From NCBI RefSeq assembly GCF_001050375.1, contig NZ_KQ130502.1, forward strand, positions 1 through 58,880: a DNA stretch of 58,880 nt. The letters run 5' to 3'. Both the position numbers and the translations under genes were made by a program. The first letter of the stretch is position 1. Every line of letters begins with the position of its first letter. This DNA is from Catenovulum maritimum (GTDB lineage: Bacteria > Pseudomonadota > Gammaproteobacteria > Enterobacterales > Alteromonadaceae). The notes under the pieces are model-generated. The model was not told where the DNA came from and made no database searches. It was given only the letters and a program-made list of their open reading frames with translations. Below are positions 1-58,880 of this stretch, piece by piece.

Positions 1-663
1 GTCTCCACCTGAGGAATCGTCTGAAATGCTCACTTTTCCTGCGGTAAAACTAAGGTCATCAATAAAGTACTCTAAATTTTGTCCATCACCTCCCAAAACC
101 TTAAATACAATTTCACTAGATTTAAGCTGTCCAAATAATAAGTGTTGATAATGGCCTTGAATTAAAACCCATTCATTTCCGCTATTTTGTGAATTAACTG
201 CGGTCAGTGTTAAAGGCTTAGCTGAAACTTGATCGAATACATGCTGAGCAATTAATTTTTCTCTTGGACCAGCTTCATCTATCAGGTTTAAAGCTAAATT
301 AATTTCATCTATTTCTGTAGATGAAGCCTTAACCCATGCTGAAATTGTGTACTCATAACCATTAGTAAAACTGTTACTCGTATCAAGCATAACAGCTGAC
401 TCATTCAGCCCGCTCACTTTCAAACTAGTGTTACCTGTTTTGTAAGCCTCGGTCGACACATTTAAATTTGAAGTGGACTCAAACTGCCATGCAGATAAAT
501 CATTAGATTCAAAGTCCAAAGTCTGAATTGTTAATCCTGATTCTGGCTGTTTATTTTCAGCCGAAAAACTTGGAATTTCTGTTTTATTCTGATCTGAGCA
601 TGCAGAAATTAGTAAACCAGAGAGACCAAATATAAAGGTTTTTGCTTTTAAATTAATTCTCAT
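1..663 (-). CDS. CBM4/9/22-like domain lipoprotein, probable start of a xylanase (3' part outside window)
   Basis: This open frame runs off the left edge on the minus strand; 221 codons are visible. It begins with a lipoprotein signal whose lipobox is LISAC (Cys at residue 22), so the product should be lipid-anchored. Residues about 45-208 form a jelly-roll type carbohydrate-binding module (pattern LDFES.DLSAW ... FIDDLSF), as in CBM4/9/22 modules of GH10 xylanases. The visible part ends in a Ser/Gly/Asp-rich linker, which implies a further, probably catalytic, domain beyond the edge. A GH10 identity is inferred from the module type and the neighbouring xylan genes; it is not seen. It is divergent from the binding-protein gene at 917 and shares a control region with it that holds one copy of the locus-wide 17-bp palindrome. 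Confidence 0.75.
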   Translation of the reverse strand, partial: MRINLKAKTFIFGLSGLLISACSDQNKTEIPSFSAENKQPESGLTIQTLDFESNDLSAWQFESTSNLNVSTEAYKTGNTSLKVSGLNESAVMLDTSNSFTNGYEYTISAWVKASSTEIDEINLALNLIDEAGPREKLIAQHVFDQVSAKPLTLTAVNSQNSGNEWVLIQGHYQHLLFGQLKSSEIVFKVLGGDGQNLEYFIDDLSFTAGKVSISDDSSGGD

Positions 664-839
664 ATACACATTCACCGTTAACATCTTGTACACACAAATC
701 TATATTATTGTAATAATGACTACAAGTTAGTTTTGAATTTTTTTTAGTCATAAATGTATAGCTATAAAATTAATGATAAAACAATCCTTTAAATACAGTG
801 GCTTATAAAATAAATTTTGATCTCTTTAAAAACACACTT

Positions 840-856
840 ATTGTCCACTTGACTTT
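840..856 (-). promoter_or_regulatory. Xylan-locus operator copy A over a -35 box
   Basis: Read on the minus strand the site is AAAGTCAAGTGGACAAT, one of four similar 17-bp GTC-N5-GAC sites in this window. On the plus strand its right half provides the -35 box TTGACT (849-854), followed after 18 bp by a TAGAAT -10 box (873-878), upstream of the gene at 917. The position fits a repressor site. The promoter and operator are read from sequence; the binding protein is unknown. Confidence 0.6.
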
Positions 857-916
857 AATGTTCCAATAAAATTAGAATGGATTGTAAATACAGTGTAATT
901 AGACACAGAGGCTGAC

Positions 917-1804
917 ATGAAAAATAGATTACTAAGCATTACTTTTTTATTAATCATTCCTATTATTTTTATACATTCAGTCTGTGCTAAGGAAAGGCTT
1001 CCCATCCAATTGAATGTACAAGGTAAATCTACTGATCAAAGGTTCGCTGTCGTATTGTTAAAAAGCCTTATTAATAGAGACAATAAATACCAACTTAATT
1101 TTATGGATGATGGAACTGGTATTCAGTTAAGCGAAGCAAAATTACATAACGATCTGTTAAACGATAAAATCCACATCATCTGGACATTAACAAGTAAATC
1201 CCACGAAGAAAAATTTCAAGCTATTTACATACCCATTTATCGAGGTATGTACGGCATGCGGATCCCGATAGTGACAAAACAAAACCAAAATATTTTCCAT
1301 GGTGTAAAAACATTAGATGACTTGAAAAAATTTAAAGCAGGCCAAGGTTCTTTTTGGGCTGATACTAAAATATTGCAAGCGAATAATCTACCTGTCGTGA
1401 AGGAGCTTAAATACATTAATCTATTTCATATGCTCGAAGGCGATAGATTTGATTACTTCCCTAGAGGTATTCCTGAACCTTGGGCTGAAATAGAGCGTGA
1501 GCAAGCATTAGATCTAGTCGTCGAATCCAATATTATGATTAGATACACAGCGCCTTTTTATTTCTTTGTTAATAAATCAAACAAAAAATTAGCTAGCTAC
1601 TTAACGGCAAGTTTAAATTCGCTTATCAGTTCAGGTGAGTACAACAAAATGTTTTACTCACACCCAGATATTAAAAGTGCCTTAAATAAAGCAAACTTAA
1701 AACAAAGAAATGTCATTCACCTGAAGAATCCAGAACTAACAAGTGCAACCCCAACCGACAGAGCAGAGTTGTGGTTTGACCCTAACCAAAGTCTGGTACA
1801 TTAG
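917..1804 (+). CDS. Orphan periplasmic solute-binding protein (SBP_bac_3-like)
   Basis: The protein has 295 residues with a clear N-terminal signal peptide (about 1-24, hydrophobic core LLSITFLLIIPIIF). The remainder resembles type II periplasmic binding proteins of the SBP_bac_3 class that are found alone in many Alteromonadales. No ABC permease or ATPase gene is nearby, so it may act as a sensor or accessory binder rather than in classical uptake. A GAGG ribosome site precedes the ATG. The promoter overlaps operator copy A, tying it to the xylan genes. The ligand is unknown, and the family call is from overall sequence pattern without a diagnostic motif. Confidence 0.6.
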   Translation: MKNRLLSITFLLIIPIIFIHSVCAKERLPIQLNVQGKSTDQRFAVVLLKSLINRDNKYQLNFMDDGTGIQLSEAKLHNDLLNDKIHIIWTLTSKSHEEKFQAIYIPIYRGMYGMRIPIVTKQNQNIFHGVKTLDDLKKFKAGQGSFWADTKILQANNLPVVKELKYINLFHMLEGDRFDYFPRGIPEPWAEIEREQALDLVVESNIMIRYTAPFYFFVNKSNKKLASYLTASLNSLISSGEYNKMFYSHPDIKSALNKANLKQRNVIHLKNPELTSATPTDRAELWFDPNQSLVH

Positions 1805-1878
1805 GCTAAATGTTAGCTAAAGGCTTAGCCTTATATATTTCGTCTGTCTAAAATGAATATTGTATTTAGATACTTCAA

Positions 1879-1907
1879 TTGCAATATAGTCAAGTAGACA
1901 CTATCAT
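1879..1907 (+). promoter_or_regulatory. Promoter of the GPH symporter gene with operator copy B
   Basis: A TTGCAA -35 box (1879-1884) and a TATCAT -10 box (1902-1907) are 17 bp apart. The spacer contains ATAGTCAAGTAGACACT (1886-1902), the second copy of the 17-bp xylan-locus palindrome. Because the promoter lies here, translation of the symporter cannot sensibly begin at the ATG-less open frame start at 1879 and is placed at 1975. Confidence 0.55.
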
Positions 1908-1974
1908 TCAATATAGAAAAGTTAGAAACAAGTTTAAAGCGTGTTCTAACTATAATAAAAATCTGGAGCATAAT

Positions 1975-3369
1975 ATGTCGAACACTAGTGTTAAGCTAAC
2001 GTTCAAAGAAAAAATTGGCTATGGTTTAGGAGATACAGCAAGCAACATAGTGTTTCAAGTTGTTGCTAATTTCATGCTGATTTTCTATACCGATGTCTTT
2101 GGGATTGGCGCAGCTGCTGCTGGCACACTGATGTTAGTTGTTCGGGTATTTGATGCTTTTACCGACCCTATTATGGGTGGAGTAGCCGATAGAACTCGAA
2201 CAAAATGGGGCGTTTACCGCCCTTATCTCTTATTTATGGCAATTCCTTACGGCATCATGGCTATAGTCGCCTTTACCATTCCAGAGTTTAGTGAAGACGG
2301 TAAGCTAATCTATGCCTATATTACTTACGCAGTTTTAATGATGCTTTATACCAGTATTAATATTCCCTACTCTGCATTAGGTGGAGTAATGACAAGTAAC
2401 ACCAAAGAAAGAGCTTCATTACAATCTTACCGATTTGCCATGGCAATGACGGGATTATTGATAGTGGTTTCAGCTTTACCTATTTTGGTTGATTGGTTTG
2501 GACAAGGTGATAAAGCGAAGGGCTACCAGTATGCTATGAGTGTTCTGGCATTATTAGCTGTCATCTGCTTTTTAGGTTGCTTTGCTTTAACAAAAGAAAA
2601 GCAAACACCACCGCCAAGAGATCCAAATCAATCTATATCTGGCGACTTCTTTAGCCTGTTTAAAAATGATCAATGGGTTATTATTTCCATTATCAGTGTG
2701 TTTATTTTAACACTAGTCGCACTAAGAGGCTCTGTTACACCTCATTACGTAAAATATGTCTTAGGTGATGAAACCTTAACCGCTAGTTTTATGACACTTG
2801 GTGGAATTGCATCTGTGTTAGGTGCGGTATCAACCATATATTTATCCAAAATAATAACGAATAAAAAACTGTTTCAAATCGGTTTGAGTGTAGGTATCGC
2901 TGCTCATGCCTTGTTATTCATCATGCCGGTTAATCAAATTACTTTAATTTACCTTATTTTTATTGTCGCTAATTTTGCTCATATGCTAGTTACTCCGATT
3001 TTATTTAGCATGGTCGCTGATACAGTTGACTATGGTGTGCTTAAAATAGGTAGACGTATCACAGCAATGACCTTTTCTGGCCACTTATTAGCGATAAAAA
3101 TGGGTTTTGCAATTGGCGGTGCTTCGGCTGGCTGGTTACTAGCTGCCTATAATTATGTGCCTAACCAAGAACAAACAAGCGATGCTATATTTGGTATTAC
3201 ATTTGCCTTTGCTGGCGCGCCTGTTTTACTCCTATTCGCAAGTTTAATTTTAATCAGAAAATATAAATTGTCTGAAGAATACTTAGCGGATATCAATTTA
3301 AAAACAAATAACAATCAAACGATTAAATCGTGCTCAATTAAAAATGAAAACGCTTGTGAAACCGCATAA
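1975..3369 (+). CDS. GPH-family sugar:cation symporter, probable xylo-oligosaccharide transporter
   Basis: The product is a 464-residue, about 12-helix inner-membrane protein of the glycoside-pentoside-hexuronide:cation symporter family (MelB/XynP type). Family hallmarks are the N-terminal EKIGYGLGDTASN stretch and DPIMGGVADRTRTKWGVYRPYLL in the first cytoplasmic loop. It would import oligosaccharides or xylosides with Na+ or H+. The ATG at 1975 is chosen because GGAG (1965-1968) lies at the right distance and because promoter boxes overlap the longer open frame. It is followed by a GH43 gene about 120 bp downstream, with a hairpin between them, a usual pairing for uptake and intracellular hydrolysis of xylo-oligosaccharides. 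Substrate is inferred from context. Confidence 0.85.
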   Translation: MSNTSVKLTFKEKIGYGLGDTASNIVFQVVANFMLIFYTDVFGIGAAAAGTLMLVVRVFDAFTDPIMGGVADRTRTKWGVYRPYLLFMAIPYGIMAIVAFTIPEFSEDGKLIYAYITYAVLMMLYTSINIPYSALGGVMTSNTKERASLQSYRFAMAMTGLLIVVSALPILVDWFGQGDKAKGYQYAMSVLALLAVICFLGCFALTKEKQTPPPRDPNQSISGDFFSLFKNDQWVIISIISVFILTLVALRGSVTPHYVKYVLGDETLTASFMTLGGIASVLGAVSTIYLSKIITNKKLFQIGLSVGIAAHALLFIMPVNQITLIYLIFIVANFAHMLVTPILFSMVADTVDYGVLKIGRRITAMTFSGHLLAIKMGFAIGGASAGWLLAAYNYVPNQEQTSDAIFGITFAFAGAPVLLLFASLILIRKYKLSEEYLADINLKTNNNQTIKSCSIKNENACETA

Positions 3370-3417
3370 ATAAAAACGCAGTTTCATATATTTCGATCAA
3401 AAATTTTTGGTTACCAA

Positions 3418-3452
3418 GATTATAGTCTTAAAAACTATAATCATATTTTTTT
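3418..3452 (+). terminator. Hairpin with T-rich tail after the symporter gene
   Basis: GATTATAGT (3418-3426) pairs with ACTATAATC (3434-3442) around a 7-nt loop and is followed by a T-rich run. It may terminate or attenuate transcription between the symporter and the GH43 gene. An outer pair, TGGTTAC and GTAACCA, also flanks it. Confidence 0.4.
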
Positions 3453-3489
3453 ATTTAGTAACCATATTATAGATAAAAAGTGGATTAAT

Positions 3490-4566
3490 ATGACATCATC
3501 AGTAACTCTCACAATTCCTGAGTCAAGTTTAGTAGAAGCACATGAGGTGCAGAGCGATGCCGAAGCTGTGACACAACGTGATATGCAAAGGGCAGAAAAT
3601 ATCAAAGCAGTTTCGCCGCCTTTAGTCACTCATATTTATACAGCTGATCCTTCTGCGCATGTATTTAACGGTAAACTCTATATTTACCCATCGCATGATA
3701 TAGAAACCAGTGAACCTATGAATGATGATGGTGATCACTTTGCGATGCGTGATTATCATGTTTTCTCTCTTGATCGCCCAAATGGAAAAATTAATGATCA
3801 TGGTGTTGCTCTGGATATTGACAATGTACCTTGGGCATCAAAACAAATGTGGGCACCCGACGCTGCAGAGAAAGATGGGCAATATTATTTGTATTTTCCT
3901 GCCAGGGATCAATCAGGTATTTTTAGAATTGGTGTGGCTTCAGGAGACTGTCCAGAAGGTCCATTTACCGCTGAACCTGATTTTATTCAGGGTACATTCA
4001 GTATAGACCCGGCTGTTTATAATGATAATGGCGAATATTACTTATACTTTGGTGGTATTTGGGGCGGCCAATTACAACGTTGGCAATCCGGCAGCTACAC
4101 TGAGGATATGTACCCAGCTGATAATGAAACGGCAATTAAGCCTAGAGTCGCTAAATTATCAACGGATATGATTTCACTCAGTGAAACAGTAAAAGAGATA
4201 GACATCTTAGATGAAAATGGTGAGCTATTAGTTGCGGGTGATACTGATAGAAGGTTTTTTGAAGGCCCTTGGGTGCACAAATTTAATAAGCAATACTATT
4301 TGTCTTACTCAACTGGTGATACACATAAAATTGTGTATGCAACGAGTGACTCACCCTACGGACCATTTAAATATCAAGGCGTTATTTTAAATCCTGTGTT
4401 AGGTTGGACAACCCATCATTCAATCACACAATACGATGGTAAATGGTATCTTTTTTACCATGATAGTTCTTTATCGGGTGGTCAAACCCATTTACGAAGT
4501 ATAAAAATGACAGAATTAATCCATAATCCAGATGGCACAATTCAGACAATAGAACCTTACGAATAA
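3490..4566 (+). CDS. Glycoside hydrolase family 43 (probable beta-xylosidase / arabinofuranosidase)
   Basis: This 358-residue single-domain protein has a five-bladed propeller pattern. The catalytic triad of GH43 is visible: Asp53 in TADPSAHVF (general base), Asp173 in SIDPAVY (pKa modulator) and Glu258 in FFEGPWVH (general acid). WAPDAAEKDGQYYLYFPA is the usual blade-two signature. The TADPSAHVF/IYPSHD variant resembles the GH43 group that includes exo-acting xylosidases. There is no signal peptide, so it should work in the cytoplasm on sugars brought in by the adjacent GPH symporter. The first 40 residues precede the domain and could be partly mis-started. Exact linkage specificity cannot be read from sequence. 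Confidence 0.85.
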   Translation: MTSSVTLTIPESSLVEAHEVQSDAEAVTQRDMQRAENIKAVSPPLVTHIYTADPSAHVFNGKLYIYPSHDIETSEPMNDDGDHFAMRDYHVFSLDRPNGKINDHGVALDIDNVPWASKQMWAPDAAEKDGQYYLYFPARDQSGIFRIGVASGDCPEGPFTAEPDFIQGTFSIDPAVYNDNGEYYLYFGGIWGGQLQRWQSGSYTEDMYPADNETAIKPRVAKLSTDMISLSETVKEIDILDENGELLVAGDTDRRFFEGPWVHKFNKQYYLSYSTGDTHKIVYATSDSPYGPFKYQGVILNPVLGWTTHHSITQYDGKWYLFYHDSSLSGGQTHLRSIKMTELIHNPDGTIQTIEPYE

Positions 4567-4587
4567 ATAAAATATGTTTTGCAGAGT

Positions 4588-4621
4588 GTTTCATTACAGC
4601 AGACAAATGCTTTAATGAAAC
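4588..4621. terminator. Inverted repeat between convergent genes
   Basis: GTTTCATTA (4588-4596) pairs with TAATGAAAC (4613-4621) over a 16-nt loop. It sits between the convergent GH43 and binding-protein genes. There is no strong T run, so termination is only possible. Confidence 0.3.
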
Positions 4622-4636
4622 GCCCTCAACGCGAGG

Positions 4637-5719
4637 TTAGTTTAGCGGTAATTTGTTAATTAACTTTAGTGCATCAAATGTCGCGTTATTGTTTGTTTGT
4701 CTCAAATATTGAGAATAACTAACCAAATCGATTTTATCCCATTGGGATGCTTTTAATTTTTGGAGTACAACACCAACATTTTTTAAGTCGACTAAGCCCA
4801 ACTTGATCTTATCTTCTCTAAAATCCATTGAGTCTTTTTTTATGAGATCTTGATTTATCTGTATCATAGCAAGGTAGGGGAAAATAAAATGCCCACCAAT
4901 ACTGGCTGCTATTTTTTTGTTTTCGACTAGCTCAAGTGCATCTGTAATAAAATCGAAAGTAACAAGTACAGTCTTTTCTTCATCTATCATTACCTTATTA
5001 GTAACGGCTATCGCTAATTCACTACCTGCAGTCCAATAAATAGAGGTTTCAGCTTGCTTTAATGAGTTAAGTGAGAGTTGTTGCTCTGTCCGGCTTACTT
5101 CCCAATGCGTTTTTGCAAGTGACTTTATCTCACATTCAGGGTCAAGATTAACTATATTTTTCAATCCTAACTCTCGAGCCTGAGTTACATTATCCCAAGA
5201 CCCTGACAATGCAATAATATTGCAGTTTACATCAAGCTTTTTAGCCCGGTTAATTGCATATTGAGTGATACTTTCACTGGCTTCTATATTGTCGTAATAA
5301 ATATTTTGTCGCCAATTTGGATAGGATTTACGAATGGATTCAAGTGAATTTAACCCAAGTTCTTTAGGTTCTGCTTCAAAGCTAATATAGCGAATGTTTT
5401 TGCTTTCAAGTAAATCGAACAACTTTTTCGTGTTACCGCCAAGCGGCCTAACAATCGCGTAATCAAATTGGGTTAAGTTAACTGCCTTGTTCACATTCTC
5501 GATATAATTAAATCTATCGTATCCTGCTAAAATTATACTGAGATCGATTTCAAATTGTTTCGCAGACTCTTTAGCTATGGGGATTGTTGAATCCCAAAAA
5601 ACTTGAGACTCAGCGGCTGGAATAAAATAAGCGACTTTAACCTTTTCCGCGAGCGCGAATAAACTGGTAAATGGTAAAATAATTACGATTAAAGCTTTAC
5701 ACAAAGAGTACATAGGCAT
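4637..5719 (-). CDS. Type I periplasmic sugar-binding protein (LacI/ribose-binding fold), orphan
   Basis: The protein has 360 residues with a signal peptide (about 1-24, ending FALA-EK) followed by KVAYFIPAAESQVFWDS, the usual first strand of Peripla_BP_4 binding proteins. The rest alternates strands and helices as in ribose- or autoinducer-2-binding proteins (YWTAGSELAIAVTNK, VTFDFITDALELV). No ABC genes lie nearby. It is the last gene of the minus-strand unit TonB receptor, halogenases, regulator, binding protein, 63 bp after the Nudix regulator gene. It could present a sugar to a membrane sensor encoded elsewhere, as LuxP does for LuxQ, but this is inference. The ligand is unknown. Confidence 0.7.
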   Translation of the reverse strand: MPMYSLCKALIVIILPFTSLFALAEKVKVAYFIPAAESQVFWDSTIPIAKESAKQFEIDLSIILAGYDRFNYIENVNKAVNLTQFDYAIVRPLGGNTKKLFDLLESKNIRYISFEAEPKELGLNSLESIRKSYPNWRQNIYYDNIEASESITQYAINRAKKLDVNCNIIALSGSWDNVTQARELGLKNIVNLDPECEIKSLAKTHWEVSRTEQQLSLNSLKQAETSIYWTAGSELAIAVTNKVMIDEEKTVLVTFDFITDALELVENKKIAASIGGHFIFPYLAMIQINQDLIKKDSMDFREDKIKLGLVDLKNVGVVLQKLKASQWDKIDLVSYSQYLRQTNNNATFDALKLINKLPLN

Positions 5720-5782
5720 GGTGTTCTGTTAACGATTAAATTAACTGTAGCATATACGCCCATATACATCTAAGCACATAAG

Positions 5783-6514
5783 TTAATATTCAAAGCTAAA
5801 GCCAAATTCCCTTAATTTTTCATAGACATTAATATCAAACCTATATAAAGAGGCTGCACGATGCGCAACGCCTTTTTGTTTTTCTTTGCAATCAATCAGC
5901 AAATTCATTTTATTAATCTTACGTCTAAAATTCGGCTTATCTAGAGTCACCTCTAGCATAGCTTCGTATAGCTCTTGCAGTTGCAGCAAGGTGAATTTTT
6001 CAGGCAGTAAACTAAAACCTATCGGCTCATGTCTTACTTTGTATTTAAAATGTTCTAAGCAAGATTCAATAATATCTTTATGGTCAAAGATAAGCTCAGG
6101 TAAATTTCTAACATCAAACCACTGGATTTCGTGTGTGTTTTCACCACGTATGATTTGAGTCTCTTCTAATCTAACGAGTGCATAATAAGCGACAGTTACA
6201 ATACGTCTAATAGGGTAACGATTTACATTACCAAAAGCTGAGAGCTGATCTAGATGAAAATCTTTAACGCCTGTTGTTGTATTAACAACACGATAAGCAG
6301 CGCTTTCTATATCTTCATCCCATTTGACCCAATGACCTATTAAGCCCCACTTACCTGCTGCTAAACCTTGATTATATTTAACTAATAAAATCTTAAGTCG
6401 ACCTTCATCCATAGCAAAAATAAGACTATCGACTGATAGATTCGACATACAGTCTTTTGGTATTAATTCAGCATCATCCATTTCTGGGGCAAGCATTTTT
6501 GGTTCACCTGTCAT
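5783..6514 (-). CDS. Nudix-domain transcriptional regulator (NrtR/AraR-like)
   Basis: The 243 residues show an N-terminal Nudix fold (about 25-150, LSVDSLIFAMDEGRLKILLV ... GKWGLIGHWV) and a C-terminal winged helix (about 160-243). In the Nudix box Arg75 remains but the catalytic glutamates are replaced (Val76, Thr79, Thr80 in AAYRVVNTTTGV). The domain is therefore predicted to bind a ligand rather than hydrolyse it, as in NrtR-type regulators and the Nudix-fold arabinose regulator AraR of Bacteroides. It sits 40 bp after a halogenase gene inside the xylan locus, so a pentose or pentose derivative is a likely effector. It is the best candidate in the window to bind the four 17-bp palindromes. 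Target and ligand are inference. Confidence 0.8.
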   Translation of the reverse strand: MTGEPKMLAPEMDDAELIPKDCMSNLSVDSLIFAMDEGRLKILLVKYNQGLAAGKWGLIGHWVKWDEDIESAAYRVVNTTTGVKDFHLDQLSAFGNVNRYPIRRIVTVAYYALVRLEETQIIRGENTHEIQWFDVRNLPELIFDHKDIIESCLEHFKYKVRHEPIGFSLLPEKFTLLQLQELYEAMLEVTLDKPNFRRKINKMNLLIDCKEKQKGVAHRAASLYRFDINVYEKLREFGFSFEY

Positions 6515-6554
6515 TGCATTCTCTCAAATTAAACTTAGTACTCATCAAATATGG

Positions 6555-8075
6555 CTAAACAGATTCTAAATTCGCACGACAAAATTTATTAATAAATTCA
6601 GATTGTTTAGGCATGCGTTCAACAGACTCTTTGATGACCTTTTTTATATTGTCACAACGATGGCGTATTTCTTCAAGTGATAAATTATCAACTAACGGAT
6701 GATATGCCTCGGGCGTAATGCCTTGACCTAACATAACAGCTAACCAACTGGATTGGTTAAATAATTCATCGTCTTGGCGAAATATACGACCAGTTTGGCT
6801 AAACAACTTTATCTTTTGTTCTAAATACGCTGGCACTTCCATATTTTTACAGTATCGCCAAAATTCTGTATCTTCTCTTTCAGTCACTTTGTAGTGAAGA
6901 ATAATAAAATCTCGAATTCTTTCCACTTCTAACTTTGTCTGTGAGTTAAAAGTATCTATGACACTTTTTTCAAAGCTTTTATCCGGAAATAAACTCATTA
7001 AACGAGAAATGCTACTTTGAATTAAATGTATTGAGGTTGATTCTAATGGCTCAATAAAGCCACTCGATAACCCAATGGCAACACAATTTTTATTCCAATG
7101 TTTTCTTCGCGTACCTGTGGTGAATTTAACCACTCTAGGTTCGGTTAATACTTGGCCTTCAATATTGTCTAGTAAAGTCTGTTTCGCTTCGTCATCTGAC
7201 ATAAACCGACTTGAATATACATGGCCGTTGCCAGTTCTATGCTGTAAAGGGATACGCCATTGCCATCCTGCGCCATGCGCAGTCGAGCGCGTATAAGGTA
7301 CGGGGTCAGCAACATTTTTACTAGGCGCTACAACTGCTCTATCACAAGGTAACCAATGTCCCCAATGTTCGTAACCTGTATTCAATGCCTCTTCAATTAA
7401 CAGCCCTTTAAAGCCTGAACAATCAATGAATAACTCACCTTCTACTACTTGACCATCCGCTAATTCGACTGAATTAATAAAGCCTGATTTTGAATCGAGT
7501 TTTACTTCTTGCACTGTATTTTCAATACGAATAACACCATTTTTTTCGGCAAAATTTCTTAACCACTTTGCATATAAACCAGCATCAAAGTGAAAAGCAT
7601 AAGCGATATTATTCAGTGGCGAATTAGGTACATTAATAGACCGCATCATTTTATGATTATAAGCAGCAACACAGTTAAAGGCATAATCCTCGATTGATCC
7701 TGCTTGATTAGTTTGATTGAGCTTGTTCCAATAATGATGAAAATCGACTCCTTCAAAATTTAAGCCTATGGTGCCAAATGGGTGCATATACTTATGGTTA
7801 TTTTGCTTCCAATTAACAAACTCTATCCCGTGTTTAAAAGTCGCTTGAGTCGCTTTTACAAACTCATTTTCGTCAATACCCAGTAAAGCGTTAAATAACT
7901 GAATTTGCGGTATAGTCGCTTCACCAACACCGACTGTCGGTATGTCTGCCGATTCAATTAGGGTAATAGTGCAATTAGGTTTTTTAATCAATTTTGCCAT
8001 TGCTGCAGCTGTCATCCAACCTGCCGTACCGCCGCCAACAATGACGATTTTTTCTATTGATTGATCTTGTGTCAT
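6555..8075 (-). CDS. Flavin-dependent halogenase family protein (Trp_halogenase), copy 1
   Basis: This is a full-length 506-residue member of the tryptophan-halogenase family. The FAD-binding start VIVGGGTAGWMTA, the GVGEATIP motif (about 49-56), the catalytic lysine (Lys81 in ATFKHGIEF), the WQWRIP motif and the EPLESTS region are all present. Known members oxidise chloride or bromide with FADH2 and O2 and transfer it through the lysine. Members found beside TonB receptors in marine bacteria and xanthomonads rarely have a known substrate, and free tryptophan is not implied. No flavin reductase gene lies in the window. It follows the degenerate paralogue by 8 bp and is co-oriented with the TonB receptor. 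Confidence 0.88.
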   Translation of the reverse strand: MTQDQSIEKIVIVGGGTAGWMTAAAMAKLIKKPNCTITLIESADIPTVGVGEATIPQIQLFNALLGIDENEFVKATQATFKHGIEFVNWKQNNHKYMHPFGTIGLNFEGVDFHHYWNKLNQTNQAGSIEDYAFNCVAAYNHKMMRSINVPNSPLNNIAYAFHFDAGLYAKWLRNFAEKNGVIRIENTVQEVKLDSKSGFINSVELADGQVVEGELFIDCSGFKGLLIEEALNTGYEHWGHWLPCDRAVVAPSKNVADPVPYTRSTAHGAGWQWRIPLQHRTGNGHVYSSRFMSDDEAKQTLLDNIEGQVLTEPRVVKFTTGTRRKHWNKNCVAIGLSSGFIEPLESTSIHLIQSSISRLMSLFPDKSFEKSVIDTFNSQTKLEVERIRDFIILHYKVTEREDTEFWRYCKNMEVPAYLEQKIKLFSQTGRIFRQDDELFNQSSWLAVMLGQGITPEAYHPLVDNLSLEEIRHRCDNIKKVIKESVERMPKQSEFINKFCRANLESV

Positions 8076-8083
8076 ATATACAC

Positions 8084-9544
8084 CTAATTATTTGCTAGAG
8101 ACAGATCAGTGTTTATTTTACTAAACACTGTATATATTTGATTTAAAGCCGTTAATAGCTTTTCAGAGTTTAAGTTTAGACTAAGGCTATCAGGATATTT
8201 TGGCCAAATACCTAAACTCAGCAAATAAGCCTGCCATATTTCATAGCCAACACAGTCAGTGTCATACTTGGGGTATTTACCCTGCTCCAAAAATAACTTG
8301 ATCTTATGCAAAAAAGAATGTGGTAGATTTTGATTAGCTAAATTGTCTATCTGCTTGCTATGTATTAATAAAAGATGAAAATCTCTTAAGTGATTAGCTT
8401 CTTCAATACTAATTCGATTATATTCTTTTGCAATCGACTCAAAATCAGTATGACTTGGCAGCATATCTATTAAACGATTTAAATTAAGTTGAATTAAATC
8501 TATTTTGGAACATACAAAATTGTCTAATAATGGTTGGCAATTGTTTAATTTAACTACATTAGACTGCCAAGCGTATTTATAAAGCCCTGGCTTATAGATT
8601 AAACTTTCTTGATTTTGTTTAGTTATATTATCTAGATTTTCTAAACTTTGATCAGCTGAGTGTTTAGTTATCTGCTGTGTAGATTGGCTATTAGAGATTA
8701 GTCTAATAGTGTCCGGATTTACAACAACCTGAGCGATTAAGCATGGACTTTGAACTTTTGTCTGTACTTGAGACTGACCTTGAGATTGAGCTGGGTTTAA
8801 GTCGTTAATTTTATGATTATATGGTGTCAGTTCTTTCCAGGCTTCAAAATCACTTGCCTCTTCATTTTGAGTTAAACAATCAATCACCAAATCAGGCTTA
8901 AGCAATTTATTACTATCCAGCAATATACTTTTAATTTCACAACCTGCCTTGTCCAAACTACTAACCTTATTGTTATATTGAGTTAAACCAAGCTTGCAAG
9001 CTTTAGAAATAATATAATTTCGCAAGCTAAGTTCAGATACCTGCAAACCATAGTCATGGGTGCTTAATGGAGAATTTGGATTATTCGAGGGTAAAATATC
9101 TTGCCCATGACGAGCCAAATGGTTTGTTATGCAATAATTTTCTAGCTTTGTACTCTTTAGTCGTGAAAAATGTTTATCTTGATGCTTTATATAATTAAAG
9201 GCTTGAAAAAAACTAGCATTATCGAATTGAATGCCATATTGACCATATCCTAACAAAAATTTATTAGCAGTTGAGTCACTCGCATTATGACAAAACTCAT
9301 AAGCAAAATGATAACTAGCTTTGTAGGCGTTAATCAAATCAGTCGTATCTAAGCCGATTAATTCATTAAATTTTCTTGTTTTAGGTGATAATGACAAAAT
9401 TGAATCTTGCAGTGGTTCTTCATCTGTTATGAGTAACACTTCAAATATGCCTTTAAATTTATATGCGAGCGTATAAGCACTCAACCAAGCTGTACACGAG
9501 TTACCTAAAACCGCAATTTGATTCAGCTTTTTTATCGAATTCAA
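8084..9544 (-). CDS. Degenerate halogenase-family paralogue, probable pseudoenzyme
   Basis: This 486-residue protein aligns with its two neighbours at the N-terminus (QIAVLGNSCTAWLSA; FNELIGLDTTDLINAYKASYHFAYEF) but has lost the functional motifs. The GGGTAGW flavin loop has become LGNSCTAW, GVGEATIP has become LSLSPKT, the catalytic lysine is His79, and neither WxWxIP nor EPLEST is recognisable. A Gln/Ser-rich insertion occupies about 250-265. The frame is open throughout and clearly translated. The start is TTG at 9544, overlapping the stop of the upstream gene as TTGA, with GGGAG 6 nt before it. The coupling to two intact paralogues suggests a structural or regulatory partner rather than decay. 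Function is unknown. Confidence 0.75.
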   Translation of the reverse strand: MNSIKKLNQIAVLGNSCTAWLSAYTLAYKFKGIFEVLLITDEEPLQDSILSLSPKTRKFNELIGLDTTDLINAYKASYHFAYEFCHNASDSTANKFLLGYGQYGIQFDNASFFQAFNYIKHQDKHFSRLKSTKLENYCITNHLARHGQDILPSNNPNSPLSTHDYGLQVSELSLRNYIISKACKLGLTQYNNKVSSLDKAGCEIKSILLDSNKLLKPDLVIDCLTQNEEASDFEAWKELTPYNHKINDLNPAQSQGQSQVQTKVQSPCLIAQVVVNPDTIRLISNSQSTQQITKHSADQSLENLDNITKQNQESLIYKPGLYKYAWQSNVVKLNNCQPLLDNFVCSKIDLIQLNLNRLIDMLPSHTDFESIAKEYNRISIEEANHLRDFHLLLIHSKQIDNLANQNLPHSFLHKIKLFLEQGKYPKYDTDCVGYEIWQAYLLSLGIWPKYPDSLSLNLNSEKLLTALNQIYTVFSKINTDLSLANN

Positions 9545-11091
9545 TTTCGACTCCCATACAAACTTTTACTCGCTAATTTACTATTGCTAAGTCGATTTTC
9601 GTTGGCCAGAAAGTTTGTAAGAAAATCACTATGCTCAGGTAAAGAAAGACTCGCTTGTTTAATTAAATCTTTCATTTTCTCTAGCATTTGGATTAAATCG
9701 GCTTGATTCAAATTCGTTAATTTTGGACTGTAATTTTCAGGCAGCATACCTTGTCCAACAAGTACAGCAACCCAACTAGGCTCTAGAAACAACCCTTGGC
9801 CGTAATAAGGCACATGTGCATATTTTTTAAATAAGGTTAATTTTTCTTCAAGCGATTCTGGTATAGCCATGTTTTGCATATCTAACCAAAATTGACTATC
9901 TGACCTTTGATTGACATGGTAATGCATAATCAAAAAATCTCTTATTCTAAGATACTCGTTATCGACTAAACGGTTAAATTCATCAATATGAACTTGTAGC
10001 AGCCCATTATGGGGAAAGAACTCAATCAGCTTTTCTATTGAATCTTGAATTAAATAAATACTGGTTGATTCTAACGGTTCCAGAAAGCCTGATGATAAGC
10101 CAATGGCAACCACGTTTTTGTGCCAAGTTTGTTTTCGCTTTCCTGTTTTAAAATTTAGATGATTAAATGTGCTAATTGGCTTTGATTCTAACCCAGCTAA
10201 AACCTCATCTTCAGCTTGTCCTTTATTCATGTACTGACTGCAATAAACTAAACCATTTCCTACTCTAGTTTGTAGCGGGATTTTCCACTGCCAACCAGCG
10301 GTTTTAGCTGTTGCTGTTGAATAAGGTAATAACTCGTCTGTTTTTTCTGATGCTATGGCCACCGCACTATCACAAGGTAACCAGTGTTGCCAATTATCAA
10401 ATTCTACGTTTAAAGCTTGGTTTATTAATAAACCTCTAAAGCCAGAACAGTCAATAAATAAGTCGCCTGTAATCGATTCTCCTGACTGCAATATCAACTG
10501 GAAAACATCGCCTTGATTGTTCAGCTCAACTTTTTCTATCTCGCCTGCTATACGCTTTACACCATTCTCTATCGAGAAATCAGTTAGGAATTTTGCATAT
10601 AAACCTGCGTCTAAATGATAAGCATACGAATAGGAAGATAGAACCGAGTTTGGGTTGGATTCAGGGAATTTAAACTTATTATTTTGCGCAACTTGAACGC
10701 CAACTGAAAAATCAGAAATATCAGAGTTGAGTCCAGCTTGAGTTGCTTTTAGCCAAGCATGAATAAAATTGGCACCTTGAATAGACTGGCCAAAGTCTCC
10801 AAACGGGTGGATGTAATCTTGGTTTAAATTTTTCCAATTTTTAAGTTTGATCCCTAGCTTAAAAGTTGCTGAAGTTGCCTGCATAAACTCTTTTTCATCT
10901 ATACCCAGTAACTGATTAAAATATCTCAAATGCGGTAATGTCGCTTCACCAACGCCAACAGTCCCAATTTTATCTGACTCAATCAGAGTAACTTGAAAAC
11001 CATGAGGCATTACTAATTTAGATAAAGCCGCTGCTGTCATCCAACCAGCTGTACCACCACCCACAATGACAATATTTTTAACTAAGTGCAT
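9541..11091 (-). CDS. Flavin-dependent halogenase family protein (Trp_halogenase), copy 2
   Basis: The second intact halogenase-family protein has 516 residues. It shows IVIVGGGTAGWMTA, GVGEATLP, the catalytic lysine (Lys78 in ATFKLGIKL), AGWQWKIP and FLEPLESTSIYL. It is clearly paralogous to the 6555-8075 protein, and both are of normal family length. It starts 57 bp after the TonB receptor gene on the same strand and overlaps the next gene by 4 bp, so the three halogenase-family genes should be translated together. Halide and substrate cannot be read from sequence. A role in modifying an aromatic or other ligand handled with the receptor is a guess from gene order. Confidence 0.88.
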   Translation of the reverse strand: MHLVKNIVIVGGGTAGWMTAAALSKLVMPHGFQVTLIESDKIGTVGVGEATLPHLRYFNQLLGIDEKEFMQATSATFKLGIKLKNWKNLNQDYIHPFGDFGQSIQGANFIHAWLKATQAGLNSDISDFSVGVQVAQNNKFKFPESNPNSVLSSYSYAYHLDAGLYAKFLTDFSIENGVKRIAGEIEKVELNNQGDVFQLILQSGESITGDLFIDCSGFRGLLINQALNVEFDNWQHWLPCDSAVAIASEKTDELLPYSTATAKTAGWQWKIPLQTRVGNGLVYCSQYMNKGQAEDEVLAGLESKPISTFNHLNFKTGKRKQTWHKNVVAIGLSSGFLEPLESTSIYLIQDSIEKLIEFFPHNGLLQVHIDEFNRLVDNEYLRIRDFLIMHYHVNQRSDSQFWLDMQNMAIPESLEEKLTLFKKYAHVPYYGQGLFLEPSWVAVLVGQGMLPENYSPKLTNLNQADLIQMLEKMKDLIKQASLSLPEHSDFLTNFLANENRLSNSKLASKSLYGSRN

Positions 11092-11148
11092 ATGAAAAAG
11101 ATCTTAAAAAATTAAGGCGCATTAATACATAATGCGCCTTAGGGTTAG

Positions 11149-14100
11149 TTAAAATTTAGCCTGTAATACAACAGAGTAACGTCTGTCATTTAAGAACCAA
11201 GAACGCCCATAGCGAGTACCGGCTTCATCTACCTGCATACTCGTTTTTGTGATCGTATTCAGTAAATTAACACCTTGTATACCAATCTTGATTTGATCGG
11301 TTAAATTATAAAACATAGAGGCATCTAGGTAACCGGCCGCTTCACCATAAACAGGTCTATGTGGTGCAATAACATCGCGCGCAGTAATCATGTAAGACGA
11401 ACGCCAGTTATAAGCTAATCGAGCTGAGAAATCATTTTTCTCATACATAGTGACAAAATTCGCAGTATGCTTAGATTGTCCAGCCAAAGGCAACTCATCA
11501 AAAGCTAATTGAGTCGGTCCATCTTTTGGTTTACCTTCAGGATCGGTCGTAAACAAGTTTGAATTGGGCACGCCTGAAGCCTCTATATAACTATAGTTTG
11601 CTTGTATGCCTAAACCATCAAAAGGTGCAGGTAAAAAGCGATAAAACTGCTGATAAGCAAGCTCTAAACCTTTCATTTTACCTTCATCCGTATTGACAGG
11701 CTTTTGTATAGTAACTGTGTTGGTAACGCCATTATTGGTAAAGGTTTCGTCAACACCACCCGTTACCCAAAAGTCTTTTAAATCTTTATAAAAAAGCGTC
11801 CCGGTTAATGAACTATCTTCGCCGAAATACCATTCTAATGAAAAATCATATTGGATTGATTGCATAGGTTTAAGCTGAGCATTACCAGAATTACCTGTCC
11901 AACGAATTACATCAGCACTCACAATTTTAGAATCTTCACCATCACCTTCACGTACTACTGCAGGTCTTAGATCATCTGATAGTGAAACAAAACTTTTCAT
12001 ATCACCTGTATTTGGATATGCAATGGCTTTTGATGCCGCAAAACGGGCAATTAAATCATCATCTAATTCGAATTTAAGATTCAAACTCGGTAAGAAATAA
12101 CTATCAGATGTTGAAGCTGAAATCGGTGCTACACCATCATTTGCAAAATCTAAATCATCTTGAGGCAAGTGATAGTTAACCTGATTTTCAAACGCTGCTT
12201 GCGCTTCTTCTGCTGTTACACCATCAATTTGAAATGACTCTAATGGTTTAACTTCTAGGTAAGGAAATGAGATGTAACCACTAGTCTCTCGCTCAAGTTT
12301 CACATAACGACCACCAAAATTACCAGTAAAAGGAATTGGACTATCATCATAAGCAAAGTCGAAACGTACATAAGCCGCTTTATTCGTTTCTACAAAGTCA
12401 TTGATTTCGTTTGGCCTAAAGTGGCTATCAAATTCTTCATATACAGGGTTGCCATTGCTATCTACACCTAATTGATTTCTAGGTCTATCAGCCGCAGGTT
12501 CCCAGTCACTCGCAACAGGCGCTAACCTAGTGCCCCAGTTTTGATAATCATTCACTATCTCAAATGAAGGATGAATCGTTGTACCATCTCCAGGAATACT
12601 GACATGGCCACCACCAAAATGATCATCCCAACTAACATTTTCAACATCATTAACTAAGTCAGCACTGGCGGGGATATCCATCCAAGCAGCAGCATAGCCA
12701 TCACCATTATGATCGGCAGAGTGTAAAGCACCTAAAGTTTGCCAATTGTATTCAGTAAATTTAACCGTTTGCTCACGCTCGGCATACCTCACACCCGCTT
12801 TTATCGAAGTAATAAAGCCAGAATCTGTTACGTATTTAGTATCCCATTGAAACGCACTTTCCTCACCTTCACTTCTTTCATAGTGGTCCATTGCTGAGCG
12901 CCAATGATAAGATGATTTATCTTGTAGAAATGCTTCATTCCCTTCACGGCCGTTGCCACCAGCATGGCCATTCCAAGGTTCACCAAATCTGATTTTTGGC
13001 GCATCACCTGAAAGATCTAAGAACTGATTAGCAAAAAAGCTTAAGTATAAAGTTGCATCATCATCTTTTGTTTCTGCATCGACAAATTGGATATCAAGCT
13101 CATGGGACCAAGTATCATTTGGCCTAAATTTGAAATTAAGCGAAGCATCTTCTACCAGTGTCGATTGTTGTTTACGACGAGTCGTGGTTTGAAAAACATT
13201 ACCAAATTGTGGCACAGGATTACCTGACCAGTCAGCAGCTTGAGGCACACGCTCAGCATCATTACCGTTAGAACGCCAACCACCAAGTGCTACATGTGTT
13301 ATGTATCCTGATTGGAAAACACCATTTTGGTCATAATCATAACTAGGGTAACCGTCTAACGGATAGGATTCGTCTCGAATTGTAACCCCATCGTCTTCCC
13401 ACATATTGGTTTGAAAGCTTATGGTTCTTTCATTCCATCCTAAGCTAGCGTCCGAGCGCAAGAACTGTGCTGTGACTAACATAGTGCGATCGTTATTTTC
13501 CCACTGTGCGGCTAAACCTAAACCATCACGTTGTCGATCTTGAATCTGGGTATTCATGTTACCCCCATTAGGGGCATAAACGGTTTGACCTTCAACTAAG
13601 TCCGTTCTTTCTAATACGATTTCTGATTGAAGTCCATCTGATCTGCTAGTTAAATCTGATTGAGCTAAATTGACTAAAAAACCGAATTCACCAATATCAG
13701 TTTGCCAGCGGTCACTAAACATAGCTGACAAACTTGGTGACCACTCTTCGGCCATATCTGTATAGGTATAATCAGCAGAAATTGCGACAACTCTGTCCGC
13801 TTGATCAAAAGGTAAACGCGTATTTAAATTTACCGTGCCACCTATACCGCCTTCGATCATATCAGCTGATTGGTTTTTATAAACTTTAACCGAACCCATT
13901 AATTCAGGTGGCACATCTTGAAAGCTTAAACCCCGATTTGAGTTAGCACTAAAAGTATCTCTACCGTTAAATTCACTTCTTGTTTGAGTCATACCACGAA
14001 TAACAGCACCACTCCCTTCTATCCCAAAATGGTCAGGGTCATTTGCTGCCGCAAAACGCTCAATTGAGACACCCGGAACACGAGACATTGCTTCTAATAC

Positions 14101-14349
14101 ACTTCTATCTGGTAAAGCACCTATATCTTCTGCTGATATCGCATCAACAAATGTAGATGACTCGCGCTTAATATCTTGTGCTTTCATTAAGCTTCCGCGT
14201 AAACCTTTAACTGATATTACTTCAACTTCTTCGTCTGTTTGTTCTGCAGTAAAAGCAGGAGTGCTTAAACCTAAAATCGTTAGTGCGAGCAAACTCTTTT
14301 TGAAAACAGGTGCCGTTGTTTTTACATTCTGTGGCATTTTAAACCCCAT
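11149..14349 (-). CDS. TonB-dependent receptor, probable xylo-oligosaccharide outer-membrane transporter
   Basis: This is a 1066-residue TonB-dependent receptor of the long Xanthomonas/Caulobacter type used for glycans. The signal peptide ends near TPAFTAEQ, a TonB-box-like EVISVKG follows, and the plug carries RESSTFVDAISAEDIGALPD and VLEAMSRVPGVSIER. The remainder is a 22-strand-type barrel ending in a hydrophobic C-terminal strand with a final Phe (SVVLQAKF). It would bring oligosaccharides over the outer membrane using ExbBD-TonB energy. Promoter and operator copy C lie upstream. A second ATG at residue 5 has GGGG ahead of it and is an alternative start. It heads the halogenase-regulator-binding protein unit; the substrate is inferred from flanking GH43 genes. 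Confidence 0.88.
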   Translation of the reverse strand: MGFKMPQNVKTTAPVFKKSLLALTILGLSTPAFTAEQTDEEVEVISVKGLRGSLMKAQDIKRESSTFVDAISAEDIGALPDRSVLEAMSRVPGVSIERFAAANDPDHFGIEGSGAVIRGMTQTRSEFNGRDTFSANSNRGLSFQDVPPELMGSVKVYKNQSADMIEGGIGGTVNLNTRLPFDQADRVVAISADYTYTDMAEEWSPSLSAMFSDRWQTDIGEFGFLVNLAQSDLTSRSDGLQSEIVLERTDLVEGQTVYAPNGGNMNTQIQDRQRDGLGLAAQWENNDRTMLVTAQFLRSDASLGWNERTISFQTNMWEDDGVTIRDESYPLDGYPSYDYDQNGVFQSGYITHVALGGWRSNGNDAERVPQAADWSGNPVPQFGNVFQTTTRRKQQSTLVEDASLNFKFRPNDTWSHELDIQFVDAETKDDDATLYLSFFANQFLDLSGDAPKIRFGEPWNGHAGGNGREGNEAFLQDKSSYHWRSAMDHYERSEGEESAFQWDTKYVTDSGFITSIKAGVRYAEREQTVKFTEYNWQTLGALHSADHNGDGYAAAWMDIPASADLVNDVENVSWDDHFGGGHVSIPGDGTTIHPSFEIVNDYQNWGTRLAPVASDWEPAADRPRNQLGVDSNGNPVYEEFDSHFRPNEINDFVETNKAAYVRFDFAYDDSPIPFTGNFGGRYVKLERETSGYISFPYLEVKPLESFQIDGVTAEEAQAAFENQVNYHLPQDDLDFANDGVAPISASTSDSYFLPSLNLKFELDDDLIARFAASKAIAYPNTGDMKSFVSLSDDLRPAVVREGDGEDSKIVSADVIRWTGNSGNAQLKPMQSIQYDFSLEWYFGEDSSLTGTLFYKDLKDFWVTGGVDETFTNNGVTNTVTIQKPVNTDEGKMKGLELAYQQFYRFLPAPFDGLGIQANYSYIEASGVPNSNLFTTDPEGKPKDGPTQLAFDELPLAGQSKHTANFVTMYEKNDFSARLAYNWRSSYMITARDVIAPHRPVYGEAAGYLDASMFYNLTDQIKIGIQGVNLLNTITKTSMQVDEAGTRYGRSWFLNDRRYSVVLQAKF

Positions 14350-14415
14350 GTATCTTCTAGTTAATTAAATTTATTATTTACATAGATTCTAGTTTTACCC
14401 AAAAACCTGTTTACA

Positions 14416-14453
14416 ATATTAAAACAATTAATATTTATAGTCAAACTGACCAT
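14416..14453 (-). promoter_or_regulatory. TonB receptor promoter with operator copy C
   Basis: On the minus strand TTGACT (14439-14444) is 17 bp from TAATAT (14416-14421), a near-consensus promoter ahead of the receptor gene. The site at 14437-14453, ATAGTCAAACTGACCAT on the plus strand, is the third copy of the 17-bp motif and provides the -35 box. The rest of the gap to the ThuA-like gene holds only the hairpin noted separately and AT-rich sequence. Confidence 0.6.
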
Positions 14454-14772
14454 TAAGTTATTTTTTAAGATAATAGATAGAATTTAGTCCATAAAGCTAG
14501 AATTTCAAATTTATATATTTTTATCCTGAACGAAAAACCATCCTAACATTTCATTTATTAAGTTTAAAATCAGATAGTTAACTTTAATTTTTATTTTTTT
14601 AATTGTTCTTGCTTTAGATATTAGTAGATAAAACTTTAAATACGAACCTTAATGTCAAAGATACATTAATGTTGGCGTAAATTGAAAAATATTATATTTA
14701 ACCTTACTCGAGATTAGAGGTTAACTAACTCAATCAGGTTATTTACTATAGTTTATCTGTTACAGATGAAAG

Positions 14773-14805
14773 CAAGATAAAGTGAGTAATTGCCACCTTA
14801 TCTTG
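14773..14805 (-). terminator. Hairpin terminator after the ThuA-like gene
   Basis: CAAGATAAAGTG (14773-14784) and CACCTTATCTTG (14794-14805) form a 12-bp stem with one wobble and a 9-nt loop on the minus-strand transcript. It separates the GH43-ThuA unit from the TonB receptor unit. The following T-tract is weak. Confidence 0.5.
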
Positions 14806-14834
14806 ATAGTTTTGATGTGAACGACTGAGTAAAT

Positions 14835-15578
14835 TTATTTAGCCGTAGCAGCCCAATAAATACCACCGAATAAATGATCTAGAAAATAAGAGTTACGATA
14901 GACAGCTGAGGTATGCCCTAATGCGGTGTAAAAGGATCTACCACCATCATAATATTGGTACCAAGCAATTGGATGAAAATTTCCCATTCCATGGCCAATA
15001 ACATCGCCCATGTTAGCTCTAGGCTCGTAGCTCGTCTCATCAACAGCTAATAAATAATTTAACTTATTAGATAACTCAGGTCCAAACTCATACCATTCAT
15101 CTGTCCATAATTGATTTTTGGGAAACCAAGATAAACCCGGAAAGTCATGATTGACTAAGTCCAATTTAGCGGTTTGAATTTCAGGGTGAACAATAAAGCG
15201 CCGGCCAACCAGTTTAGTGTACCAAGTCCAATTGTGTTCAGTATCTGATGCACTATGAATACCCACAAATCCCTTACCTCTTTGAATAAATTGCTTAAAG
15301 GCCTGCTTTTGAGTATGGTTAAAAACATCCCCACTGGTAGATAAAAAAACGATTGCATCAAATCGATTTAAATTTTCTTCGTTAAACTGGTTTGGGTCTT
15401 CATGCCACTCAAGATCAAAATGATGCTTTTCAGCTAGCTTTTTAATTGCCGTTACGCCGTCTAAAATAGATTCATGATGCCAAGCATTCGTTTTAGTAAA
15501 TAACATCACATTAAATTGTTTGGCCATTAGCTCCCCCATGAAAGTTAAATTGATAAATATAGCTAATACTAATTTCAT
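14835..15578 (-). CDS. ThuA-like domain protein (class I glutamine amidotransferase-like fold)
   Basis: The 247 residues carry a ThuA-like domain: FNVMLFTKTNAWHHESI at the start, FDAIVFLSTSGDVF, GKGFVGIHSASDTEHNW in the middle and GRSFYTALGHTSAVYRN near the end. This family is common in glycan-degradation loci and is often named after the rhizobial trehalose-utilisation gene, but biochemical activity is mostly undefined. The first 18 residues are hydrophobic and may form a weak signal peptide. An inner ATG at 15527, just after GGGGGAG, would give a cytoplasmic form. The start lies 9 bp after the GH43 xylosidase gene, so the two are an operon. A sugar oxidation or isomerisation role is only suggested by context. 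Confidence 0.75.
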   Translation of the reverse strand: MKLVLAIFINLTFMGELMAKQFNVMLFTKTNAWHHESILDGVTAIKKLAEKHHFDLEWHEDPNQFNEENLNRFDAIVFLSTSGDVFNHTQKQAFKQFIQRGKGFVGIHSASDTEHNWTWYTKLVGRRFIVHPEIQTAKLDLVNHDFPGLSWFPKNQLWTDEWYEFGPELSNKLNYLLAVDETSYEPRANMGDVIGHGMGNFHPIAWYQYYDGGRSFYTALGHTSAVYRNSYFLDHLFGGIYWAATAK

Positions 15579-15587
15579 AAATTCTCT

Positions 15588-17204
15588 TTAACAGCTTGTC
15601 TTTGAAGCCAATAGATTTTGATTCAATTCGGTATAAGAGAAGTACTCAAAATCAGCATAATGGTTTGAATGAGATAGATCTTGGCAACAAATTCCGATAA
15701 AAGCACCGGTAAAAGCAGCTTTATAAGCATTGCTATTTGAACAAACATAATCGTCAGAGAGAATCGACATATTCAATACATGTGGCATATTAATCCAATC
15801 AACTGCATCCAATGAATAAGCATAAACTAGTTCAGTGCCAACCACTTCACACCTAAGGTAAACGAAGACATTATCTGGTAATTCAATAGCTTGTGTAGGG
15901 TACTGAGTTAAAACTCTATTATTATAAGTTAAACAAACGAGTTCACGCTTGCCATCTTCTCTACCTTGAATCGCTAAATAGTGCCAATGAGTCGTGTTGT
16001 AATAACATACCAAACCTGCACTTTGCTGATAGCACGTTGGGGTAAAATCTATTTTAGTTTGCGCGAAAAATTCATGGTTTTGCACCCTTCTTGCTAACAA
16101 GCTTTGCTCGAAAGTTGAAGCCAAAGAGTCGCGCCCATAAAGTCGTAACCAATTATCACGCGCCTTTAAATCAGCCCATTGACTAGTGATGGGTTGGCGC
16201 AGCGAACTTAAATTAATGTCTAGGTTTTGGTTATCAAAATTGTCACACCAATCAATTGGCTGATATTTAGTCTCTACTGTGCCAATCTGTGGGATTACTT
16301 CACGCGCCAATTTATTGTTTGATTTAAGATGCAGCCAAGCATCATCTCCCCAATAAACTTGCTCAATAGCGGTTTCTCTTCCTAAAACACATCTTCTATT
16401 TTCACCTACTGGTCGACTAGTTAAAAATACCATGTACCAGTTACCATCTGCACCTTGGCAGATATCAGCATGTCCTGTTTTTTGCAATAAATTTTCAGTG
16501 TTAGCTTTTGCGGTTAAAATTGGATTATTCGGGTGAAATTCGTATGGGCCTGTTAATGACTTGGATCTCGCTATACTCACAGCATGATCATAACTAGTCC
16601 CACCTTCAGCTAGGATTAAATAATAAAACTCTCCTCTTTTGTATAAATGAGGACCTTCTGATAATCCAAGCTCTGAGCCCTTTGTAATTAGCACTTCATC
16701 ACCAATTAGCGATTGACGTTCTGGGCAATATTCCTGCAGCACTATTCCGCCAAACAATTTATTATTGCGATGATCAACTTTCATATTAACCAGCCATTTT
16801 TTGTCATCGTCATGAAATAACGAAGGGTCAAACCCTGAATGGTTAAGCTTTATTGGGCTTGACCAAGGGCCTGTTATATCAGAAGCTGTGATTAAATAGT
16901 TTGTTAAATCTTTCCAAGGACCATCAAAACTTTTTACTATGGTATAAACCAAATAATAAATACCATTAGAATATGACAAACAAGGTGCCCAAACCCCACA
17001 AGAATCAGGAATTCCTTTTAAATCGAGTAGCTGGTTATTATTTAGTGGATGGGTAATAAGATGCCAATTCACTAAGTCTGTCGAATGATGAATTTGAACA
17101 CCTGGAAACCATTCAAAAGTAGAAGTCGCGATATAATAATTTTCATCAACACATATAATCGAAGGGTCTGGATTAAACCCTCTCAAAATAGGATTACTCA
17201 GCAT
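15588..17204 (-). CDS. xynB: Glycoside hydrolase family 43 beta-xylosidase (two-domain, XynB-like)
   Basis: This 538-residue enzyme has the size and order of cytoplasmic GH43 beta-xylosidases such as SXA of Selenomonas. An N-terminal propeller (about 1-310) is followed by a C-terminal beta-sandwich (about 325-530) that closes the active site. The triad is visible: Asp13 in NPDPSI, Asp126 in GFDPSLF and Glu183 in LSEGPHLYK. STFEWFPGVQIHHSTDLVNW is a typical family signature. There is no signal peptide, so it should cut xylose from the non-reducing end of imported xylo-oligosaccharides. It shares an operon with the ThuA-like gene, and its promoter carries the strongest copy of the 17-bp operator inside a 15-bp-arm inverted repeat. 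Confidence 0.92.
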   Translation of the reverse strand: MLSNPILRGFNPDPSIICVDENYYIATSTFEWFPGVQIHHSTDLVNWHLITHPLNNNQLLDLKGIPDSCGVWAPCLSYSNGIYYLVYTIVKSFDGPWKDLTNYLITASDITGPWSSPIKLNHSGFDPSLFHDDDKKWLVNMKVDHRNNKLFGGIVLQEYCPERQSLIGDEVLITKGSELGLSEGPHLYKRGEFYYLILAEGGTSYDHAVSIARSKSLTGPYEFHPNNPILTAKANTENLLQKTGHADICQGADGNWYMVFLTSRPVGENRRCVLGRETAIEQVYWGDDAWLHLKSNNKLAREVIPQIGTVETKYQPIDWCDNFDNQNLDINLSSLRQPITSQWADLKARDNWLRLYGRDSLASTFEQSLLARRVQNHEFFAQTKIDFTPTCYQQSAGLVCYYNTTHWHYLAIQGREDGKRELVCLTYNNRVLTQYPTQAIELPDNVFVYLRCEVVGTELVYAYSLDAVDWINMPHVLNMSILSDDYVCSNSNAYKAAFTGAFIGICCQDLSHSNHYADFEYFSYTELNQNLLASKTSC

Positions 17205-17248
17205 GCTCTATTGCCTATAATTTATATTCATCTAAATCTATGTTAGGG

Positions 17249-17297
17249 ATTATACCACCAGAAACAATCTAATTGTCAAATAGACAATTAGATTGTT
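17249..17297 (-). promoter_or_regulatory. GH43 promoter inside a perfect inverted repeat, operator copy D
   Basis: Arms at 17263-17277 and 17283-17297 are perfect 15-bp inverted repeats with a 5-nt loop. The centre, ATTGTCAAATAGACAAT (17272-17288), is the fourth and most symmetrical copy of the xylan-locus operator. On the minus strand TTGACA (17274-17279) and TATAAT (17249-17254) form a promoter with a 19-bp spacer. The repeat also lies just after the sensor-kinase gene, so it could terminate that transcript. Confidence 0.65.
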
Positions 17298-17318
17298 GTT
17301 AACAGGTCAATTAATATA

Positions 17319-19250
17319 TCATTCAGTTGGAAGGGGCTTTAATTTAAGCGGTAAAGTAAAAATAAAGGTTAGTCCGTGGCCTAGTTTGCTGTTTGTTTTA
17401 ACTTTACCTTGCAGTGTTTGAGTAACTAAATTAAAGATGATGTTTAAGCCTAAACCTGAACCACCTTTGTTACGCAAAGTGGTATAAAAAGGCGCAAAGA
17501 TTTTATCTAAGTCTTCTTCATTTACACCTTTTCCTGAGTCTTTATAAGTAAAAATGAGTTTTTCACCTTCAACGGTAAAATCTATTGTTATGCTGCCTGA
17601 ATCATTTTGACTAAATCCATGACGTAAAGAATTAATCACCATGTTTGAAATGATTTGGGCATACGCGCCTGGGTAGCTATCCAACTGCAAACTATCATCG
17701 CCATTAATTTCGATCAACAAGTTATATTTCTTAGTTTCAGGTTGAAGGCTATGTAAAATTTCTTCAATATATTCTTTTAGCTTGAATCTGCGTAACTGCT
17801 CACTTGTGGAGTCAACCGCTATTTCCTTAAAATGTTGTATTAAAGATGAAGCCCTTTGGATATTATTTAAAATAATACTGAAACCTTCATCGACTTTACT
17901 GAAATAAGCTTCAAGAGACTTTCTGGTCATTTTGTTATCTTTATAAGCTTTCTCCATTACAACCAAATCACTTTGTAAACAGGTACCTGCCGTTAAACAT
18001 ATCCCTAATGGCGTGTTTATTTCATGTGCAACACCTGCAACTAATTGCCCTAACAATGACATTTTTTCAGTTTCTATTATATGTTGCTGGGCTAGAGTTA
18101 ATTGCTCCATTGCTTCTGATAATTCATTATTAGCTGTAATTAACTCTTGTGTTCTTTCATGAACTCTTCGCTCTAAATTCTCATGCTCAAGTTCAATTTT
18201 TCCGGCCATAGTAGCCAATAGAGTTATAATTTGCTCAATTTCGGAGAAATAAGCTTTTGGTGACTTAGGTTTATCCTCACCAGAAAAGTATGCTTGAACT
18301 AAATCTTGTAACTGCTTCAATGGTTTTAAAAAAATTAAAGCGATCCCCCAAGCAATGACCATAAAAACAGCGAGAAAAATGCCAGTTAGTGATAAAAAGC
18401 CTTGAGTTAACTCTGTCACCGGTTGAAACACTAACTCTCTTTTGAAATCAAATGCCAACACAAGCTCACTTGGGTATTCTGGAATTTCTAACTGACCAAT
18501 CAAAGTTAAAGCATCGTCGGTTATGACTTGTTGATTAGTCAGTATTGCTTGGTTATTAATACTGGCATTTGCTAAATAGGCTTCGTTTTGAGAAAACTTA
18601 ATCTCACTGAGTAAGTTCTCCATCGGTAATAAGGCGATTAAAAGCCCAGTGAATTCGGCAAATTCATCCGCTTTGGCAAGATCACTCAAAAATAAAGGGG
18701 CAACAAATACGATTAAATGATCACTTTGGTATTGCTTTGGCGCCAGATTCTTTTCACCTAGGTCTTTAACCAAACTAGGTGATTCTAGAATATGGGTTTG
18801 AGTTCGAGCTTGGTACCCTTGCTGATATAGAGCAGAAAAATAAGGGAACAGTGACTCTATTTCAAGTAGTTCAGCATAGAGTGGTGTTGCTGTGACAGTC
18901 CAATTATCTTGATCGACTAAGACCATGGCACTAATCATATCTTGTTCATCTAATATGACGGATAATTTTTCTCTCGCTTTGTTACTAAAGGTACCTGTCA
19001 TCGCAGCTAAACTAATCAAATTATCTTTCGCGGCTTGCTGAAATTTAGTATGGAAAGAAGATAACTTAAAGTTAATTAATTGCGTCACGTTGGTTGTTTC
19101 AACATTTAGCTTAGCTAATCTCTCTTTACCTTGTATTTCACTAAACTCACCAACCAGATAAAAGCTAACAACCAAGGCTGGCACGACAGATAATAAAAAT
19201 AATGCCAGAATCAATGAAGCTCTTAAACTTGCTAAAGGGTTAGTTATCAT
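17319..19250 (-). CDS. Membrane sensor histidine kinase
   Basis: The kinase has one N-terminal membrane helix (LILALFLLSVVPALVVSFYL), a periplasmic sensor region of about 270 residues, a second helix (FLSLTGIFLAVFMVIAWG), a linker with coiled coil (ERRVHERTQEL), an H-box with the phospho-accepting His in GVAHEINTPLG and a HATPase domain (NSLRHGF, DSGKGV, GGSGLGLNI). The start at 19250 is preferred because AAGG precedes it; an upstream ATG at 19283 lacks a ribosome site. It overlaps the stop of the binding-protein gene by 11 bp, so kinase and binding protein probably work as one sensor unit. No response regulator is encoded nearby; the target is unknown. Confidence 0.88.
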   Translation of the reverse strand: MITNPLASLRASLILALFLLSVVPALVVSFYLVGEFSEIQGKERLAKLNVETTNVTQLINFKLSSFHTKFQQAAKDNLISLAAMTGTFSNKAREKLSVILDEQDMISAMVLVDQDNWTVTATPLYAELLEIESLFPYFSALYQQGYQARTQTHILESPSLVKDLGEKNLAPKQYQSDHLIVFVAPLFLSDLAKADEFAEFTGLLIALLPMENLLSEIKFSQNEAYLANASINNQAILTNQQVITDDALTLIGQLEIPEYPSELVLAFDFKRELVFQPVTELTQGFLSLTGIFLAVFMVIAWGIALIFLKPLKQLQDLVQAYFSGEDKPKSPKAYFSEIEQIITLLATMAGKIELEHENLERRVHERTQELITANNELSEAMEQLTLAQQHIIETEKMSLLGQLVAGVAHEINTPLGICLTAGTCLQSDLVVMEKAYKDNKMTRKSLEAYFSKVDEGFSIILNNIQRASSLIQHFKEIAVDSTSEQLRRFKLKEYIEEILHSLQPETKKYNLLIEINGDDSLQLDSYPGAYAQIISNMVINSLRHGFSQNDSGSITIDFTVEGEKLIFTYKDSGKGVNEEDLDKIFAPFYTTLRNKGGSGLGLNIIFNLVTQTLQGKVKTNSKLGHGLTFIFTLPLKLKPLPTE

Positions 19251-20439
19251 TTTTTGCCTTAGCAGTGATCTTACGTTTTTCATACTGAGCTTTTTTATTC
19301 ATATATTTAGCTGCATTTTCCGCACTTAATTCTCCAGTTATATATAATTCTAAGCCTTTTTCAATACTGTCCCAAACTGAAGCCATCTCTGAAGAGGATG
19401 GCATAGGTTTACTCATTTTAAGTTGCTGTATGAACCATTTGAAGTTGTTCCCCCCATTTTCAACTAAGTCTTGCATCGCCTCTGAATGTGTCGGCATGGA
19501 TTGAGTTTCATGGTATACCCTTTTAGCAACTGCTTTTGATTGGACATACTCAGAAAATTTAATTAAAGCATCACGCTTATTAGAAGTTAATGACTGGTTA
19601 GGAAAAACAAGTAACAAAGCTGATTTCATTGAAACTATAGGTTTACCACTAATAGAAGGTAGCAGAGCAACCCCGAGATCATCACCTAACTCTTGATATA
19701 TACGGCTATATTCCCAATCACCGTTTATTGCGTATGCATATTCACCGGTTAAAAATGCCTCACGAGCACAGATATAACCACAGTTAATATCAAAAACTCG
19801 ATTGTCAGTATTTTTCTTAAAAAATTCTAAAGTTTTAATCATTTCGGGAGTATCTAAACTTAGATTATTACTTATCGCAAATTTAGGGTCAAAAGCGTTG
19901 AGAAAGCTAACAAATCCATAAGCAGAATAATAATCAAAAGCCAAAAATTTATATTGCTTATCAAGCATCTTTGACTGTTCTGTTAATTCCTGCCACGAAG
20001 CAGCAGGCTTTTCTACAATTCGTTTATTGTAATAAAGTACTAAGTGGTTACCATGCGTTAGTGGGATCCCGTAAGGAACCCCATTTTGGTAAACAAAAAA
20101 ATCTAGTTCAGGTAACAATGAATCTGAAAGTAAGCTAGAAGGGACTGAAGATAATTTAAAAATATTTTTAATACCTAAATTATCAGACTGGAAAAGCACC
20201 ATTTCAGGTGCTTTATTAGAAAATACAGCTTGAGATAGTGACGGATTTAAACTTTTCCATGGAATAATTGAAATTTGAATTTTAATATCTGGGTGTTGCT
20301 GCGAAAAATCATCTGCTATGGCTTGCCAAAATGATTTGGTGTAGCCTTGGCTATGCCATAATCTAAGCTCGGTTTTTGCCCATAAGTTGAAACTCGTTAC
20401 ACACAATACAATATATAAAAGCCAGCTTTTAAATTTCAT
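19240..20439 (-). CDS. Extracellular solute-binding protein family 1, paired with sensor kinase
   Basis: This 399-residue protein has a signal peptide (about 1-21, ending NLWAK) and a family 1 (MalE/UgpB-like) binding-protein body: LRLWHSQGYTKSFWQAIADDF, IKIQISIIPWKSL, YGIPLTHGNHLVLYYNK and FLTGEYAYAINGDWEY. Such proteins bind sugars or sugar phosphates for ABC import, but no permease or ATPase gene is present here. The coding region runs directly into the histidine-kinase gene, whose large periplasmic domain could dock it. This arrangement resembles LuxP-LuxQ and TorT-TorS in logic. The ligand is not known; a carbohydrate is likely given the family and setting. Confidence 0.82.
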   Translation of the reverse strand: MKFKSWLLYIVLCVTSFNLWAKTELRLWHSQGYTKSFWQAIADDFSQQHPDIKIQISIIPWKSLNPSLSQAVFSNKAPEMVLFQSDNLGIKNIFKLSSVPSSLLSDSLLPELDFFVYQNGVPYGIPLTHGNHLVLYYNKRIVEKPAASWQELTEQSKMLDKQYKFLAFDYYSAYGFVSFLNAFDPKFAISNNLSLDTPEMIKTLEFFKKNTDNRVFDINCGYICAREAFLTGEYAYAINGDWEYSRIYQELGDDLGVALLPSISGKPIVSMKSALLLVFPNQSLTSNKRDALIKFSEYVQSKAVAKRVYHETQSMPTHSEAMQDLVENGGNNFKWFIQQLKMSKPMPSSSEMASVWDSIEKGLELYITGELSAENAAKYMNKKAQYEKRKITAKAKNDN

Positions 20440-20626
20440 TAACTATCTTCCAGAAATGCCAGAATAGATAATCAAGCACATAAAAACTACGAACATATGT
20501 GCCAATACCAAGTACATAGCTAAGTATAGATTAATATTAAGCATTCGCTGCTTTGCTCAATATAAAAAATATACTAAAAAGCTAAGCTTCAAGCCTAAAT
20601 ATCAAACTTGAAATTGACGTATGTTA

Positions 20627-22072
20627 CTAAGTTACTTCCGGCAATATATCGCCATCGAGTTTGCGTCGAGAATTAGCTTTCCCTAAAACCGTTAGTGTCA
20701 CCACAAATGTCAACATAATAGCTATGATAGTCGCAAGCTCAATTTGGATACCTGCACCAAGCTCTTTAGAGGAAAAGACAAAGGTGAAAACGACTGTTGT
20801 CATAAACATTGCTGGTACAGTGCATATCCAATGAAATTTACGATGAATAAACAGATAAGATGCAGCAGTCCATAACATAATGACAGCTGTAGCTTGGTTA
20901 GCTAAACCAAAATAGCGCCATACGAGACCAAAATCGATTTGGGTTAGAACCCCACCTAAGATAAATAATGGAATAGCCAAAATCAGTCTATGATTTAATT
21001 TGATTTGTGGCATTTTAAATAACTCGGATAAAATTAAACGCGCTGAACGAAAAGCAGTATCGCCAGAAGTAATAGGCAGAATTATTACGCCCAAAACAGC
21101 TGCAAACCCACCTATAACACCTAGTAATTCAGTAGAAGCCGAATAAACTAAGTTGGCAGGATTGCCCGCCATGCCTTGGTTTAGTTGCTCAATACCGCCA
21201 AAGAAAGATAAAGCAATGGCACACCATATTAAAGCAATGACACCCTCACCTATCATGGCACCATAAAAAACAAAGCGACCATTCCTTTCGTTTTGTACAC
21301 ATCTAGCCATTAGTGGAGATTGTGTCGCATGAAACCCAGAAACGGCTCCACACGCAATCGTAATAAATAAAGCAGGCCACAGTGGCATATCATTAGGGTT
21401 CAAATTAGTGAAAAAATCTGAAACTTGGGTATTTGGTAGTAAGGTATGCTCTGAAGATAATACAATGGCAATGGTTAACCCGACAGACATGAAGAGTAAC
21501 AGTGCACCAAATATTGGATATAACTTTCCAATAATTTTATTTATGGGTAATACGGTAGCGATTAAGTAGTAAATAAATATCGCAATCAAAAAGTAAATGG
21601 CATTAATACTGGTTAATTTTTCAAGCAAATTAGCAGGCGCAGATATAAATACAACCCCCACTAGCAGTAACAATATAGTCGCAAATATATTAGTTAAGTG
21701 CTTCATACTTAAGCCTAAATATTTACCCGCTAAGTTTGGAATTGAGTTACCGCCATTTCGGATAGACAACATACCTGAAAAATAATCATGTACTGCACCA
21801 GCGAATATACAACCAAATACAATCCAAAGCATAGCGGCTGGACCATATAAAGCGCCTAAAATAGGACCAAATATAGGCCCTATTCCAGATATATTTAAAA
21901 GTTGAATGAGGTAGATTTTAAACTTTGACATGGGGACAAAATCAATACCATCATTTTGGCTAATAGCAGGTGTATCACGCTTGGTATTTATACCAAAAAT
22001 TGACTCAACTGATTTGCCATAAATAAAATAACCTAGAATAAGCAAACCTACACAAATAAAAAAATACAGCAC
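20627..22072 (-). CDS. CstA-family transporter (carbon starvation protein, short form)
   Basis: The product is a 481-residue, roughly 12-helix membrane protein with CstA signatures: GIGPIFGPILGALYGPAAMLWIVFG near the N-terminus, GAVHDYFSGMLSIRNGG, and GFHATQSPLMARC in the middle. E. coli CstA and BtsT are pyruvate (and peptide) transporters of about 700 residues; this is the shorter subgroup lacking their C-terminal extension. It probably imports pyruvate or a small metabolite, but the substrate is not established for short forms. It stands alone; 187 bp of plain AT-rich sequence separate it from the binding-protein gene downstream. Confidence 0.85.
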   Translation of the reverse strand: MLYFFICVGLLILGYFIYGKSVESIFGINTKRDTPAISQNDGIDFVPMSKFKIYLIQLLNISGIGPIFGPILGALYGPAAMLWIVFGCIFAGAVHDYFSGMLSIRNGGNSIPNLAGKYLGLSMKHLTNIFATILLLLVGVVFISAPANLLEKLTSINAIYFLIAIFIYYLIATVLPINKIIGKLYPIFGALLLFMSVGLTIAIVLSSEHTLLPNTQVSDFFTNLNPNDMPLWPALFITIACGAVSGFHATQSPLMARCVQNERNGRFVFYGAMIGEGVIALIWCAIALSFFGGIEQLNQGMAGNPANLVYSASTELLGVIGGFAAVLGVIILPITSGDTAFRSARLILSELFKMPQIKLNHRLILAIPLFILGGVLTQIDFGLVWRYFGLANQATAVIMLWTAASYLFIHRKFHWICTVPAMFMTTVVFTFVFSSKELGAGIQIELATIIAIMLTFVVTLTVLGKANSRRKLDGDILPEVT

Positions 22073-22257
22073 CCTTAACTCCTAATTTCAAAACAAGATA
22101 ATATATAAATGTTTTAAAACCTGAATTTGACACTTATTTGGGTATGAATCTCAATATTATATGACCATGAAATATATCTGGTACTTTAATTAAACAGCAA
22201 GAATCCAAATTCATGACTCAATAAAATTCATGTTTCATTTGGGTAATGAAACATGAA

Positions 22258-23160
22258 TCACTTATGCTTATTTTTCAGCACTAAGCTCAAATGCTCAGTA
22301 ATTGAAGTCGTAATATCTGACTGTACTGAGAACATGTTTTCTAAATTTAAATCTCTGGTATAGCTTTCTGCCCACACGTGCTCATTACTATTTACTTCAA
22401 TCAGTTGAATACTGATTTTTACTTGATCACTAGCGCGTTGCATTGAACCGATTAATAAGTGGCTTGCATTTAATTCAGAGCCGATTTTGTCGCTGTTTTT
22501 ATTTTGCTGTAAATAAACGCCAACAGATAAATGTGAGATAATTTTTATATCTGATATTTTGGATAATTTAGCGGTTAATTCGCCACAAAAACCTTCTATA
22601 AAAATGTTATCGTTTTCAACTTCACTGACAACTCTAAAAGGGATAACTGCGATTGTCTGCTGACTTGATATATTATCTAAATTTGATTGTATAAGTGGCT
22701 GTTTCTGAATTTGCGATAAGAAGTAACCCCCTCCAATACAGACAGTTACTAAGCATATAATAAAGCTTGGCACTAAAAATCGATTAGTTGACTGTTTTAG
22801 CTTAGACTCACCTTCTCGTTCTGCTGCATCATTTGAGATATCATTACTTGAACATGGCGTCAATTGGGCAACAAACTGATACCCTCTTCCTCGTATCGTT
22901 TTAATAACAGCTTGTTTGACACCATCATCACCAAGCAAAGTTCTGGCACTATTAATGTGATTACTTAAGGTGGCATCTGAAACGACTCGTCCTAACCAAA
23001 TTTTTTCGAATAATTCATCCCTTGTAACCACTTTATCGCGATTATTAATTAGGTAAACGATCAAGTTAAATACTTGAGGTTCAATCGGTACATTAAGACC
23101 CGAATTTTTTAGACAAAAATTGTCAGTATCTAACTCATAAGTATTAAATTGATAGATCAT
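22258..23160 (-). CDS. CadC/ToxR-like membrane-anchored winged-helix regulator
   Basis: The 300 residues have an N-terminal OmpR-type winged helix (about 8-98: VPIEPQVFNLIVYLI, DELFEKIWLGRVVSDATLSNHINSARTLLGDD, IKTIRGRGYQFV). A single membrane helix follows (about 129-148, FLVPSFIICLVTVCIGGGYF), then a periplasmic TolB-N-like domain (IAVIPFRVVSEVEND ... HLLIGSMQRASDQVKISIQLIEV). This is a one-component regulator that touches DNA from the membrane. The gene is divergent from the DUF5916 protein gene, with a perfect 10-bp-arm palindrome in the shared control region, so control of that gene is likely. The signal is unknown. Confidence 0.88.
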   Translation of the reverse strand: MIYQFNTYELDTDNFCLKNSGLNVPIEPQVFNLIVYLINNRDKVVTRDELFEKIWLGRVVSDATLSNHINSARTLLGDDGVKQAVIKTIRGRGYQFVAQLTPCSSNDISNDAAEREGESKLKQSTNRFLVPSFIICLVTVCIGGGYFLSQIQKQPLIQSNLDNISSQQTIAVIPFRVVSEVENDNIFIEGFCGELTAKLSKISDIKIISHLSVGVYLQQNKNSDKIGSELNASHLLIGSMQRASDQVKISIQLIEVNSNEHVWAESYTRDLNLENMFSVQSDITTSITEHLSLVLKNKHK

Positions 23161-23310
23161 TTAATCAGCCATGCTCAGTTATCTTTAAATAAGGGAAATA
23201 AAAGCTCGCTAATAATACCTCAGCCAAGATACTTTGTTAACATTTAACCTTACGACTCAACAAGTTTAATCCTTGGTTAAATATCATTCAATTAGCATGG
23301 AAACAAACTA

Positions 23311-23333
23311 GATTATCTAAATATTAGATAATC
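23311..23333. promoter_or_regulatory. Perfect palindrome in the CadC-like/DUF5916 control region
   Basis: GATTATCTAA (23311-23320) and TTAGATAATC (23324-23333) are perfect arms around ATA. The site lies in the 294-bp divergent gap between the regulator and the DUF5916 gene, about 120 bp from the latter. No terminator T run follows, so an operator is the simplest reading. Confidence 0.5.
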
Positions 23334-23454
23334 ATTAACTAAAAATTAGTTCATAATTACCAAAATGAACCACCAACATAATAATATTCGTCTACTGTGC
23401 TGAAAATAAAAAATCACAATATATTCAGGCAATTAGACTATATCCGGAGTTACT

Positions 23455-25767
23455 ATGTTGTATCGTTACTATTCATCAATTACATTTTTCATTTTATTAT
23501 TAACCCTATTACCCAGTAGTATTCGGGCAAGTACTGAATATCAATTAAGTCACCAAACCATTGCGCCTACAATTGATGGTGTAATAGACGAACCCCAGTG
23601 GCAACAAGCCACAACAATGTCACTTGATTATGATGATGTACCAGGCAAAGGTGCACCAGCACCAGTTAAAACAATTGCATATTTATACGAAGATGGTAAA
23701 AGTTTGCATGTTGCACTACATGCATTCACACCGAACCCAGAACAAATTAGAGCTCATTTATCTGATCGCGATCAAGCTAGAGCGGATGATTTACTTGGGA
23801 TAGTCATAGACACTTTTAATGACGAACGCAACGGTTACGAATTTTTCGTCAATCCGCTAGGTGTTCAAATTGATGCCCGCATGACAGACAAACGCGGTTG
23901 GAAAACCAACGACAGTTGGAATGCCAGTTGGCAAAGTGCAGCAACAATGACCCCTGACGGTTGGCGCGCTGAACTGAGTATCCCATTAAGTATCCTACGT
24001 TTCGCGAACACAAAAGAACAACAAACTTGGGGTATCGCAGTTTATCGTTCCCATCAAGGTAAATCACAACGATGGCTTACTAATTTTAAACGTGACAACA
24101 AGCAAAATTGTAACTTATGTCAATTTTCTAAAATAACTGGATTTCGTAACGTTAAACAAAGCAATAACCTACAGGTTATCCCGGGTGTCACATATAGCCA
24201 AAAAAGGCACAGACTAAATTCGAGTGAAGCATGGGTAGAAGAAAAAGAGCTGGCCGCAAGTGTTAACATTAGTTGGGCACCTAATGAAAATAGCACACTT
24301 AATGCCACCATTAATCCTGATTTTTCTCAAGTTGAAGCAGACACAGCCCAACTCGACATTAATAGCCCGCACGCGTTATCTGTCGCAGAAAAACGAACTT
24401 TCTTCCTTGAGGGTACCGAATATCTAACAACTGATTTATTAAACTTGGTTCATACCCGTAGCATAGTTGCACCAGAATACGGGCTTAAGTACAGTGGTAA
24501 AAGCGGCTCACAAAGCTATGGTGTTTTAATCGCAAATGATCAAGAAACGCGGTTTGTACTCCCTAATAATCAAAGTTCTAGCATTACTGAATTATCAACT
24601 AGTTCGCCAAGTGACTTATTAATTGCTAGATATAATCAAGACTTAGGTGAAAAAACAAGTATAGGTGCGTTATATACTCAGCGTAGTAATACAAAATACA
24701 GAAATTCTTTGATTTCAATAGATGGGAAACTTGCATTAACTGGATCTGATTTATTGCATTTTCAATGGGCACACAGTGATAGCAAAAACCCCTTCGACAT
24801 ACAAAGCGCACACGACCTAACGCAAAACCAAAAAGGTAATGCTTTATCATTAAATTATAATCGTGATTTATATAGATACACATTAGGAGCAGCTTATGAA
24901 AATATAGGGCAAGGCTTTAGGGCTGATTTAGGTTTCATAACCGAAGCTGATTATATCCGAAAAAAATTAAATGGTAGCCTTAAGTTTTATGGCGAAAACA
25001 ATTCTTGGTTTAAGCGTGGTTCAACTTCTGCAAACTATCATCATAAAGCAGATCGCCAAGGGCAATTACTCTCAGAAAAAATGTCATTATCCGCCAATAT
25101 GGAAGGTATCTACCATGCTTCTGCTACGCTAACTTTAGATGACGAAACTCGATTATTTAAAGATAGATTTGATGATTCTGAAACTTACTTTAAATTAAAT
25201 CAAATCCATCTAGATTCAAAATTCCAGCCCATTTCGAGCGTAAAACTAAATTTTATCGCAACTAGAGGTGATGCTATTGATTATCAAAATGGTCAATTGG
25301 GTGCATTTAAACGATTTAAATCAGAAGCCAATTTATACCTTGGACAAAGACTCAATATCAAATTTTCTCATGAGTATCGTTCAATAGACTCAGATAAAAC
25401 TCAACATGTTATTGATGGTCAATTACAACAGTTTGACGCAGGTAATATTTTTCAAGCTAAACAGAATGACTTGCGTATAAGCTACCAGTTTAACACTAAA
25501 GCTCAGCTAAAACTGATTAGTCAGTATACCCACATTAAACGCAATACTGAGCTACATCGTGCTAATCGCGATAATAACCCTAGTAATGACATCGCTGCAT
25601 TAACCAGAAATATCAATAATCAGATCGTTTTTTCTTATAAACTCAATGCGGATAGTTTGTTTTATTTGGGCTACTCGGATCAAGGTGCCCACAACCCAGA
25701 GCTAGGGCATTTAGAAACGCGTGAGCGTAGAATATTTTCAAAATTCAGTTACGCTTGGCGCAATTAA
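23455..25767 (+). CDS. DUF5916 outer-membrane protein with CBM9-like N-terminal domain
   Basis: This 770-residue protein has a signal peptide (about 1-25, ending IRAS). A CBM9-like/DOMON-type beta sandwich follows (about 35-220: PTIDGVIDEPQWQQA, YLYEDGKSLHVALHAF, NDERNGYEFFVNPLGVQ, WGIAVYRSHQGKSQRWLTNF). The C-terminal 500 residues alternate short amphipathic strands (DUF5916) and end in an aromatic residue pattern, as in outer-membrane barrels. It may bind or pass glycans at the cell surface; the family has no established activity. It is divergent from the CadC-like regulator. A strong hairpin terminator follows the stop codon. Confidence 0.8.
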   Translation: MLYRYYSSITFFILLLTLLPSSIRASTEYQLSHQTIAPTIDGVIDEPQWQQATTMSLDYDDVPGKGAPAPVKTIAYLYEDGKSLHVALHAFTPNPEQIRAHLSDRDQARADDLLGIVIDTFNDERNGYEFFVNPLGVQIDARMTDKRGWKTNDSWNASWQSAATMTPDGWRAELSIPLSILRFANTKEQQTWGIAVYRSHQGKSQRWLTNFKRDNKQNCNLCQFSKITGFRNVKQSNNLQVIPGVTYSQKRHRLNSSEAWVEEKELAASVNISWAPNENSTLNATINPDFSQVEADTAQLDINSPHALSVAEKRTFFLEGTEYLTTDLLNLVHTRSIVAPEYGLKYSGKSGSQSYGVLIANDQETRFVLPNNQSSSITELSTSSPSDLLIARYNQDLGEKTSIGALYTQRSNTKYRNSLISIDGKLALTGSDLLHFQWAHSDSKNPFDIQSAHDLTQNQKGNALSLNYNRDLYRYTLGAAYENIGQGFRADLGFITEADYIRKKLNGSLKFYGENNSWFKRGSTSANYHHKADRQGQLLSEKMSLSANMEGIYHASATLTLDDETRLFKDRFDDSETYFKLNQIHLDSKFQPISSVKLNFIATRGDAIDYQNGQLGAFKRFKSEANLYLGQRLNIKFSHEYRSIDSDKTQHVIDGQLQQFDAGNIFQAKQNDLRISYQFNTKAQLKLISQYTHIKRNTELHRANRDNNPSNDIAALTRNINNQIVFSYKLNADSLFYLGYSDQGAHNPELGHLETRERRIFSKFSYAWRN

Positions 25768-25789
25768 GTTAAATTTGGAGTGCTTGGTT

Positions 25790-25818
25790 AAATTCGCTAG
25801 TCGTTTACTAGCGAATTT
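25790..25818 (+). terminator. Rho-independent-type terminator after the DUF5916 gene
   Basis: AAATTCGCTAGT (25790-25801) and ACTAGCGAATTT (25807-25818) form a perfect 12-bp stem with a 5-nt loop, followed by a T-rich stretch. Confidence 0.7.
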
Positions 25819-26069
25819 GCTTTGTTAGAAGAAATGTCCCTAGAACAACCGTTTAAGCCTAAACATTTTAAAAGCTAGCAAACTGCTTATCCCAATTCAT
25901 CTGATTAAATTTTCCCACCACAGCCACAGATTAAAATAATCAAAAAGGTTATCTTGACCCTTCCAAGACAAGGATTGATAAAATTTCATTTAGAAGTGAT
26001 TATACGATATGATTTATATTCTAAATTAAAGATTCACCATACAGATTAGTTAAAAGCTTTACTGTCAGC

Positions 26070-26099
26070 TTAACTAGCTAATACAAACTAGCTTATAAT
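26070..26099 (+). promoter_or_regulatory. Promoter of the altronate dehydratase-like gene
   Basis: TTAACT (26070-26075) and TATAAT (26094-26099) are separated by 18 bp. The spacer carries a direct repeat of ACTAGCT. The rest of the 357-bp gap before it shows only the terminator of the previous gene and featureless AT-rich sequence. Confidence 0.45.
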
Positions 26100-26124
26100 T
26101 GATCTGTATCTAAATGGTTTTTTT

Positions 26125-27651
26125 ATGAATAAAAAATTATCTATCGCTCACACTAACCAGTCAAGAAAAGTGATCAAAGTTCATAATGACGATAATGTTG
26201 TTGTGGCTATCGCCCCTTTAACTAAAGGTAGCCTACTCGATCCTTGCTATGGCTCAGTGTTACTACAAGAAGACATTCCTGCGGGTCATAAAATCAGTTT
26301 AAATCAACTTAAAGCAGGTGATGTCATTGTTAAATATGGCTTTGCCATAGGTGAAGTCAGTTGTGATATTTCCCCTGGTCAACACGTCCATAGCCATAAT
26401 TTAAAAACCAAATTAAATGGATCTGAAACCTACCAATTTAAACATGAGAACAAATTTGAACCTAAGCAGCAAGAAGTCCCCCACTTTTTAGGCTACTTAC
26501 GTAAAAATGGATCGGTCGGCATTCGAAATGAAGTTTGGGTGATTAATACCGTAGGCTGTGTTAACCAATCCGCTAAACGCATAATAGATATATGCAAACA
26601 TAAATTTGCAGGTAAGGCAGATGATTTTTTAGCCATTACTCACCCTTACGGCTGTTCTCAACTAGGAGATGATTTAAGCAATACTAAAAATTTACTTTCT
26701 AGCTTGATCCAACATTCAAATGCTGGCGGTGTTTTAGTAATAGGTTTGGGCTGTGAAAATAACCAATTAACACAATTAATTGCAGATATTACTGGTCTTG
26801 ATGAATCCAGAGTTTATTATTTTAATTCACAAGAAGTAGACAATGAAATTGAGTCTGGTGTTGAATGTATCGAATTATTACTAAAAGAGATGCAACAAGA
26901 TACTAGAAGCAAACAATCGGTAACAAAGTTAACTTTGGGTATGAAATGTGGCGGTTCTGATGGCTTTAGTGGCTTAAGCGCTAATTCAATTGTTGGTCGT
27001 ATTACGGATAAGTTAACTCGATATGGTGGCAGAGTCATCTTAACCGAAACACCAGAAATGTTTGGTGCAGAACAAGTATTAATGGATAGATCGGCAACCA
27101 AAAATATCTTTAATCAAATCGTAAAACTTGTCAGTGATTTCAAACAGTATTTTATAAACAATAATCAACCTATATACGAAAATCCATCCCCTGGTAATAA
27201 ATCAGGCGGTTTAACCACACTTGAAGAAAAGTCATTAGGTGCAATTCAAAAAGGCGGACAAGCCATCATAAACCAAGTGATAGATTATGGCGAAAAAGCA
27301 AGCCAATCAGCTGGATTAACCCTACTACAAGCACCTGGTAACGATGCAGTTTCATCTACGGCATTGACTGCAGCAGGCGCACATATCATCTTATTTACGA
27401 CAGGACGAGGGACTCCTCTGGGTTTTCCTGTTCCTACCATTAAAATTTCAAGTAATTCAAATATTGCCAAGCGAAAACCGCACTGGATTGACTTCAATGC
27501 AGGCAAAATTCTTGATGAAAATATGGATATTGACCAATGCGCAGATGAGTTATTTGAATATATTTTGAAAGTGGCATCAGGGGAAAAAACGAATAATGAA
27601 ATTCACGATAATCGTGAAATCGCAATTTGGAAAAAAGGCGTCACATTGTAA
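26125..27651 (+). CDS. uxaA: UxaA-family dehydratase, probable altronate dehydratase
   Basis: The 508 residues match the two-part altronate/galactarate dehydratase family. An SAF domain (about 15-95) is followed by the UxaA catalytic region (about 115-500) with FLGYLRKNGSVGIRNEVWVI, HPYGCSQLGDD, GLGCENNQ and the metal-site stretch KCGGSDGFSG. Altronate dehydratase converts D-altronate to 2-keto-3-deoxygluconate in galacturonate catabolism. The length and sequence fit UxaA better than the longer GarD, but galactarate or a related acid is possible. TRAP transporter genes of the uronate type lie just downstream on the other strand, supporting a uronic-acid role. Confidence 0.82.
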   Translation: MNKKLSIAHTNQSRKVIKVHNDDNVVVAIAPLTKGSLLDPCYGSVLLQEDIPAGHKISLNQLKAGDVIVKYGFAIGEVSCDISPGQHVHSHNLKTKLNGSETYQFKHENKFEPKQQEVPHFLGYLRKNGSVGIRNEVWVINTVGCVNQSAKRIIDICKHKFAGKADDFLAITHPYGCSQLGDDLSNTKNLLSSLIQHSNAGGVLVIGLGCENNQLTQLIADITGLDESRVYYFNSQEVDNEIESGVECIELLLKEMQQDTRSKQSVTKLTLGMKCGGSDGFSGLSANSIVGRITDKLTRYGGRVILTETPEMFGAEQVLMDRSATKNIFNQIVKLVSDFKQYFINNNQPIYENPSPGNKSGGLTTLEEKSLGAIQKGGQAIINQVIDYGEKASQSAGLTLLQAPGNDAVSSTALTAAGAHIILFTTGRGTPLGFPVPTIKISSNSNIAKRKPHWIDFNAGKILDENMDIDQCADELFEYILKVASGEKTNNEIHDNREIAIWKKGVTL

Positions 27652-27679
27652 TCTTTGCTTAAACTCAGTCTATTGAAGT

Positions 27680-27965
27680 TTGTGTTCTGACCATATTTTC
27701 GACACGAGTTCAGATGGCTGCCTAGATTCGAGCGAAATCAATAGCGATTGCACAACATTCTATAATTTAGACAAAAACCAAGACTGACAAATTGATAAGG
27801 CTGAACTCGAATTAATAAAATAAGAAAGAAAAGCACAACTCGCTGAAACGAGCTAAGAAAGGAAAAGAGGCAGTTTGATAATAAAGATTAAATCAAAGAA
27901 AAAACATAAACCAAAGTCGAAAGCCGTAAAACAGAATAATATTAAAGACAGTAACAGGATTAAGA
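27680..27965 (+). pseudogene. Decayed copy of the EF-hand protein gene at 32859
   Basis: Reading from 27698 gives FDTSSDGCLDSSEIN, then LDKNQD, a TGA stop, QIDKAELELIK, a TAA stop and ERKAQLAE. This matches FDTNQDGVIDSSEIQ, LDKNQDGQIDKEDFKLIKEEKKAKRAE of the intact gene at 32859-33383 residue by residue. The two stops replace a Gly and a Glu codon. The 3' end is also recognisable (GAAAGCCG ... GAATAA), while the middle with the third and fourth EF-hands is deleted. No start codon or signal peptide remains. The same 20-bp stretch and a hairpin terminator follow both copies. It is a duplicated gene that died. Confidence 0.8.
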
Positions 27966-27985
27966 AATGGGATAGACGCAACCTT
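27966..27985 (+). repeat. 20-bp direct repeat, copy 1
   Basis: AATGGGATAGACGCAACCTT here matches 19 of 20 bases at 33410-33429. Both lie between an EF-hand gene copy and a hairpin terminator, in the same orientation, on either side of the TRAP transporter and sugar dehydrogenase genes. Confidence 0.75.
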
Positions 27986-27991
27986 ACATAT

Positions 27992-28025
27992 AAAAAATCT
28001 CTGATGTAAAATTCAGAGATTTTTT
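27992..28025. terminator. Bidirectional hairpin terminator
   Basis: AAAAAATCTCTGA (27992-28004) and TCAGAGATTTTTT (28013-28025) form a 13-bp stem with A and T runs on both sides. It can serve both the uxaA direction and the TRAP operon, which ends at 28132. Confidence 0.75.
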
Positions 28026-28131
28026 AATTGTTAAAGCTATATTAGTTAAACCAAATTTAAGCACCCACGAGTTAATCTAATGCAAGGTGTTTAATACTTA
28101 TCAATAAACACCTGCCATCCTACTTGCCATA

Positions 28132-29412
28132 TTACTTATACAAAATTGAAGGTAGCCACAAAGATAATTCTGGAATAAATGTGACTAAACCTAAGACAAA
28201 CACCAATGGGATTAAGAATGGTAGTGTTGCTTTGGTACAAGTTTCAAATGGCACTTTAGTGACACGAGACAAGACGTATAAAACCATTCCAACGGGTGGT
28301 GTTAATAACCCTATCATTAAATTTAGTACCATGATGATACCAAAATGCACAGGATTTATCCCCAAACCAATCGCGATGGGTAATAAGATTGGCGTTAAAA
28401 TAGTGATTGCGGCTATGGTTTCCATAAAACAGCCAACGATAAACAAAATCAGAACCATAAGGAGTAATAGTATGGTTTTGTTTTCAGTAAAACCTAGCAT
28501 CCACTGAGTAAATACTTCAGTAATTTGCTGTGTCGTTAACACCCAAGAAAAAATTGAAGCACCTGCAATAATCAGCAAAATAATACTGCTTGTTTCTATC
28601 GTTTCAAGACTGATTGCGACTAACTGTTTAAACGTCAGCGTTTTATATACGACTGAACTCAGTACCAGAGCATAAGCACTAGCAGCAACCGCTGCTTCAG
28701 TAGCAGTAAATACACCAAACAAAATGCCACCAATAATTATTACGGGCGTCATTAACGACAAAAATGCAGACTTAAAAGTCACTAAAGTTTTAGTTACTGA
28801 AAATCCAGCGTCTTTTGGATAATTTCTTTTTCTGGCATACCAGGCAATCATAGCCATTAAACCTAGTGCCATTAATAAACCTGGGATTAAACCTGCAGCA
28901 AATAACTGGCCAATTGAAGCCGATGCCATGACACCATAAATGATAATAGGTAAACTTGGCGGAATTATCGGTCCTATGGTAGATGATGCTGCTGTTATGC
29001 CAACTGCAAAACCAGCATCGTAGCCTTTATCACGCATTGCTTTTACTTCTATTGCGCCTAAACCGCCAGCATCTGCAACAGCAGCGCCTGACATACCAGC
29101 AAATAATACTGAAGCACCAACGTTTACATGCCCTAAACCGCCCCTTAACCAACCAACTAAAGAGTTCGCAAAATCAAAAATACGCTGAGTAATGCCAGAT
29201 GCGTTCATTAACGCCCCTGCAAATACAAAAAATGGGATAGACAACAATGGAAAACTATTAATGCCAGCAACCATACGGTGCAACACAACAAGCTCTGGCA
29301 ATAAGCCATCAACCATGATTGCTAATAATGACGAAGCTATTAGCGCGAAAGCAACTGGAACGCCCAGAATAATCAGCACAAGTAATGAGATAAATAAAAC
29401 GGCAATAACCAT
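28132..29412 (-). CDS. TRAP transporter large permease (DctM family)
   Basis: This 426-residue, highly hydrophobic protein has about 12 membrane segments. DctM-type motifs include FPLLSIPFFVFAGALMN, FAGMSGAAVADAGGLGAIE, SSTIGPIIPPSLPIIIYG and MIGLLTPPVGMVLYVL. With the small permease and binding protein encoded directly upstream it forms a Na+-driven tripartite uptake system. The genes are spaced by 2 bp each (30931 to 29945, 29942 to 29415, 29412 to 28132). Proximity to the UxaA-type dehydratase points to hexuronate or aldonate uptake. The gene end is closed by the shared terminator at 27992-28025. Confidence 0.92.
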   Translation of the reverse strand: MVIAVLFISLLVLIILGVPVAFALIASSLLAIMVDGLLPELVVLHRMVAGINSFPLLSIPFFVFAGALMNASGITQRIFDFANSLVGWLRGGLGHVNVGASVLFAGMSGAAVADAGGLGAIEVKAMRDKGYDAGFAVGITAASSTIGPIIPPSLPIIIYGVMASASIGQLFAAGLIPGLLMALGLMAMIAWYARKRNYPKDAGFSVTKTLVTFKSAFLSLMTPVIIIGGILFGVFTATEAAVAASAYALVLSSVVYKTLTFKQLVAISLETIETSSIILLIIAGASIFSWVLTTQQITEVFTQWMLGFTENKTILLLLMVLILFIVGCFMETIAAITILTPILLPIAIGLGINPVHFGIIMVLNLMIGLLTPPVGMVLYVLSRVTKVPFETCTKATLPFLIPLVFVLGLVTFIPELSLWLPSILYK

Positions 29413-29414
29413 AT

Positions 29415-29942
29415 TTATAGTCCTTGACTTTGATTGTTAAGTGGATTGGATTTGTTTGTGAGGTTTTGACGTTTACTAAGCAAAACACGAATCGTCCTAA
29501 CTAACATAGCCAGTAAAAAAACAAACAAAATTTGATATACCCAGGTCAGAGATAAGGGTATAGATGCTAATGAATGAGGCGCAATCAGTGGTATAATTTG
29601 CAGACAGAAATATGCCAATACACAAATCACGACAAAGTTAAAACATTCAATAACTATTTCTAGCATACCGAGCATTCTTTTAGGTACCCAGCGATGAAAT
29701 AGTGTCATGGCGATATGCGCTTGATTACGACTAGCGATGCTCGCACCAGCAAATGCCAATAAAATGAGCAAATAGCGACTCACCTCTTCAGACCAACCTA
29801 GCGGATAATTAAATACATAACGACTAAAAAACTGTGCAAACAAAATAAGGGCTAATCCCCAAAACACAATTAAACATACCCAGTCTTCGACGTGCAGGTT
29901 TTTTAATTGAATTGGTTGATGATGAGCTTCTAAATTATCCAT
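29415..29942 (-). CDS. TRAP transporter small permease (DctQ family)
   Basis: The product has 175 residues with four predicted membrane helices (CLIVFWGLALILFAQFF, YLLILLAFAGASIA, MLEIVIECFNFVVICVLAY, LTWVYQILFVFLLAML). RYVFNYPLGWSEEVSRYLL is the DctQ signature. It is the structural partner that pairs with the large DctM permease and docks the binding protein. It is encoded between them with 2-bp gaps, so the three are translated as one operon. Confidence 0.9.
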   Translation of the reverse strand: MDNLEAHHQPIQLKNLHVEDWVCLIVFWGLALILFAQFFSRYVFNYPLGWSEEVSRYLLILLAFAGASIASRNQAHIAMTLFHRWVPKRMLGMLEIVIECFNFVVICVLAYFCLQIIPLIAPHSLASIPLSLTWVYQILFVFLLAMLVRTIRVLLSKRQNLTNKSNPLNNQSQGL

Positions 29943-29944
29943 TA

Positions 29945-30931
29945 CTAATTCACTCCTTCAGCATTGTCGGGGTTAAGCGAAATAAGTTTTTGATAGTTCT
30001 CACGCCCAACTTTTTCTACATAAGGTGCATGGCGTTTAAGGGTAGCTTGGCGAAAGCTTTGAGTATCAAATTGATTAACACTAATGCCATTTTGTTGAAA
30101 CCAGTCAATCAGTGCGAGTTCATTATGTCGAGTTTCTTCGCTCACTTTAACCGCAGCTTGCTGCAATACTGTTTGTAATACCTCTCTGTCTTGCGCTTGC
30201 AATTTATCCCAACGATAACTGCTTACGATCGTCAGAATTGAACCCATTAAATGCCCTGTTAGGTTAATATGTTTCTGAACTTCATAAAGTTTTTTGGCTT
30301 TAATCGTCGGCAAAGGGTTTTCTTGTGCGTCCACCACACCTTGTTGCAGTGCCATATAAACTTCTGAAAAGGCAATAGGGGTAGGATTAGCACCCACCGC
30401 TAGCGGAAACTCTTTAAAAATACTGGCATTGGGTACACGTATTTTTAAATTTTTCATACCAGCCAAATCAACAATTGCTGTATTTGAAGTTACATGTCTC
30501 TGGCCGTAATAACTATTACCCAGTATTTTATTGCCTCTTGTAGCACTAGCGTAATCATCCGCTAAGCTTAATAGTAATTCACTATTGTTAAAGGCTTGCC
30601 AATGCTCATAGCCGTCAAATACATAGGGTAAATCGGCAATGGCTAACGATGGTGACAGCTGCGCAGCAAAACTTGTTCCGGTATAGATAATATCAACCAC
30701 ACCTAAACTTAAACTTTCGTTTAGCTCAGCTTCTTTACCTAAAATCGAAATCGGAAAAATGTCTATTTCAACGCGCCCATTTGTTCTTCGCTGTACTTCG
30801 TCAGCAGCCCACACAGCCCATTTATGCAAAGGTTCGCTGGTTTCATATACATGTCCCCACAACAAACGTTCGGTTGCAGTACTCAGGGGTATGCATAGCA
30901 GCATCGACAAAATAAGAATTACTTTTCTCAT
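29945..30931 (-). CDS. TRAP transporter substrate-binding protein (DctP family), probable uronate binder
   Basis: The 328-residue periplasmic protein has a signal peptide (about 1-19, ending LSTA) and the DctP fold. WGHVYETSEPLHKWAVWAADEVQRRT opens the mature part. LKIRVPNASIFKEF contains the arginine that usually binds the substrate carboxylate, and GVVDAQENPLPTI is the conserved hinge segment. Related proteins with this ENPLPTI pattern bind hexuronates. It heads the dctPQM operon near the altronate dehydratase gene, so glucuronate, galacturonate or a related aldonate is the best guess. No regulator gene for this operon is seen beside it. Confidence 0.9.
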   Translation of the reverse strand: MRKVILILSMLLCIPLSTATERLLWGHVYETSEPLHKWAVWAADEVQRRTNGRVEIDIFPISILGKEAELNESLSLGVVDIIYTGTSFAAQLSPSLAIADLPYVFDGYEHWQAFNNSELLLSLADDYASATRGNKILGNSYYGQRHVTSNTAIVDLAGMKNLKIRVPNASIFKEFPLAVGANPTPIAFSEVYMALQQGVVDAQENPLPTIKAKKLYEVQKHINLTGHLMGSILTIVSSYRWDKLQAQDREVLQTVLQQAAVKVSEETRHNELALIDWFQQNGISVNQFDTQSFRQATLKRHAPYVEKVGRENYQKLISLNPDNAEGVN

Positions 30932-31107
30932 ATATAGTCACCACATTTTTAAATTTTCAGGTAAATTAATAAGGCTAACGCTTATTTAAAACCAAGCGTT
31001 TACAGTATTTTTAACCAATGCTACTACACAATAGTTAAATGTTAACAATAATTTCAAAACCCTATACATTTAGTAACCTTTTAAATCTAGACGTTTTAAG
31101 GACAATA

Positions 31108-32508
31108 ATGAAATATTTAAGCCTGATATTAATTAGTCTTGGTTGGTCGCAAATAAGCTTTGCTGCGCCGCCAAGTGGTGAGCAAGTTTACCGACAATAT
31201 TGTGCTGGTTGCCATGGAGCCCAGTTACAAGGTGGATTAGGTGCAAACTTAGTTGACGACACTTGGTTACACGGTGATAGCGAAGGCGCCATTATCAAAA
31301 CAATCAAAAACGGTGTTTTAGACAAAGGTATGCCTGCATTTTCAGCTGGCTTAGCGCCAGAGCAAATTAAATTGGTCGCACAATTTATTAAATCGCAGAA
31401 TGACACGCCGAGTTCAGGTAAATTAGCTGAACAAAATAAATCCGTGACCAGCGAACACTACCAGTTTGATTTAAAATTACTAACTGTATTTGACAGCCTG
31501 ACTTGGGCGATCACTTTTATCAATGATCAAGAATATCTAGCTACCGAGCGAGATACAGGTAATCTTTATTACGCTAATATTAATGGTACTTATCGCACCA
31601 TTAAAGGTACACCTCAGGTTTGGAATAACGATCAAGGCGGAATGCTTGATATTGCACTAGACGTAAACTTTGCTGAAAACCAAACCATATATTTAGCTTA
31701 CGCGAAAGAAAATGTAAATGACAATTGGCAACAGCCAAAAGGCATGACAGCAATACTTAAAGCTCGAATTGAAGGCGATAAGTTAGTTGATAAACAGGAA
31801 ATCTTCAGCGTAGATGATGCTTTCGCCCTCCCATCTGGCCGCCATTTTGGTTCGCGTATCGTTGTGGATGATAAATACCTATACTTTTCAATCGGTGAGA
31901 GAGGCGTGCGCCCTGATGCACAAGATCTAACTAAGCCCAATGGTAAAATTCATCGCATACATTTAGATGGTTCAATACCATCTGACAACCCGTTCGACCG
32001 AGCTAACGCATATAAAAGCATTTGGACTTATGGCAACCGTAACCCACAAGGTTTAGCCAGACATCCAAGTACAGGTGAAATATGGTCTACCGAACATGGA
32101 CCTAAAGGCGGAGATGAAATTAATCTAATTTCTAAAGGTTTAAATTATGGCTGGCCTGTGATTACCTATGGTTTAAATTACGACGGCACCTCAATGACAG
32201 ATAAAACACATATGCCGGGAATGGAACAACCAATACGCTATTATGTACCATCAATCGCAACTGGCGGAATCGATTTTTACCACGGAGAAAAGTGGTCAAA
32301 ATGGCAAAATAACATGCTTGTAACGGGTATGGGCGCTCAAGAGTTACGTCGCGTAAAAATAGTAAATAAACAAGTCGTTGAAGAAGAACTATTAGTGAAA
32401 GACTTCGGCCGAGTGCGAGATGTAGCAGTTAGCCCATCAGGTGATATTTACATTATGATCACACGTGATCATAAAGGCCATATGTATAAACTGGAACAAA
32501 GAAACTAA
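31108..32508 (+). CDS. Cytochrome c-PQQ aldose dehydrogenase fusion
   Basis: This 466-residue secreted protein has a signal peptide (about 1-19, ending ISFAA). Next comes a class I cytochrome c domain (about 22-105) with CAGCH and a distal Met in KGMPAFSAGL. A six-bladed quinoprotein sugar dehydrogenase domain of the YliI/sGDH family follows (about 118-462: TERDTGNLY, GRHFGSRIVVDDKYLYFSIGER, YGNRNPQGLARHP, EHGPKGGDEINLI, NYGWPVITYG). It would oxidise aldoses in the periplasm and pass electrons to its own haem. The start at 31108 is chosen because AAGGA lies 5 nt upstream and it gives a proper signal peptide. It is divergent from the TRAP operon. Confidence 0.88.
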   Translation: MKYLSLILISLGWSQISFAAPPSGEQVYRQYCAGCHGAQLQGGLGANLVDDTWLHGDSEGAIIKTIKNGVLDKGMPAFSAGLAPEQIKLVAQFIKSQNDTPSSGKLAEQNKSVTSEHYQFDLKLLTVFDSLTWAITFINDQEYLATERDTGNLYYANINGTYRTIKGTPQVWNNDQGGMLDIALDVNFAENQTIYLAYAKENVNDNWQQPKGMTAILKARIEGDKLVDKQEIFSVDDAFALPSGRHFGSRIVVDDKYLYFSIGERGVRPDAQDLTKPNGKIHRIHLDGSIPSDNPFDRANAYKSIWTYGNRNPQGLARHPSTGEIWSTEHGPKGGDEINLISKGLNYGWPVITYGLNYDGTSMTDKTHMPGMEQPIRYYVPSIATGGIDFYHGEKWSKWQNNMLVTGMGAQELRRVKIVNKQVVEEELLVKDFGRVRDVAVSPSGDIYIMITRDHKGHMYKLEQRN

Positions 32509-32526
32509 TCAACTCGCTTACCTAAT

Positions 32527-32553
32527 ATAGGCGTGAACAAGCTTCGCGCCTAT
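32527..32553. repeat. Hairpin with AAGCTTCG loop, copy 1
   Basis: ATAGGCG (32527-32533) pairs with CGCCTAT (32547-32553), with AAGCTTCG in the loop. A similar hairpin lies at 56751-56772. There is no T run. The rest of the 350-bp gap before the EF-hand gene is AT-rich with nothing else recognisable. Confidence 0.4.
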
Positions 32554-32858
32554 AAAACTAAAACAACACCTGCAACTCAAACCTCATAATCCAGATACTA
32601 CTTTTTCATTAACTACATCTAATATTACAACCCGCTCTTAAATTAAAGCTAAGCACATAACTCATTGTATTTATCGACTCAGCCAAAAACTAAAATAAAC
32701 AAACTAAAATTTAACTTAAAAAATTCAAATTATATTTATTTCCTCATCTTTCGCTCATATTGACATAGCTAATATAGCTTCAAGGTTAAGGGAAAGTCGA
32801 TAACAAACCATAACTTAACCAAAACAAAATATGTCAATTAAGTTTAAAGGTGACTCAA

Positions 32859-33383
32859 ATGAAAACATTACACTCAGCTATCTTAGTTTCTTTACTAGCC
32901 ATGGGCGCTAACACATTTGCAAATGCAGCTAATGATATCGAATCTAAAAAACGACAACACAAAAACCCACTTCATCATTTATTTGATACTAATCAAGACG
33001 GCGTAATTGATTCGAGCGAAATCCAAAATGCGGGCACTTCATTAGATAAATTAGACAAAAACCAAGATGGTCAAATCGATAAAGAAGACTTCAAATTAAT
33101 AAAAGAAGAGAAAAAAGCAAAACGTGCTGAAAATGGTGAAACCAAAAAACCAGGTAAACACAGATTTGCAAAAAAGCATTGTAAAGGTGGTAAGCATGGT
33201 AAATTTGCAGGCAAACACGTAAAATTTGATAGTAAAGACGTTAACAAAGATGGCATGCTTGACAGCTCAGAAGTCGATGAAAAATTCATCGAGCGTTTTG
33301 ACACTGACCAAGATGGTTTAGTAAGTAAAACTGAAATTAAACAAACGATTAAAGCAAAAATGGAAAGCCGCAAAGCTGAATAA
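32859..33383 (+). CDS. Secreted EF-hand calcium-binding protein
   Basis: The 174-residue protein has a signal peptide (about 1-24, ending FANAA) and four EF-hand loops: DTNQDGVIDSSE, DKNQDGQIDKED, DVNKDGMLDSSE and DTDQDGLVSKTE. Between pairs lies a Lys/His/Gly-rich linker (about 85-115, CKGGKHGKFAGKH). Each loop has the Asp/Asn ladder and most have the closing Glu, so Ca2+ binding is expected in the periplasm or outside. The ATG at 32859 follows AAAGGTGA closely. The partner is unknown. A decayed duplicate lies at 27680-27965. A strong terminator follows. Confidence 0.88.
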   Translation: MKTLHSAILVSLLAMGANTFANAANDIESKKRQHKNPLHHLFDTNQDGVIDSSEIQNAGTSLDKLDKNQDGQIDKEDFKLIKEEKKAKRAENGETKKPGKHRFAKKHCKGGKHGKFAGKHVKFDSKDVNKDGMLDSSEVDEKFIERFDTDQDGLVSKTEIKQTIKAKMESRKAE

Positions 33384-33409
33384 CCTTTAGCTCAGGTGAC
33401 TAATATTGG

Positions 33410-33429
33410 AATGGGATAGACGCAGCCTT
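33410..33429 (+). repeat. 20-bp direct repeat, copy 2
   Basis: AATGGGATAGACGCAGCCTT, 19 of 20 identical to 27966-27985, lies just after the intact EF-hand gene. Confidence 0.75.
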
Positions 33430-33438
33430 CCCTGCCGA

Positions 33439-33478
33439 ATTCTCTGACTCTAGTGATTTTAGGGTCAGAGAATTTTTT
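33439..33478 (+). terminator. Terminator of the EF-hand gene
   Basis: ATTCTCTGAC (33439-33448) pairs with GTCAGAGAAT (33464-33473), followed by six T. Confidence 0.75.
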
Positions 33479-33509
33479 GAGGAAACTCAAAAGCCATGCA
33501 CTGATTCAG

Positions 33510-34211
33510 CTAAAGATCATTTTTCCGAATTAAAGTAATGCCATCAGCAACTTGTAGCATGCTAATGTCTACCCTAATATCTTTTTTGATCTTGAGATTT
33601 AATTGTTTAACCATTTCTATGTCTGATTCAGACAATATCGCTTTTAACTCTTCAGGTAATAATGCCACATTTACAACTGAACCAAATAACAAAGTATTGT
33701 CGATTGCCATTAGCCCACCAGGTTTAAGTAACTTAAGTGACAACTCATAATACTGATCATAATTTTGTTTATCTGCATCAACAAAAATGAAATCAAATGT
33801 TTCCGCCTGTCCATCATCCAACAAAGAATTTAATGTTTGCACTGCAGGGCAAACTCTTAGATCAATCTTGTGACTAACACCAGCTTGCGCCCAATATTTT
33901 TGAGCAACACTTAACCATTCTTCGTTAATATCACACGCGATCATTTAGCCATCATCTGGTAAAGCTTGTGCAACACATAAAGCGCTATAGCCAGTATATA
34001 CACCGATTTCAATCACTCTTTTCGCTGAAATTAGCTTTATTAGCAATGACATTAACTGCCCTTGCTCTGGTGGGATCTGCATGATTGCAGCTGGGTCTTT
34101 TTGCGTTTCTAACCGCAATTTATTTAAAATTTCGGATTCTCTCAACGAATTATTGAGCACATAGCTATATATTTCTTCACTATTATCTGCGAGTAATTTG
34201 TCCATTGACAT
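33510..34211 (-). pseudogene. O-methyltransferase (family 3) interrupted by one in-frame stop
   Basis: Two frame-matched halves together make a normal SAM-dependent O-methyltransferase of the caffeoyl-CoA type. Residues 1-88 carry PPEQGQLMSLL and the SAM motif RVIEIGVYTGYSALCVAQALPDDG. The second half carries IACDINEEW, FDFIFVDADKQNYDQYYE, LKPGGLMAIDNTLLFGSV and a normal end. A TAA codon at 33945-33947 separates them where related proteins have Lys or Arg, so one A-to-T change from AAA explains it. An ATG directly follows the stop, so restart is conceivable, but it would lack the SAM site. No frameshift or other stop is seen, so the loss is recent or the base is a read error. Confidence 0.8.
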
Positions 34212-34416
34212 TCCTTGTGATTTATAACAACTCGAGTAAAGGCACTGAGTTGCAGCTATAGTATCAAGGGCGTGTAGAAATTTGCATTATTTTTAAGTCA
34301 CAGGCTGTTTAATTTATGAATATAACAGAATCTGTAAGGTTTAATCAGCTCGGTTTTGATTTGAACTTCTCCATACCTGCCACTTGTTGTAAATCAACAA
34401 TTCGAATGCAGTTTAG

Positions 34417-34923
34417 CTATAAACTAAAAGCCTGATGGTAACTAACAACTCCGCTTGGCATGTCACCACTAATAACTAAGGATAGGAAATACTCTGGCGG
34501 AACCTCATTCAGTATTAACTGCGGTTCAGATTTAAAGCCAAATCGAGTATAGTATTCAGGTTCACCTAAGAGCACGCATCCTAGTGCACCTAACTCTTGA
34601 AGTGCTTTTAACCCAGCATTTATAAGCTGTGAACCAATACCTTGGTTTTGAAATTCCGGTATAACCGAAACAGGAGCTAACCCATACCAGTCAATAAATT
34701 CATTATTTATTTTTACTTTAGAAAACGCAATATGGCCAATTACAGTGCCATTAAACTCTGCAACTAGAGAAATAGAAAGTGCACTACCAGTACGCAATCC
34801 AGAGACGATTTTATGCTCAGTCTGATTACTGTGAGGATGGTTTTTAAAAGCCGCTATTGTGACAGTTTCAATGATAGCTACATCATGATAACACTCTGGT
34901 CTAATATTTATTTTATGAATCAT
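34417..34923 (-). CDS. GNAT-family N-acetyltransferase (YhbS-like)
   Basis: The 168 residues form one GNAT domain. IETVTIAAFKNHPHSNQ opens it, VIGHIAFSKV is the central strand, and VIPEFQNQGIGSQLINAGL is the acetyl-CoA pyrophosphate loop (motif A, Q-x-x-G-I-G). GLAPVSVIPE and GCVLLGEPEYYTRFGF match the YhbS group. The substrate is unknown; such proteins acetylate small molecules or proteins. It is a single gene with no operon partner. About 200 bp of unremarkable sequence separate it from the broken methyltransferase. Confidence 0.82.
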   Translation of the reverse strand: MIHKINIRPECYHDVAIIETVTIAAFKNHPHSNQTEHKIVSGLRTGSALSISLVAEFNGTVIGHIAFSKVKINNEFIDWYGLAPVSVIPEFQNQGIGSQLINAGLKALQELGALGCVLLGEPEYYTRFGFKSEPQLILNEVPPEYFLSLVISGDMPSGVVSYHQAFSL

Positions 34924-35289
34924 TTATTACGCCTTACAAAGATAGGTGATACCATGCTGAGTAGTTTATTCATAATGCCAACAAAATCTAGAGACAAAAA
35001 TAAAAATCAACCTACTTATTTTGTTTATTATAAAATCACCTATCACTTAATTTATTCCATTTATTTACAAAAAACTTGTTATTGTAATCATAAGCACTAA
35101 CTTCACTTAGCTAGCTGTCGAAAATGGATGAGCTAAATAGCAAAAAATGCAGAGTATATAAGATTTAACTTTAGATTTAATTTCTATATGTAACTGTCCT
35201 TTATACTTTTTTGTCGAAATCTAACGGCTTTAATCAAAACATGTACTATATTGATTGAATGACCTTTTCTTTACTATCACGGTTTGATA

Positions 35290-37326
35290 ATGCAGATACT
35301 AAATAAATTTAAAATAAAAACACGAATGATCGCCCTATCAATAGTACCTCTCGCTGTTACATTTATGTTTGCGTTAGAAAAGCTTGAGCAAGCTTATGCC
35401 AAGCAAGATAAAATTCACGAGTTAGAAATTGTATTAGAGTACGGAAATGTAACTTATCCATTAATTTCAACACTGTTAAACGAATCTTATTACAGTCGTC
35501 AATATATCGATAGCCTTGATAACGAAGTGCAAAATAGCCTGCAGAAAATGCAAACTTATAACAAAAGAGCACTTAAAGCTCAGGCTGATTATTCCAATTT
35601 CATCAATACAAATTCAGATAAATTGGCTCGATTTGAAGTCTTATCAGATCAAATAACACAAGTAAAAGCTTTGTTAGATACTATGGTTTATGTTCGAAAA
35701 GGTGCTAAAAATAAAACTCACACCCATGATGAAAGCGGTAAAAAAACGCATGTAATGTGGCAGTTTAACCTTACAGCTAGAAAGCTAGTATTAACCTTAA
35801 ACGAGATAGCAGTTATCTCTAGCCAAAATGAAACGCTCAGTCGGATGTCGAACGCATACTTCAACCTAGTTTCAGCCCTAGCTGAAACCTCTTTCCATAA
35901 CGCATATGCTTACACATCAATTAATAAGCAAATAGACGTGTATATCTTTGGAGAGATTTTTCGAGGTGCAACTTCTGTGACCAGAGCACACGAGTTATTT
36001 AACAGCTTTGCATCTAATGAATCTAAAATGTCATTTAACGAGATGATAAATCATCCTGATTACAAAAAATGGAACGATATTGCGCTGCAAGTTAGAACGA
36101 ATATATATCAAAATGTAAATAAGAAAATACCTTTGCAAGAAGCTGTTGATTGGAATCAAATAAACAATAGCGTCGTCCAACTCTACGATAAAATGATGGA
36201 GCAAGTACTTTCTCAAATCATTGAAACTAAAGAAAATCTTATTAGTGAAGCGCAATTTCAAGTGGTCAATACGATTATTCTTTTATCCGTAGTTTTAGTC
36301 GTTATTGGCTTGTTTTCTTATCTGGTCGCGAACAGTATTGTTCAACCGTTGAAACGTATGGTTTACCTCTTTTCTGAACTGGCTACGCAAAAGGATATGT
36401 CGACTAAGCTGAATGAACAAGGCGATGATGAATTATCTGAGCTTAGCAAAGCCTTCAACACTTTAATTTTAAGTTTTAGAAAAACCTTGATAGGGGTACA
36501 AGATGAAACAGGTCATATTCAAGATGCTACCCAAATTGTAAGCAAATCTATGGCAGATACATCTGATTTGTTGACCAGTCAGCAATCTTCAACTGATAGT
36601 ATATCTGTAGCGATTAATCAAATGACAACCACAATTGAAGAAGTCGCTAATATGGCGACTATGACTTCTGACAGTGTGCAAAAAACGTTTGAATTATCAA
36701 TTTCAAGTGCAGAAAATGCGAAAAACAGTAAAAAAGCAATGGAACAGCTTACTCAAGAAGTTGGTAATACAGCAACATTGATTGAGCGTTTAAATCAAGA
36801 TTCAGAGGAAATTGGAAGTATTTTGAATGTGATTCAAGGTATTGCTGAGCAAACAAACCTTCTCGCTTTAAATGCCGCAATTGAAGCCGCAAGAGCTGGC
36901 GAACAAGGAAGAGGTTTCGCCGTCGTTGCTGATGAAGTTAGAACCCTTGCTTCTAGAACTCGAGAGTCAACTGAACAAATACATCAGCAAATAGAAACCT
37001 TGCAACAGGGTGCTCTTTCAGCTGCAAAAAGTATGAATAACTTGCAAAATGAAGGAGAGCATGCTGTTGAAAGTGTTATTGAAAGCGTTGAAGCGTTTGA
37101 AAGCATTAAAACCGAACTAGATAGCGTAACTCAAATGGCCGTTCAAATTGCAACCGCAGCAGAAGAGCAAAGCAGCGTATCAAACGAAATCAATCAGCGA
37201 ATCTTAACGATAAAAGGAGATAGCGACAATATTACGCATCAAACCTCAAATACGGTTAATAAAGCTCGTGAAATTGGTGACACTGGCGTTCGTTTAAATG
37301 AGCTTATCCATGAATTTAAACTCTAG
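35290..37326 (+). CDS. Methyl-accepting chemotaxis protein with NIT-type sensor domain
   Basis: This 678-residue chemoreceptor has a first membrane helix (about 10-28), a long helical periplasmic sensor (about 30-320) resembling the nitrate/nitrite-sensing NIT domain, and a second helix (about 325-347, [20 protein letters not shown]). A HAMP domain ([16 protein letters not shown]) and the signalling hairpin with [34 protein letters not shown] follow. It should control CheA. A TTG-ATA precedes the ATG at 35290 in frame; the ATG is preferred though its ribosome site is weak. It is a lone gene; the attractant is unknown, and NIT homology does not prove nitrate as ligand. Confidence 0.9.
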
Positions 37327-37462
37327 CTTTCATTAACCACTAAAAAACATGCCACTTACCTGCACATCCAGCCTAATACGTTGTAGTGCGGGTAAGAAGG
37401 GCAAAAACCTGGACTAACTGCCAGCCTCCAACGGCTTGTGATTAATGCATTGATTCGTAAAT

Positions 37463-37828
37463 TTAATTCGGCTCACCAATACCAACAAACCCGACCATAC
37501 GGGAAACTAGCTCTGCGTCTTTTTCTACAAAATATTGACCCAGTTGAACTTGTTCAGCCCCATCAGGCCCCACACCAGCGAAAGCGACTGTGACACGAGT
37601 GACGCCAGCGACCGCATCACTTTTAATAACTTTCGCAGACCAACCTGGTGCATTTGCGCTAAACATACCGACATAGTTATTCAATGCTGGAATACCAGTT
37701 ACCGTTTCGGGCGTGCGAGGATCGTTGTACTGTATTGCTTCTGTAACACAACTATTTATTTGTGTAAGTCGAAGATCAGCGTCCTCAACTTGCCATGCTT
37801 CAAAAAAGGTTTTAATGCAATCTGACAT
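37463..37828 (-). CDS. NTF2-like / SnoaL-like small protein
   Basis: The 121-residue protein has the cone-like NTF2 fold pattern: an N-terminal helix CIKTFFEAWQVEDADLRLTQI, INSCVTEAIQYNDPRTPETVTG, and strands TRVTVAFAGVGPDG and GQYFVEKDAELVSRMVGFVG. Related proteins are ligand-binding or polyketide-cyclase-like, and many have no known activity. ATG at 37828 is taken because GGAGAAG lies just upstream. It has no obvious operon partner. Function cannot be assigned. Confidence 0.65.
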   Translation of the reverse strand: MSDCIKTFFEAWQVEDADLRLTQINSCVTEAIQYNDPRTPETVTGIPALNNYVGMFSANAPGWSAKVIKSDAVAGVTRVTVAFAGVGPDGAEQVQLGQYFVEKDAELVSRMVGFVGIGEPN

Positions 37829-37947
37829 ATTCTTCTCCAAATCTTATTTTGCATAATATCGAACCCACGAATAAAAAAGCCAGATAAGTTTTCTAAAATG
37901 GCTCTGGCTTACTGTTTTCTATAAGTGCCTGCCCTGCAGGTTCATAT

Positions 37948-38415
37948 TTATTTTTTGCACATTGACAGCGAACCTTGATAAAGCTGTGTCAGTTCGACCT
38001 TTGATGTTTTAGTTCCTTCAAGCTTATACAAGTCAAACCCGCACAACTTAGATCCCATTCCGAAATTAGCTTTGTACTGACCATTAGGTTTAAGTTTAAC
38101 CGCCACACCAATCGAACATATAGAGTTACCAATATTAGCTGCAACCATAATTCCAACCTCTTTATCTGTTGCTATGGCTAATTTACCATCCTGCCTCAAC
38201 GATTCTGGCTCCACTCTAGCCTTGTTGGATAAACAGCCACTTTCGTCAATATCACCAATAAAGACATACCGACTTGAAGTTCCACCAAGCAATTGGAAAT
38301 CAAATTCCTGACTAGGAACTTCAACAAGAGCGGCATTTGAACTATCGGCCATTTTATACGTAGACACACATCCTGTAGCAAACATAATTAGCGATAAGAT
38401 AAATAATTTCTTCAT
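37948..38415 (-). CDS. Small lipoprotein of unknown function
   Basis: This 155-residue protein begins MKKLFILSLIMFATGCVS, a lipoprotein signal with lipobox FATGC, so it is membrane-anchored. The mature part has four more cysteines (SGCLSN, GNSICSIG, SKLCGFD and the C-terminal MCKK) that could form disulfides. I do not recognise a family. ATG at 38415 is chosen over an in-frame TTG at 38430. It stands alone between the NTF2-like gene and the CBM2 operon. Confidence 0.7.
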   Translation of the reverse strand: MKKLFILSLIMFATGCVSTYKMADSSNAALVEVPSQEFDFQLLGGTSSRYVFIGDIDESGCLSNKARVEPESLRQDGKLAIATDKEVGIMVAANIGNSICSIGVAVKLKPNGQYKANFGMGSKLCGFDLYKLEGTKTSKVELTQLYQGSLSMCKK

Positions 38416-38430
38416 TCCAGTACCATTCAA

Positions 38431-39073
38431 ATAAACAAAATAGGCTTTAATAATGAGGCTATAATACAGAGCGAAGCTAAGGTATCAATCAAAACACATA
38501 AACAAACAATAGTAGTTTAAATAATATAACTCATAACCAATTGATTTAATGGTTTTCCATAAATGCCTCCCCTGTTAGTTTGTTCTATTACCTATTCAAT
38601 TCTGGCTGGCTCATATGTGTTAAGTATTTAATTAAACTCTTGAGGTGTTAAATCAGGATCCTTATGTGCAAATTCCACTTCCGCTATTTTTTATCAGTTT
38701 CGCCTTTTGTTATTACATTCTTTTTTCTAATCATCCGATTTCTCAAACTCATTTTCTTTATCGTTTTCTAAGTTTAGTGACCATATCAACATAAAACTTG
38801 TTCCTTTTAAGCTTATAAAATAACCGGTGACGTTCTTACTATTTGATTAGATCTAACAACATTCAAAAATCTAGAGTTAATCTAGATTTAATAGATTCAA
38901 ATTTTCGCCGTTCGCCAGAGCGAGTCCCAAAATATCTACTAAATAATTGATTCAATTAAACATCTATATTGCTTTGTAATATTTTTGTTGTTTTAGTCAA
39001 TTTACACAATTCTTGCACAATTTCTGACTATAGTGCCTAACTATGTTGAATACATTAAAATAAGGATATACGT
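38431..39073. other. Long AT-rich gap before the CBM2 operon
   Basis: No gene is seen in these 643 bp. An inverted repeat is noted at 38867-38889. A stretch at about 38552-38575 (TTTTCCATAAATGCCTCCCC) loosely resembles 37914-37933 after the lipoprotein gene, which may be a worn repeat. No clear -35/-10 pair was found. Confidence 0.4.
38867..38889. promoter_or_regulatory. Inverted repeat upstream of the CBM2 operon
   Basis: AAATCTAGA (38867-38875) and TCTAGATTT (38881-38889) are perfect 9-bp arms with a GTTAA loop, about 190 bp before the first CBM2 gene. There is no T run, so it may be a regulator site. Confidence 0.35.
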
Positions 39074-40882
39074 ATGAGCAGTTGTCCCTACCCTCGTTGG
39101 CAAAAATCGAAAATATTTTTGCTGATCACAAGTCCACTGTGGGCTTATCAATCGCAAGCAGCACAATGTGAGTTTTCTGTTGCGAATGAATGGCAAAATG
39201 GATACACAGGTAAACTAGTCATCACCAACGACAGCAATGATGTGATTGAAGGTTGGCAAGTTGAATTAGCATTTAGTCAAAACGAAACGATTGGCAGTTC
39301 ATGGAGTTCTAACTTAACTGGCAGTAATCCGTATTTTTTCACCAACAAAAGTTGGAATGCAAAGATCAACCCCGGCGAGTCCAAATCCTTTGGGTTTAAC
39401 GGAACAAAAATCAATGGATCAATTGTCTCTCAGCCTGAGTTACGTGGTGTGTGTGATAGTACTGGTGGTGACAACGACGATACCCCTTTTTCTATTGAAA
39501 TTAATGCTTCAACATTATCCGGTGTAGCGCCTTTAACTGTTGATTTTACTTCGCAAGTTGCAGGTGCGAGCGATGATGGAGTCGAGTACCTTTGGCGTAT
39601 TGCTGATGAATCAATCGCAGTTACGAAAAATGCACAACACACCTTTGATACTGCTGGGATATATATAGTTACTCATATTGCCTCAAGTGGTGAGCAAGCA
39701 CTAGAGTCACAACTAACCATAGAAGTTGAAGAGCCGCAGCCTGAATCAGCCCAGTGTCAACTAACCATTGAGCAAGAGTGGAACTCGGGTTTTAGAGCAC
39801 GAGTTGATATTAGCAATACGGCTAATCAAACCATCGATGGCTGGCAAGTGTTAATGCAGTTTGAAGATTCAACTAAAATTACCGGCGTTTGGCATGGTAA
39901 TCATACAGGCAGTAATCCATATACTATCGTTAACGAACAGTACAACCCGACTATAGCAGCAGGACAAACCATTAATTTTGGTTTTAATGCTGCAAAACCG
40001 GTTCCTGACACAGTACCAACAATTCCAGCGTTAGGCGGACTATGTTCGTTTGACGGCACCATAAATAATGCACCAAGGGCAGTTTCGACCGCTTCTGTGA
40101 CTTCTGGCGAAGGGCCGTTAAGTGTCACCTTCAATGCTAATCAATCAACGGATATTGACGGTGATGAATTAACTTATCTTTGGGATTTTGGCGATGGTAA
40201 CTCGTCAACAGAGATGCAGCCTACTCACATTTACCCAGCACAAGGTAATTATGTAGTTAACTTAACGGTCAACGATGGTGCGGTCAGTTCAAGCACCGAA
40301 CCGTTAACCATTTCTGTATCAGAGCCACAAATAAGTCTGCCATATGTATTAGATAGCAATAACTCATCGCTTTATTTTGTTTCTACCAAAAAAGAACACA
40401 CGGTTGAAACTCACACATTCCGCACTTTATCTGGCGATATTTCACTCGATGGTGATGCTAGGCTATCAATTGACTTAAGTAGTGTTGATACCGGCGTTGA
40501 AACTCGCGATGGTCGCATGAAGGAACATTTATTTGACATCAATACTTATCCGCTAGCGCAAGTTAGTTTGTCGTTAGATTACGATACGGTTAAAGCGGTT
40601 CCAGCAGGTACAACGCAAGAAATGGAGATTAGTGCGACGTTAAATTTGTATGGCGTTGATATCCAAATCGATACTCAAGTGCAAGTAAGCCGTTTGTCTT
40701 CATCACGTATTTTGGTACAAAACATTCAACCTATCTTATTAAATGCAACAGATTTTGGCCTCGAAGCAGGTATCGAAACCTTAAGAACCTTAGCAAATTT
40801 AACTTCGATAAGTTATGCCGTGCCAGTGAACTTTAATTTAGTGTTCCAAACACAAGAACCAGTACAAGCAGGCGAGGAGTAA
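39074..40882 (+). CDS. Secreted CBM2-PKD-CBM2-PKD-YceI protein
   Basis: This 602-residue protein has a signal peptide (about 1-30). A CBM2 follows (32-127, bounded by Cys32 and Cys127; W61, W77 and W94 are likely cellulose-binding residues), then a PKD-like domain (138-220), a second CBM2 (228-324, Cys228/Cys324, with Tyr290 in place of the third Trp), a PKD domain (333-417, YLWDFGDGN) and a C-terminal YceI-like lipocalin domain (422-592). There is no enzyme domain. YceI-like domains bind isoprenoid quinones, and CBM2-YceI proteins occur in cellulolytic relatives such as Cellvibrio and Saccharophagus. A redox-carrier role bound to cellulose is plausible but inferred. It ends 4 bp before the next gene. 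Confidence 0.85.
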   Translation: MSSCPYPRWQKSKIFLLITSPLWAYQSQAAQCEFSVANEWQNGYTGKLVITNDSNDVIEGWQVELAFSQNETIGSSWSSNLTGSNPYFFTNKSWNAKINPGESKSFGFNGTKINGSIVSQPELRGVCDSTGGDNDDTPFSIEINASTLSGVAPLTVDFTSQVAGASDDGVEYLWRIADESIAVTKNAQHTFDTAGIYIVTHIASSGEQALESQLTIEVEEPQPESAQCQLTIEQEWNSGFRARVDISNTANQTIDGWQVLMQFEDSTKITGVWHGNHTGSNPYTIVNEQYNPTIAAGQTINFGFNAAKPVPDTVPTIPALGGLCSFDGTINNAPRAVSTASVTSGEGPLSVTFNANQSTDIDGDELTYLWDFGDGNSSTEMQPTHIYPAQGNYVVNLTVNDGAVSSSTEPLTISVSEPQISLPYVLDSNNSSLYFVSTKKEHTVETHTFRTLSGDISLDGDARLSIDLSSVDTGVETRDGRMKEHLFDINTYPLAQVSLSLDYDTVKAVPAGTTQEMEISATLNLYGVDIQIDTQVQVSRLSSSRILVQNIQPILLNATDFGLEAGIETLRTLANLTSISYAVPVNFNLVFQTQEPVQAGEE

Positions 40883-40886
40883 AACA

Positions 40887-43800
40887 ATGAGATTAATTAA
40901 CCTTCAAAACTTGTTTTGCCGCGAAACAAATAATACAGCGAATATTAAGTCGGCTCGTTTACCTGTTCTATTACTGACTGGAATCGGATTACTATCGCAG
41001 AACCTGTATGCAGCAAGCTGTGAATTTTCCATACCAGATAATTGGAACACTGGATTTAAAACGGAAATTATCATTCAAAATGACGATACAGCCAAAAACG
41101 ACTGGACACTCAACCTTACTTGGCCAGAAGGCGTTTCAATTAATAATGGTTGGAATGCAACATATAGTTGCACGGATACTGGATGTACGATTACCAAGCA
41201 AAATACCAATTCCATCCTAAACCCAAATGAAAGATTAGGGCTTGGTTTTGTCGCCAGTAGAAATGGTTACAATGGTGAAATTGAACTGACACTAAGCGGT
41301 GATATTTGCGATGGCGTTACAGGCACATCACCAGGTTCAGATAACGCTAATGATGGCAATAATAGCGAGGACAACCAAATCGACACAGGCTTGTGGTCGT
41401 TAAATGGAGACACTTCATTACTCACTTACGTATCTGTGAAAAAGTTACACACAGCAGAAGTCAATGAATTTCAAGGGAATGACGTAAACGGCCATGCATT
41501 ATCGGGTAGTATTGATCTGGATGGTAATGTGGTGTTAGCGGTTAACTTAAATAACATAGAAACCGGCGTTGATATTCGTAACAGTCGAGTCGTGGATTTA
41601 TTATTCGCCACCGAGCTTTTGCCTACTGCCTATTTCACCACGCAAATAGACACGTCTCAAATCTCTGCCATGCCAACAGGCGATATTGCGACTCAAACAG
41701 TGACCGGTGATTTAACTATTCACGGTGTCAGTCAGCCGATTTCATTAGACTTATTAGTGACTAAACTCGGGGTTGGCACAGTTAAAGTATCAACATTACG
41801 CCCACTGGTAGTTAACAGTAATAGTTTCGATATGGCTTATGGTATTGAAGCTTTGCGTGTGGTTGCAGGATTATCTGGAATTGGTGAAACAGTTCCCGTT
41901 TATTTCGACTTACAATTTACATCTGTGAATACGAATGATTTTGTTCAAACTAAGAAAGCAGAAGCGCCTATCGCACCAGACAGTCTAGTGGTGCAGTATG
42001 AACCATCGGACAATCAAGCGCACTTAAATTGGCGCGACAACAGTAATAATGAAACATCTTATCTTGTTAGGCGCCAAGCCCTAGGTGGTGATTGGCACAC
42101 AGTGGCTGAGCTTGCAGCCAGTGCAACTTTAATGTCCGAAGGTTTACCTGATACCGGCGAATTTAACTATAAAGTCATTGCGCTTAACCAAAGTGTACCT
42201 TCTTTACCAACAGAAGCAGTCACAGTAACAGTGACTGAAACCAATGCTATCGCCAGAGGAATGGAACAATTCAACGCCAACTGTGCCGGATGTCATGGTT
42301 CAGAGGGCGGCGGTTTAGGCAGTTTCCCTGCGTTAAATACCGAACGAAATGTCGACGCCATGATTGAAACTATCGCCCGGACAATGCCATATAGCAATCC
42401 AGCATCTTGTGATCAGCAATGTGCAGAAGACATTGCTGCATATATCCAAACTTTATGGCCTACCACATTAACTTGTGATGTCGGTGTTACGCCTGTTGCC
42501 TATGGGGCAAGACAACTCAAGATCCTGACTCAACGTGAGTACCAAAATACAGTTGAAGATTTGTTGAATGTGGATTATCACGTTGCCGATGGCCTGTCGC
42601 CAGACAGCCAAGTGGGCTTTTTCACAAACAATACTCACACAAGTGTATTGTCCACCACATATAACAATTATTTGTTGGTGGCAGAAGAACTTGCACAATG
42701 GTCGGCTAATCAGAGTTTCTCCAACCTCTTATCATGTGCAGCTATCGATGAAAGTTGTGCTTCAGCGCTCATCACTGATGTCGCACCAAAGATATTTAGA
42801 CGTCCATTAACGCCAGATGAACAAAGTACCTATGAATCAATAGCATTAGGTACATTCAATGGTGGCGATATTGCCGCAGGCATGCAGTTGGCGTTAGAGG
42901 GTTTATTATCTTCGCCACAGTTTATTTATCGTCATGAGTTAGGTGAAGCTAATCTTGATAATCCAGAGCTGGACAACGATGCCTTTGAGTTAACGTCTTA
43001 CGAAATGGCGACATTTTTAGCTTATACCTTTACAGGCACCACGCCCGACGATGAATTGCTAGCAGCTGCCGCCAATGATGAACTTCGAGATGAAGACAAG
43101 ATAATGCAACACGCAGCTAGATTAGCTTCGAGCGCTGAAGGTGTTTTAGCTGACTTTATTGGCAGCTGGCTAGGTACAGCGGATTTAGAAGTTGCAGCAA
43201 AAGACGAAACTTTATATCCAAATTATCAAGAATTAGTACCGCATATGAAAGCAGAACTAAATAAAACTTTCGCTTGGATCATGATGCAACAGGATGAACG
43301 TTTTGAGTCTCTCTATACGGCTAATTACACTTTCTTAAATGAAACACTTGCAAATCACTATGGTATCGCTGGTGTGACAGGGCAAGAAATGCAAAAAATT
43401 GATACATCAAACCGTGGTGGTATTTTAGCTAACGGCGCGTTTATGGCGCGCTGGGCCGAAGCCGCCGAATCACACCCAGTCATTCGTTCAGTGCGTGTTC
43501 GTCGTCGAATGTTGTGTCAAGATCAACCCGATCCACCAGCTGGTACGTTTGCTGCTCGCGACGAAAAACTTGCCGAGTTGTCTGAGTTCTTGCAACAGCC
43601 AACAACCACCAACCGTGCTAAATATCACGCGTTAACAGTAGAAAGTCCTTGTAGCAGTTGTCATGCTGAGTACATAAATCCACTTGGGTTTGGTATGGAA
43701 GACTTTGATGCAGTAGGTAATATTCGTAGCAGCGACATCAAGGGTAACCAGATTGACGCTTCGGGCGCTTTGTACGCACCAGAAAGCTACGCTGATCTTG

Positions 43801-44099
43801 ATTCTGTCTTTAGCTTTTACGGTACTCAGGGATTAGCTAACCTGATGGCAGGATTAGATTCATCTCAAACTTGTTTAACACAACAAATGTTCCGTTATGC
43901 AATCGGAGTAGGACATAATGAAATTGATCCTAATAATCCAGAGGATGCAAGCTTATCGGAAACAGAACATGCGGGTTATTTATGTGAAATCGACACGCTA
44001 AAAGACAAGATGGCAAACGAAAGTCCAAGAGCCATGCTAGAGAACTTTGGTTATCTAAAATCAGTTAGATATCGCAAAGCTTGGTCAAGAGATGAATAA
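40887..44099 (+). CDS. Secreted CBM2-YceI-Fn3-cytochrome c-DUF1592-type multidomain protein
   Basis: The order over 1070 residues is: signal peptide (1-43), CBM2 (about 45-141), YceI-like domain (168-345), Fn3-like domain (about 360-448), cytochrome c (about 455-530, haem motif CAGCH at 466-470), then DUF1587 (LTQREYQNTVEDLL, about 545), DUF1595 (RRPLTPDEQSTY), DUF1592 (QFIYRHELGE), DUF1588 (NRGGILANGAFMARWAEAAE; second haem motif CSSCH at 922-926) and DUF1585 (about 950-1065). It is a cellulose-targeted multi-redox protein. GAGGAG in the end of the previous gene is its ribosome site, so the two are coupled. Electron transfer to an extracellular oxidase such as an LPMO is a hypothesis from similar Cellvibrio proteins. 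Confidence 0.85.
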   Translation: MRLINLQNLFCRETNNTANIKSARLPVLLLTGIGLLSQNLYAASCEFSIPDNWNTGFKTEIIIQNDDTAKNDWTLNLTWPEGVSINNGWNATYSCTDTGCTITKQNTNSILNPNERLGLGFVASRNGYNGEIELTLSGDICDGVTGTSPGSDNANDGNNSEDNQIDTGLWSLNGDTSLLTYVSVKKLHTAEVNEFQGNDVNGHALSGSIDLDGNVVLAVNLNNIETGVDIRNSRVVDLLFATELLPTAYFTTQIDTSQISAMPTGDIATQTVTGDLTIHGVSQPISLDLLVTKLGVGTVKVSTLRPLVVNSNSFDMAYGIEALRVVAGLSGIGETVPVYFDLQFTSVNTNDFVQTKKAEAPIAPDSLVVQYEPSDNQAHLNWRDNSNNETSYLVRRQALGGDWHTVAELAASATLMSEGLPDTGEFNYKVIALNQSVPSLPTEAVTVTVTETNAIARGMEQFNANCAGCHGSEGGGLGSFPALNTERNVDAMIETIARTMPYSNPASCDQQCAEDIAAYIQTLWPTTLTCDVGVTPVAYGARQLKILTQREYQNTVEDLLNVDYHVADGLSPDSQVGFFTNNTHTSVLSTTYNNYLLVAEELAQWSANQSFSNLLSCAAIDESCASALITDVAPKIFRRPLTPDEQSTYESIALGTFNGGDIAAGMQLALEGLLSSPQFIYRHELGEANLDNPELDNDAFELTSYEMATFLAYTFTGTTPDDELLAAAANDELRDEDKIMQHAARLASSAEGVLADFIGSWLGTADLEVAAKDETLYPNYQELVPHMKAELNKTFAWIMMQQDERFESLYTANYTFLNETLANHYGIAGVTGQEMQKIDTSNRGGILANGAFMARWAEAAESHPVIRSVRVRRRMLCQDQPDPPAGTFAARDEKLAELSEFLQQPTTTNRAKYHALTVESPCSSCHAEYINPLGFGMEDFDAVGNIRSSDIKGNQIDASGALYAPESYADLDSVFSFYGTQGLANLMAGLDSSQTCLTQQMFRYAIGVGHNEIDPNNPEDASLSETEHAGYLCEIDTLKDKMANESPRAMLENFGYLKSVRYRKAWSRDE

Positions 44100-44125
44100 C
44101 CGTTTGAGCTGCAAAGGAAATTATC

Positions 44126-45352
44126 ATGAATAAAGATCAATTAAATAAATTAGCAATGTCACGTCGCAGCTTGTTAAGAATGGTTGCAGCCTCTGGCATA
44201 TCAAGTACGTTAATTCGCACTTCCCCGCTTGTTTCAGGTATGTTGTTCTCGCGACATGCAGACGCCCAAGAGGCTGGGTTACCGAATAAAACCATTAGCA
44301 TTTTTACGCCAGGTGGCGCGATTGCCGACCTATGGAATCCAACAGGAACCGGCGATGATATGGTAATGGGGGCAATGTCACATGGCTACAATTCGGTAAA
44401 AAACGAATGTAACTTCTTGGTGAACATGTCACACGGCAATGCGGGTCACGGTCGTATGCCTATCATTTGCGCAAAAGAATGGAATAGTGACAGTTACGAC
44501 GTCATTATGGGTAATGCATTAGGACCGGATATGCCATTTCGTTACATCAACTTAGGTGTGCATAGTAACGGTGCTAACTACATGACTAAAGATAATAAAA
44601 ACCGGATACCATTTCAGGATAACCCTTTTACTGTGTTCGATTTAGTTTTTGGTTCTAGCCAAGGCAGCAGCGCAAAAACGCCAATCATGAATGCTCATGT
44701 ATCTGCGGCAAATGCCATTCGTAGTAAATTAGCAGGTTATGAAGTGCAAAGAATGGATGACCATTTAGATGCTATCGCTGACACTCAACGTCGTTTGGAT
44801 GAATTATCCGGTGGCACAAGTTGTAGCATAGCACCTAGCAATACCGAATTCGCACTAACCCATGATAATTTCTCCCTGCAAGCTCGAATGCAAGCAGATA
44901 TTGCGGTTGCAGCATTACAATGCGGATTAACCCGTTCGGTTTCTTTGGCGTATGGCAATAGTCAATGCGACTTCAGAATTCCAGAACTAAGCTATCAAGG
45001 CGTATATCATCAGTCGATACATGGTGGTAGCGGTGGTAAAGCAAATTACCCGTATTACACTGAAATGCGTAGCCATATGGCGAGTTATAACGCGTATTTA
45101 ATCCAAAAGCTTAAAACAGCTGGTATTTTGGACAGCACAGTAGTGCTGGAAACCACAGACATGGGCCACGCTGATACCCATTCAGCAAGCCCAGTGGCTT
45201 ATACCATTGCCGGAGGTGGGACAAGAATTAACCGTGGCGTAGTAACAAACGCTGGTACTGGTTATGATCATCACGATGTGCTGTATACAGCAGCTCAAGC
45301 ATGTGGTGTCGATATTGGCTTTGGTAAAGAAATTCCGGGTGTAATCGCTTAA
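44126..45352 (+). CDS. DUF1552 protein with Tat-type signal
   Basis: The 408 residues begin with a twin-arginine style leader (SRRSLLRMVAASG, about 13-25), so export is probably of a folded, cofactor-containing protein. The body matches DUF1552: ISIFTPGGAIADLWNPTG, SHGNAGHGRMPIICAKEW, VLETTDMGHADTHSASPVAYTIAGGG and a C-terminal YDHHDVLYTAAQACGV. DUF1552 genes habitually follow DUF1592-type cytochrome genes, as here (26-bp gap, AAAGGAAA ribosome site). The domain resembles alkaline-phosphatase/sulfatase-like folds, but no activity is known. It closes the three-gene operon; a hairpin terminator follows. Confidence 0.85.
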   Translation: MNKDQLNKLAMSRRSLLRMVAASGISSTLIRTSPLVSGMLFSRHADAQEAGLPNKTISIFTPGGAIADLWNPTGTGDDMVMGAMSHGYNSVKNECNFLVNMSHGNAGHGRMPIICAKEWNSDSYDVIMGNALGPDMPFRYINLGVHSNGANYMTKDNKNRIPFQDNPFTVFDLVFGSSQGSSAKTPIMNAHVSAANAIRSKLAGYEVQRMDDHLDAIADTQRRLDELSGGTSCSIAPSNTEFALTHDNFSLQARMQADIAVAALQCGLTRSVSLAYGNSQCDFRIPELSYQGVYHQSIHGGSGGKANYPYYTEMRSHMASYNAYLIQKLKTAGILDSTVVLETTDMGHADTHSASPVAYTIAGGGTRINRGVVTNAGTGYDHHDVLYTAAQACGVDIGFGKEIPGVIA

Positions 45353-45374
45353 ACCTATACTAATCCAAAATTCA

Positions 45375-45398
45375 AAAAGGGCTGAAAAGCCCTTTTAT
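45375..45398 (+). terminator. Terminator of the CBM2/DUF1592/DUF1552 operon
   Basis: AAAAGGGCT (45375-45383) and AGCCCTTTT (45388-45396) form a 9-bp stem with a GAAA tetraloop and a short T run. Confidence 0.75.
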
Positions 45399-45420
45399 TG
45401 GTAAATGTATATTCCACTCT

Positions 45421-45486
45421 AAATCCGCAGCCTTTCCGAACGAAATCTGCACCGCTTCCGTTTCAAATCTGCAAGCTTTCCGCTCA
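45421..45486. repeat. Three 22-bp imperfect tandem repeats
   Basis: Units starting at 45421, 45443 and 45465 read AAATCCGCAGCCTTTCCG, AAATCTGCACCGCTTCCG and AAATCTGCAAGCTTTCCG, each followed by four variable bases. They lie in the gap between the DUF1552 terminator and the small membrane protein gene. No frame across them stands out. Confidence 0.6.
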
Positions 45487-45587
45487 GAATTGGCGACTAA
45501 AAACGGCTGCCTAGACAACCGTGAAGAAATATTGTTGGGATTCGCTTTCGCTTATCACATGGATGGCTTATTAGCTTGGTTAATTTA

Positions 45588-45947
45588 TTATTGAGTATCA
45601 TGAATCCAATACCTATGATCCCTCATTAAAATATGCCCATCTTCTAAGTTTTTTGTTCCGACCCTTAAATTAAAACTCTTACCAGAAAGTTCTTGCTGAT
45701 ATTGCCAAGTTTTATCACCCGCTATAGGGGCGGGGATATTACTAAATATTTTTTTCCCAAGATCCTGTAAATTAATTGGGTAAAAACCATTTTTCTTTTT
45801 ATATTCTTCTAAATGTTTGACTATATCATCACCTCTTTTCATGGATTCTTGGACAGATTGGGAAGACCAGTTTTCATAAGGCACAAAGAACGCATAAATA
45901 ATTAATGAAAATATGAAAATAATTAGACTTAAATAAAGTTTTTTCAC
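45588..45947 (-). CDS. Small membrane-anchored protein downstream of an RHS tip
   Basis: This 119-residue protein has one N-terminal hydrophobic helix (LYLSLIIFIFSLIIYAFFV) and a soluble part containing ILKHLEEY-like IVKHLEEYKKKNGFYPINLQDLG, a pattern shared with pseudopilin-like small proteins. It begins 13 bp after the RHS fragment on the same strand. In RHS systems that place usually holds an immunity gene, and a membrane anchor would suit one, but there is no recognisable immunity family. Function is unknown. Confidence 0.55.
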   Translation of the reverse strand: MKKLYLSLIIFIFSLIIYAFFVPYENWSSQSVQESMKRGDDIVKHLEEYKKKNGFYPINLQDLGKKIFSNIPAPIAGDKTWQYQQELSGKSFNLRVGTKNLEDGHILMRDHRYWIHDTQ

Positions 45948-45959
45948 AATTTACATCTC

Positions 45960-46619
45960 TTAATAGCCAGACGATTTTACATCGTCATCATTAATGTATT
46001 TAGGTAAATTTTGATTCACTCTCGAATCACTTGAACTAATGATAATATTTCCAGCTTTAAGTGCATTTTGTATACTACCTTTTATATCACTAACACCTTT
46101 AACTGATGAGCCGATTGACTGGCCAACTTTATTATTAAATTGATCTATTTGGCTGTCTTGGCTTTTTTCTTCACCTAACTCATGTAAGTTACCTATAGTT
46201 TTAGCTTGATCAAGCCCTTCCTCTATAGTTAGAGATGCTTGCCAAGCAACATGTCTTACACCATTTTTAAATTCCATCCTTTGAGTGGTTGTCATATTTT
46301 CAACTCCAGGCTGCTCAGAAAGAAGTTCACTTGCAAGCCCCCTAGCAAAGTCATTATGTTTACCAAATGCGGCTTGATAAGCATCAATTGGACCCACGGT
46401 TAAAACCCCTCCTATAACTTCTCTCATTTCATTGACAGTTCCAGCAGCCCTTCCATCAGGGTCAACATATTTATATGGATTATTATTGGCGTATGCATAC
46501 CGATTAAAGCCTTGAATATTCCCTTTAGCTAAAAACTCAACAGAGCCCACAGGATCATTCGAATAAAACCGCCCAATGACTGGATCATAATATCGTGCCT
46601 GCATATAAAGTAATTGCAA
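45960..46619 (-). CDS. RHS-repeat protein C-terminal fragment (orphan tip)
   Basis: The reading frame opens inside the RHS core: YMQARYYDPVIGRFYSNDPVG and NRYAYANNNPYKYVDPDGR are the last core motif, which normally ends a protein of more than 1000 residues. The 160 residues after DPDGR are a variable tip with NGVRHVAWQASLTIEEG, as in some polymorphic toxin ends. All upstream YD repeats are missing; the frame is closed by a stop 10 codons before the proposed TTG start (an ATG follows at 46604). It is either a displaced tip left after RHS recombination or a remnant. YhaV lies immediately upstream, which marks the breakpoint. Confidence 0.7.
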   Translation of the reverse strand: MQLLYMQARYYDPVIGRFYSNDPVGSVEFLAKGNIQGFNRYAYANNNPYKYVDPDGRAAGTVNEMREVIGGVLTVGPIDAYQAAFGKHNDFARGLASELLSEQPGVENMTTTQRMEFKNGVRHVAWQASLTIEEGLDQAKTIGNLHELGEEKSQDSQIDQFNNKVGQSIGSSVKGVSDIKGSIQNALKAGNIIISSSDSRVNQNLPKYINDDDVKSSGY

Positions 46620-46654
46620 ACAAGATCCACCATCGACATTTCACGATGAGAATG

Positions 46655-47125
46655 TTACATCTTATTAGGTCTGGCTTTGCTGGCGGCTTTTAAAAGAGCA
46701 TCCCAATCATCTGGTGGGTTACCGGACTTTAACATTTTAGCAAAAACTTTGTAAGCGTCACTCTTGCTGTCGTAGGCTCGCTTATTATTTTCATCATTCA
46801 CCCAAGCATAAATGATCACTTTAGACTCAAGATGGAAACGAAAAAATAGCCGGTATTGTTGAAAAAACTTGACTCTAAACCAGTGTTTATTGTCGTCTCC
46901 CAGAGTTTTACCTTGTCTATATTCAGGCAGAGTTGGGTCTTGAGGAATAATCTCGTAAGCAAGCTTATTAATTGCGGCGAGTCTTTTAGTGTTATTTTTT
47001 TTAAGGTAACCACTTGGGTCTTTTGCCTTGAGCGCTTTGACTTTTTGCTCAAGTGTTTCAACTTGCTCTATAAACAATGGGTGGGCATACAAGGTCCACC
47101 CATGTACAATCATTCCATCAGACAA
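46655..47125 (-). CDS. yhaV: Type II toxin YhaV (ribosome-linked mRNA interferase)
   Basis: The 156 residues match the YhaV toxin over their full length: GWTLYAHPLFIEQVE at the start, KRLAAINKLAYEIIPQDP, YRQGKTLGDDNKHWFRVKFFQQYRLFF and KVIIYAWVNDENNKRAY. YhaV is a RelE-fold endoribonuclease that arrests growth and is neutralised by PrlF. The antitoxin gene lies 2 bp upstream on the same strand. The start is TTG at 47125 (GAGGA upstream) or ATG at 47113. The pair may stabilise this accessory patch or resist phage; it looks intact. Confidence 0.9.
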   Translation of the reverse strand: MSDGMIVHGWTLYAHPLFIEQVETLEQKVKALKAKDPSGYLKKNNTKRLAAINKLAYEIIPQDPTLPEYRQGKTLGDDNKHWFRVKFFQQYRLFFRFHLESKVIIYAWVNDENNKRAYDSKSDAYKVFAKMLKSGNPPDDWDALLKAASKARPNKM

Positions 47126-47127
47126 GT

Positions 47128-47457
47128 TTATTCGTCCTCATCTGCCAATGGCGCATCTAAATCTAGTTCGATACCAGCAGTTAACATTTCAATGCGCTCT
47201 CGCATGCTCGCGCTCAGTGGCTGTATCTTTTCAGGATGGTTTTGCATATCGCTCGCGACGAAAGCTAAAAATGATTCAACAATCGGATCTTCCTGAGTTT
47301 CAACCGAACGAGACAGCAATACACTTCCATCAGGTTGAATCGTGAATTTAATTTTATCTTTCTTTTCTAAGTGTAATGCCTGGCGCACCACACTTGGAAC
47401 CGTTGTTTGAAATCTGTCTGTTAATGTTGATTCTGTTTCTACAGCAGCTTGTAACAT
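47128..47457 (-). CDS. prlF: Type II antitoxin PrlF (SpoVT/AbrB-type swapped-hairpin)
   Basis: The 109-residue protein has the AbrB-like swapped-hairpin domain (about 8-52: ESTLTDRFQTTVPSVVRQALHLEKKDKIKFTI) and an acidic C-terminal tail for toxin binding (LDLDAPLADEDE). It neutralises YhaV and normally represses its own promoter. AGGAGG lies 5 nt ahead of the ATG. A perfect 22-bp palindrome 32 bp upstream is the obvious autoregulatory site. Confidence 0.9.
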   Translation of the reverse strand: MLQAAVETESTLTDRFQTTVPSVVRQALHLEKKDKIKFTIQPDGSVLLSRSVETQEDPIVESFLAFVASDMQNHPEKIQPLSASMRERIEMLTAGIELDLDAPLADEDE

Positions 47458-47488
47458 AACAACCTCCTCGCTTTACTTTATGAATAAA

Positions 47489-47510
47489 TGGTAATGCAAT
47501 TGCATTACCA
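47489..47510. promoter_or_regulatory. Perfect 22-bp palindrome, probable PrlF/YhaV operator
   Basis: TGGTAATGCAA and its exact complement TTGCATTACCA lie head to head with no loop, 32 bp ahead of the prlF start. A spacer-free palindrome at this place fits a dimeric SpoVT/AbrB-type repressor. Confidence 0.65.
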
Positions 47511-47545
47511 CGTCAACTTGCACTATAAAAATATCCGCCTCTGGC

Positions 47546-48676
47546 TTAGCGCTGATTGGCCATACCTATTTCCACTAGTGATAAGAGCTCACCCATTACA
47601 GCTTGTGGATATACGTCTATGTCATTTGTCGCTAGTACAATAAAAATATTTTCATCAACAAAATAATGCATATCTGCAAAAGAGTATCCATTTGAGCCAT
47701 TATGTTGAGCATGCAATGTTCCTCTATCTGTAGACTTTATATCCCAGCCATAACCATAATGTGATTTAGAGTTTTTATCTAACGATTCATTGTGTGGTAA
47801 AAATAATTGTTTTTTAGATTTTTCAGAAAGTATCAAATTTGAATTCAAAGCTATATACCAACGGAATAAGTCTTCTATTGTAGATGACATACCACCAGCG
47901 CCCTCCATATTAAAACGCGGACCTTCCTTAAGCTTTAAATGCTGAAAAGGGCTTCCCACGGGGAGGCTTTTCGCTTCAATCGAAAATAGCCGTTGAAAAG
48001 CAGTTTGATCTGCACCGTAATTTATAGCAACTCTATTTGCAGCCCTTTTAGGTAGACGATAGCCAGTTTCAGTTAAACCTGCAGGTTCAAAAAGATTTTC
48101 ATAATAAAAATTTTCATAGTTATCTGCTGTGATTTTTTCGATAATTATCGCGAGTAAATTATAACCAATATTAGAGTAACTATATTCTTCTCCAGGAAGA
48201 CTGAGTAATTTTGATTTGAAAGCAGTTTCAATTAACTCCTTTCTTGTTACAACATCATACAAATTTGAACTTCCTCCTCCTCGAGTAGCAATAAAACCGG
48301 CAGTATGAGTTAATAGGTGATGCACTGTAATGTTTTTCTTATCATCAGGAACATTATCAAAGAACTTAGATAGTGAGTCGTTGACAGACAGCTTATTAAA
48401 TTCCTGTAGTTTTAAAATTGCCGCTGCTGTAAATTGTTTTGTAAGTGAGCCAATATCAAAAATTGTATCTTCTCTAAAAGGTATATTTTCTTCTCTATTG
48501 GCTAACCCGAAAGCCTCTTTAAACAAAACCTTTTTCTCTGCAGCAACCAACACAACACCTGAAAAATTTGACTCGTTAACAGTATCTCGCCAGTCTTTAA
48601 ACGGCGATTTATCTTTAGCGGATGCAGTCTGAATTAATATTAATAAAATCAAGCCTATGTATTTATACATTTTCAT
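47546..48676 (-). CDS. Beta-lactamase-family serine hydrolase (class C-like)
   Basis: The exported 376-residue protein has a signal peptide (MKMYKYIGLILLILIQTASAK) and the class C beta-lactamase/DD-peptidase fold. The catalytic serine is in SLTK (FDIGSLTKQFTAAAIL), the second motif is YSN (YSYSNIGYN), and the third is probably HNGSNGY near the end in place of KTG. HHLLTHTAGF is typical of esterase/peptidase members. It is likely an esterase, transpeptidase-like or peptide hydrolase rather than an antibiotic-resistance enzyme. The longer frame from 48751 includes GGAGAAG, which is the probable ribosome site for the ATG at 48676. Confidence 0.82.
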   Translation of the reverse strand: MKMYKYIGLILLILIQTASAKDKSPFKDWRDTVNESNFSGVVLVAAEKKVLFKEAFGLANREENIPFREDTIFDIGSLTKQFTAAAILKLQEFNKLSVNDSLSKFFDNVPDDKKNITVHHLLTHTAGFIATRGGGSSNLYDVVTRKELIETAFKSKLLSLPGEEYSYSNIGYNLLAIIIEKITADNYENFYYENLFEPAGLTETGYRLPKRAANRVAINYGADQTAFQRLFSIEAKSLPVGSPFQHLKLKEGPRFNMEGAGGMSSTIEDLFRWYIALNSNLILSEKSKKQLFLPHNESLDKNSKSHYGYGWDIKSTDRGTLHAQHNGSNGYSFADMHYFVDENIFIVLATNDIDVYPQAVMGELLSLVEIGMANQR

Positions 48677-48891
48677 CTTTGAATTCTTCTCCATAAAAGA
48701 TGAGTATGGCTTACGACCGCATAACAGGCTAATGTTTTTATTAGTGAACAAGAAACGTGCGTTTTTTTGGAGGTACTTACTACATGACTGGCATCGTTAA
48801 AAAATAAATTACAACTCATGTCTATTTATTTCTTTCCGTAATTTGAGAAACCAACAATCCAGCCCAAACTGAACTATGTAAGTAACCACGA

Positions 48892-49032
48892 ATGGCTATA
48901 AACATAGCTAACTTATGGCTATCAGATACTCCTTATATAATTGTGTCGCTCGTTGTGTCAGGCGTAGTTATTTGCATGGCTATGATAAAACCACTTAAAA
49001 GAATTTTAACTTATAAAGTTTTGGTTAGTTAA
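48892..49032 (+). CDS. Possible 46-residue membrane peptide
   Basis: An ATG frame gives MAINIANLWLSDTPY followed by a hydrophobic helix (IIVSLVVSGVVICMAM) and a basic tail (IKPLKRILTYK). There is no good ribosome site. It may be a remnant of a larger membrane protein or chance. It is the only coding hint in the 540-bp gap between the hydrolase and the reductase genes; the rest shows nothing. Confidence 0.25.
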   Translation: MAINIANLWLSDTPYIIVSLVVSGVVICMAMIKPLKRILTYKVLVS

Positions 49033-49217
49033 ACATATTCAAAAGCTCGCAGCTATTTTCACCATAAATATGCCTTAGAAACCAATACTCGAATTATCCG
49101 AGCTACCTCAGGCCTATTATGTAAATTAACAAATAATTTGACATCAGAACCTTACATAAAACACCTGGTCAATCAGAGCCAAAATTAAAAATCGTCTGTA
49201 AATCAAATTACATCCCC

Positions 49218-50159
49218 TCACACTCCATGAGTTAAATACTCAAACCAATCTAACTTAGGACCTTGTGGAATTATATTTGATGGGTTCAATGCTTTAATAG
49301 AATAATAACCCGCTTTTATATGGTCTACTCTGGTGTTTTTTGCGAAAGCGTCTATTTGTAACAAACGTTTTAAGTAATGTGAAAGGGCAGGATAATCAGC
49401 AATCAATTTAAGGTTGGTTTTAAACAAACCGTAATAGGCAATGTCAAAACGTGTTAGCGTCACGAATAATCTAATATCACTTTCTGTCAGTTTGCCGCCA
49501 ACAGCGTAACCATTAACTTCAAAATGCGCTTCTAATTCATCTAAACGCTTAAATATCGCAATAACAGCTTCGTTATAGGCAGATTGGCTTGATGCAAAAC
49601 CAGCACGGTAAACGCCATTGTTTAGGCTGTCGTAAATACTTTGATTAAAAGCATCAATCTCTAACTGCAGCTCTGTAGGATACAAATTAATAGCTGAATC
49701 ATGTATGGGTCGTAAGTCATCATTTAAAATACGTAATATATGTGACGACTCGTTATTGATTATCTTATTTTTATTAATATTCCAAAGCACGGGTACAGTT
49801 GCACGGCCAGTATATTCAGGTTCCGTCATGGTATAAAGTTGGTGAGCATATTCTACTCCCTCAACCCCACTAGGTGTTGCTCCTAGTGATGAACCAAATT
49901 GCCAGCCATAATCAGATAATTGAGGGTCAACGACTTTAACATCAACAGTCTCTTCTAAACCAAGTAATGAGCGAGCAATTAAGGTACGATTAGCCCATGG
50001 ACATATGTAAGCAACATATAATCTCAAACCCTGCTCTACTGCTAAATTGACATCTGTAATACGCTTGGTAAATGCGCTCGATTGGCGGATAAAACGGCCT
50101 TGGCTGTCTTTATCTTGAACTGGATGCCACTTACTTTTCCACTCACCTTTCACTAACAT
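49218..50159 (-). CDS. yqjG: Glutathionyl-hydroquinone reductase (Xi-class GST, YqjG/PcpF family)
   Basis: The 313 residues match Xi-class glutathione transferases. YICPWANRTLIARSLLGLEETVDV contains the catalytic cysteine (CPWA), RATVPVLWNINKNKIINNESSHILRIL is the glutathione-site segment, and GGKLTESDIRLFVTLTRFDIAYYGLFKTN is the C-terminal helical domain. These enzymes remove glutathione from glutathionyl-hydroquinones. The ATG at 50159 is preferred (AGAGG upstream) to an in-frame start at 50198. It follows the DoxX gene by about 60 bp and a divergent LysR gene, a layout known from E. coli yqjF-yqjG under YhaJ. Confidence 0.9.
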   Translation of the reverse strand: MLVKGEWKSKWHPVQDKDSQGRFIRQSSAFTKRITDVNLAVEQGLRLYVAYICPWANRTLIARSLLGLEETVDVKVVDPQLSDYGWQFGSSLGATPSGVEGVEYAHQLYTMTEPEYTGRATVPVLWNINKNKIINNESSHILRILNDDLRPIHDSAINLYPTELQLEIDAFNQSIYDSLNNGVYRAGFASSQSAYNEAVIAIFKRLDELEAHFEVNGYAVGGKLTESDIRLFVTLTRFDIAYYGLFKTNLKLIADYPALSHYLKRLLQIDAFAKNTRVDHIKAGYYSIKALNPSNIIPQGPKLDWFEYLTHGV

Positions 50160-50220
50160 AATGTCATCCTCTAGCATTAATAGCCTCTTAATTTGCAATC
50201 AAGAGGCTTTATTTAAATCA

Positions 50221-50712
50221 TTAAGCTAATTTTGTAGTGTTAGCGTAACTATGCTGCGATTTATTTTTACCCAGTAAATCTGCTAACTTATTATCTAGTG
50301 AGAAGAGACCGCCTCCTTGGACTGTAAGCGCTAGTGTTGCAGCTAATAAGCTAAGCGCAAATTCGTAACCGTTATTGCTCATAAACAAACCGTGACTAAT
50401 ATGTACACTGAATATAGCAACTAACATGGTAAATGCGCTCAGCGCCGCAGCTGGTCGTGTCAACAATCCTAATATTAATGCCAAGCCACCAAAAAACTCT
50501 GCGCTCCCCGCCAATAAAGCCATTAAGTAGCCGGGCTCTAAACCAATGCTAGTCATCCATTGCCCTGTACCTTCGAGCCCATAGCCACCAAACCAAGCGA
50601 ATAGTTTTTGACCACCGTGTGCAGCTAAAATAATGCCAACCGGAATTCTTAACATAAGTGAACCTAAACCCGCGTTAGATTGTAATAAATTATTTAAAGT
50701 TAGTTTGTTCAT
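50221..50712 (-). CDS. yqjF: DoxX-family membrane protein (YqjF-like)
   Basis: This 163-residue protein has four membrane helices and DoxX signatures (LMLRIPVGIILAAHGGQKLFAWFGGYG, GSAEFFGGLALILGLLTRPAA, FALSLLAATLALTVQGGG). DoxX/YqjF proteins are inner-membrane and linked to quinone or thiol stress. It heads a unit with the glutathionyl-hydroquinone reductase gene and is divergent from a LysR regulator. The upstream gap carries two strong inverted repeats. The symbol follows the E. coli layout; orthology is not proven. Confidence 0.82.
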   Translation of the reverse strand: MNKLTLNNLLQSNAGLGSLMLRIPVGIILAAHGGQKLFAWFGGYGLEGTGQWMTSIGLEPGYLMALLAGSAEFFGGLALILGLLTRPAAALSAFTMLVAIFSVHISHGLFMSNNGYEFALSLLAATLALTVQGGGLFSLDNKLADLLGKNKSQHSYANTTKLA

Positions 50713-50760
50713 TGTCGTTTCCTTTTAAAATTGTCTAATCTGTTAGCCGTTCATTTCAGC

Positions 50761-50843
50761 TTGGTAATAAGATTACTTTTATATTTTAATTCAATAAAGA
50801 CTGTATTTATTGAATGATTACCAACATAATATTGGTAATCATT
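50761..50843. promoter_or_regulatory. Inverted-repeat array in the LysR/DoxX divergent promoter
   Basis: AATGATTACCAA (50813-50824) and TTGGTAATCATT (50832-50843) are perfect 12-bp arms with a 7-nt loop. TTCAATAAA (50790-50798) and TTTATTGAA (50806-50814) are a second, 9-bp-arm repeat with a 7-nt loop. TTGGTAAT recurs at 50761-50768. The T-N11-A-like spacing fits LysR binding sites. Confidence 0.6.
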
Positions 50844-50858
50844 ATTTAGGCGGTTTAT

Positions 50859-51767
50859 ATGGATAGAATAGAAACAATGCGAGCTTTTATTACCGTTGCA
50901 GAAGAAGGCGGATTTACTCGTGCAGCCGAAAAATTAGAAAACTCGAATCAATTGATTAGCAAATATGTTTCTGATTTAGAAACTTATTTAGGCGTAAGAC
51001 TATTTGACCGAACAACCCGCTCCGTTAGGCTAACCGAAGCTGGAGAACAATGTGTTGAGCACGTCCGGCACATACTGGAAAGTATTCATGATATGGAAGG
51101 TGGACTTGGCCAACTAAATAATAAGGCACAAGGCTTATTAAAAATTAATGCGCCGGTTTCTTTTTCAACTAGACAACTGTCTCCTCTTATTCGTGATTTC
51201 AAAAAACAGTATCCCGATGTAGGCATTAACCTGCAGCTCAACGACAGAAAAGTTGATGTGGTTGAAGAAGGTTTTGATCTAGCTTTACGCATTGGTCATT
51301 TAAAAAATTCCGCTTTAATTGCAAAGCGTATTAGTCCAATCAGACTAGCATTAGTCGCCTCACCTGTTTATTTAAAAACACATGGCATACCCACTCACCC
51401 TAAACAACTAATTCCGTCTCACTTTTTACACTATAGCTATTTATCAATCATGCAAGAGCAAAACGAATTGATGCAGTCACTGAAACGTTCAGCAAAAGAC
51501 TTAGAGTCAGGCATATCATGCAACAATGGCGACATTTTAATGGAGGCAGCAATTGCGGGCGAAGGTTATGCACTACAACCCACATTTATCGTTGGTGAAG
51601 CAATAAAACAAGGTAAATTAAAACGGTTTCTAACAGATTTCGAACCTGAGCCTATGGCCTTGTATGCCGTTTATCCACATAGAAAATTAATGGCAACTAA
51701 GTTAAGAGCCTTTATCGACTTTATTAGTGGTTATTACGGTGAAGTACCCAGTTGGGACCAATTCTAA
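50859..51767 (+). CDS. LysR-family transcriptional regulator (YhaJ-like)
   Basis: The 302 residues have the LysR winged helix (about 1-60: METM-like RIETMRAFITVAEEGGFTRAAEKLENSNQLISKYVSDLETYLGVRLFDRTTRSVRLTEAG) and an effector domain (about 90-295, LLKINAPVSFSTRQLSPLIRDFKKQYPDVG). It is divergent from the DoxX and glutathionyl-hydroquinone reductase genes, with strong inverted repeats between them. By analogy to E. coli YhaJ it may activate the pair in response to quinones or aromatic compounds; the effector is inference. The convergent MFS gene follows after a small inverted repeat (51772-51792). Confidence 0.9.
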   Translation: MDRIETMRAFITVAEEGGFTRAAEKLENSNQLISKYVSDLETYLGVRLFDRTTRSVRLTEAGEQCVEHVRHILESIHDMEGGLGQLNNKAQGLLKINAPVSFSTRQLSPLIRDFKKQYPDVGINLQLNDRKVDVVEEGFDLALRIGHLKNSALIAKRISPIRLALVASPVYLKTHGIPTHPKQLIPSHFLHYSYLSIMQEQNELMQSLKRSAKDLESGISCNNGDILMEAAIAGEGYALQPTFIVGEAIKQGKLKRFLTDFEPEPMALYAVYPHRKLMATKLRAFIDFISGYYGEVPSWDQF

Positions 51768-51771
51768 TTCG

Positions 51772-51792
51772 TCAAACTACATGCAAGTTTGA
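51772..51792. terminator. Small hairpin between convergent genes
   Basis: TCAAACT (51772-51778) pairs with AGTTTGA (51786-51792) between the LysR and MFS gene ends. It is weak, with no T run. Confidence 0.3.
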
Positions 51793-51819
51793 TAACCAAT
51801 AGTGCGAGCTTAACTTAAT

Positions 51820-53214
51820 TTAGCTCTCGGCTTTACCTTGCTTAAGCAAACTTTGTATTTGGATTAGTTCTTCTTTAGTTAAATCATACTGGTTAATCAG
51901 TAATAAAGAGATTGCCGCGCCTAAAATAGTCCCTATGCATAAAATACTTTTCATAAGAATAATAGTTTGCGTACTTTGATCGCCAGCAAGTAAAGCATCA
52001 AAACCAATTAAATTAAGTAACAACCCCGCAAGAATAACAGCAATAGAGCCTGCACATTTCACTGCCCAAGCTTTTAAAGAAACAAATAAACCTTCGCGTC
52101 TTTCCGCATGCTCCAATTCATCTTTATCTATCATATCTGCCAACATAGACGCAATTAAAACGCCAATGCTCACCCACATACTAGTACATAATACAGCATC
52201 TAATATTAGCCAGTATTCGTTGCCTGGGTTGTAAATAAACCACTTTGCCAAACCACCAAAACAAGTTAACCAGCAAACAATTTTAAAGGTAGCTACTTTG
52301 CCTATTTTACTCGATAAATAGGTCCAAAGGGCGATGGCTATTATGCCAAAAATAGCATAACTGGTTGATAACACGCCTTTCCAAGTTGTACCTAACTTGA
52401 TGTCACCTTCGAACATATGATAAACCAGAACGTAGCTATCCATTGAAGCAGACAGTACGCCAAAGAAAATTTGAGCACACATAATGCCCATTAATATTCG
52501 CATATTTTTGTGCTTAAGGATTTGTTGTATCGATTTAAACAAACCGATTTCATCTGGTTTGTTGGGTGTGTTTACCCGCTTGTTTTCTTTTAAAAATATA
52601 GCTGGAATAATGGCTAATAAGGCAATACCAAAAATGCCAATGCCCCAACCTACAAACATGATACCAACAGCCACAGTACCGAATATTGCCAATTGGCTGA
52701 TTGGAAATAACCAGTGATAAATTAAAGAGCCAAATTTAAAGAAATAAGATACAAAGCCCATCACATTAGTTCTTTCATCGTAATCAGTCGTTGCTTCATA
52801 CGCTAAGCACTTCATTGGCACTGTCCACCAAATACTAAAAAAGTAAAACGCACTGACAAATAATGAAAAGTAAATGAGCTGAGCTTGAGGTGTCCATACT
52901 GCTGGTACCATCCAGATAGCACCAAAAGCTAAACAGCTAAGCCAAGGAAAAAACAAGATAAAAGGTCGCCTGCGGCCAAATTGGCTTTTGCACCTGTCGG
53001 ATACTTGACCAACAAATGGCGACATAAAGGTAAAAATGAGCAACGGGAGTTTAATAGCTAAACCAAGTAAAAACGGATCTATACCTAGCGTCATTTGATA
53101 GTATGGGACTGCCAGTACACTTATCCCTTGGAAGGTAAAAAATATAGCAAAAAAGCCTAAACCTAAAATGAATTTATGCTTAAAGTTTGCCGAAATGATT
53201 CGAGAATGCACCAT
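51820..53214 (-). CDS. MFS/GPH-like sugar transporter
   Basis: This 464-residue, about 12-helix carrier has SPFVGQVSDRCKSQFGRRRPFILFFPWLS in the first cytoplasmic loop, the GPH/MelB-type signature, and a second MFS-like repeat. It resembles glycoside carriers found with sulfatases and LacI regulators in algal-glycan loci. The adjacent LacI gene at 53471-54481 and the sulfatase beyond suggest uptake of a desulfated oligosaccharide or its monosaccharide. The control region (53215-53470) has AGTAAT/ATTACT arms at 53277-53282 and 53287-53292, otherwise nothing clear. Confidence 0.82.
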   Translation of the reverse strand: MVHSRIISANFKHKFILGLGFFAIFFTFQGISVLAVPYYQMTLGIDPFLLGLAIKLPLLIFTFMSPFVGQVSDRCKSQFGRRRPFILFFPWLSCLAFGAIWMVPAVWTPQAQLIYFSLFVSAFYFFSIWWTVPMKCLAYEATTDYDERTNVMGFVSYFFKFGSLIYHWLFPISQLAIFGTVAVGIMFVGWGIGIFGIALLAIIPAIFLKENKRVNTPNKPDEIGLFKSIQQILKHKNMRILMGIMCAQIFFGVLSASMDSYVLVYHMFEGDIKLGTTWKGVLSTSYAIFGIIAIALWTYLSSKIGKVATFKIVCWLTCFGGLAKWFIYNPGNEYWLILDAVLCTSMWVSIGVLIASMLADMIDKDELEHAERREGLFVSLKAWAVKCAGSIAVILAGLLLNLIGFDALLAGDQSTQTIILMKSILCIGTILGAAISLLLINQYDLTKEELIQIQSLLKQGKAES

Positions 53215-53470
53215 AAGTACTCTTGCTAGAGAAAAAAGATAATATAATTCTCCATAATTAACTTAGTTCAATAATTAGTAATCCCTATTACTTAGCTAAA
53301 GTTTATACCAAGTTAAGATGGGTGCATACCCTAAAGCAAACTAAAGTTGACATTTACTTATATTTTATAACATTTAGGGGGCGTAGCTAGAAAATTTTCA
53401 CAAACACGCCTTCTACATATACAAAAATGCTGGAAGGCGAGTTAGTAAATATCAAACTCAAAAATTAAGT

Positions 53471-54481
53471 TTAGGACGATTCAATCATTTTTTTAACGGA
53501 CTGTCTTTCTACTAACGTAGACATAAATTGATGGGATTGATTAATCGATGAAGCTTCTGTTTTAGTTAACTGAATCGATAATTTGGCGGCATATTGACCC
53601 ATATCGTAAATTGGATATCTCATAGTGGTTAAAAATGGACGGCTGGTCGAAGCTATCAAGATATCATCAAACCCCATCACAGATATTTGCTCTGGTACTT
53701 TGAAGCCTAAGTTTTGAAACTCGTTCATCGCACCCACGGCCATAGTGTCGTTGTATGCTATAACGGCCGTAAAATCGGCTCCTTCTTCAGCGAGCGCTCT
53801 GGCACTATCTATCCCACCTTGTAACGACGGCACGGCATATTTAATATTGTCATTGATAATTTCAATTCCCTTAGCCGAAAAATATTGCTTTATGCCAAAC
53901 AATCGGTCGAATGGGTCGCTGATGTTTCTATCACTATTTATGATTGCAATTTTTCTGTGACCATTTTTGTAGAGGAATTCTGCAGCTGCTCGTCCTGCTG
54001 AACAATTATCCAGCCAAACACATCTGTTCGCAATTTCCGATATAAAACGATTAATTAAGACAAGGCCTTGATTCTCTTCTGCTAATTTAATGATTTCGTC
54101 ATCGGATAAGTCTTTGTTGTGTAAAACTATGTTATCACAGCCAAAGTCTCGTAAAGATTCCACCGCGTCAAACACTGTATTGGTTTTGTTCGAGTTACTC
54201 ATCATAACTCTATGCTTGGCATCAATAGCAGCATCAGAGATCCCAGATGCTAAATTACCATAGAAAGGGCTAGAAAAATTTGGGGTTACTATACCTAAAA
54301 AGTCAGCTTTTTGACCTGCTAATGCTCTGGCATTAATATTGGGTCGATAACCAAGATCATCAATTAGCTTTTGTACTTTTTTACGACACTTATCACCCAC
54401 CTTGCCTCGGCCATTAATAACCCTCGAAACCGTGGTAGCTGAAACACCTGCAATTTTAGCTATTTCTTTAATGGTAATCAT
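53471..54481 (-). CDS. LacI-family transcriptional regulator
   Basis: The 336 residues have the LacI helix-turn-helix (ITIKEIAKIAGVSATTVSRVINGRGKVG, about 2-30), the hinge helix NINARALAGQK and a type I periplasmic-binding-like effector domain (about 60-325). It likely represses or activates the flanking sugar carrier and the divergent sulfatase gene in response to a sugar. No palindromic operator of the classical LacI kind stood out in the 488-bp divergent gap. Confidence 0.92.
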   Translation of the reverse strand: MITIKEIAKIAGVSATTVSRVINGRGKVGDKCRKKVQKLIDDLGYRPNINARALAGQKADFLGIVTPNFSSPFYGNLASGISDAAIDAKHRVMMSNSNKTNTVFDAVESLRDFGCDNIVLHNKDLSDDEIIKLAEENQGLVLINRFISEIANRCVWLDNCSAGRAAAEFLYKNGHRKIAIINSDRNISDPFDRLFGIKQYFSAKGIEIINDNIKYAVPSLQGGIDSARALAEEGADFTAVIAYNDTMAVGAMNEFQNLGFKVPEQISVMGFDDILIASTSRPFLTTMRYPIYDMGQYAAKLSIQLTKTEASSINQSHQFMSTLVERQSVKKMIESS

Positions 54482-54969
54482 AACTACCTACTTGTATCTC
54501 ATTTTATTGAGAAATATCCCAACACTAACATTTGACATAAATAATGCCACACACGAAAGAAAAAAGGAAACCGATAAACCTCCTTAATGCACATGGTTTT
54601 AACTAACAAATTTATTAATAAAAAATACAGTCAACAAAATAAAATGAACACAAGAATTTATTATTTATATATCAAATTAAGTCTTAGATATCAAAGTTAA
54701 GGAGTTATATATCCATTTGCTGGATAACCAATGTAAACTGTGTACAATTAACAAAGCAAACCGAGACTCCACTTGATATACTGTTTCAAAATTAACCTAC
54801 AAATCAAATTGATTTTAAACAACCTAGAGTTTTTTATTTGTGGCACTGATTGTTAATAATTAATAATCAAGCCTTTTATTGGCTGACTCAAAGCATTCAT
54901 GTGCGTAGATAAAAAAGGATCGTTTTCTCTCTATTAACTATAAATTACGAGCATAAATAAGAGTTCTTT
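54482..54969. other. Divergent control region between LacI and sulfatase genes
   Basis: This AT-rich 488-bp gap has no gene. AAGGA (54562-region) and TCCTT flank a GGTTT-rich stretch, but no strong palindrome or promoter pair was found by eye. Confidence 0.35.
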
Positions 54970-56538
54970 ATGATAAGTTTTAAAACAATTACAAAAGCAA
55001 GCCTACTAATCACTTCATTGACCTTAATTGCGTCCTGTAGTCAGGAACCTAAAAACGTTTCAAGTGATAAAACTGATATAGATAAACCTAATTTAGTTAT
55101 CTTTTATGTCGACGATTTAGGCTGGGGTGACCTTAGTAGCTACGGCGCAACTAAGGTTCAAACGCCTAATGTAGATGCTTTAGCAAATAATGGCATTCGA
55201 TTTACAGATGGGCATTCATCTGCAGCCACTTGTACACCATCTCGATACTCTTTATTAACCGGTGAGCATGCATTCAGAAAAGGTGTCAAGATTTTAAAAG
55301 GTGATGCTGCTATGGTTATCTCACCAGAGCAAAATACATTACCGAAAATGCTCAAAGAAAATGGCTACAAAACCGCTGTTGTTGGCAAGTGGCATTTAGG
55401 TTTAGGTGATGGTGTCACTCCTATAGATTGGAACGAGGCAGTTAAACCTGGACCACTCGAAATAGGTTTCGATTATAGTTTTCTTCTACCTGCTACAGGC
55501 GACAGAGTTCCAACCGTATACTTAGAAAACCATCATGTGTTAAATTTAACCAAGGATGATCCGCTTTATGTTAATTATGACCATAAAATAGGACAAAGAC
55601 CTACGGGTTATGAAAACCCGGAGTTATTAAGACAAGGGGCTGATGATCAACATGGTAAAACCATTATCAATGGCATTAGCCGAATTGGTTGGATGCAAGG
55701 TGGTAAGTCGGCTGAATGGGTAGATGAAGATTTTCCACAAGTAACAACAGATAAGGCTAATGACTTTATCAGCCAAAATAAGAATGATCCATTTTTCTTA
55801 TTCTTTTCGTTTCATGATATTCACGTACCTAGACTACCAAACAAACAATTTGAAGGTGCAACCGATATGGGCGTTAGGGGTGATGCGATTGTTCAAATGG
55901 ATTGGATAACAGGTGCAGTTGTTGATCATCTTAAAAAGCTTAATTTATTAGATAGCACCATAATCATTTTCACCAGTGATAACGGCGCAGTATTAACCGA
56001 TGGTTATGATGATAAAGCGCTAACATTAATTGACGACCATAAACCAAATGGAGCTTTTAACGGCGGTAAATACAGTGCATTTGAAGGCGGCTCAAGAGTA
56101 CCATTTATTGTTCACTACCCTAAAGCGGTAAAATCAGGTGTCAGCAACACATTGTTTAGCCAAATTGATGTTTATGCTTCTATGGCGAGTCTATTAAAGC
56201 ATCCGCTAGAGACTAATGAAGCAATTGATAGTATTGATCATCTAACTGCTATGTTTGATGCCAGTAAACCAGCTCGTGATACTTTAATAGAAGAAACGCC
56301 GTTTACATTATCGCTCAGAGATGGCGACTGGAAGTACATTCGTCCTGCCAAGAAAGTTCCAGGCTGGGTTAAATCTAACAAGAATATTGATAGTGGCATT
56401 TCTGTTAAGCCTCAATTATTTAACCTAAAAGATGATCCATCTGAGTTAGTAGACTTAGCTATGAAACATCCAGAGATAGTTTCAAAACTAGAAAGTAAAA
56501 TACAACAAATTGAAAACCAAAATAAGAGAAGTCAATAA
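54970..56538 (+). CDS. Lipoprotein sulfatase (S1 formylglycine-dependent)
   Basis: The 522-residue enzyme has a lipoprotein signal (lipobox LIASC, Cys23) and the S1 sulfatase fold. NLVIFYVDDLGWGDLSSYG holds the metal-binding aspartates (Asp48, Asp49). SAATCTPSRYSLLTGEHAF holds the formylglycine motif C-T-P-S-R at Cys88. VVGKWHLGLGD and FTSDNGAVLTDG hold further catalytic Lys/His and Asp/Asn. It should remove sulfate esters from a marine glycan at the cell envelope after activation by an anaerobic or FGE-type maturase not seen here. The divergent LacI gene suggests sugar control. The sulfatase subfamily and substrate cannot be set by eye. Confidence 0.9.
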   Translation: MISFKTITKASLLITSLTLIASCSQEPKNVSSDKTDIDKPNLVIFYVDDLGWGDLSSYGATKVQTPNVDALANNGIRFTDGHSSAATCTPSRYSLLTGEHAFRKGVKILKGDAAMVISPEQNTLPKMLKENGYKTAVVGKWHLGLGDGVTPIDWNEAVKPGPLEIGFDYSFLLPATGDRVPTVYLENHHVLNLTKDDPLYVNYDHKIGQRPTGYENPELLRQGADDQHGKTIINGISRIGWMQGGKSAEWVDEDFPQVTTDKANDFISQNKNDPFFLFFSFHDIHVPRLPNKQFEGATDMGVRGDAIVQMDWITGAVVDHLKKLNLLDSTIIIFTSDNGAVLTDGYDDKALTLIDDHKPNGAFNGGKYSAFEGGSRVPFIVHYPKAVKSGVSNTLFSQIDVYASMASLLKHPLETNEAIDSIDHLTAMFDASKPARDTLIEETPFTLSLRDGDWKYIRPAKKVPGWVKSNKNIDSGISVKPQLFNLKDDPSELVDLAMKHPEIVSKLESKIQQIENQNKRSQ

Positions 56539-56750
56539 TCTATACCTTATTGACTATTGACCAACTCTAGAATTTAGACCTTGATGTATTCCCTTTGTGT
56601 CCATGTCATGATGGCGCAAAGGGTAGTTTTGTCCCTACAACAAAATATGATGTATAGCTAATTCAAGATAATCGTCTAACCCTTCTAATTATCCCTACCC
56701 TAACGTTAATTTAACTTATACGCTTCAAGATTTTCGTTGTTCCTAACGAA

Positions 56751-56772
56751 CAGGCGGCAAGCTTCGCGCCTG
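56751..56772. repeat. Hairpin with AAGCTTCG loop, copy 2
   Basis: CAGGCG (56751-56756) pairs with CGCCTG (56767-56772); the loop holds AAGCTTCG as in 32527-32553. The rest of the 435-bp gap between the sulfatase and exchanger genes holds only the terminator at 56908. Confidence 0.4.
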
Positions 56773-56907
56773 CAAAGCATAAAGTCTAGTTAAAAATCTG
56801 ATATTTATTGGTATTAACAATGCCTGTCACACATGATTCGCCGACATTGAATTGCAGCAAGAAATTAAATAACAAATACAACTAATTGCTGTGGTTAGAT
56901 TATTGGG

Positions 56908-56942
56908 AAGGAGCATAGCTATTTGGCTATGCTCCTTTTTTT
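56908..56942. terminator. Strong terminator between convergent genes
   Basis: AAGGAGCATAGC (56908-56919) and GCTATGCTCCTT (56926-56937) form a perfect 12-bp stem with a 6-nt loop and a seven-T run. It lies 31 bp beyond the exchanger stop and may serve both strands. Confidence 0.75.
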
Positions 56943-56973
56943 AAAAGTTATAACACGGGTAAAATTGAGTCTG

Positions 56974-57945
56974 CTAAGTAAAAAGTAGAAATGTATAAAG
57001 ACCATAACAGCTAACTAAAACAGCGCCTTCTACTCTTCCTATTCTACGAACACCTTTAATACCTATTGCCATAAAAAGTAGTACTACTGTTAGGAATAGC
57101 ATGCTAAGCCAATCGCGCCAAAATATAGTTTGATTCAAGTTCACCATTGGGTTCACAACCCCAGATAAACCAACTACCGCAAGCAAATTAAACATATTTG
57201 AGCCAATCACATTCCCAATAGCGACATCATGCTCACCCTTTAAAGCCGCTGTTACAGAAGTGACCAGTTCTGGTAAAGAAGTACCAATCGCTACAATAGT
57301 TAAACCTATCACAAGCTTACTAACACCAAATTCTTCAGCCATGTTTGTACCCCCCCAGACAAGCAGCTGAGAGCTGGCTATCAACGTGATTAATCCCGTT
57401 AAAGTCCAAAATACCGCAATTTTGGGGCTGGAGGATGCTGTCGATAATTCTTGTTTAAACTCAGAATTCAAAGGGTCTTCAGTCTGTTGATTGGCCATTT
57501 TTATGGTCCACGCTAATAAACCGAAAAATCCTGCTAATAATATAAATGCATCTAAGCGATCCAATCTCATATCCCAGATTAAAATCCCCAAAAGGATGGA
57601 TATTACTAACAAGACAGGTAACTCACGACGGATAATACTAGAAGCAACCGTAATTGGAGCTATGAGAGCTGTAATTCCTAGTATGAGAGAGATATTTACA
57701 ATATTAGAACCCAGTGCATTGCCTATGGCCATTTCATCATCACCGTTAAATGCAGCAATACAAGATACGAATAATTCAGGTGTTGAAGTACCAAAACCAA
57801 CAATGACCATACCTATTAATAATGGAGGCAAGTTGAAGCATTTTGCAACTGAGGATGCGCCAACAACAAAACGGTCTGCACTCCAAACCAATAGAACTAG
57901 CCCTAAAACAATTGACGTGCTTGCGTACAACATCTGAACCTTCAA
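56974..57945 (-). CDS. Na+/Ca2+ exchanger family protein (CaCA, YrbG-like)
   Basis: The 323 residues form about ten membrane helices with the two inverted CaCA alpha-repeats: FGTSTPELFVSCIAAFNGDDEMAIGNALGSNIVNISLILG and GTSLPELVTSVTAALKGEHDVAIGNVIGSNMFNLLAVVG. The paired Glu in TPELF/LPELV coordinate Ca2+. It probably exports calcium, or sodium for calcium. It is a single gene with no operon partner. Confidence 0.92.
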   Translation of the reverse strand: MKVQMLYASTSIVLGLVLLVWSADRFVVGASSVAKCFNLPPLLIGMVIVGFGTSTPELFVSCIAAFNGDDEMAIGNALGSNIVNISLILGITALIAPITVASSIIRRELPVLLVISILLGILIWDMRLDRLDAFILLAGFFGLLAWTIKMANQQTEDPLNSEFKQELSTASSSPKIAVFWTLTGLITLIASSQLLVWGGTNMAEEFGVSKLVIGLTIVAIGTSLPELVTSVTAALKGEHDVAIGNVIGSNMFNLLAVVGLSGVVNPMVNLNQTIFWRDWLSMLFLTVVLLFMAIGIKGVRRIGRVEGAVLVSCYGLYTFLLFT

Positions 57946-58323
57946 GTTTAACTAGAGTATTATTTGATAATACCTGTAGTGATTTGGTTATTGAATAGAT
58001 GCCCCTTAATTTTCAACCATTTTAGATTGAGTAAAATTAAACAGCAAAGTTGAGCCCACAATATATTTCTAGACAGACCAACGCCATCACCACTCTAAAG
58101 CGATATATATTTAAAGCTATCTAGTCCAAGGGCGAAACTCAAATCCGAGCGTAGCAGGCAACATATTCAATGACCTAAATAACTTAAATAACCTAACTTT
58201 AGAATCATTATTCGCTGAGGATTAATTTCTTGAAATTCGTATAGAAATTTTAAGCTAAATAAGAGATGAAATTGATAAATATTACTGAGGTAATTTAAAG
58301 AATATTAGTAGGACGCTAATAAG

Positions 58324-58370
58324 TGGCGGAGTGGACGGGACTCGAACCCGCGACCCCCGGCGTGACAGGC
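58324..58370 (-). other. 3' fragment of tRNA-Asp, probable attachment-site scar
   Basis: On the minus strand the 47 nt run from GCCTGTCACGCCGG (anticodon loop, anticodon GTC) through GGTTCGAGTCC (T-loop) to CCACTCCGCCA, exactly the 3' part of tRNA-Asp. The 5' half (acceptor, D-arm and left anticodon stem) is missing; upstream reads unrelated sequence. It cannot be a working tRNA. Duplicated tRNA 3' ends are the usual product of integrase-mediated insertion of an island. No integrase gene lies in the window. Confidence 0.8.
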
Positions 58371-58446
58371 TGTTCCTGCAAGATGTTACTATTAGTTTTT
58401 AATCGTTACTAAATGTATCTAACTGTTTTATATTGATTTTTAAAAG

Positions 58447-58475
58447 GTAGTGTTTAGAAATCTGTGTCATTTCAA
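58447..58475 (+). mobile_element. Probable left end of an IS256-family element
   Basis: GGTAGTGTTTAGAAATCTGT begins here, a sequence like the terminal repeats of IS256-family elements, 31 bp before the transposase gene. The right end lies outside the window, so the repeat pair cannot be verified. Confidence 0.5.
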
Positions 58476-58505
58476 TCTATTATTTAGATAAAACAGGAGT
58501 GACAT

Positions 58506-58880
58506 ATGACTCAAGAATTTGACTTCAATGAAGCGTTAAAACAACTTCAATCTGGGAAAGCGCTAGTTGGTAAAGATGGTGTTCTTACTCCATTAATCAA
58601 ACAACTGACCGAAGCCGCTTTGAAAGCGGAACTAGAGCAGCATCTTGAAGATGATATCCAGCCCAATCGTAAAAATGGCTCTACATCCAAAACGATTAAA
58701 ACCTCAACCGGTGAATTTGAATTAGAAACGCCCAGAGACAGAGCGGGTAGCTTCGAGCCTCAACTAATTAAGAAAAATCAAACTAAATTATCTGAAGAAA
58801 TTGACCATAAAATTCTATCCATGTTTTCAATGGGATTAAGTTATCGAGATATCCGAAAGCATGTCGCTGATTTATATGAA
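58506..58880 (+). CDS. IS256-family transposase (N-terminal part; runs off window)
   Basis: 125 codons are visible. VLTPLIKQLTEAALKAELEQHLEDD, KNGSTSKTIKTSTGEFELETPRDR and MFSMGLSYRDIRKHVADLYE are the N-terminal signature of the Transposase_mut/IS256 family. AGGAG precedes the ATG. The DDE catalytic part lies beyond the right edge. The frame is open, so the element may be active. Confidence 0.9.
   Translation, partial: MTQEFDFNEALKQLQSGKALVGKDGVLTPLIKQLTEAALKAELEQHLEDDIQPNRKNGSTSKTIKTSTGEFELETPRDRAGSFEPQLIKKNQTKLSEEIDHKILSMFSMGLSYRDIRKHVADLYE

Follow-up and report, generated by a model that had tools for sequence, protein, structure and literature searches.

The window analyzed here, a stretch of 58,880 nucleotides from Catenovulum maritimum, contains three genes on the (+) strand, hereafter P1, P2, and P3, which the ORF list places at 39074-40882, 40887-44099, and 44126-45352, with gaps of 4 and 26 bp. 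Their features are as follows:

39074-40882, (+): P1, Cbp2E-type, 602 aa, with CBM2, PKD, CBM2, PKD, and YceI domains (Pfam; signal-peptide-like start read by eye)
39161-39448, (+): first CBM2 of P1 (Pfam)
39749-40039, (+): second CBM2 of P1 (Pfam)
40343-40846, (+): YceI/X158 domain of P1 (Pfam; match to a Saccharophagus degradans X158 structure)
40887-44099, (+): P2, Cbp2D-type, 1070 aa, with CBM2, YceI, a domain in the FN3 position, X183-type cytochrome, and X132
41013-41309, (+): N-terminal CBM2 of P2 (Pfam)
41460-41918, (+): YceI/X158 domain of P2 (Pfam; match to 2x34 at 2.7e-23)
42246-42446, (+): X183-type cytochrome c of P2 (CAGCH at 42282-42296)
42474-44096, (+): X132, i.e., the PSD3-PSD5-PSD4-PSCyt3 block (Pfam)
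43650-43664, (+): X132 haem motif CSSCH (exact sequence match)
44126-45352, (+): P3, Tat-type DUF1552 protein, 408 aa (Pfam, twin-Arg stretch, and predicted structure)
45375-45396, no strand assigned (listed on the (−) strand): terminator-like hairpin 3′ of P3, one of 6 such sites found versus 5.8 expected by chance

The coordinates, the shared direction, and the recurrence of the set elsewhere bear out the initial annotation of a three-gene operon at 39074-45352. This trio of genes recurs in the same order in other genomes, so the arrangement is not due to chance; P2 is 87% identical to its counterpart at the C. agarivorans YM01 locus. The GC content of the 2-kb steps covering 40001-46000 (most of the operon) ranged from 0.41 to 0.44, compared with 0.33 to 0.41 in the window's remaining steps. 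The window genome, that of a marine bacterium whose genus degrades agar, is 99.99% complete, and Catenovulum species are mainly associated with algal polysaccharides. Elsewhere in the window, a sugar-utilization block at 3490-20439 contains two GH43 genes (one with a beta-xylosidase C-terminal domain), a TonB receptor, ThuA, three consecutive tryptophan-halogenase-family genes, and an NrtR/AraR-type regulator, while an Rhs-like end fragment with DUF6973 (45960-46619, (−) strand; Rhs label read from the sequence) adjoins the operon.

Pfam assigned to P1 two CBM2 domains (2.8e-45), two PKD domains, and one YceI domain (9.5e-16), the last of which matched the S. degradans X158 structure 2x34 at 1.5e-48. 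The earlier description of P1 as a CBM2/YceI protein therefore named two domains that are present and missed part of the makeup, which comprises two CBM2 and two PKD modules. P2 yielded a CBM2 hit of 8.9e-15 (55.3 bits; cut-off 24), together with YceI (7.2e-14) and cytochrome c (2.1e-10) hits, both above the Pfam cut-off. Between these last two domains, Pfam returned no FN3 match in P2; a profile of this segment from the window's family matched the same place in Cellvibrio japonicus Cbp2D with 78 bits. Both c-type haem motifs that had been noted proved exact, CAGCH at residues 466-470 and CSSCH at residues 922-926. The cytochrome matched the PDB entries 8q1w (4.2e-10) and 7b21 (1.7e-5), and its Met500 was invariant in 9/9 aligned sequences. 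As for the proposed chain of DUF1587, DUF1595, DUF1592, DUF1588, and DUF1585, the first four exceeded the Pfam cut-off (PSD3/DUF1587, PSD5/DUF1595, PSD4/DUF1592 at 5.7e-33, and PSCyt3/DUF1588 at 1.4e-24), while PSD2/DUF1585 scored 13.1 bits, below its cut-off of 25.8. These four form X132, whose CxxCH was present in all 57 aligned sequences and whose predicted structure is mostly helical (pLDDT of 93.5), with no match in the PDB at an E-value of 0.001 or below.

P3 matched DUF1552 (PF07586) with an E-value of 1.2e-34 (120.7 bits; cut-off 30) and carries the twin-Arg stretch SRRSLLR close to its start, in agreement with the initial call of a Tat-exported DUF1552 gene after P2. Its conserved residues are H108, D125, H213, H295, H299, D/E345, and H352. 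The family name HXXSHH, which we take to denote a motif, does not describe P3 intact: residues 295-299 read HQSIH, the outer histidines being kept in 59/59 and 56/59 sequences and position 298 being Ile in 37/59. The predicted fold is that of alkaline phosphatases and sulfatases, with sulfatases and phosphodiesterases as the structure matches. P3 thus resembles the alkaline phosphatase superfamily (sulfatases, ENPPs, and LtaS) in predicted fold but differs from it in that no conserved Ser, Thr, or Cys was found where the nucleophile is expected; specifically, none of these reached at least 75% between residues 65 and 200 across 59 sequences. Judged by conservation, position 63, where the fold should presumably carry a metal-binding Asp, is Gly in P3 and, among the 59 sequences, Gly in 30, Asp in 11, and Asn in 8. 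An ordinary sulfatase- or phosphatase-like hydrolase, de-esterifying algal polysaccharide next to haem proteins of separate purpose, would be consistent with the predicted fold, and a true member of the sulfatase family is encoded elsewhere in the window, at 54970-56538. However, the lack of a conserved candidate nucleophile, the Gly at position 63, and the pairing of DUF1552 with a haem protein in nearly all places seen make this explanation quite unlikely.

The joining of CBM2, YceI, and cytochrome with a DUF1592 block, previously put forward as novel, already exists in C. japonicus, which degrades cellulose: the accessible text of PMC8981238 describes Cbp2D as CBM2, X158/YceI, FN3, X183, DUF1587, and X132, and Pfam found in it the same PSD3-PSD5-PSD4-PSCyt3 block as in the window's P2, so that X132 and the planctomycete-type PSD/PSCyt3 block are one family. 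The C. japonicus locus (L148) was recognized by its cytochrome, a 90-residue match to the 7B21 chain (cbp2D) with a sole difference at the last aligned residue. There, cbp2D is followed after 47 bp by a DUF1552 gene, which scores 106 bits against a cut-off of 30; we found no mention of this gene in the accessible parts of the literature on Cbp2D/E (PMC8981238 and PMC12542752). In a tree of 57 X132 domains, the window's domain groups with YceI types from Alteromonadales and further Gammaproteobacteria in a strong branch of 17 rows, apart from the C. japonicus-type rows. The YceI types require four changes across the tree, and strong branches force at least two of these; long branches make the deep part of this tree unsure. 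Given the separate branches and the unsure deep tree, we call the window set the same kind as Cbp2E/Cbp2D and not a proven ortholog. Two further observations concern the C. japonicus surroundings: an Rhs-like fragment similar to that of the window (L148:12449-13054) and, upstream of cbp2E, a membrane protein gene (L148:3562-4194; DUF2214-like at 31.6 bits, cut-off 34.1, in the sole copy scanned), relatives of which occur near the operon in 9/33 loci and none beside the window operon.

We then counted how constantly DUF1552 accompanies X132 among the fetched loci, which the scan draws preferentially from close relatives. The set comprised 97 X132 proteins (loci L033-L117 and L148-L167, excluding the window and four repeats); loci L148-L167 were 20 hand-picked from a list, some because they looked Cellvibrio-like, and the 30 loci L118-L147 were left out of the counts. 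With the window added, YceI-type X132 genes numbered 54; setting aside four repeats of the same place left 50 distinct places. DUF1552 followed in 48 of these and the other two ran into contig ends, while a Cbp2E-type gene preceded in 48 as well (the exceptions being L155, a contig end, and L157, a real absence). Many of these places belong to close Pseudoalteromonas strains, and therefore 48 places are not 48 independent events. DUF1552 proved to be the most constant partner, and the initial annotation was right that it matters. The 196 genomes of the window's family contained DUF1592 at 28 places, and each of the 25 full-length ones had a co-directional DUF1552 neighbor, downstream in 24 cases and upstream in one; no DUF1552 was listed beside the fragment or weak places (G073, G160, and the second place of G178), and a 26th DUF1552 place in this sample (G153) was under the cut-off and solitary. 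A twin-Arg pair occurred no more than 60 residues before the domain in 83/85 X132-adjacent DUF1552 genes, repeats included. Distances of X132 and DUF1552 correlated with an r of 0.96 over 41 loci, an agreement that shared inheritance would produce for any pair of genes. Just 3′ of DUF1552, 6/33 loci (L073, L079, L085, L089, L157, and L159) have two small proteins that are related to each other and look secreted.

The modules fused to X132 varied (n = 97): YceI in 49, a glucose/sorbosone dehydrogenase (GSDH) domain in 15, GH5 in 3, and none of these in 30 (Pfam run on 14). DUF1552 accompanied all 18 GSDH and GH5 types (split into two ORFs in L052) and 29 of the 30 others, the exception (L114) having 1,207 bases to the contig end. 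No YceI gene was found in the fetched stretches of the 18 GSDH and GH5 types, among which L091 and L094 have nearly no upstream DNA. In the places sampled, X132 and DUF1552 are a constant core with changing partner modules. YceI domains and the sugar dehydrogenase thus seem to be alternatives for one slot, and we therefore read YceI as a probable electron input. GSDH domains use PQQ. The dehydrogenase-like domain of a Teredinibacter turnerae X132 protein showed neither activity nor cofactor binding in the accessible account (PMC10916295), and an electron-donor role for GSDH becomes less secure as a result. Giant X132 proteins with GSDH (2188-2372 aa), each followed by DUF1552, occur at L041, L045, L049, L052, L053, L055, and L056; that of L045, the only one scanned with Pfam, also has four starch-binding CBM26 domains, and such loci are a possible starch counterpart. 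In the window itself, 31039-32508 on the (+) strand, 6.5 kb upstream of the operon and on the same strand, encodes a cytochrome c fused to a GSDH domain (2.9e-111), which could be an electron donor since GSDH is also fused to X132 in 15/97 relatives.

CBM2 domains bind cellulose, chitin, or xylan, and the only three in the window genome are all in the operon. The presence of a lytic polysaccharide monooxygenase (LPMO) in the genome was part of the initial refutation test for the electron chain, and here the outcome was negative: this genome gave no match to AA10 (PF03067), while the same model found two in C. japonicus (G249). It also gave no GH9 match and two GH5 matches, one marginally over and one under the cut-off, which leaves the true substrate in this host unsure. 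Across the 196 genomes of the window's family, 41 had an LPMO, compared with only one (G147) of the nine carrying the three-gene operon, the window's included; the Fisher p of 0.69 indicates an absence of association between operon and LPMO and not avoidance. Among 31 named YceI-type operon genomes, four of which repeat genomes of the family sample, 21 had an LPMO and 10 did not. C. agarivorans YM01 is among the latter, as are Alteromonas sp. KUL49 and MAGs, some of them small. In the family of Teredinibacter waterburyi (144 genomes), LPMOs were present in 41/46 genomes with X132 versus 49/98 others (Fisher p of 3e-6, at an X132 cut of E 1e-130 or better chosen after the list was seen); both may simply mark polysaccharide degraders. 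The operon does not need an LPMO, yet one is often present.

These counts bear on the view taken initially, that the complex is an electron donor to AA10 LPMOs acting on cellulose, a role that PMC13227985, in its accessible text, takes as given. On its own, the X183 domain of C. japonicus slowly reduces two LPMOs (PMC8981238), and the 21 named genomes and the Teredinibacter family sample join operon or X132 with LPMO. Set against this are the operon genomes without AA10 (8/9 in the family sample, the window genome included; 10/31 named, several of them small MAGs), the failure of T. turnerae X183 domains to act on LPMOs (PMC10916295), and the finding that deletion of cbp2D or cbp2E harms growth of C. 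japonicus on cellulose more than deletion of lpmo10B (PMC12542752). An LPMO reductase is therefore, in our judgment, an improbable description of this operon. The accessible part of PMC12542752 puts forward a model in which a heterodimer of Cbp2D/E carries out cleavage directly; our results suggest that this model lacks a third member, DUF1552.

We instead propose that the secreted proteins, anchored to a polysaccharide, relay electrons into a catalytic core of X132 and DUF1552 that works independently of LPMOs, a reading that we hold with confidence and doubt in equal measure. An extracellular electron chain on polysaccharide, as first suggested, is still the best reading, although its LPMO partner (no PF03067 match) and its novelty as a fusion (the known Cbp2D) have to be given up. 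The operon products would assemble into a secreted redox complex, in which P1 and P2 are probably anchored by their CBM2 modules to cellulose or to some comparable insoluble polysaccharide. By homology to the ubiquinone-binding X158 structure, the two YceI domains may carry a polyisoprenoid quinone as electron input or shuttle, and electrons would reach the haem of X132 by way of the X183-type cytochrome. The terminal catalytic core would consist of X132 together with DUF1552, the latter being the constant partner with its predicted alkaline-phosphatase fold and His-rich conserved set, and may act on the polysaccharide or its ends directly, not via an LPMO. Counting against this reading are the co-occurrence of X132 with LPMOs in the Teredinibacter family, the slow reduction of LPMOs by C. 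japonicus X183, the inactive dehydrogenase-like domain of T. turnerae, and the 30/97 X132 proteins that carry no YceI, GSDH, or GH5.

The two haem motifs and quinone-type domains could also suit a conduit of cytochromes at the cell surface, serving to dock the cell to fibers and to carry respiratory electrons outward or inward while leaving the polysaccharide chemically untouched; the T. turnerae authors also raised long-range electron transfer (accessible text of PMC10916295). However, no flanking family was present in more than 9/33 operon loci, so that no conserved partner conduit was seen (most shared families being unannotated), and electron disposal or anchoring leaves the constant DUF1552 partner unexplained. 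Moreover, C. japonicus mutants had a growth defect on cellulose only, among the substrates tested (accessible text of PMC13227985), and we find such a conduit hard to credit. Within the preferred relay, a bolder and rather unlikely version is that X132 and DUF1552 make up a new LPMO-independent class of oxidative polysaccharide-cleaving enzyme, in which a c-haem domain, for which we found no relative of solved structure, would act together with a His-rich metal centre carried by an alkaline-phosphatase fold, powered by interchangeable electron-donor modules. These donors would be the quinone-carrying YceI pair here and a sugar dehydrogenase or GH5-linked multi-haem chain elsewhere. If true, such an enzyme would explain the greater importance of cbp2D/E over the LPMO of C. 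japonicus, and the PSCyt3-DUF1552 pairs elsewhere in bacteria would gain their first assigned role. According to the accessible parts of PMC8981238 and PMC12542752, no bacterial counterpart of cellobiose dehydrogenase is known and the role of Cbp2D/E is an open question. A third gene beside Cbp2D/E wherever testable, together with sets kept in genomes with no AA10 match, brings this question within reach in a tractable bacterium and links the CAZy X132 problem with the unexplained PSCyt3/DUF1552 families.

Several known systems share parts of this organization, as far as their accessible texts describe them. TERTU_3803 and TERTU_2913 of T. turnerae share X183 cytochromes and X132 (TERTU_3803 also CBM2, as well as CBM10) but differ in that X122 and, in TERTU_3803, dehydrogenase-like modules replace YceI (PMC10916295). 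The DUF1501-DUF1800 gene pair (PMC5122149) is likewise conserved, one of its members being exported by Tat and having no known function, but belongs to other families and adjoins chitin synthase genes. Verrucomicrobia PSCyt3/PSD proteins, predicted to be periplasmic or cytoplasmic, share the PSD/PSCyt3 domains, and their PSCyt3 genes usually adjoin a family of unknown genes; no link to Cbp2D was found in the accessible text (PMC5615132). DUF1552 is indexed three times for that paper but is not in its main text, and the pairing of PSCyt3 with DUF1552 as such may have been published before, perhaps in its supplement. A tie of DUF1552 to Cbp2D/E was not found in the accessible literature searched. 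The closest system is Cbp2E/Cbp2D (PMC8981238 and PMC12542752), which has the same gene order (CBM2 and YceI, then CBM2, YceI, cytochrome, and X132, then DUF1552) but differs in that its X132 is 40% identical and on a separate tree branch, that the window's P1 has two CBM2-PKD pairs, and that the window genome has no AA10 match. What is new here is the tie of DUF1552 to Cbp2D/E-type genes, the constant core with varying partners, the operon genomes in which no LPMO was matched, and the DUF1552 fold prediction.
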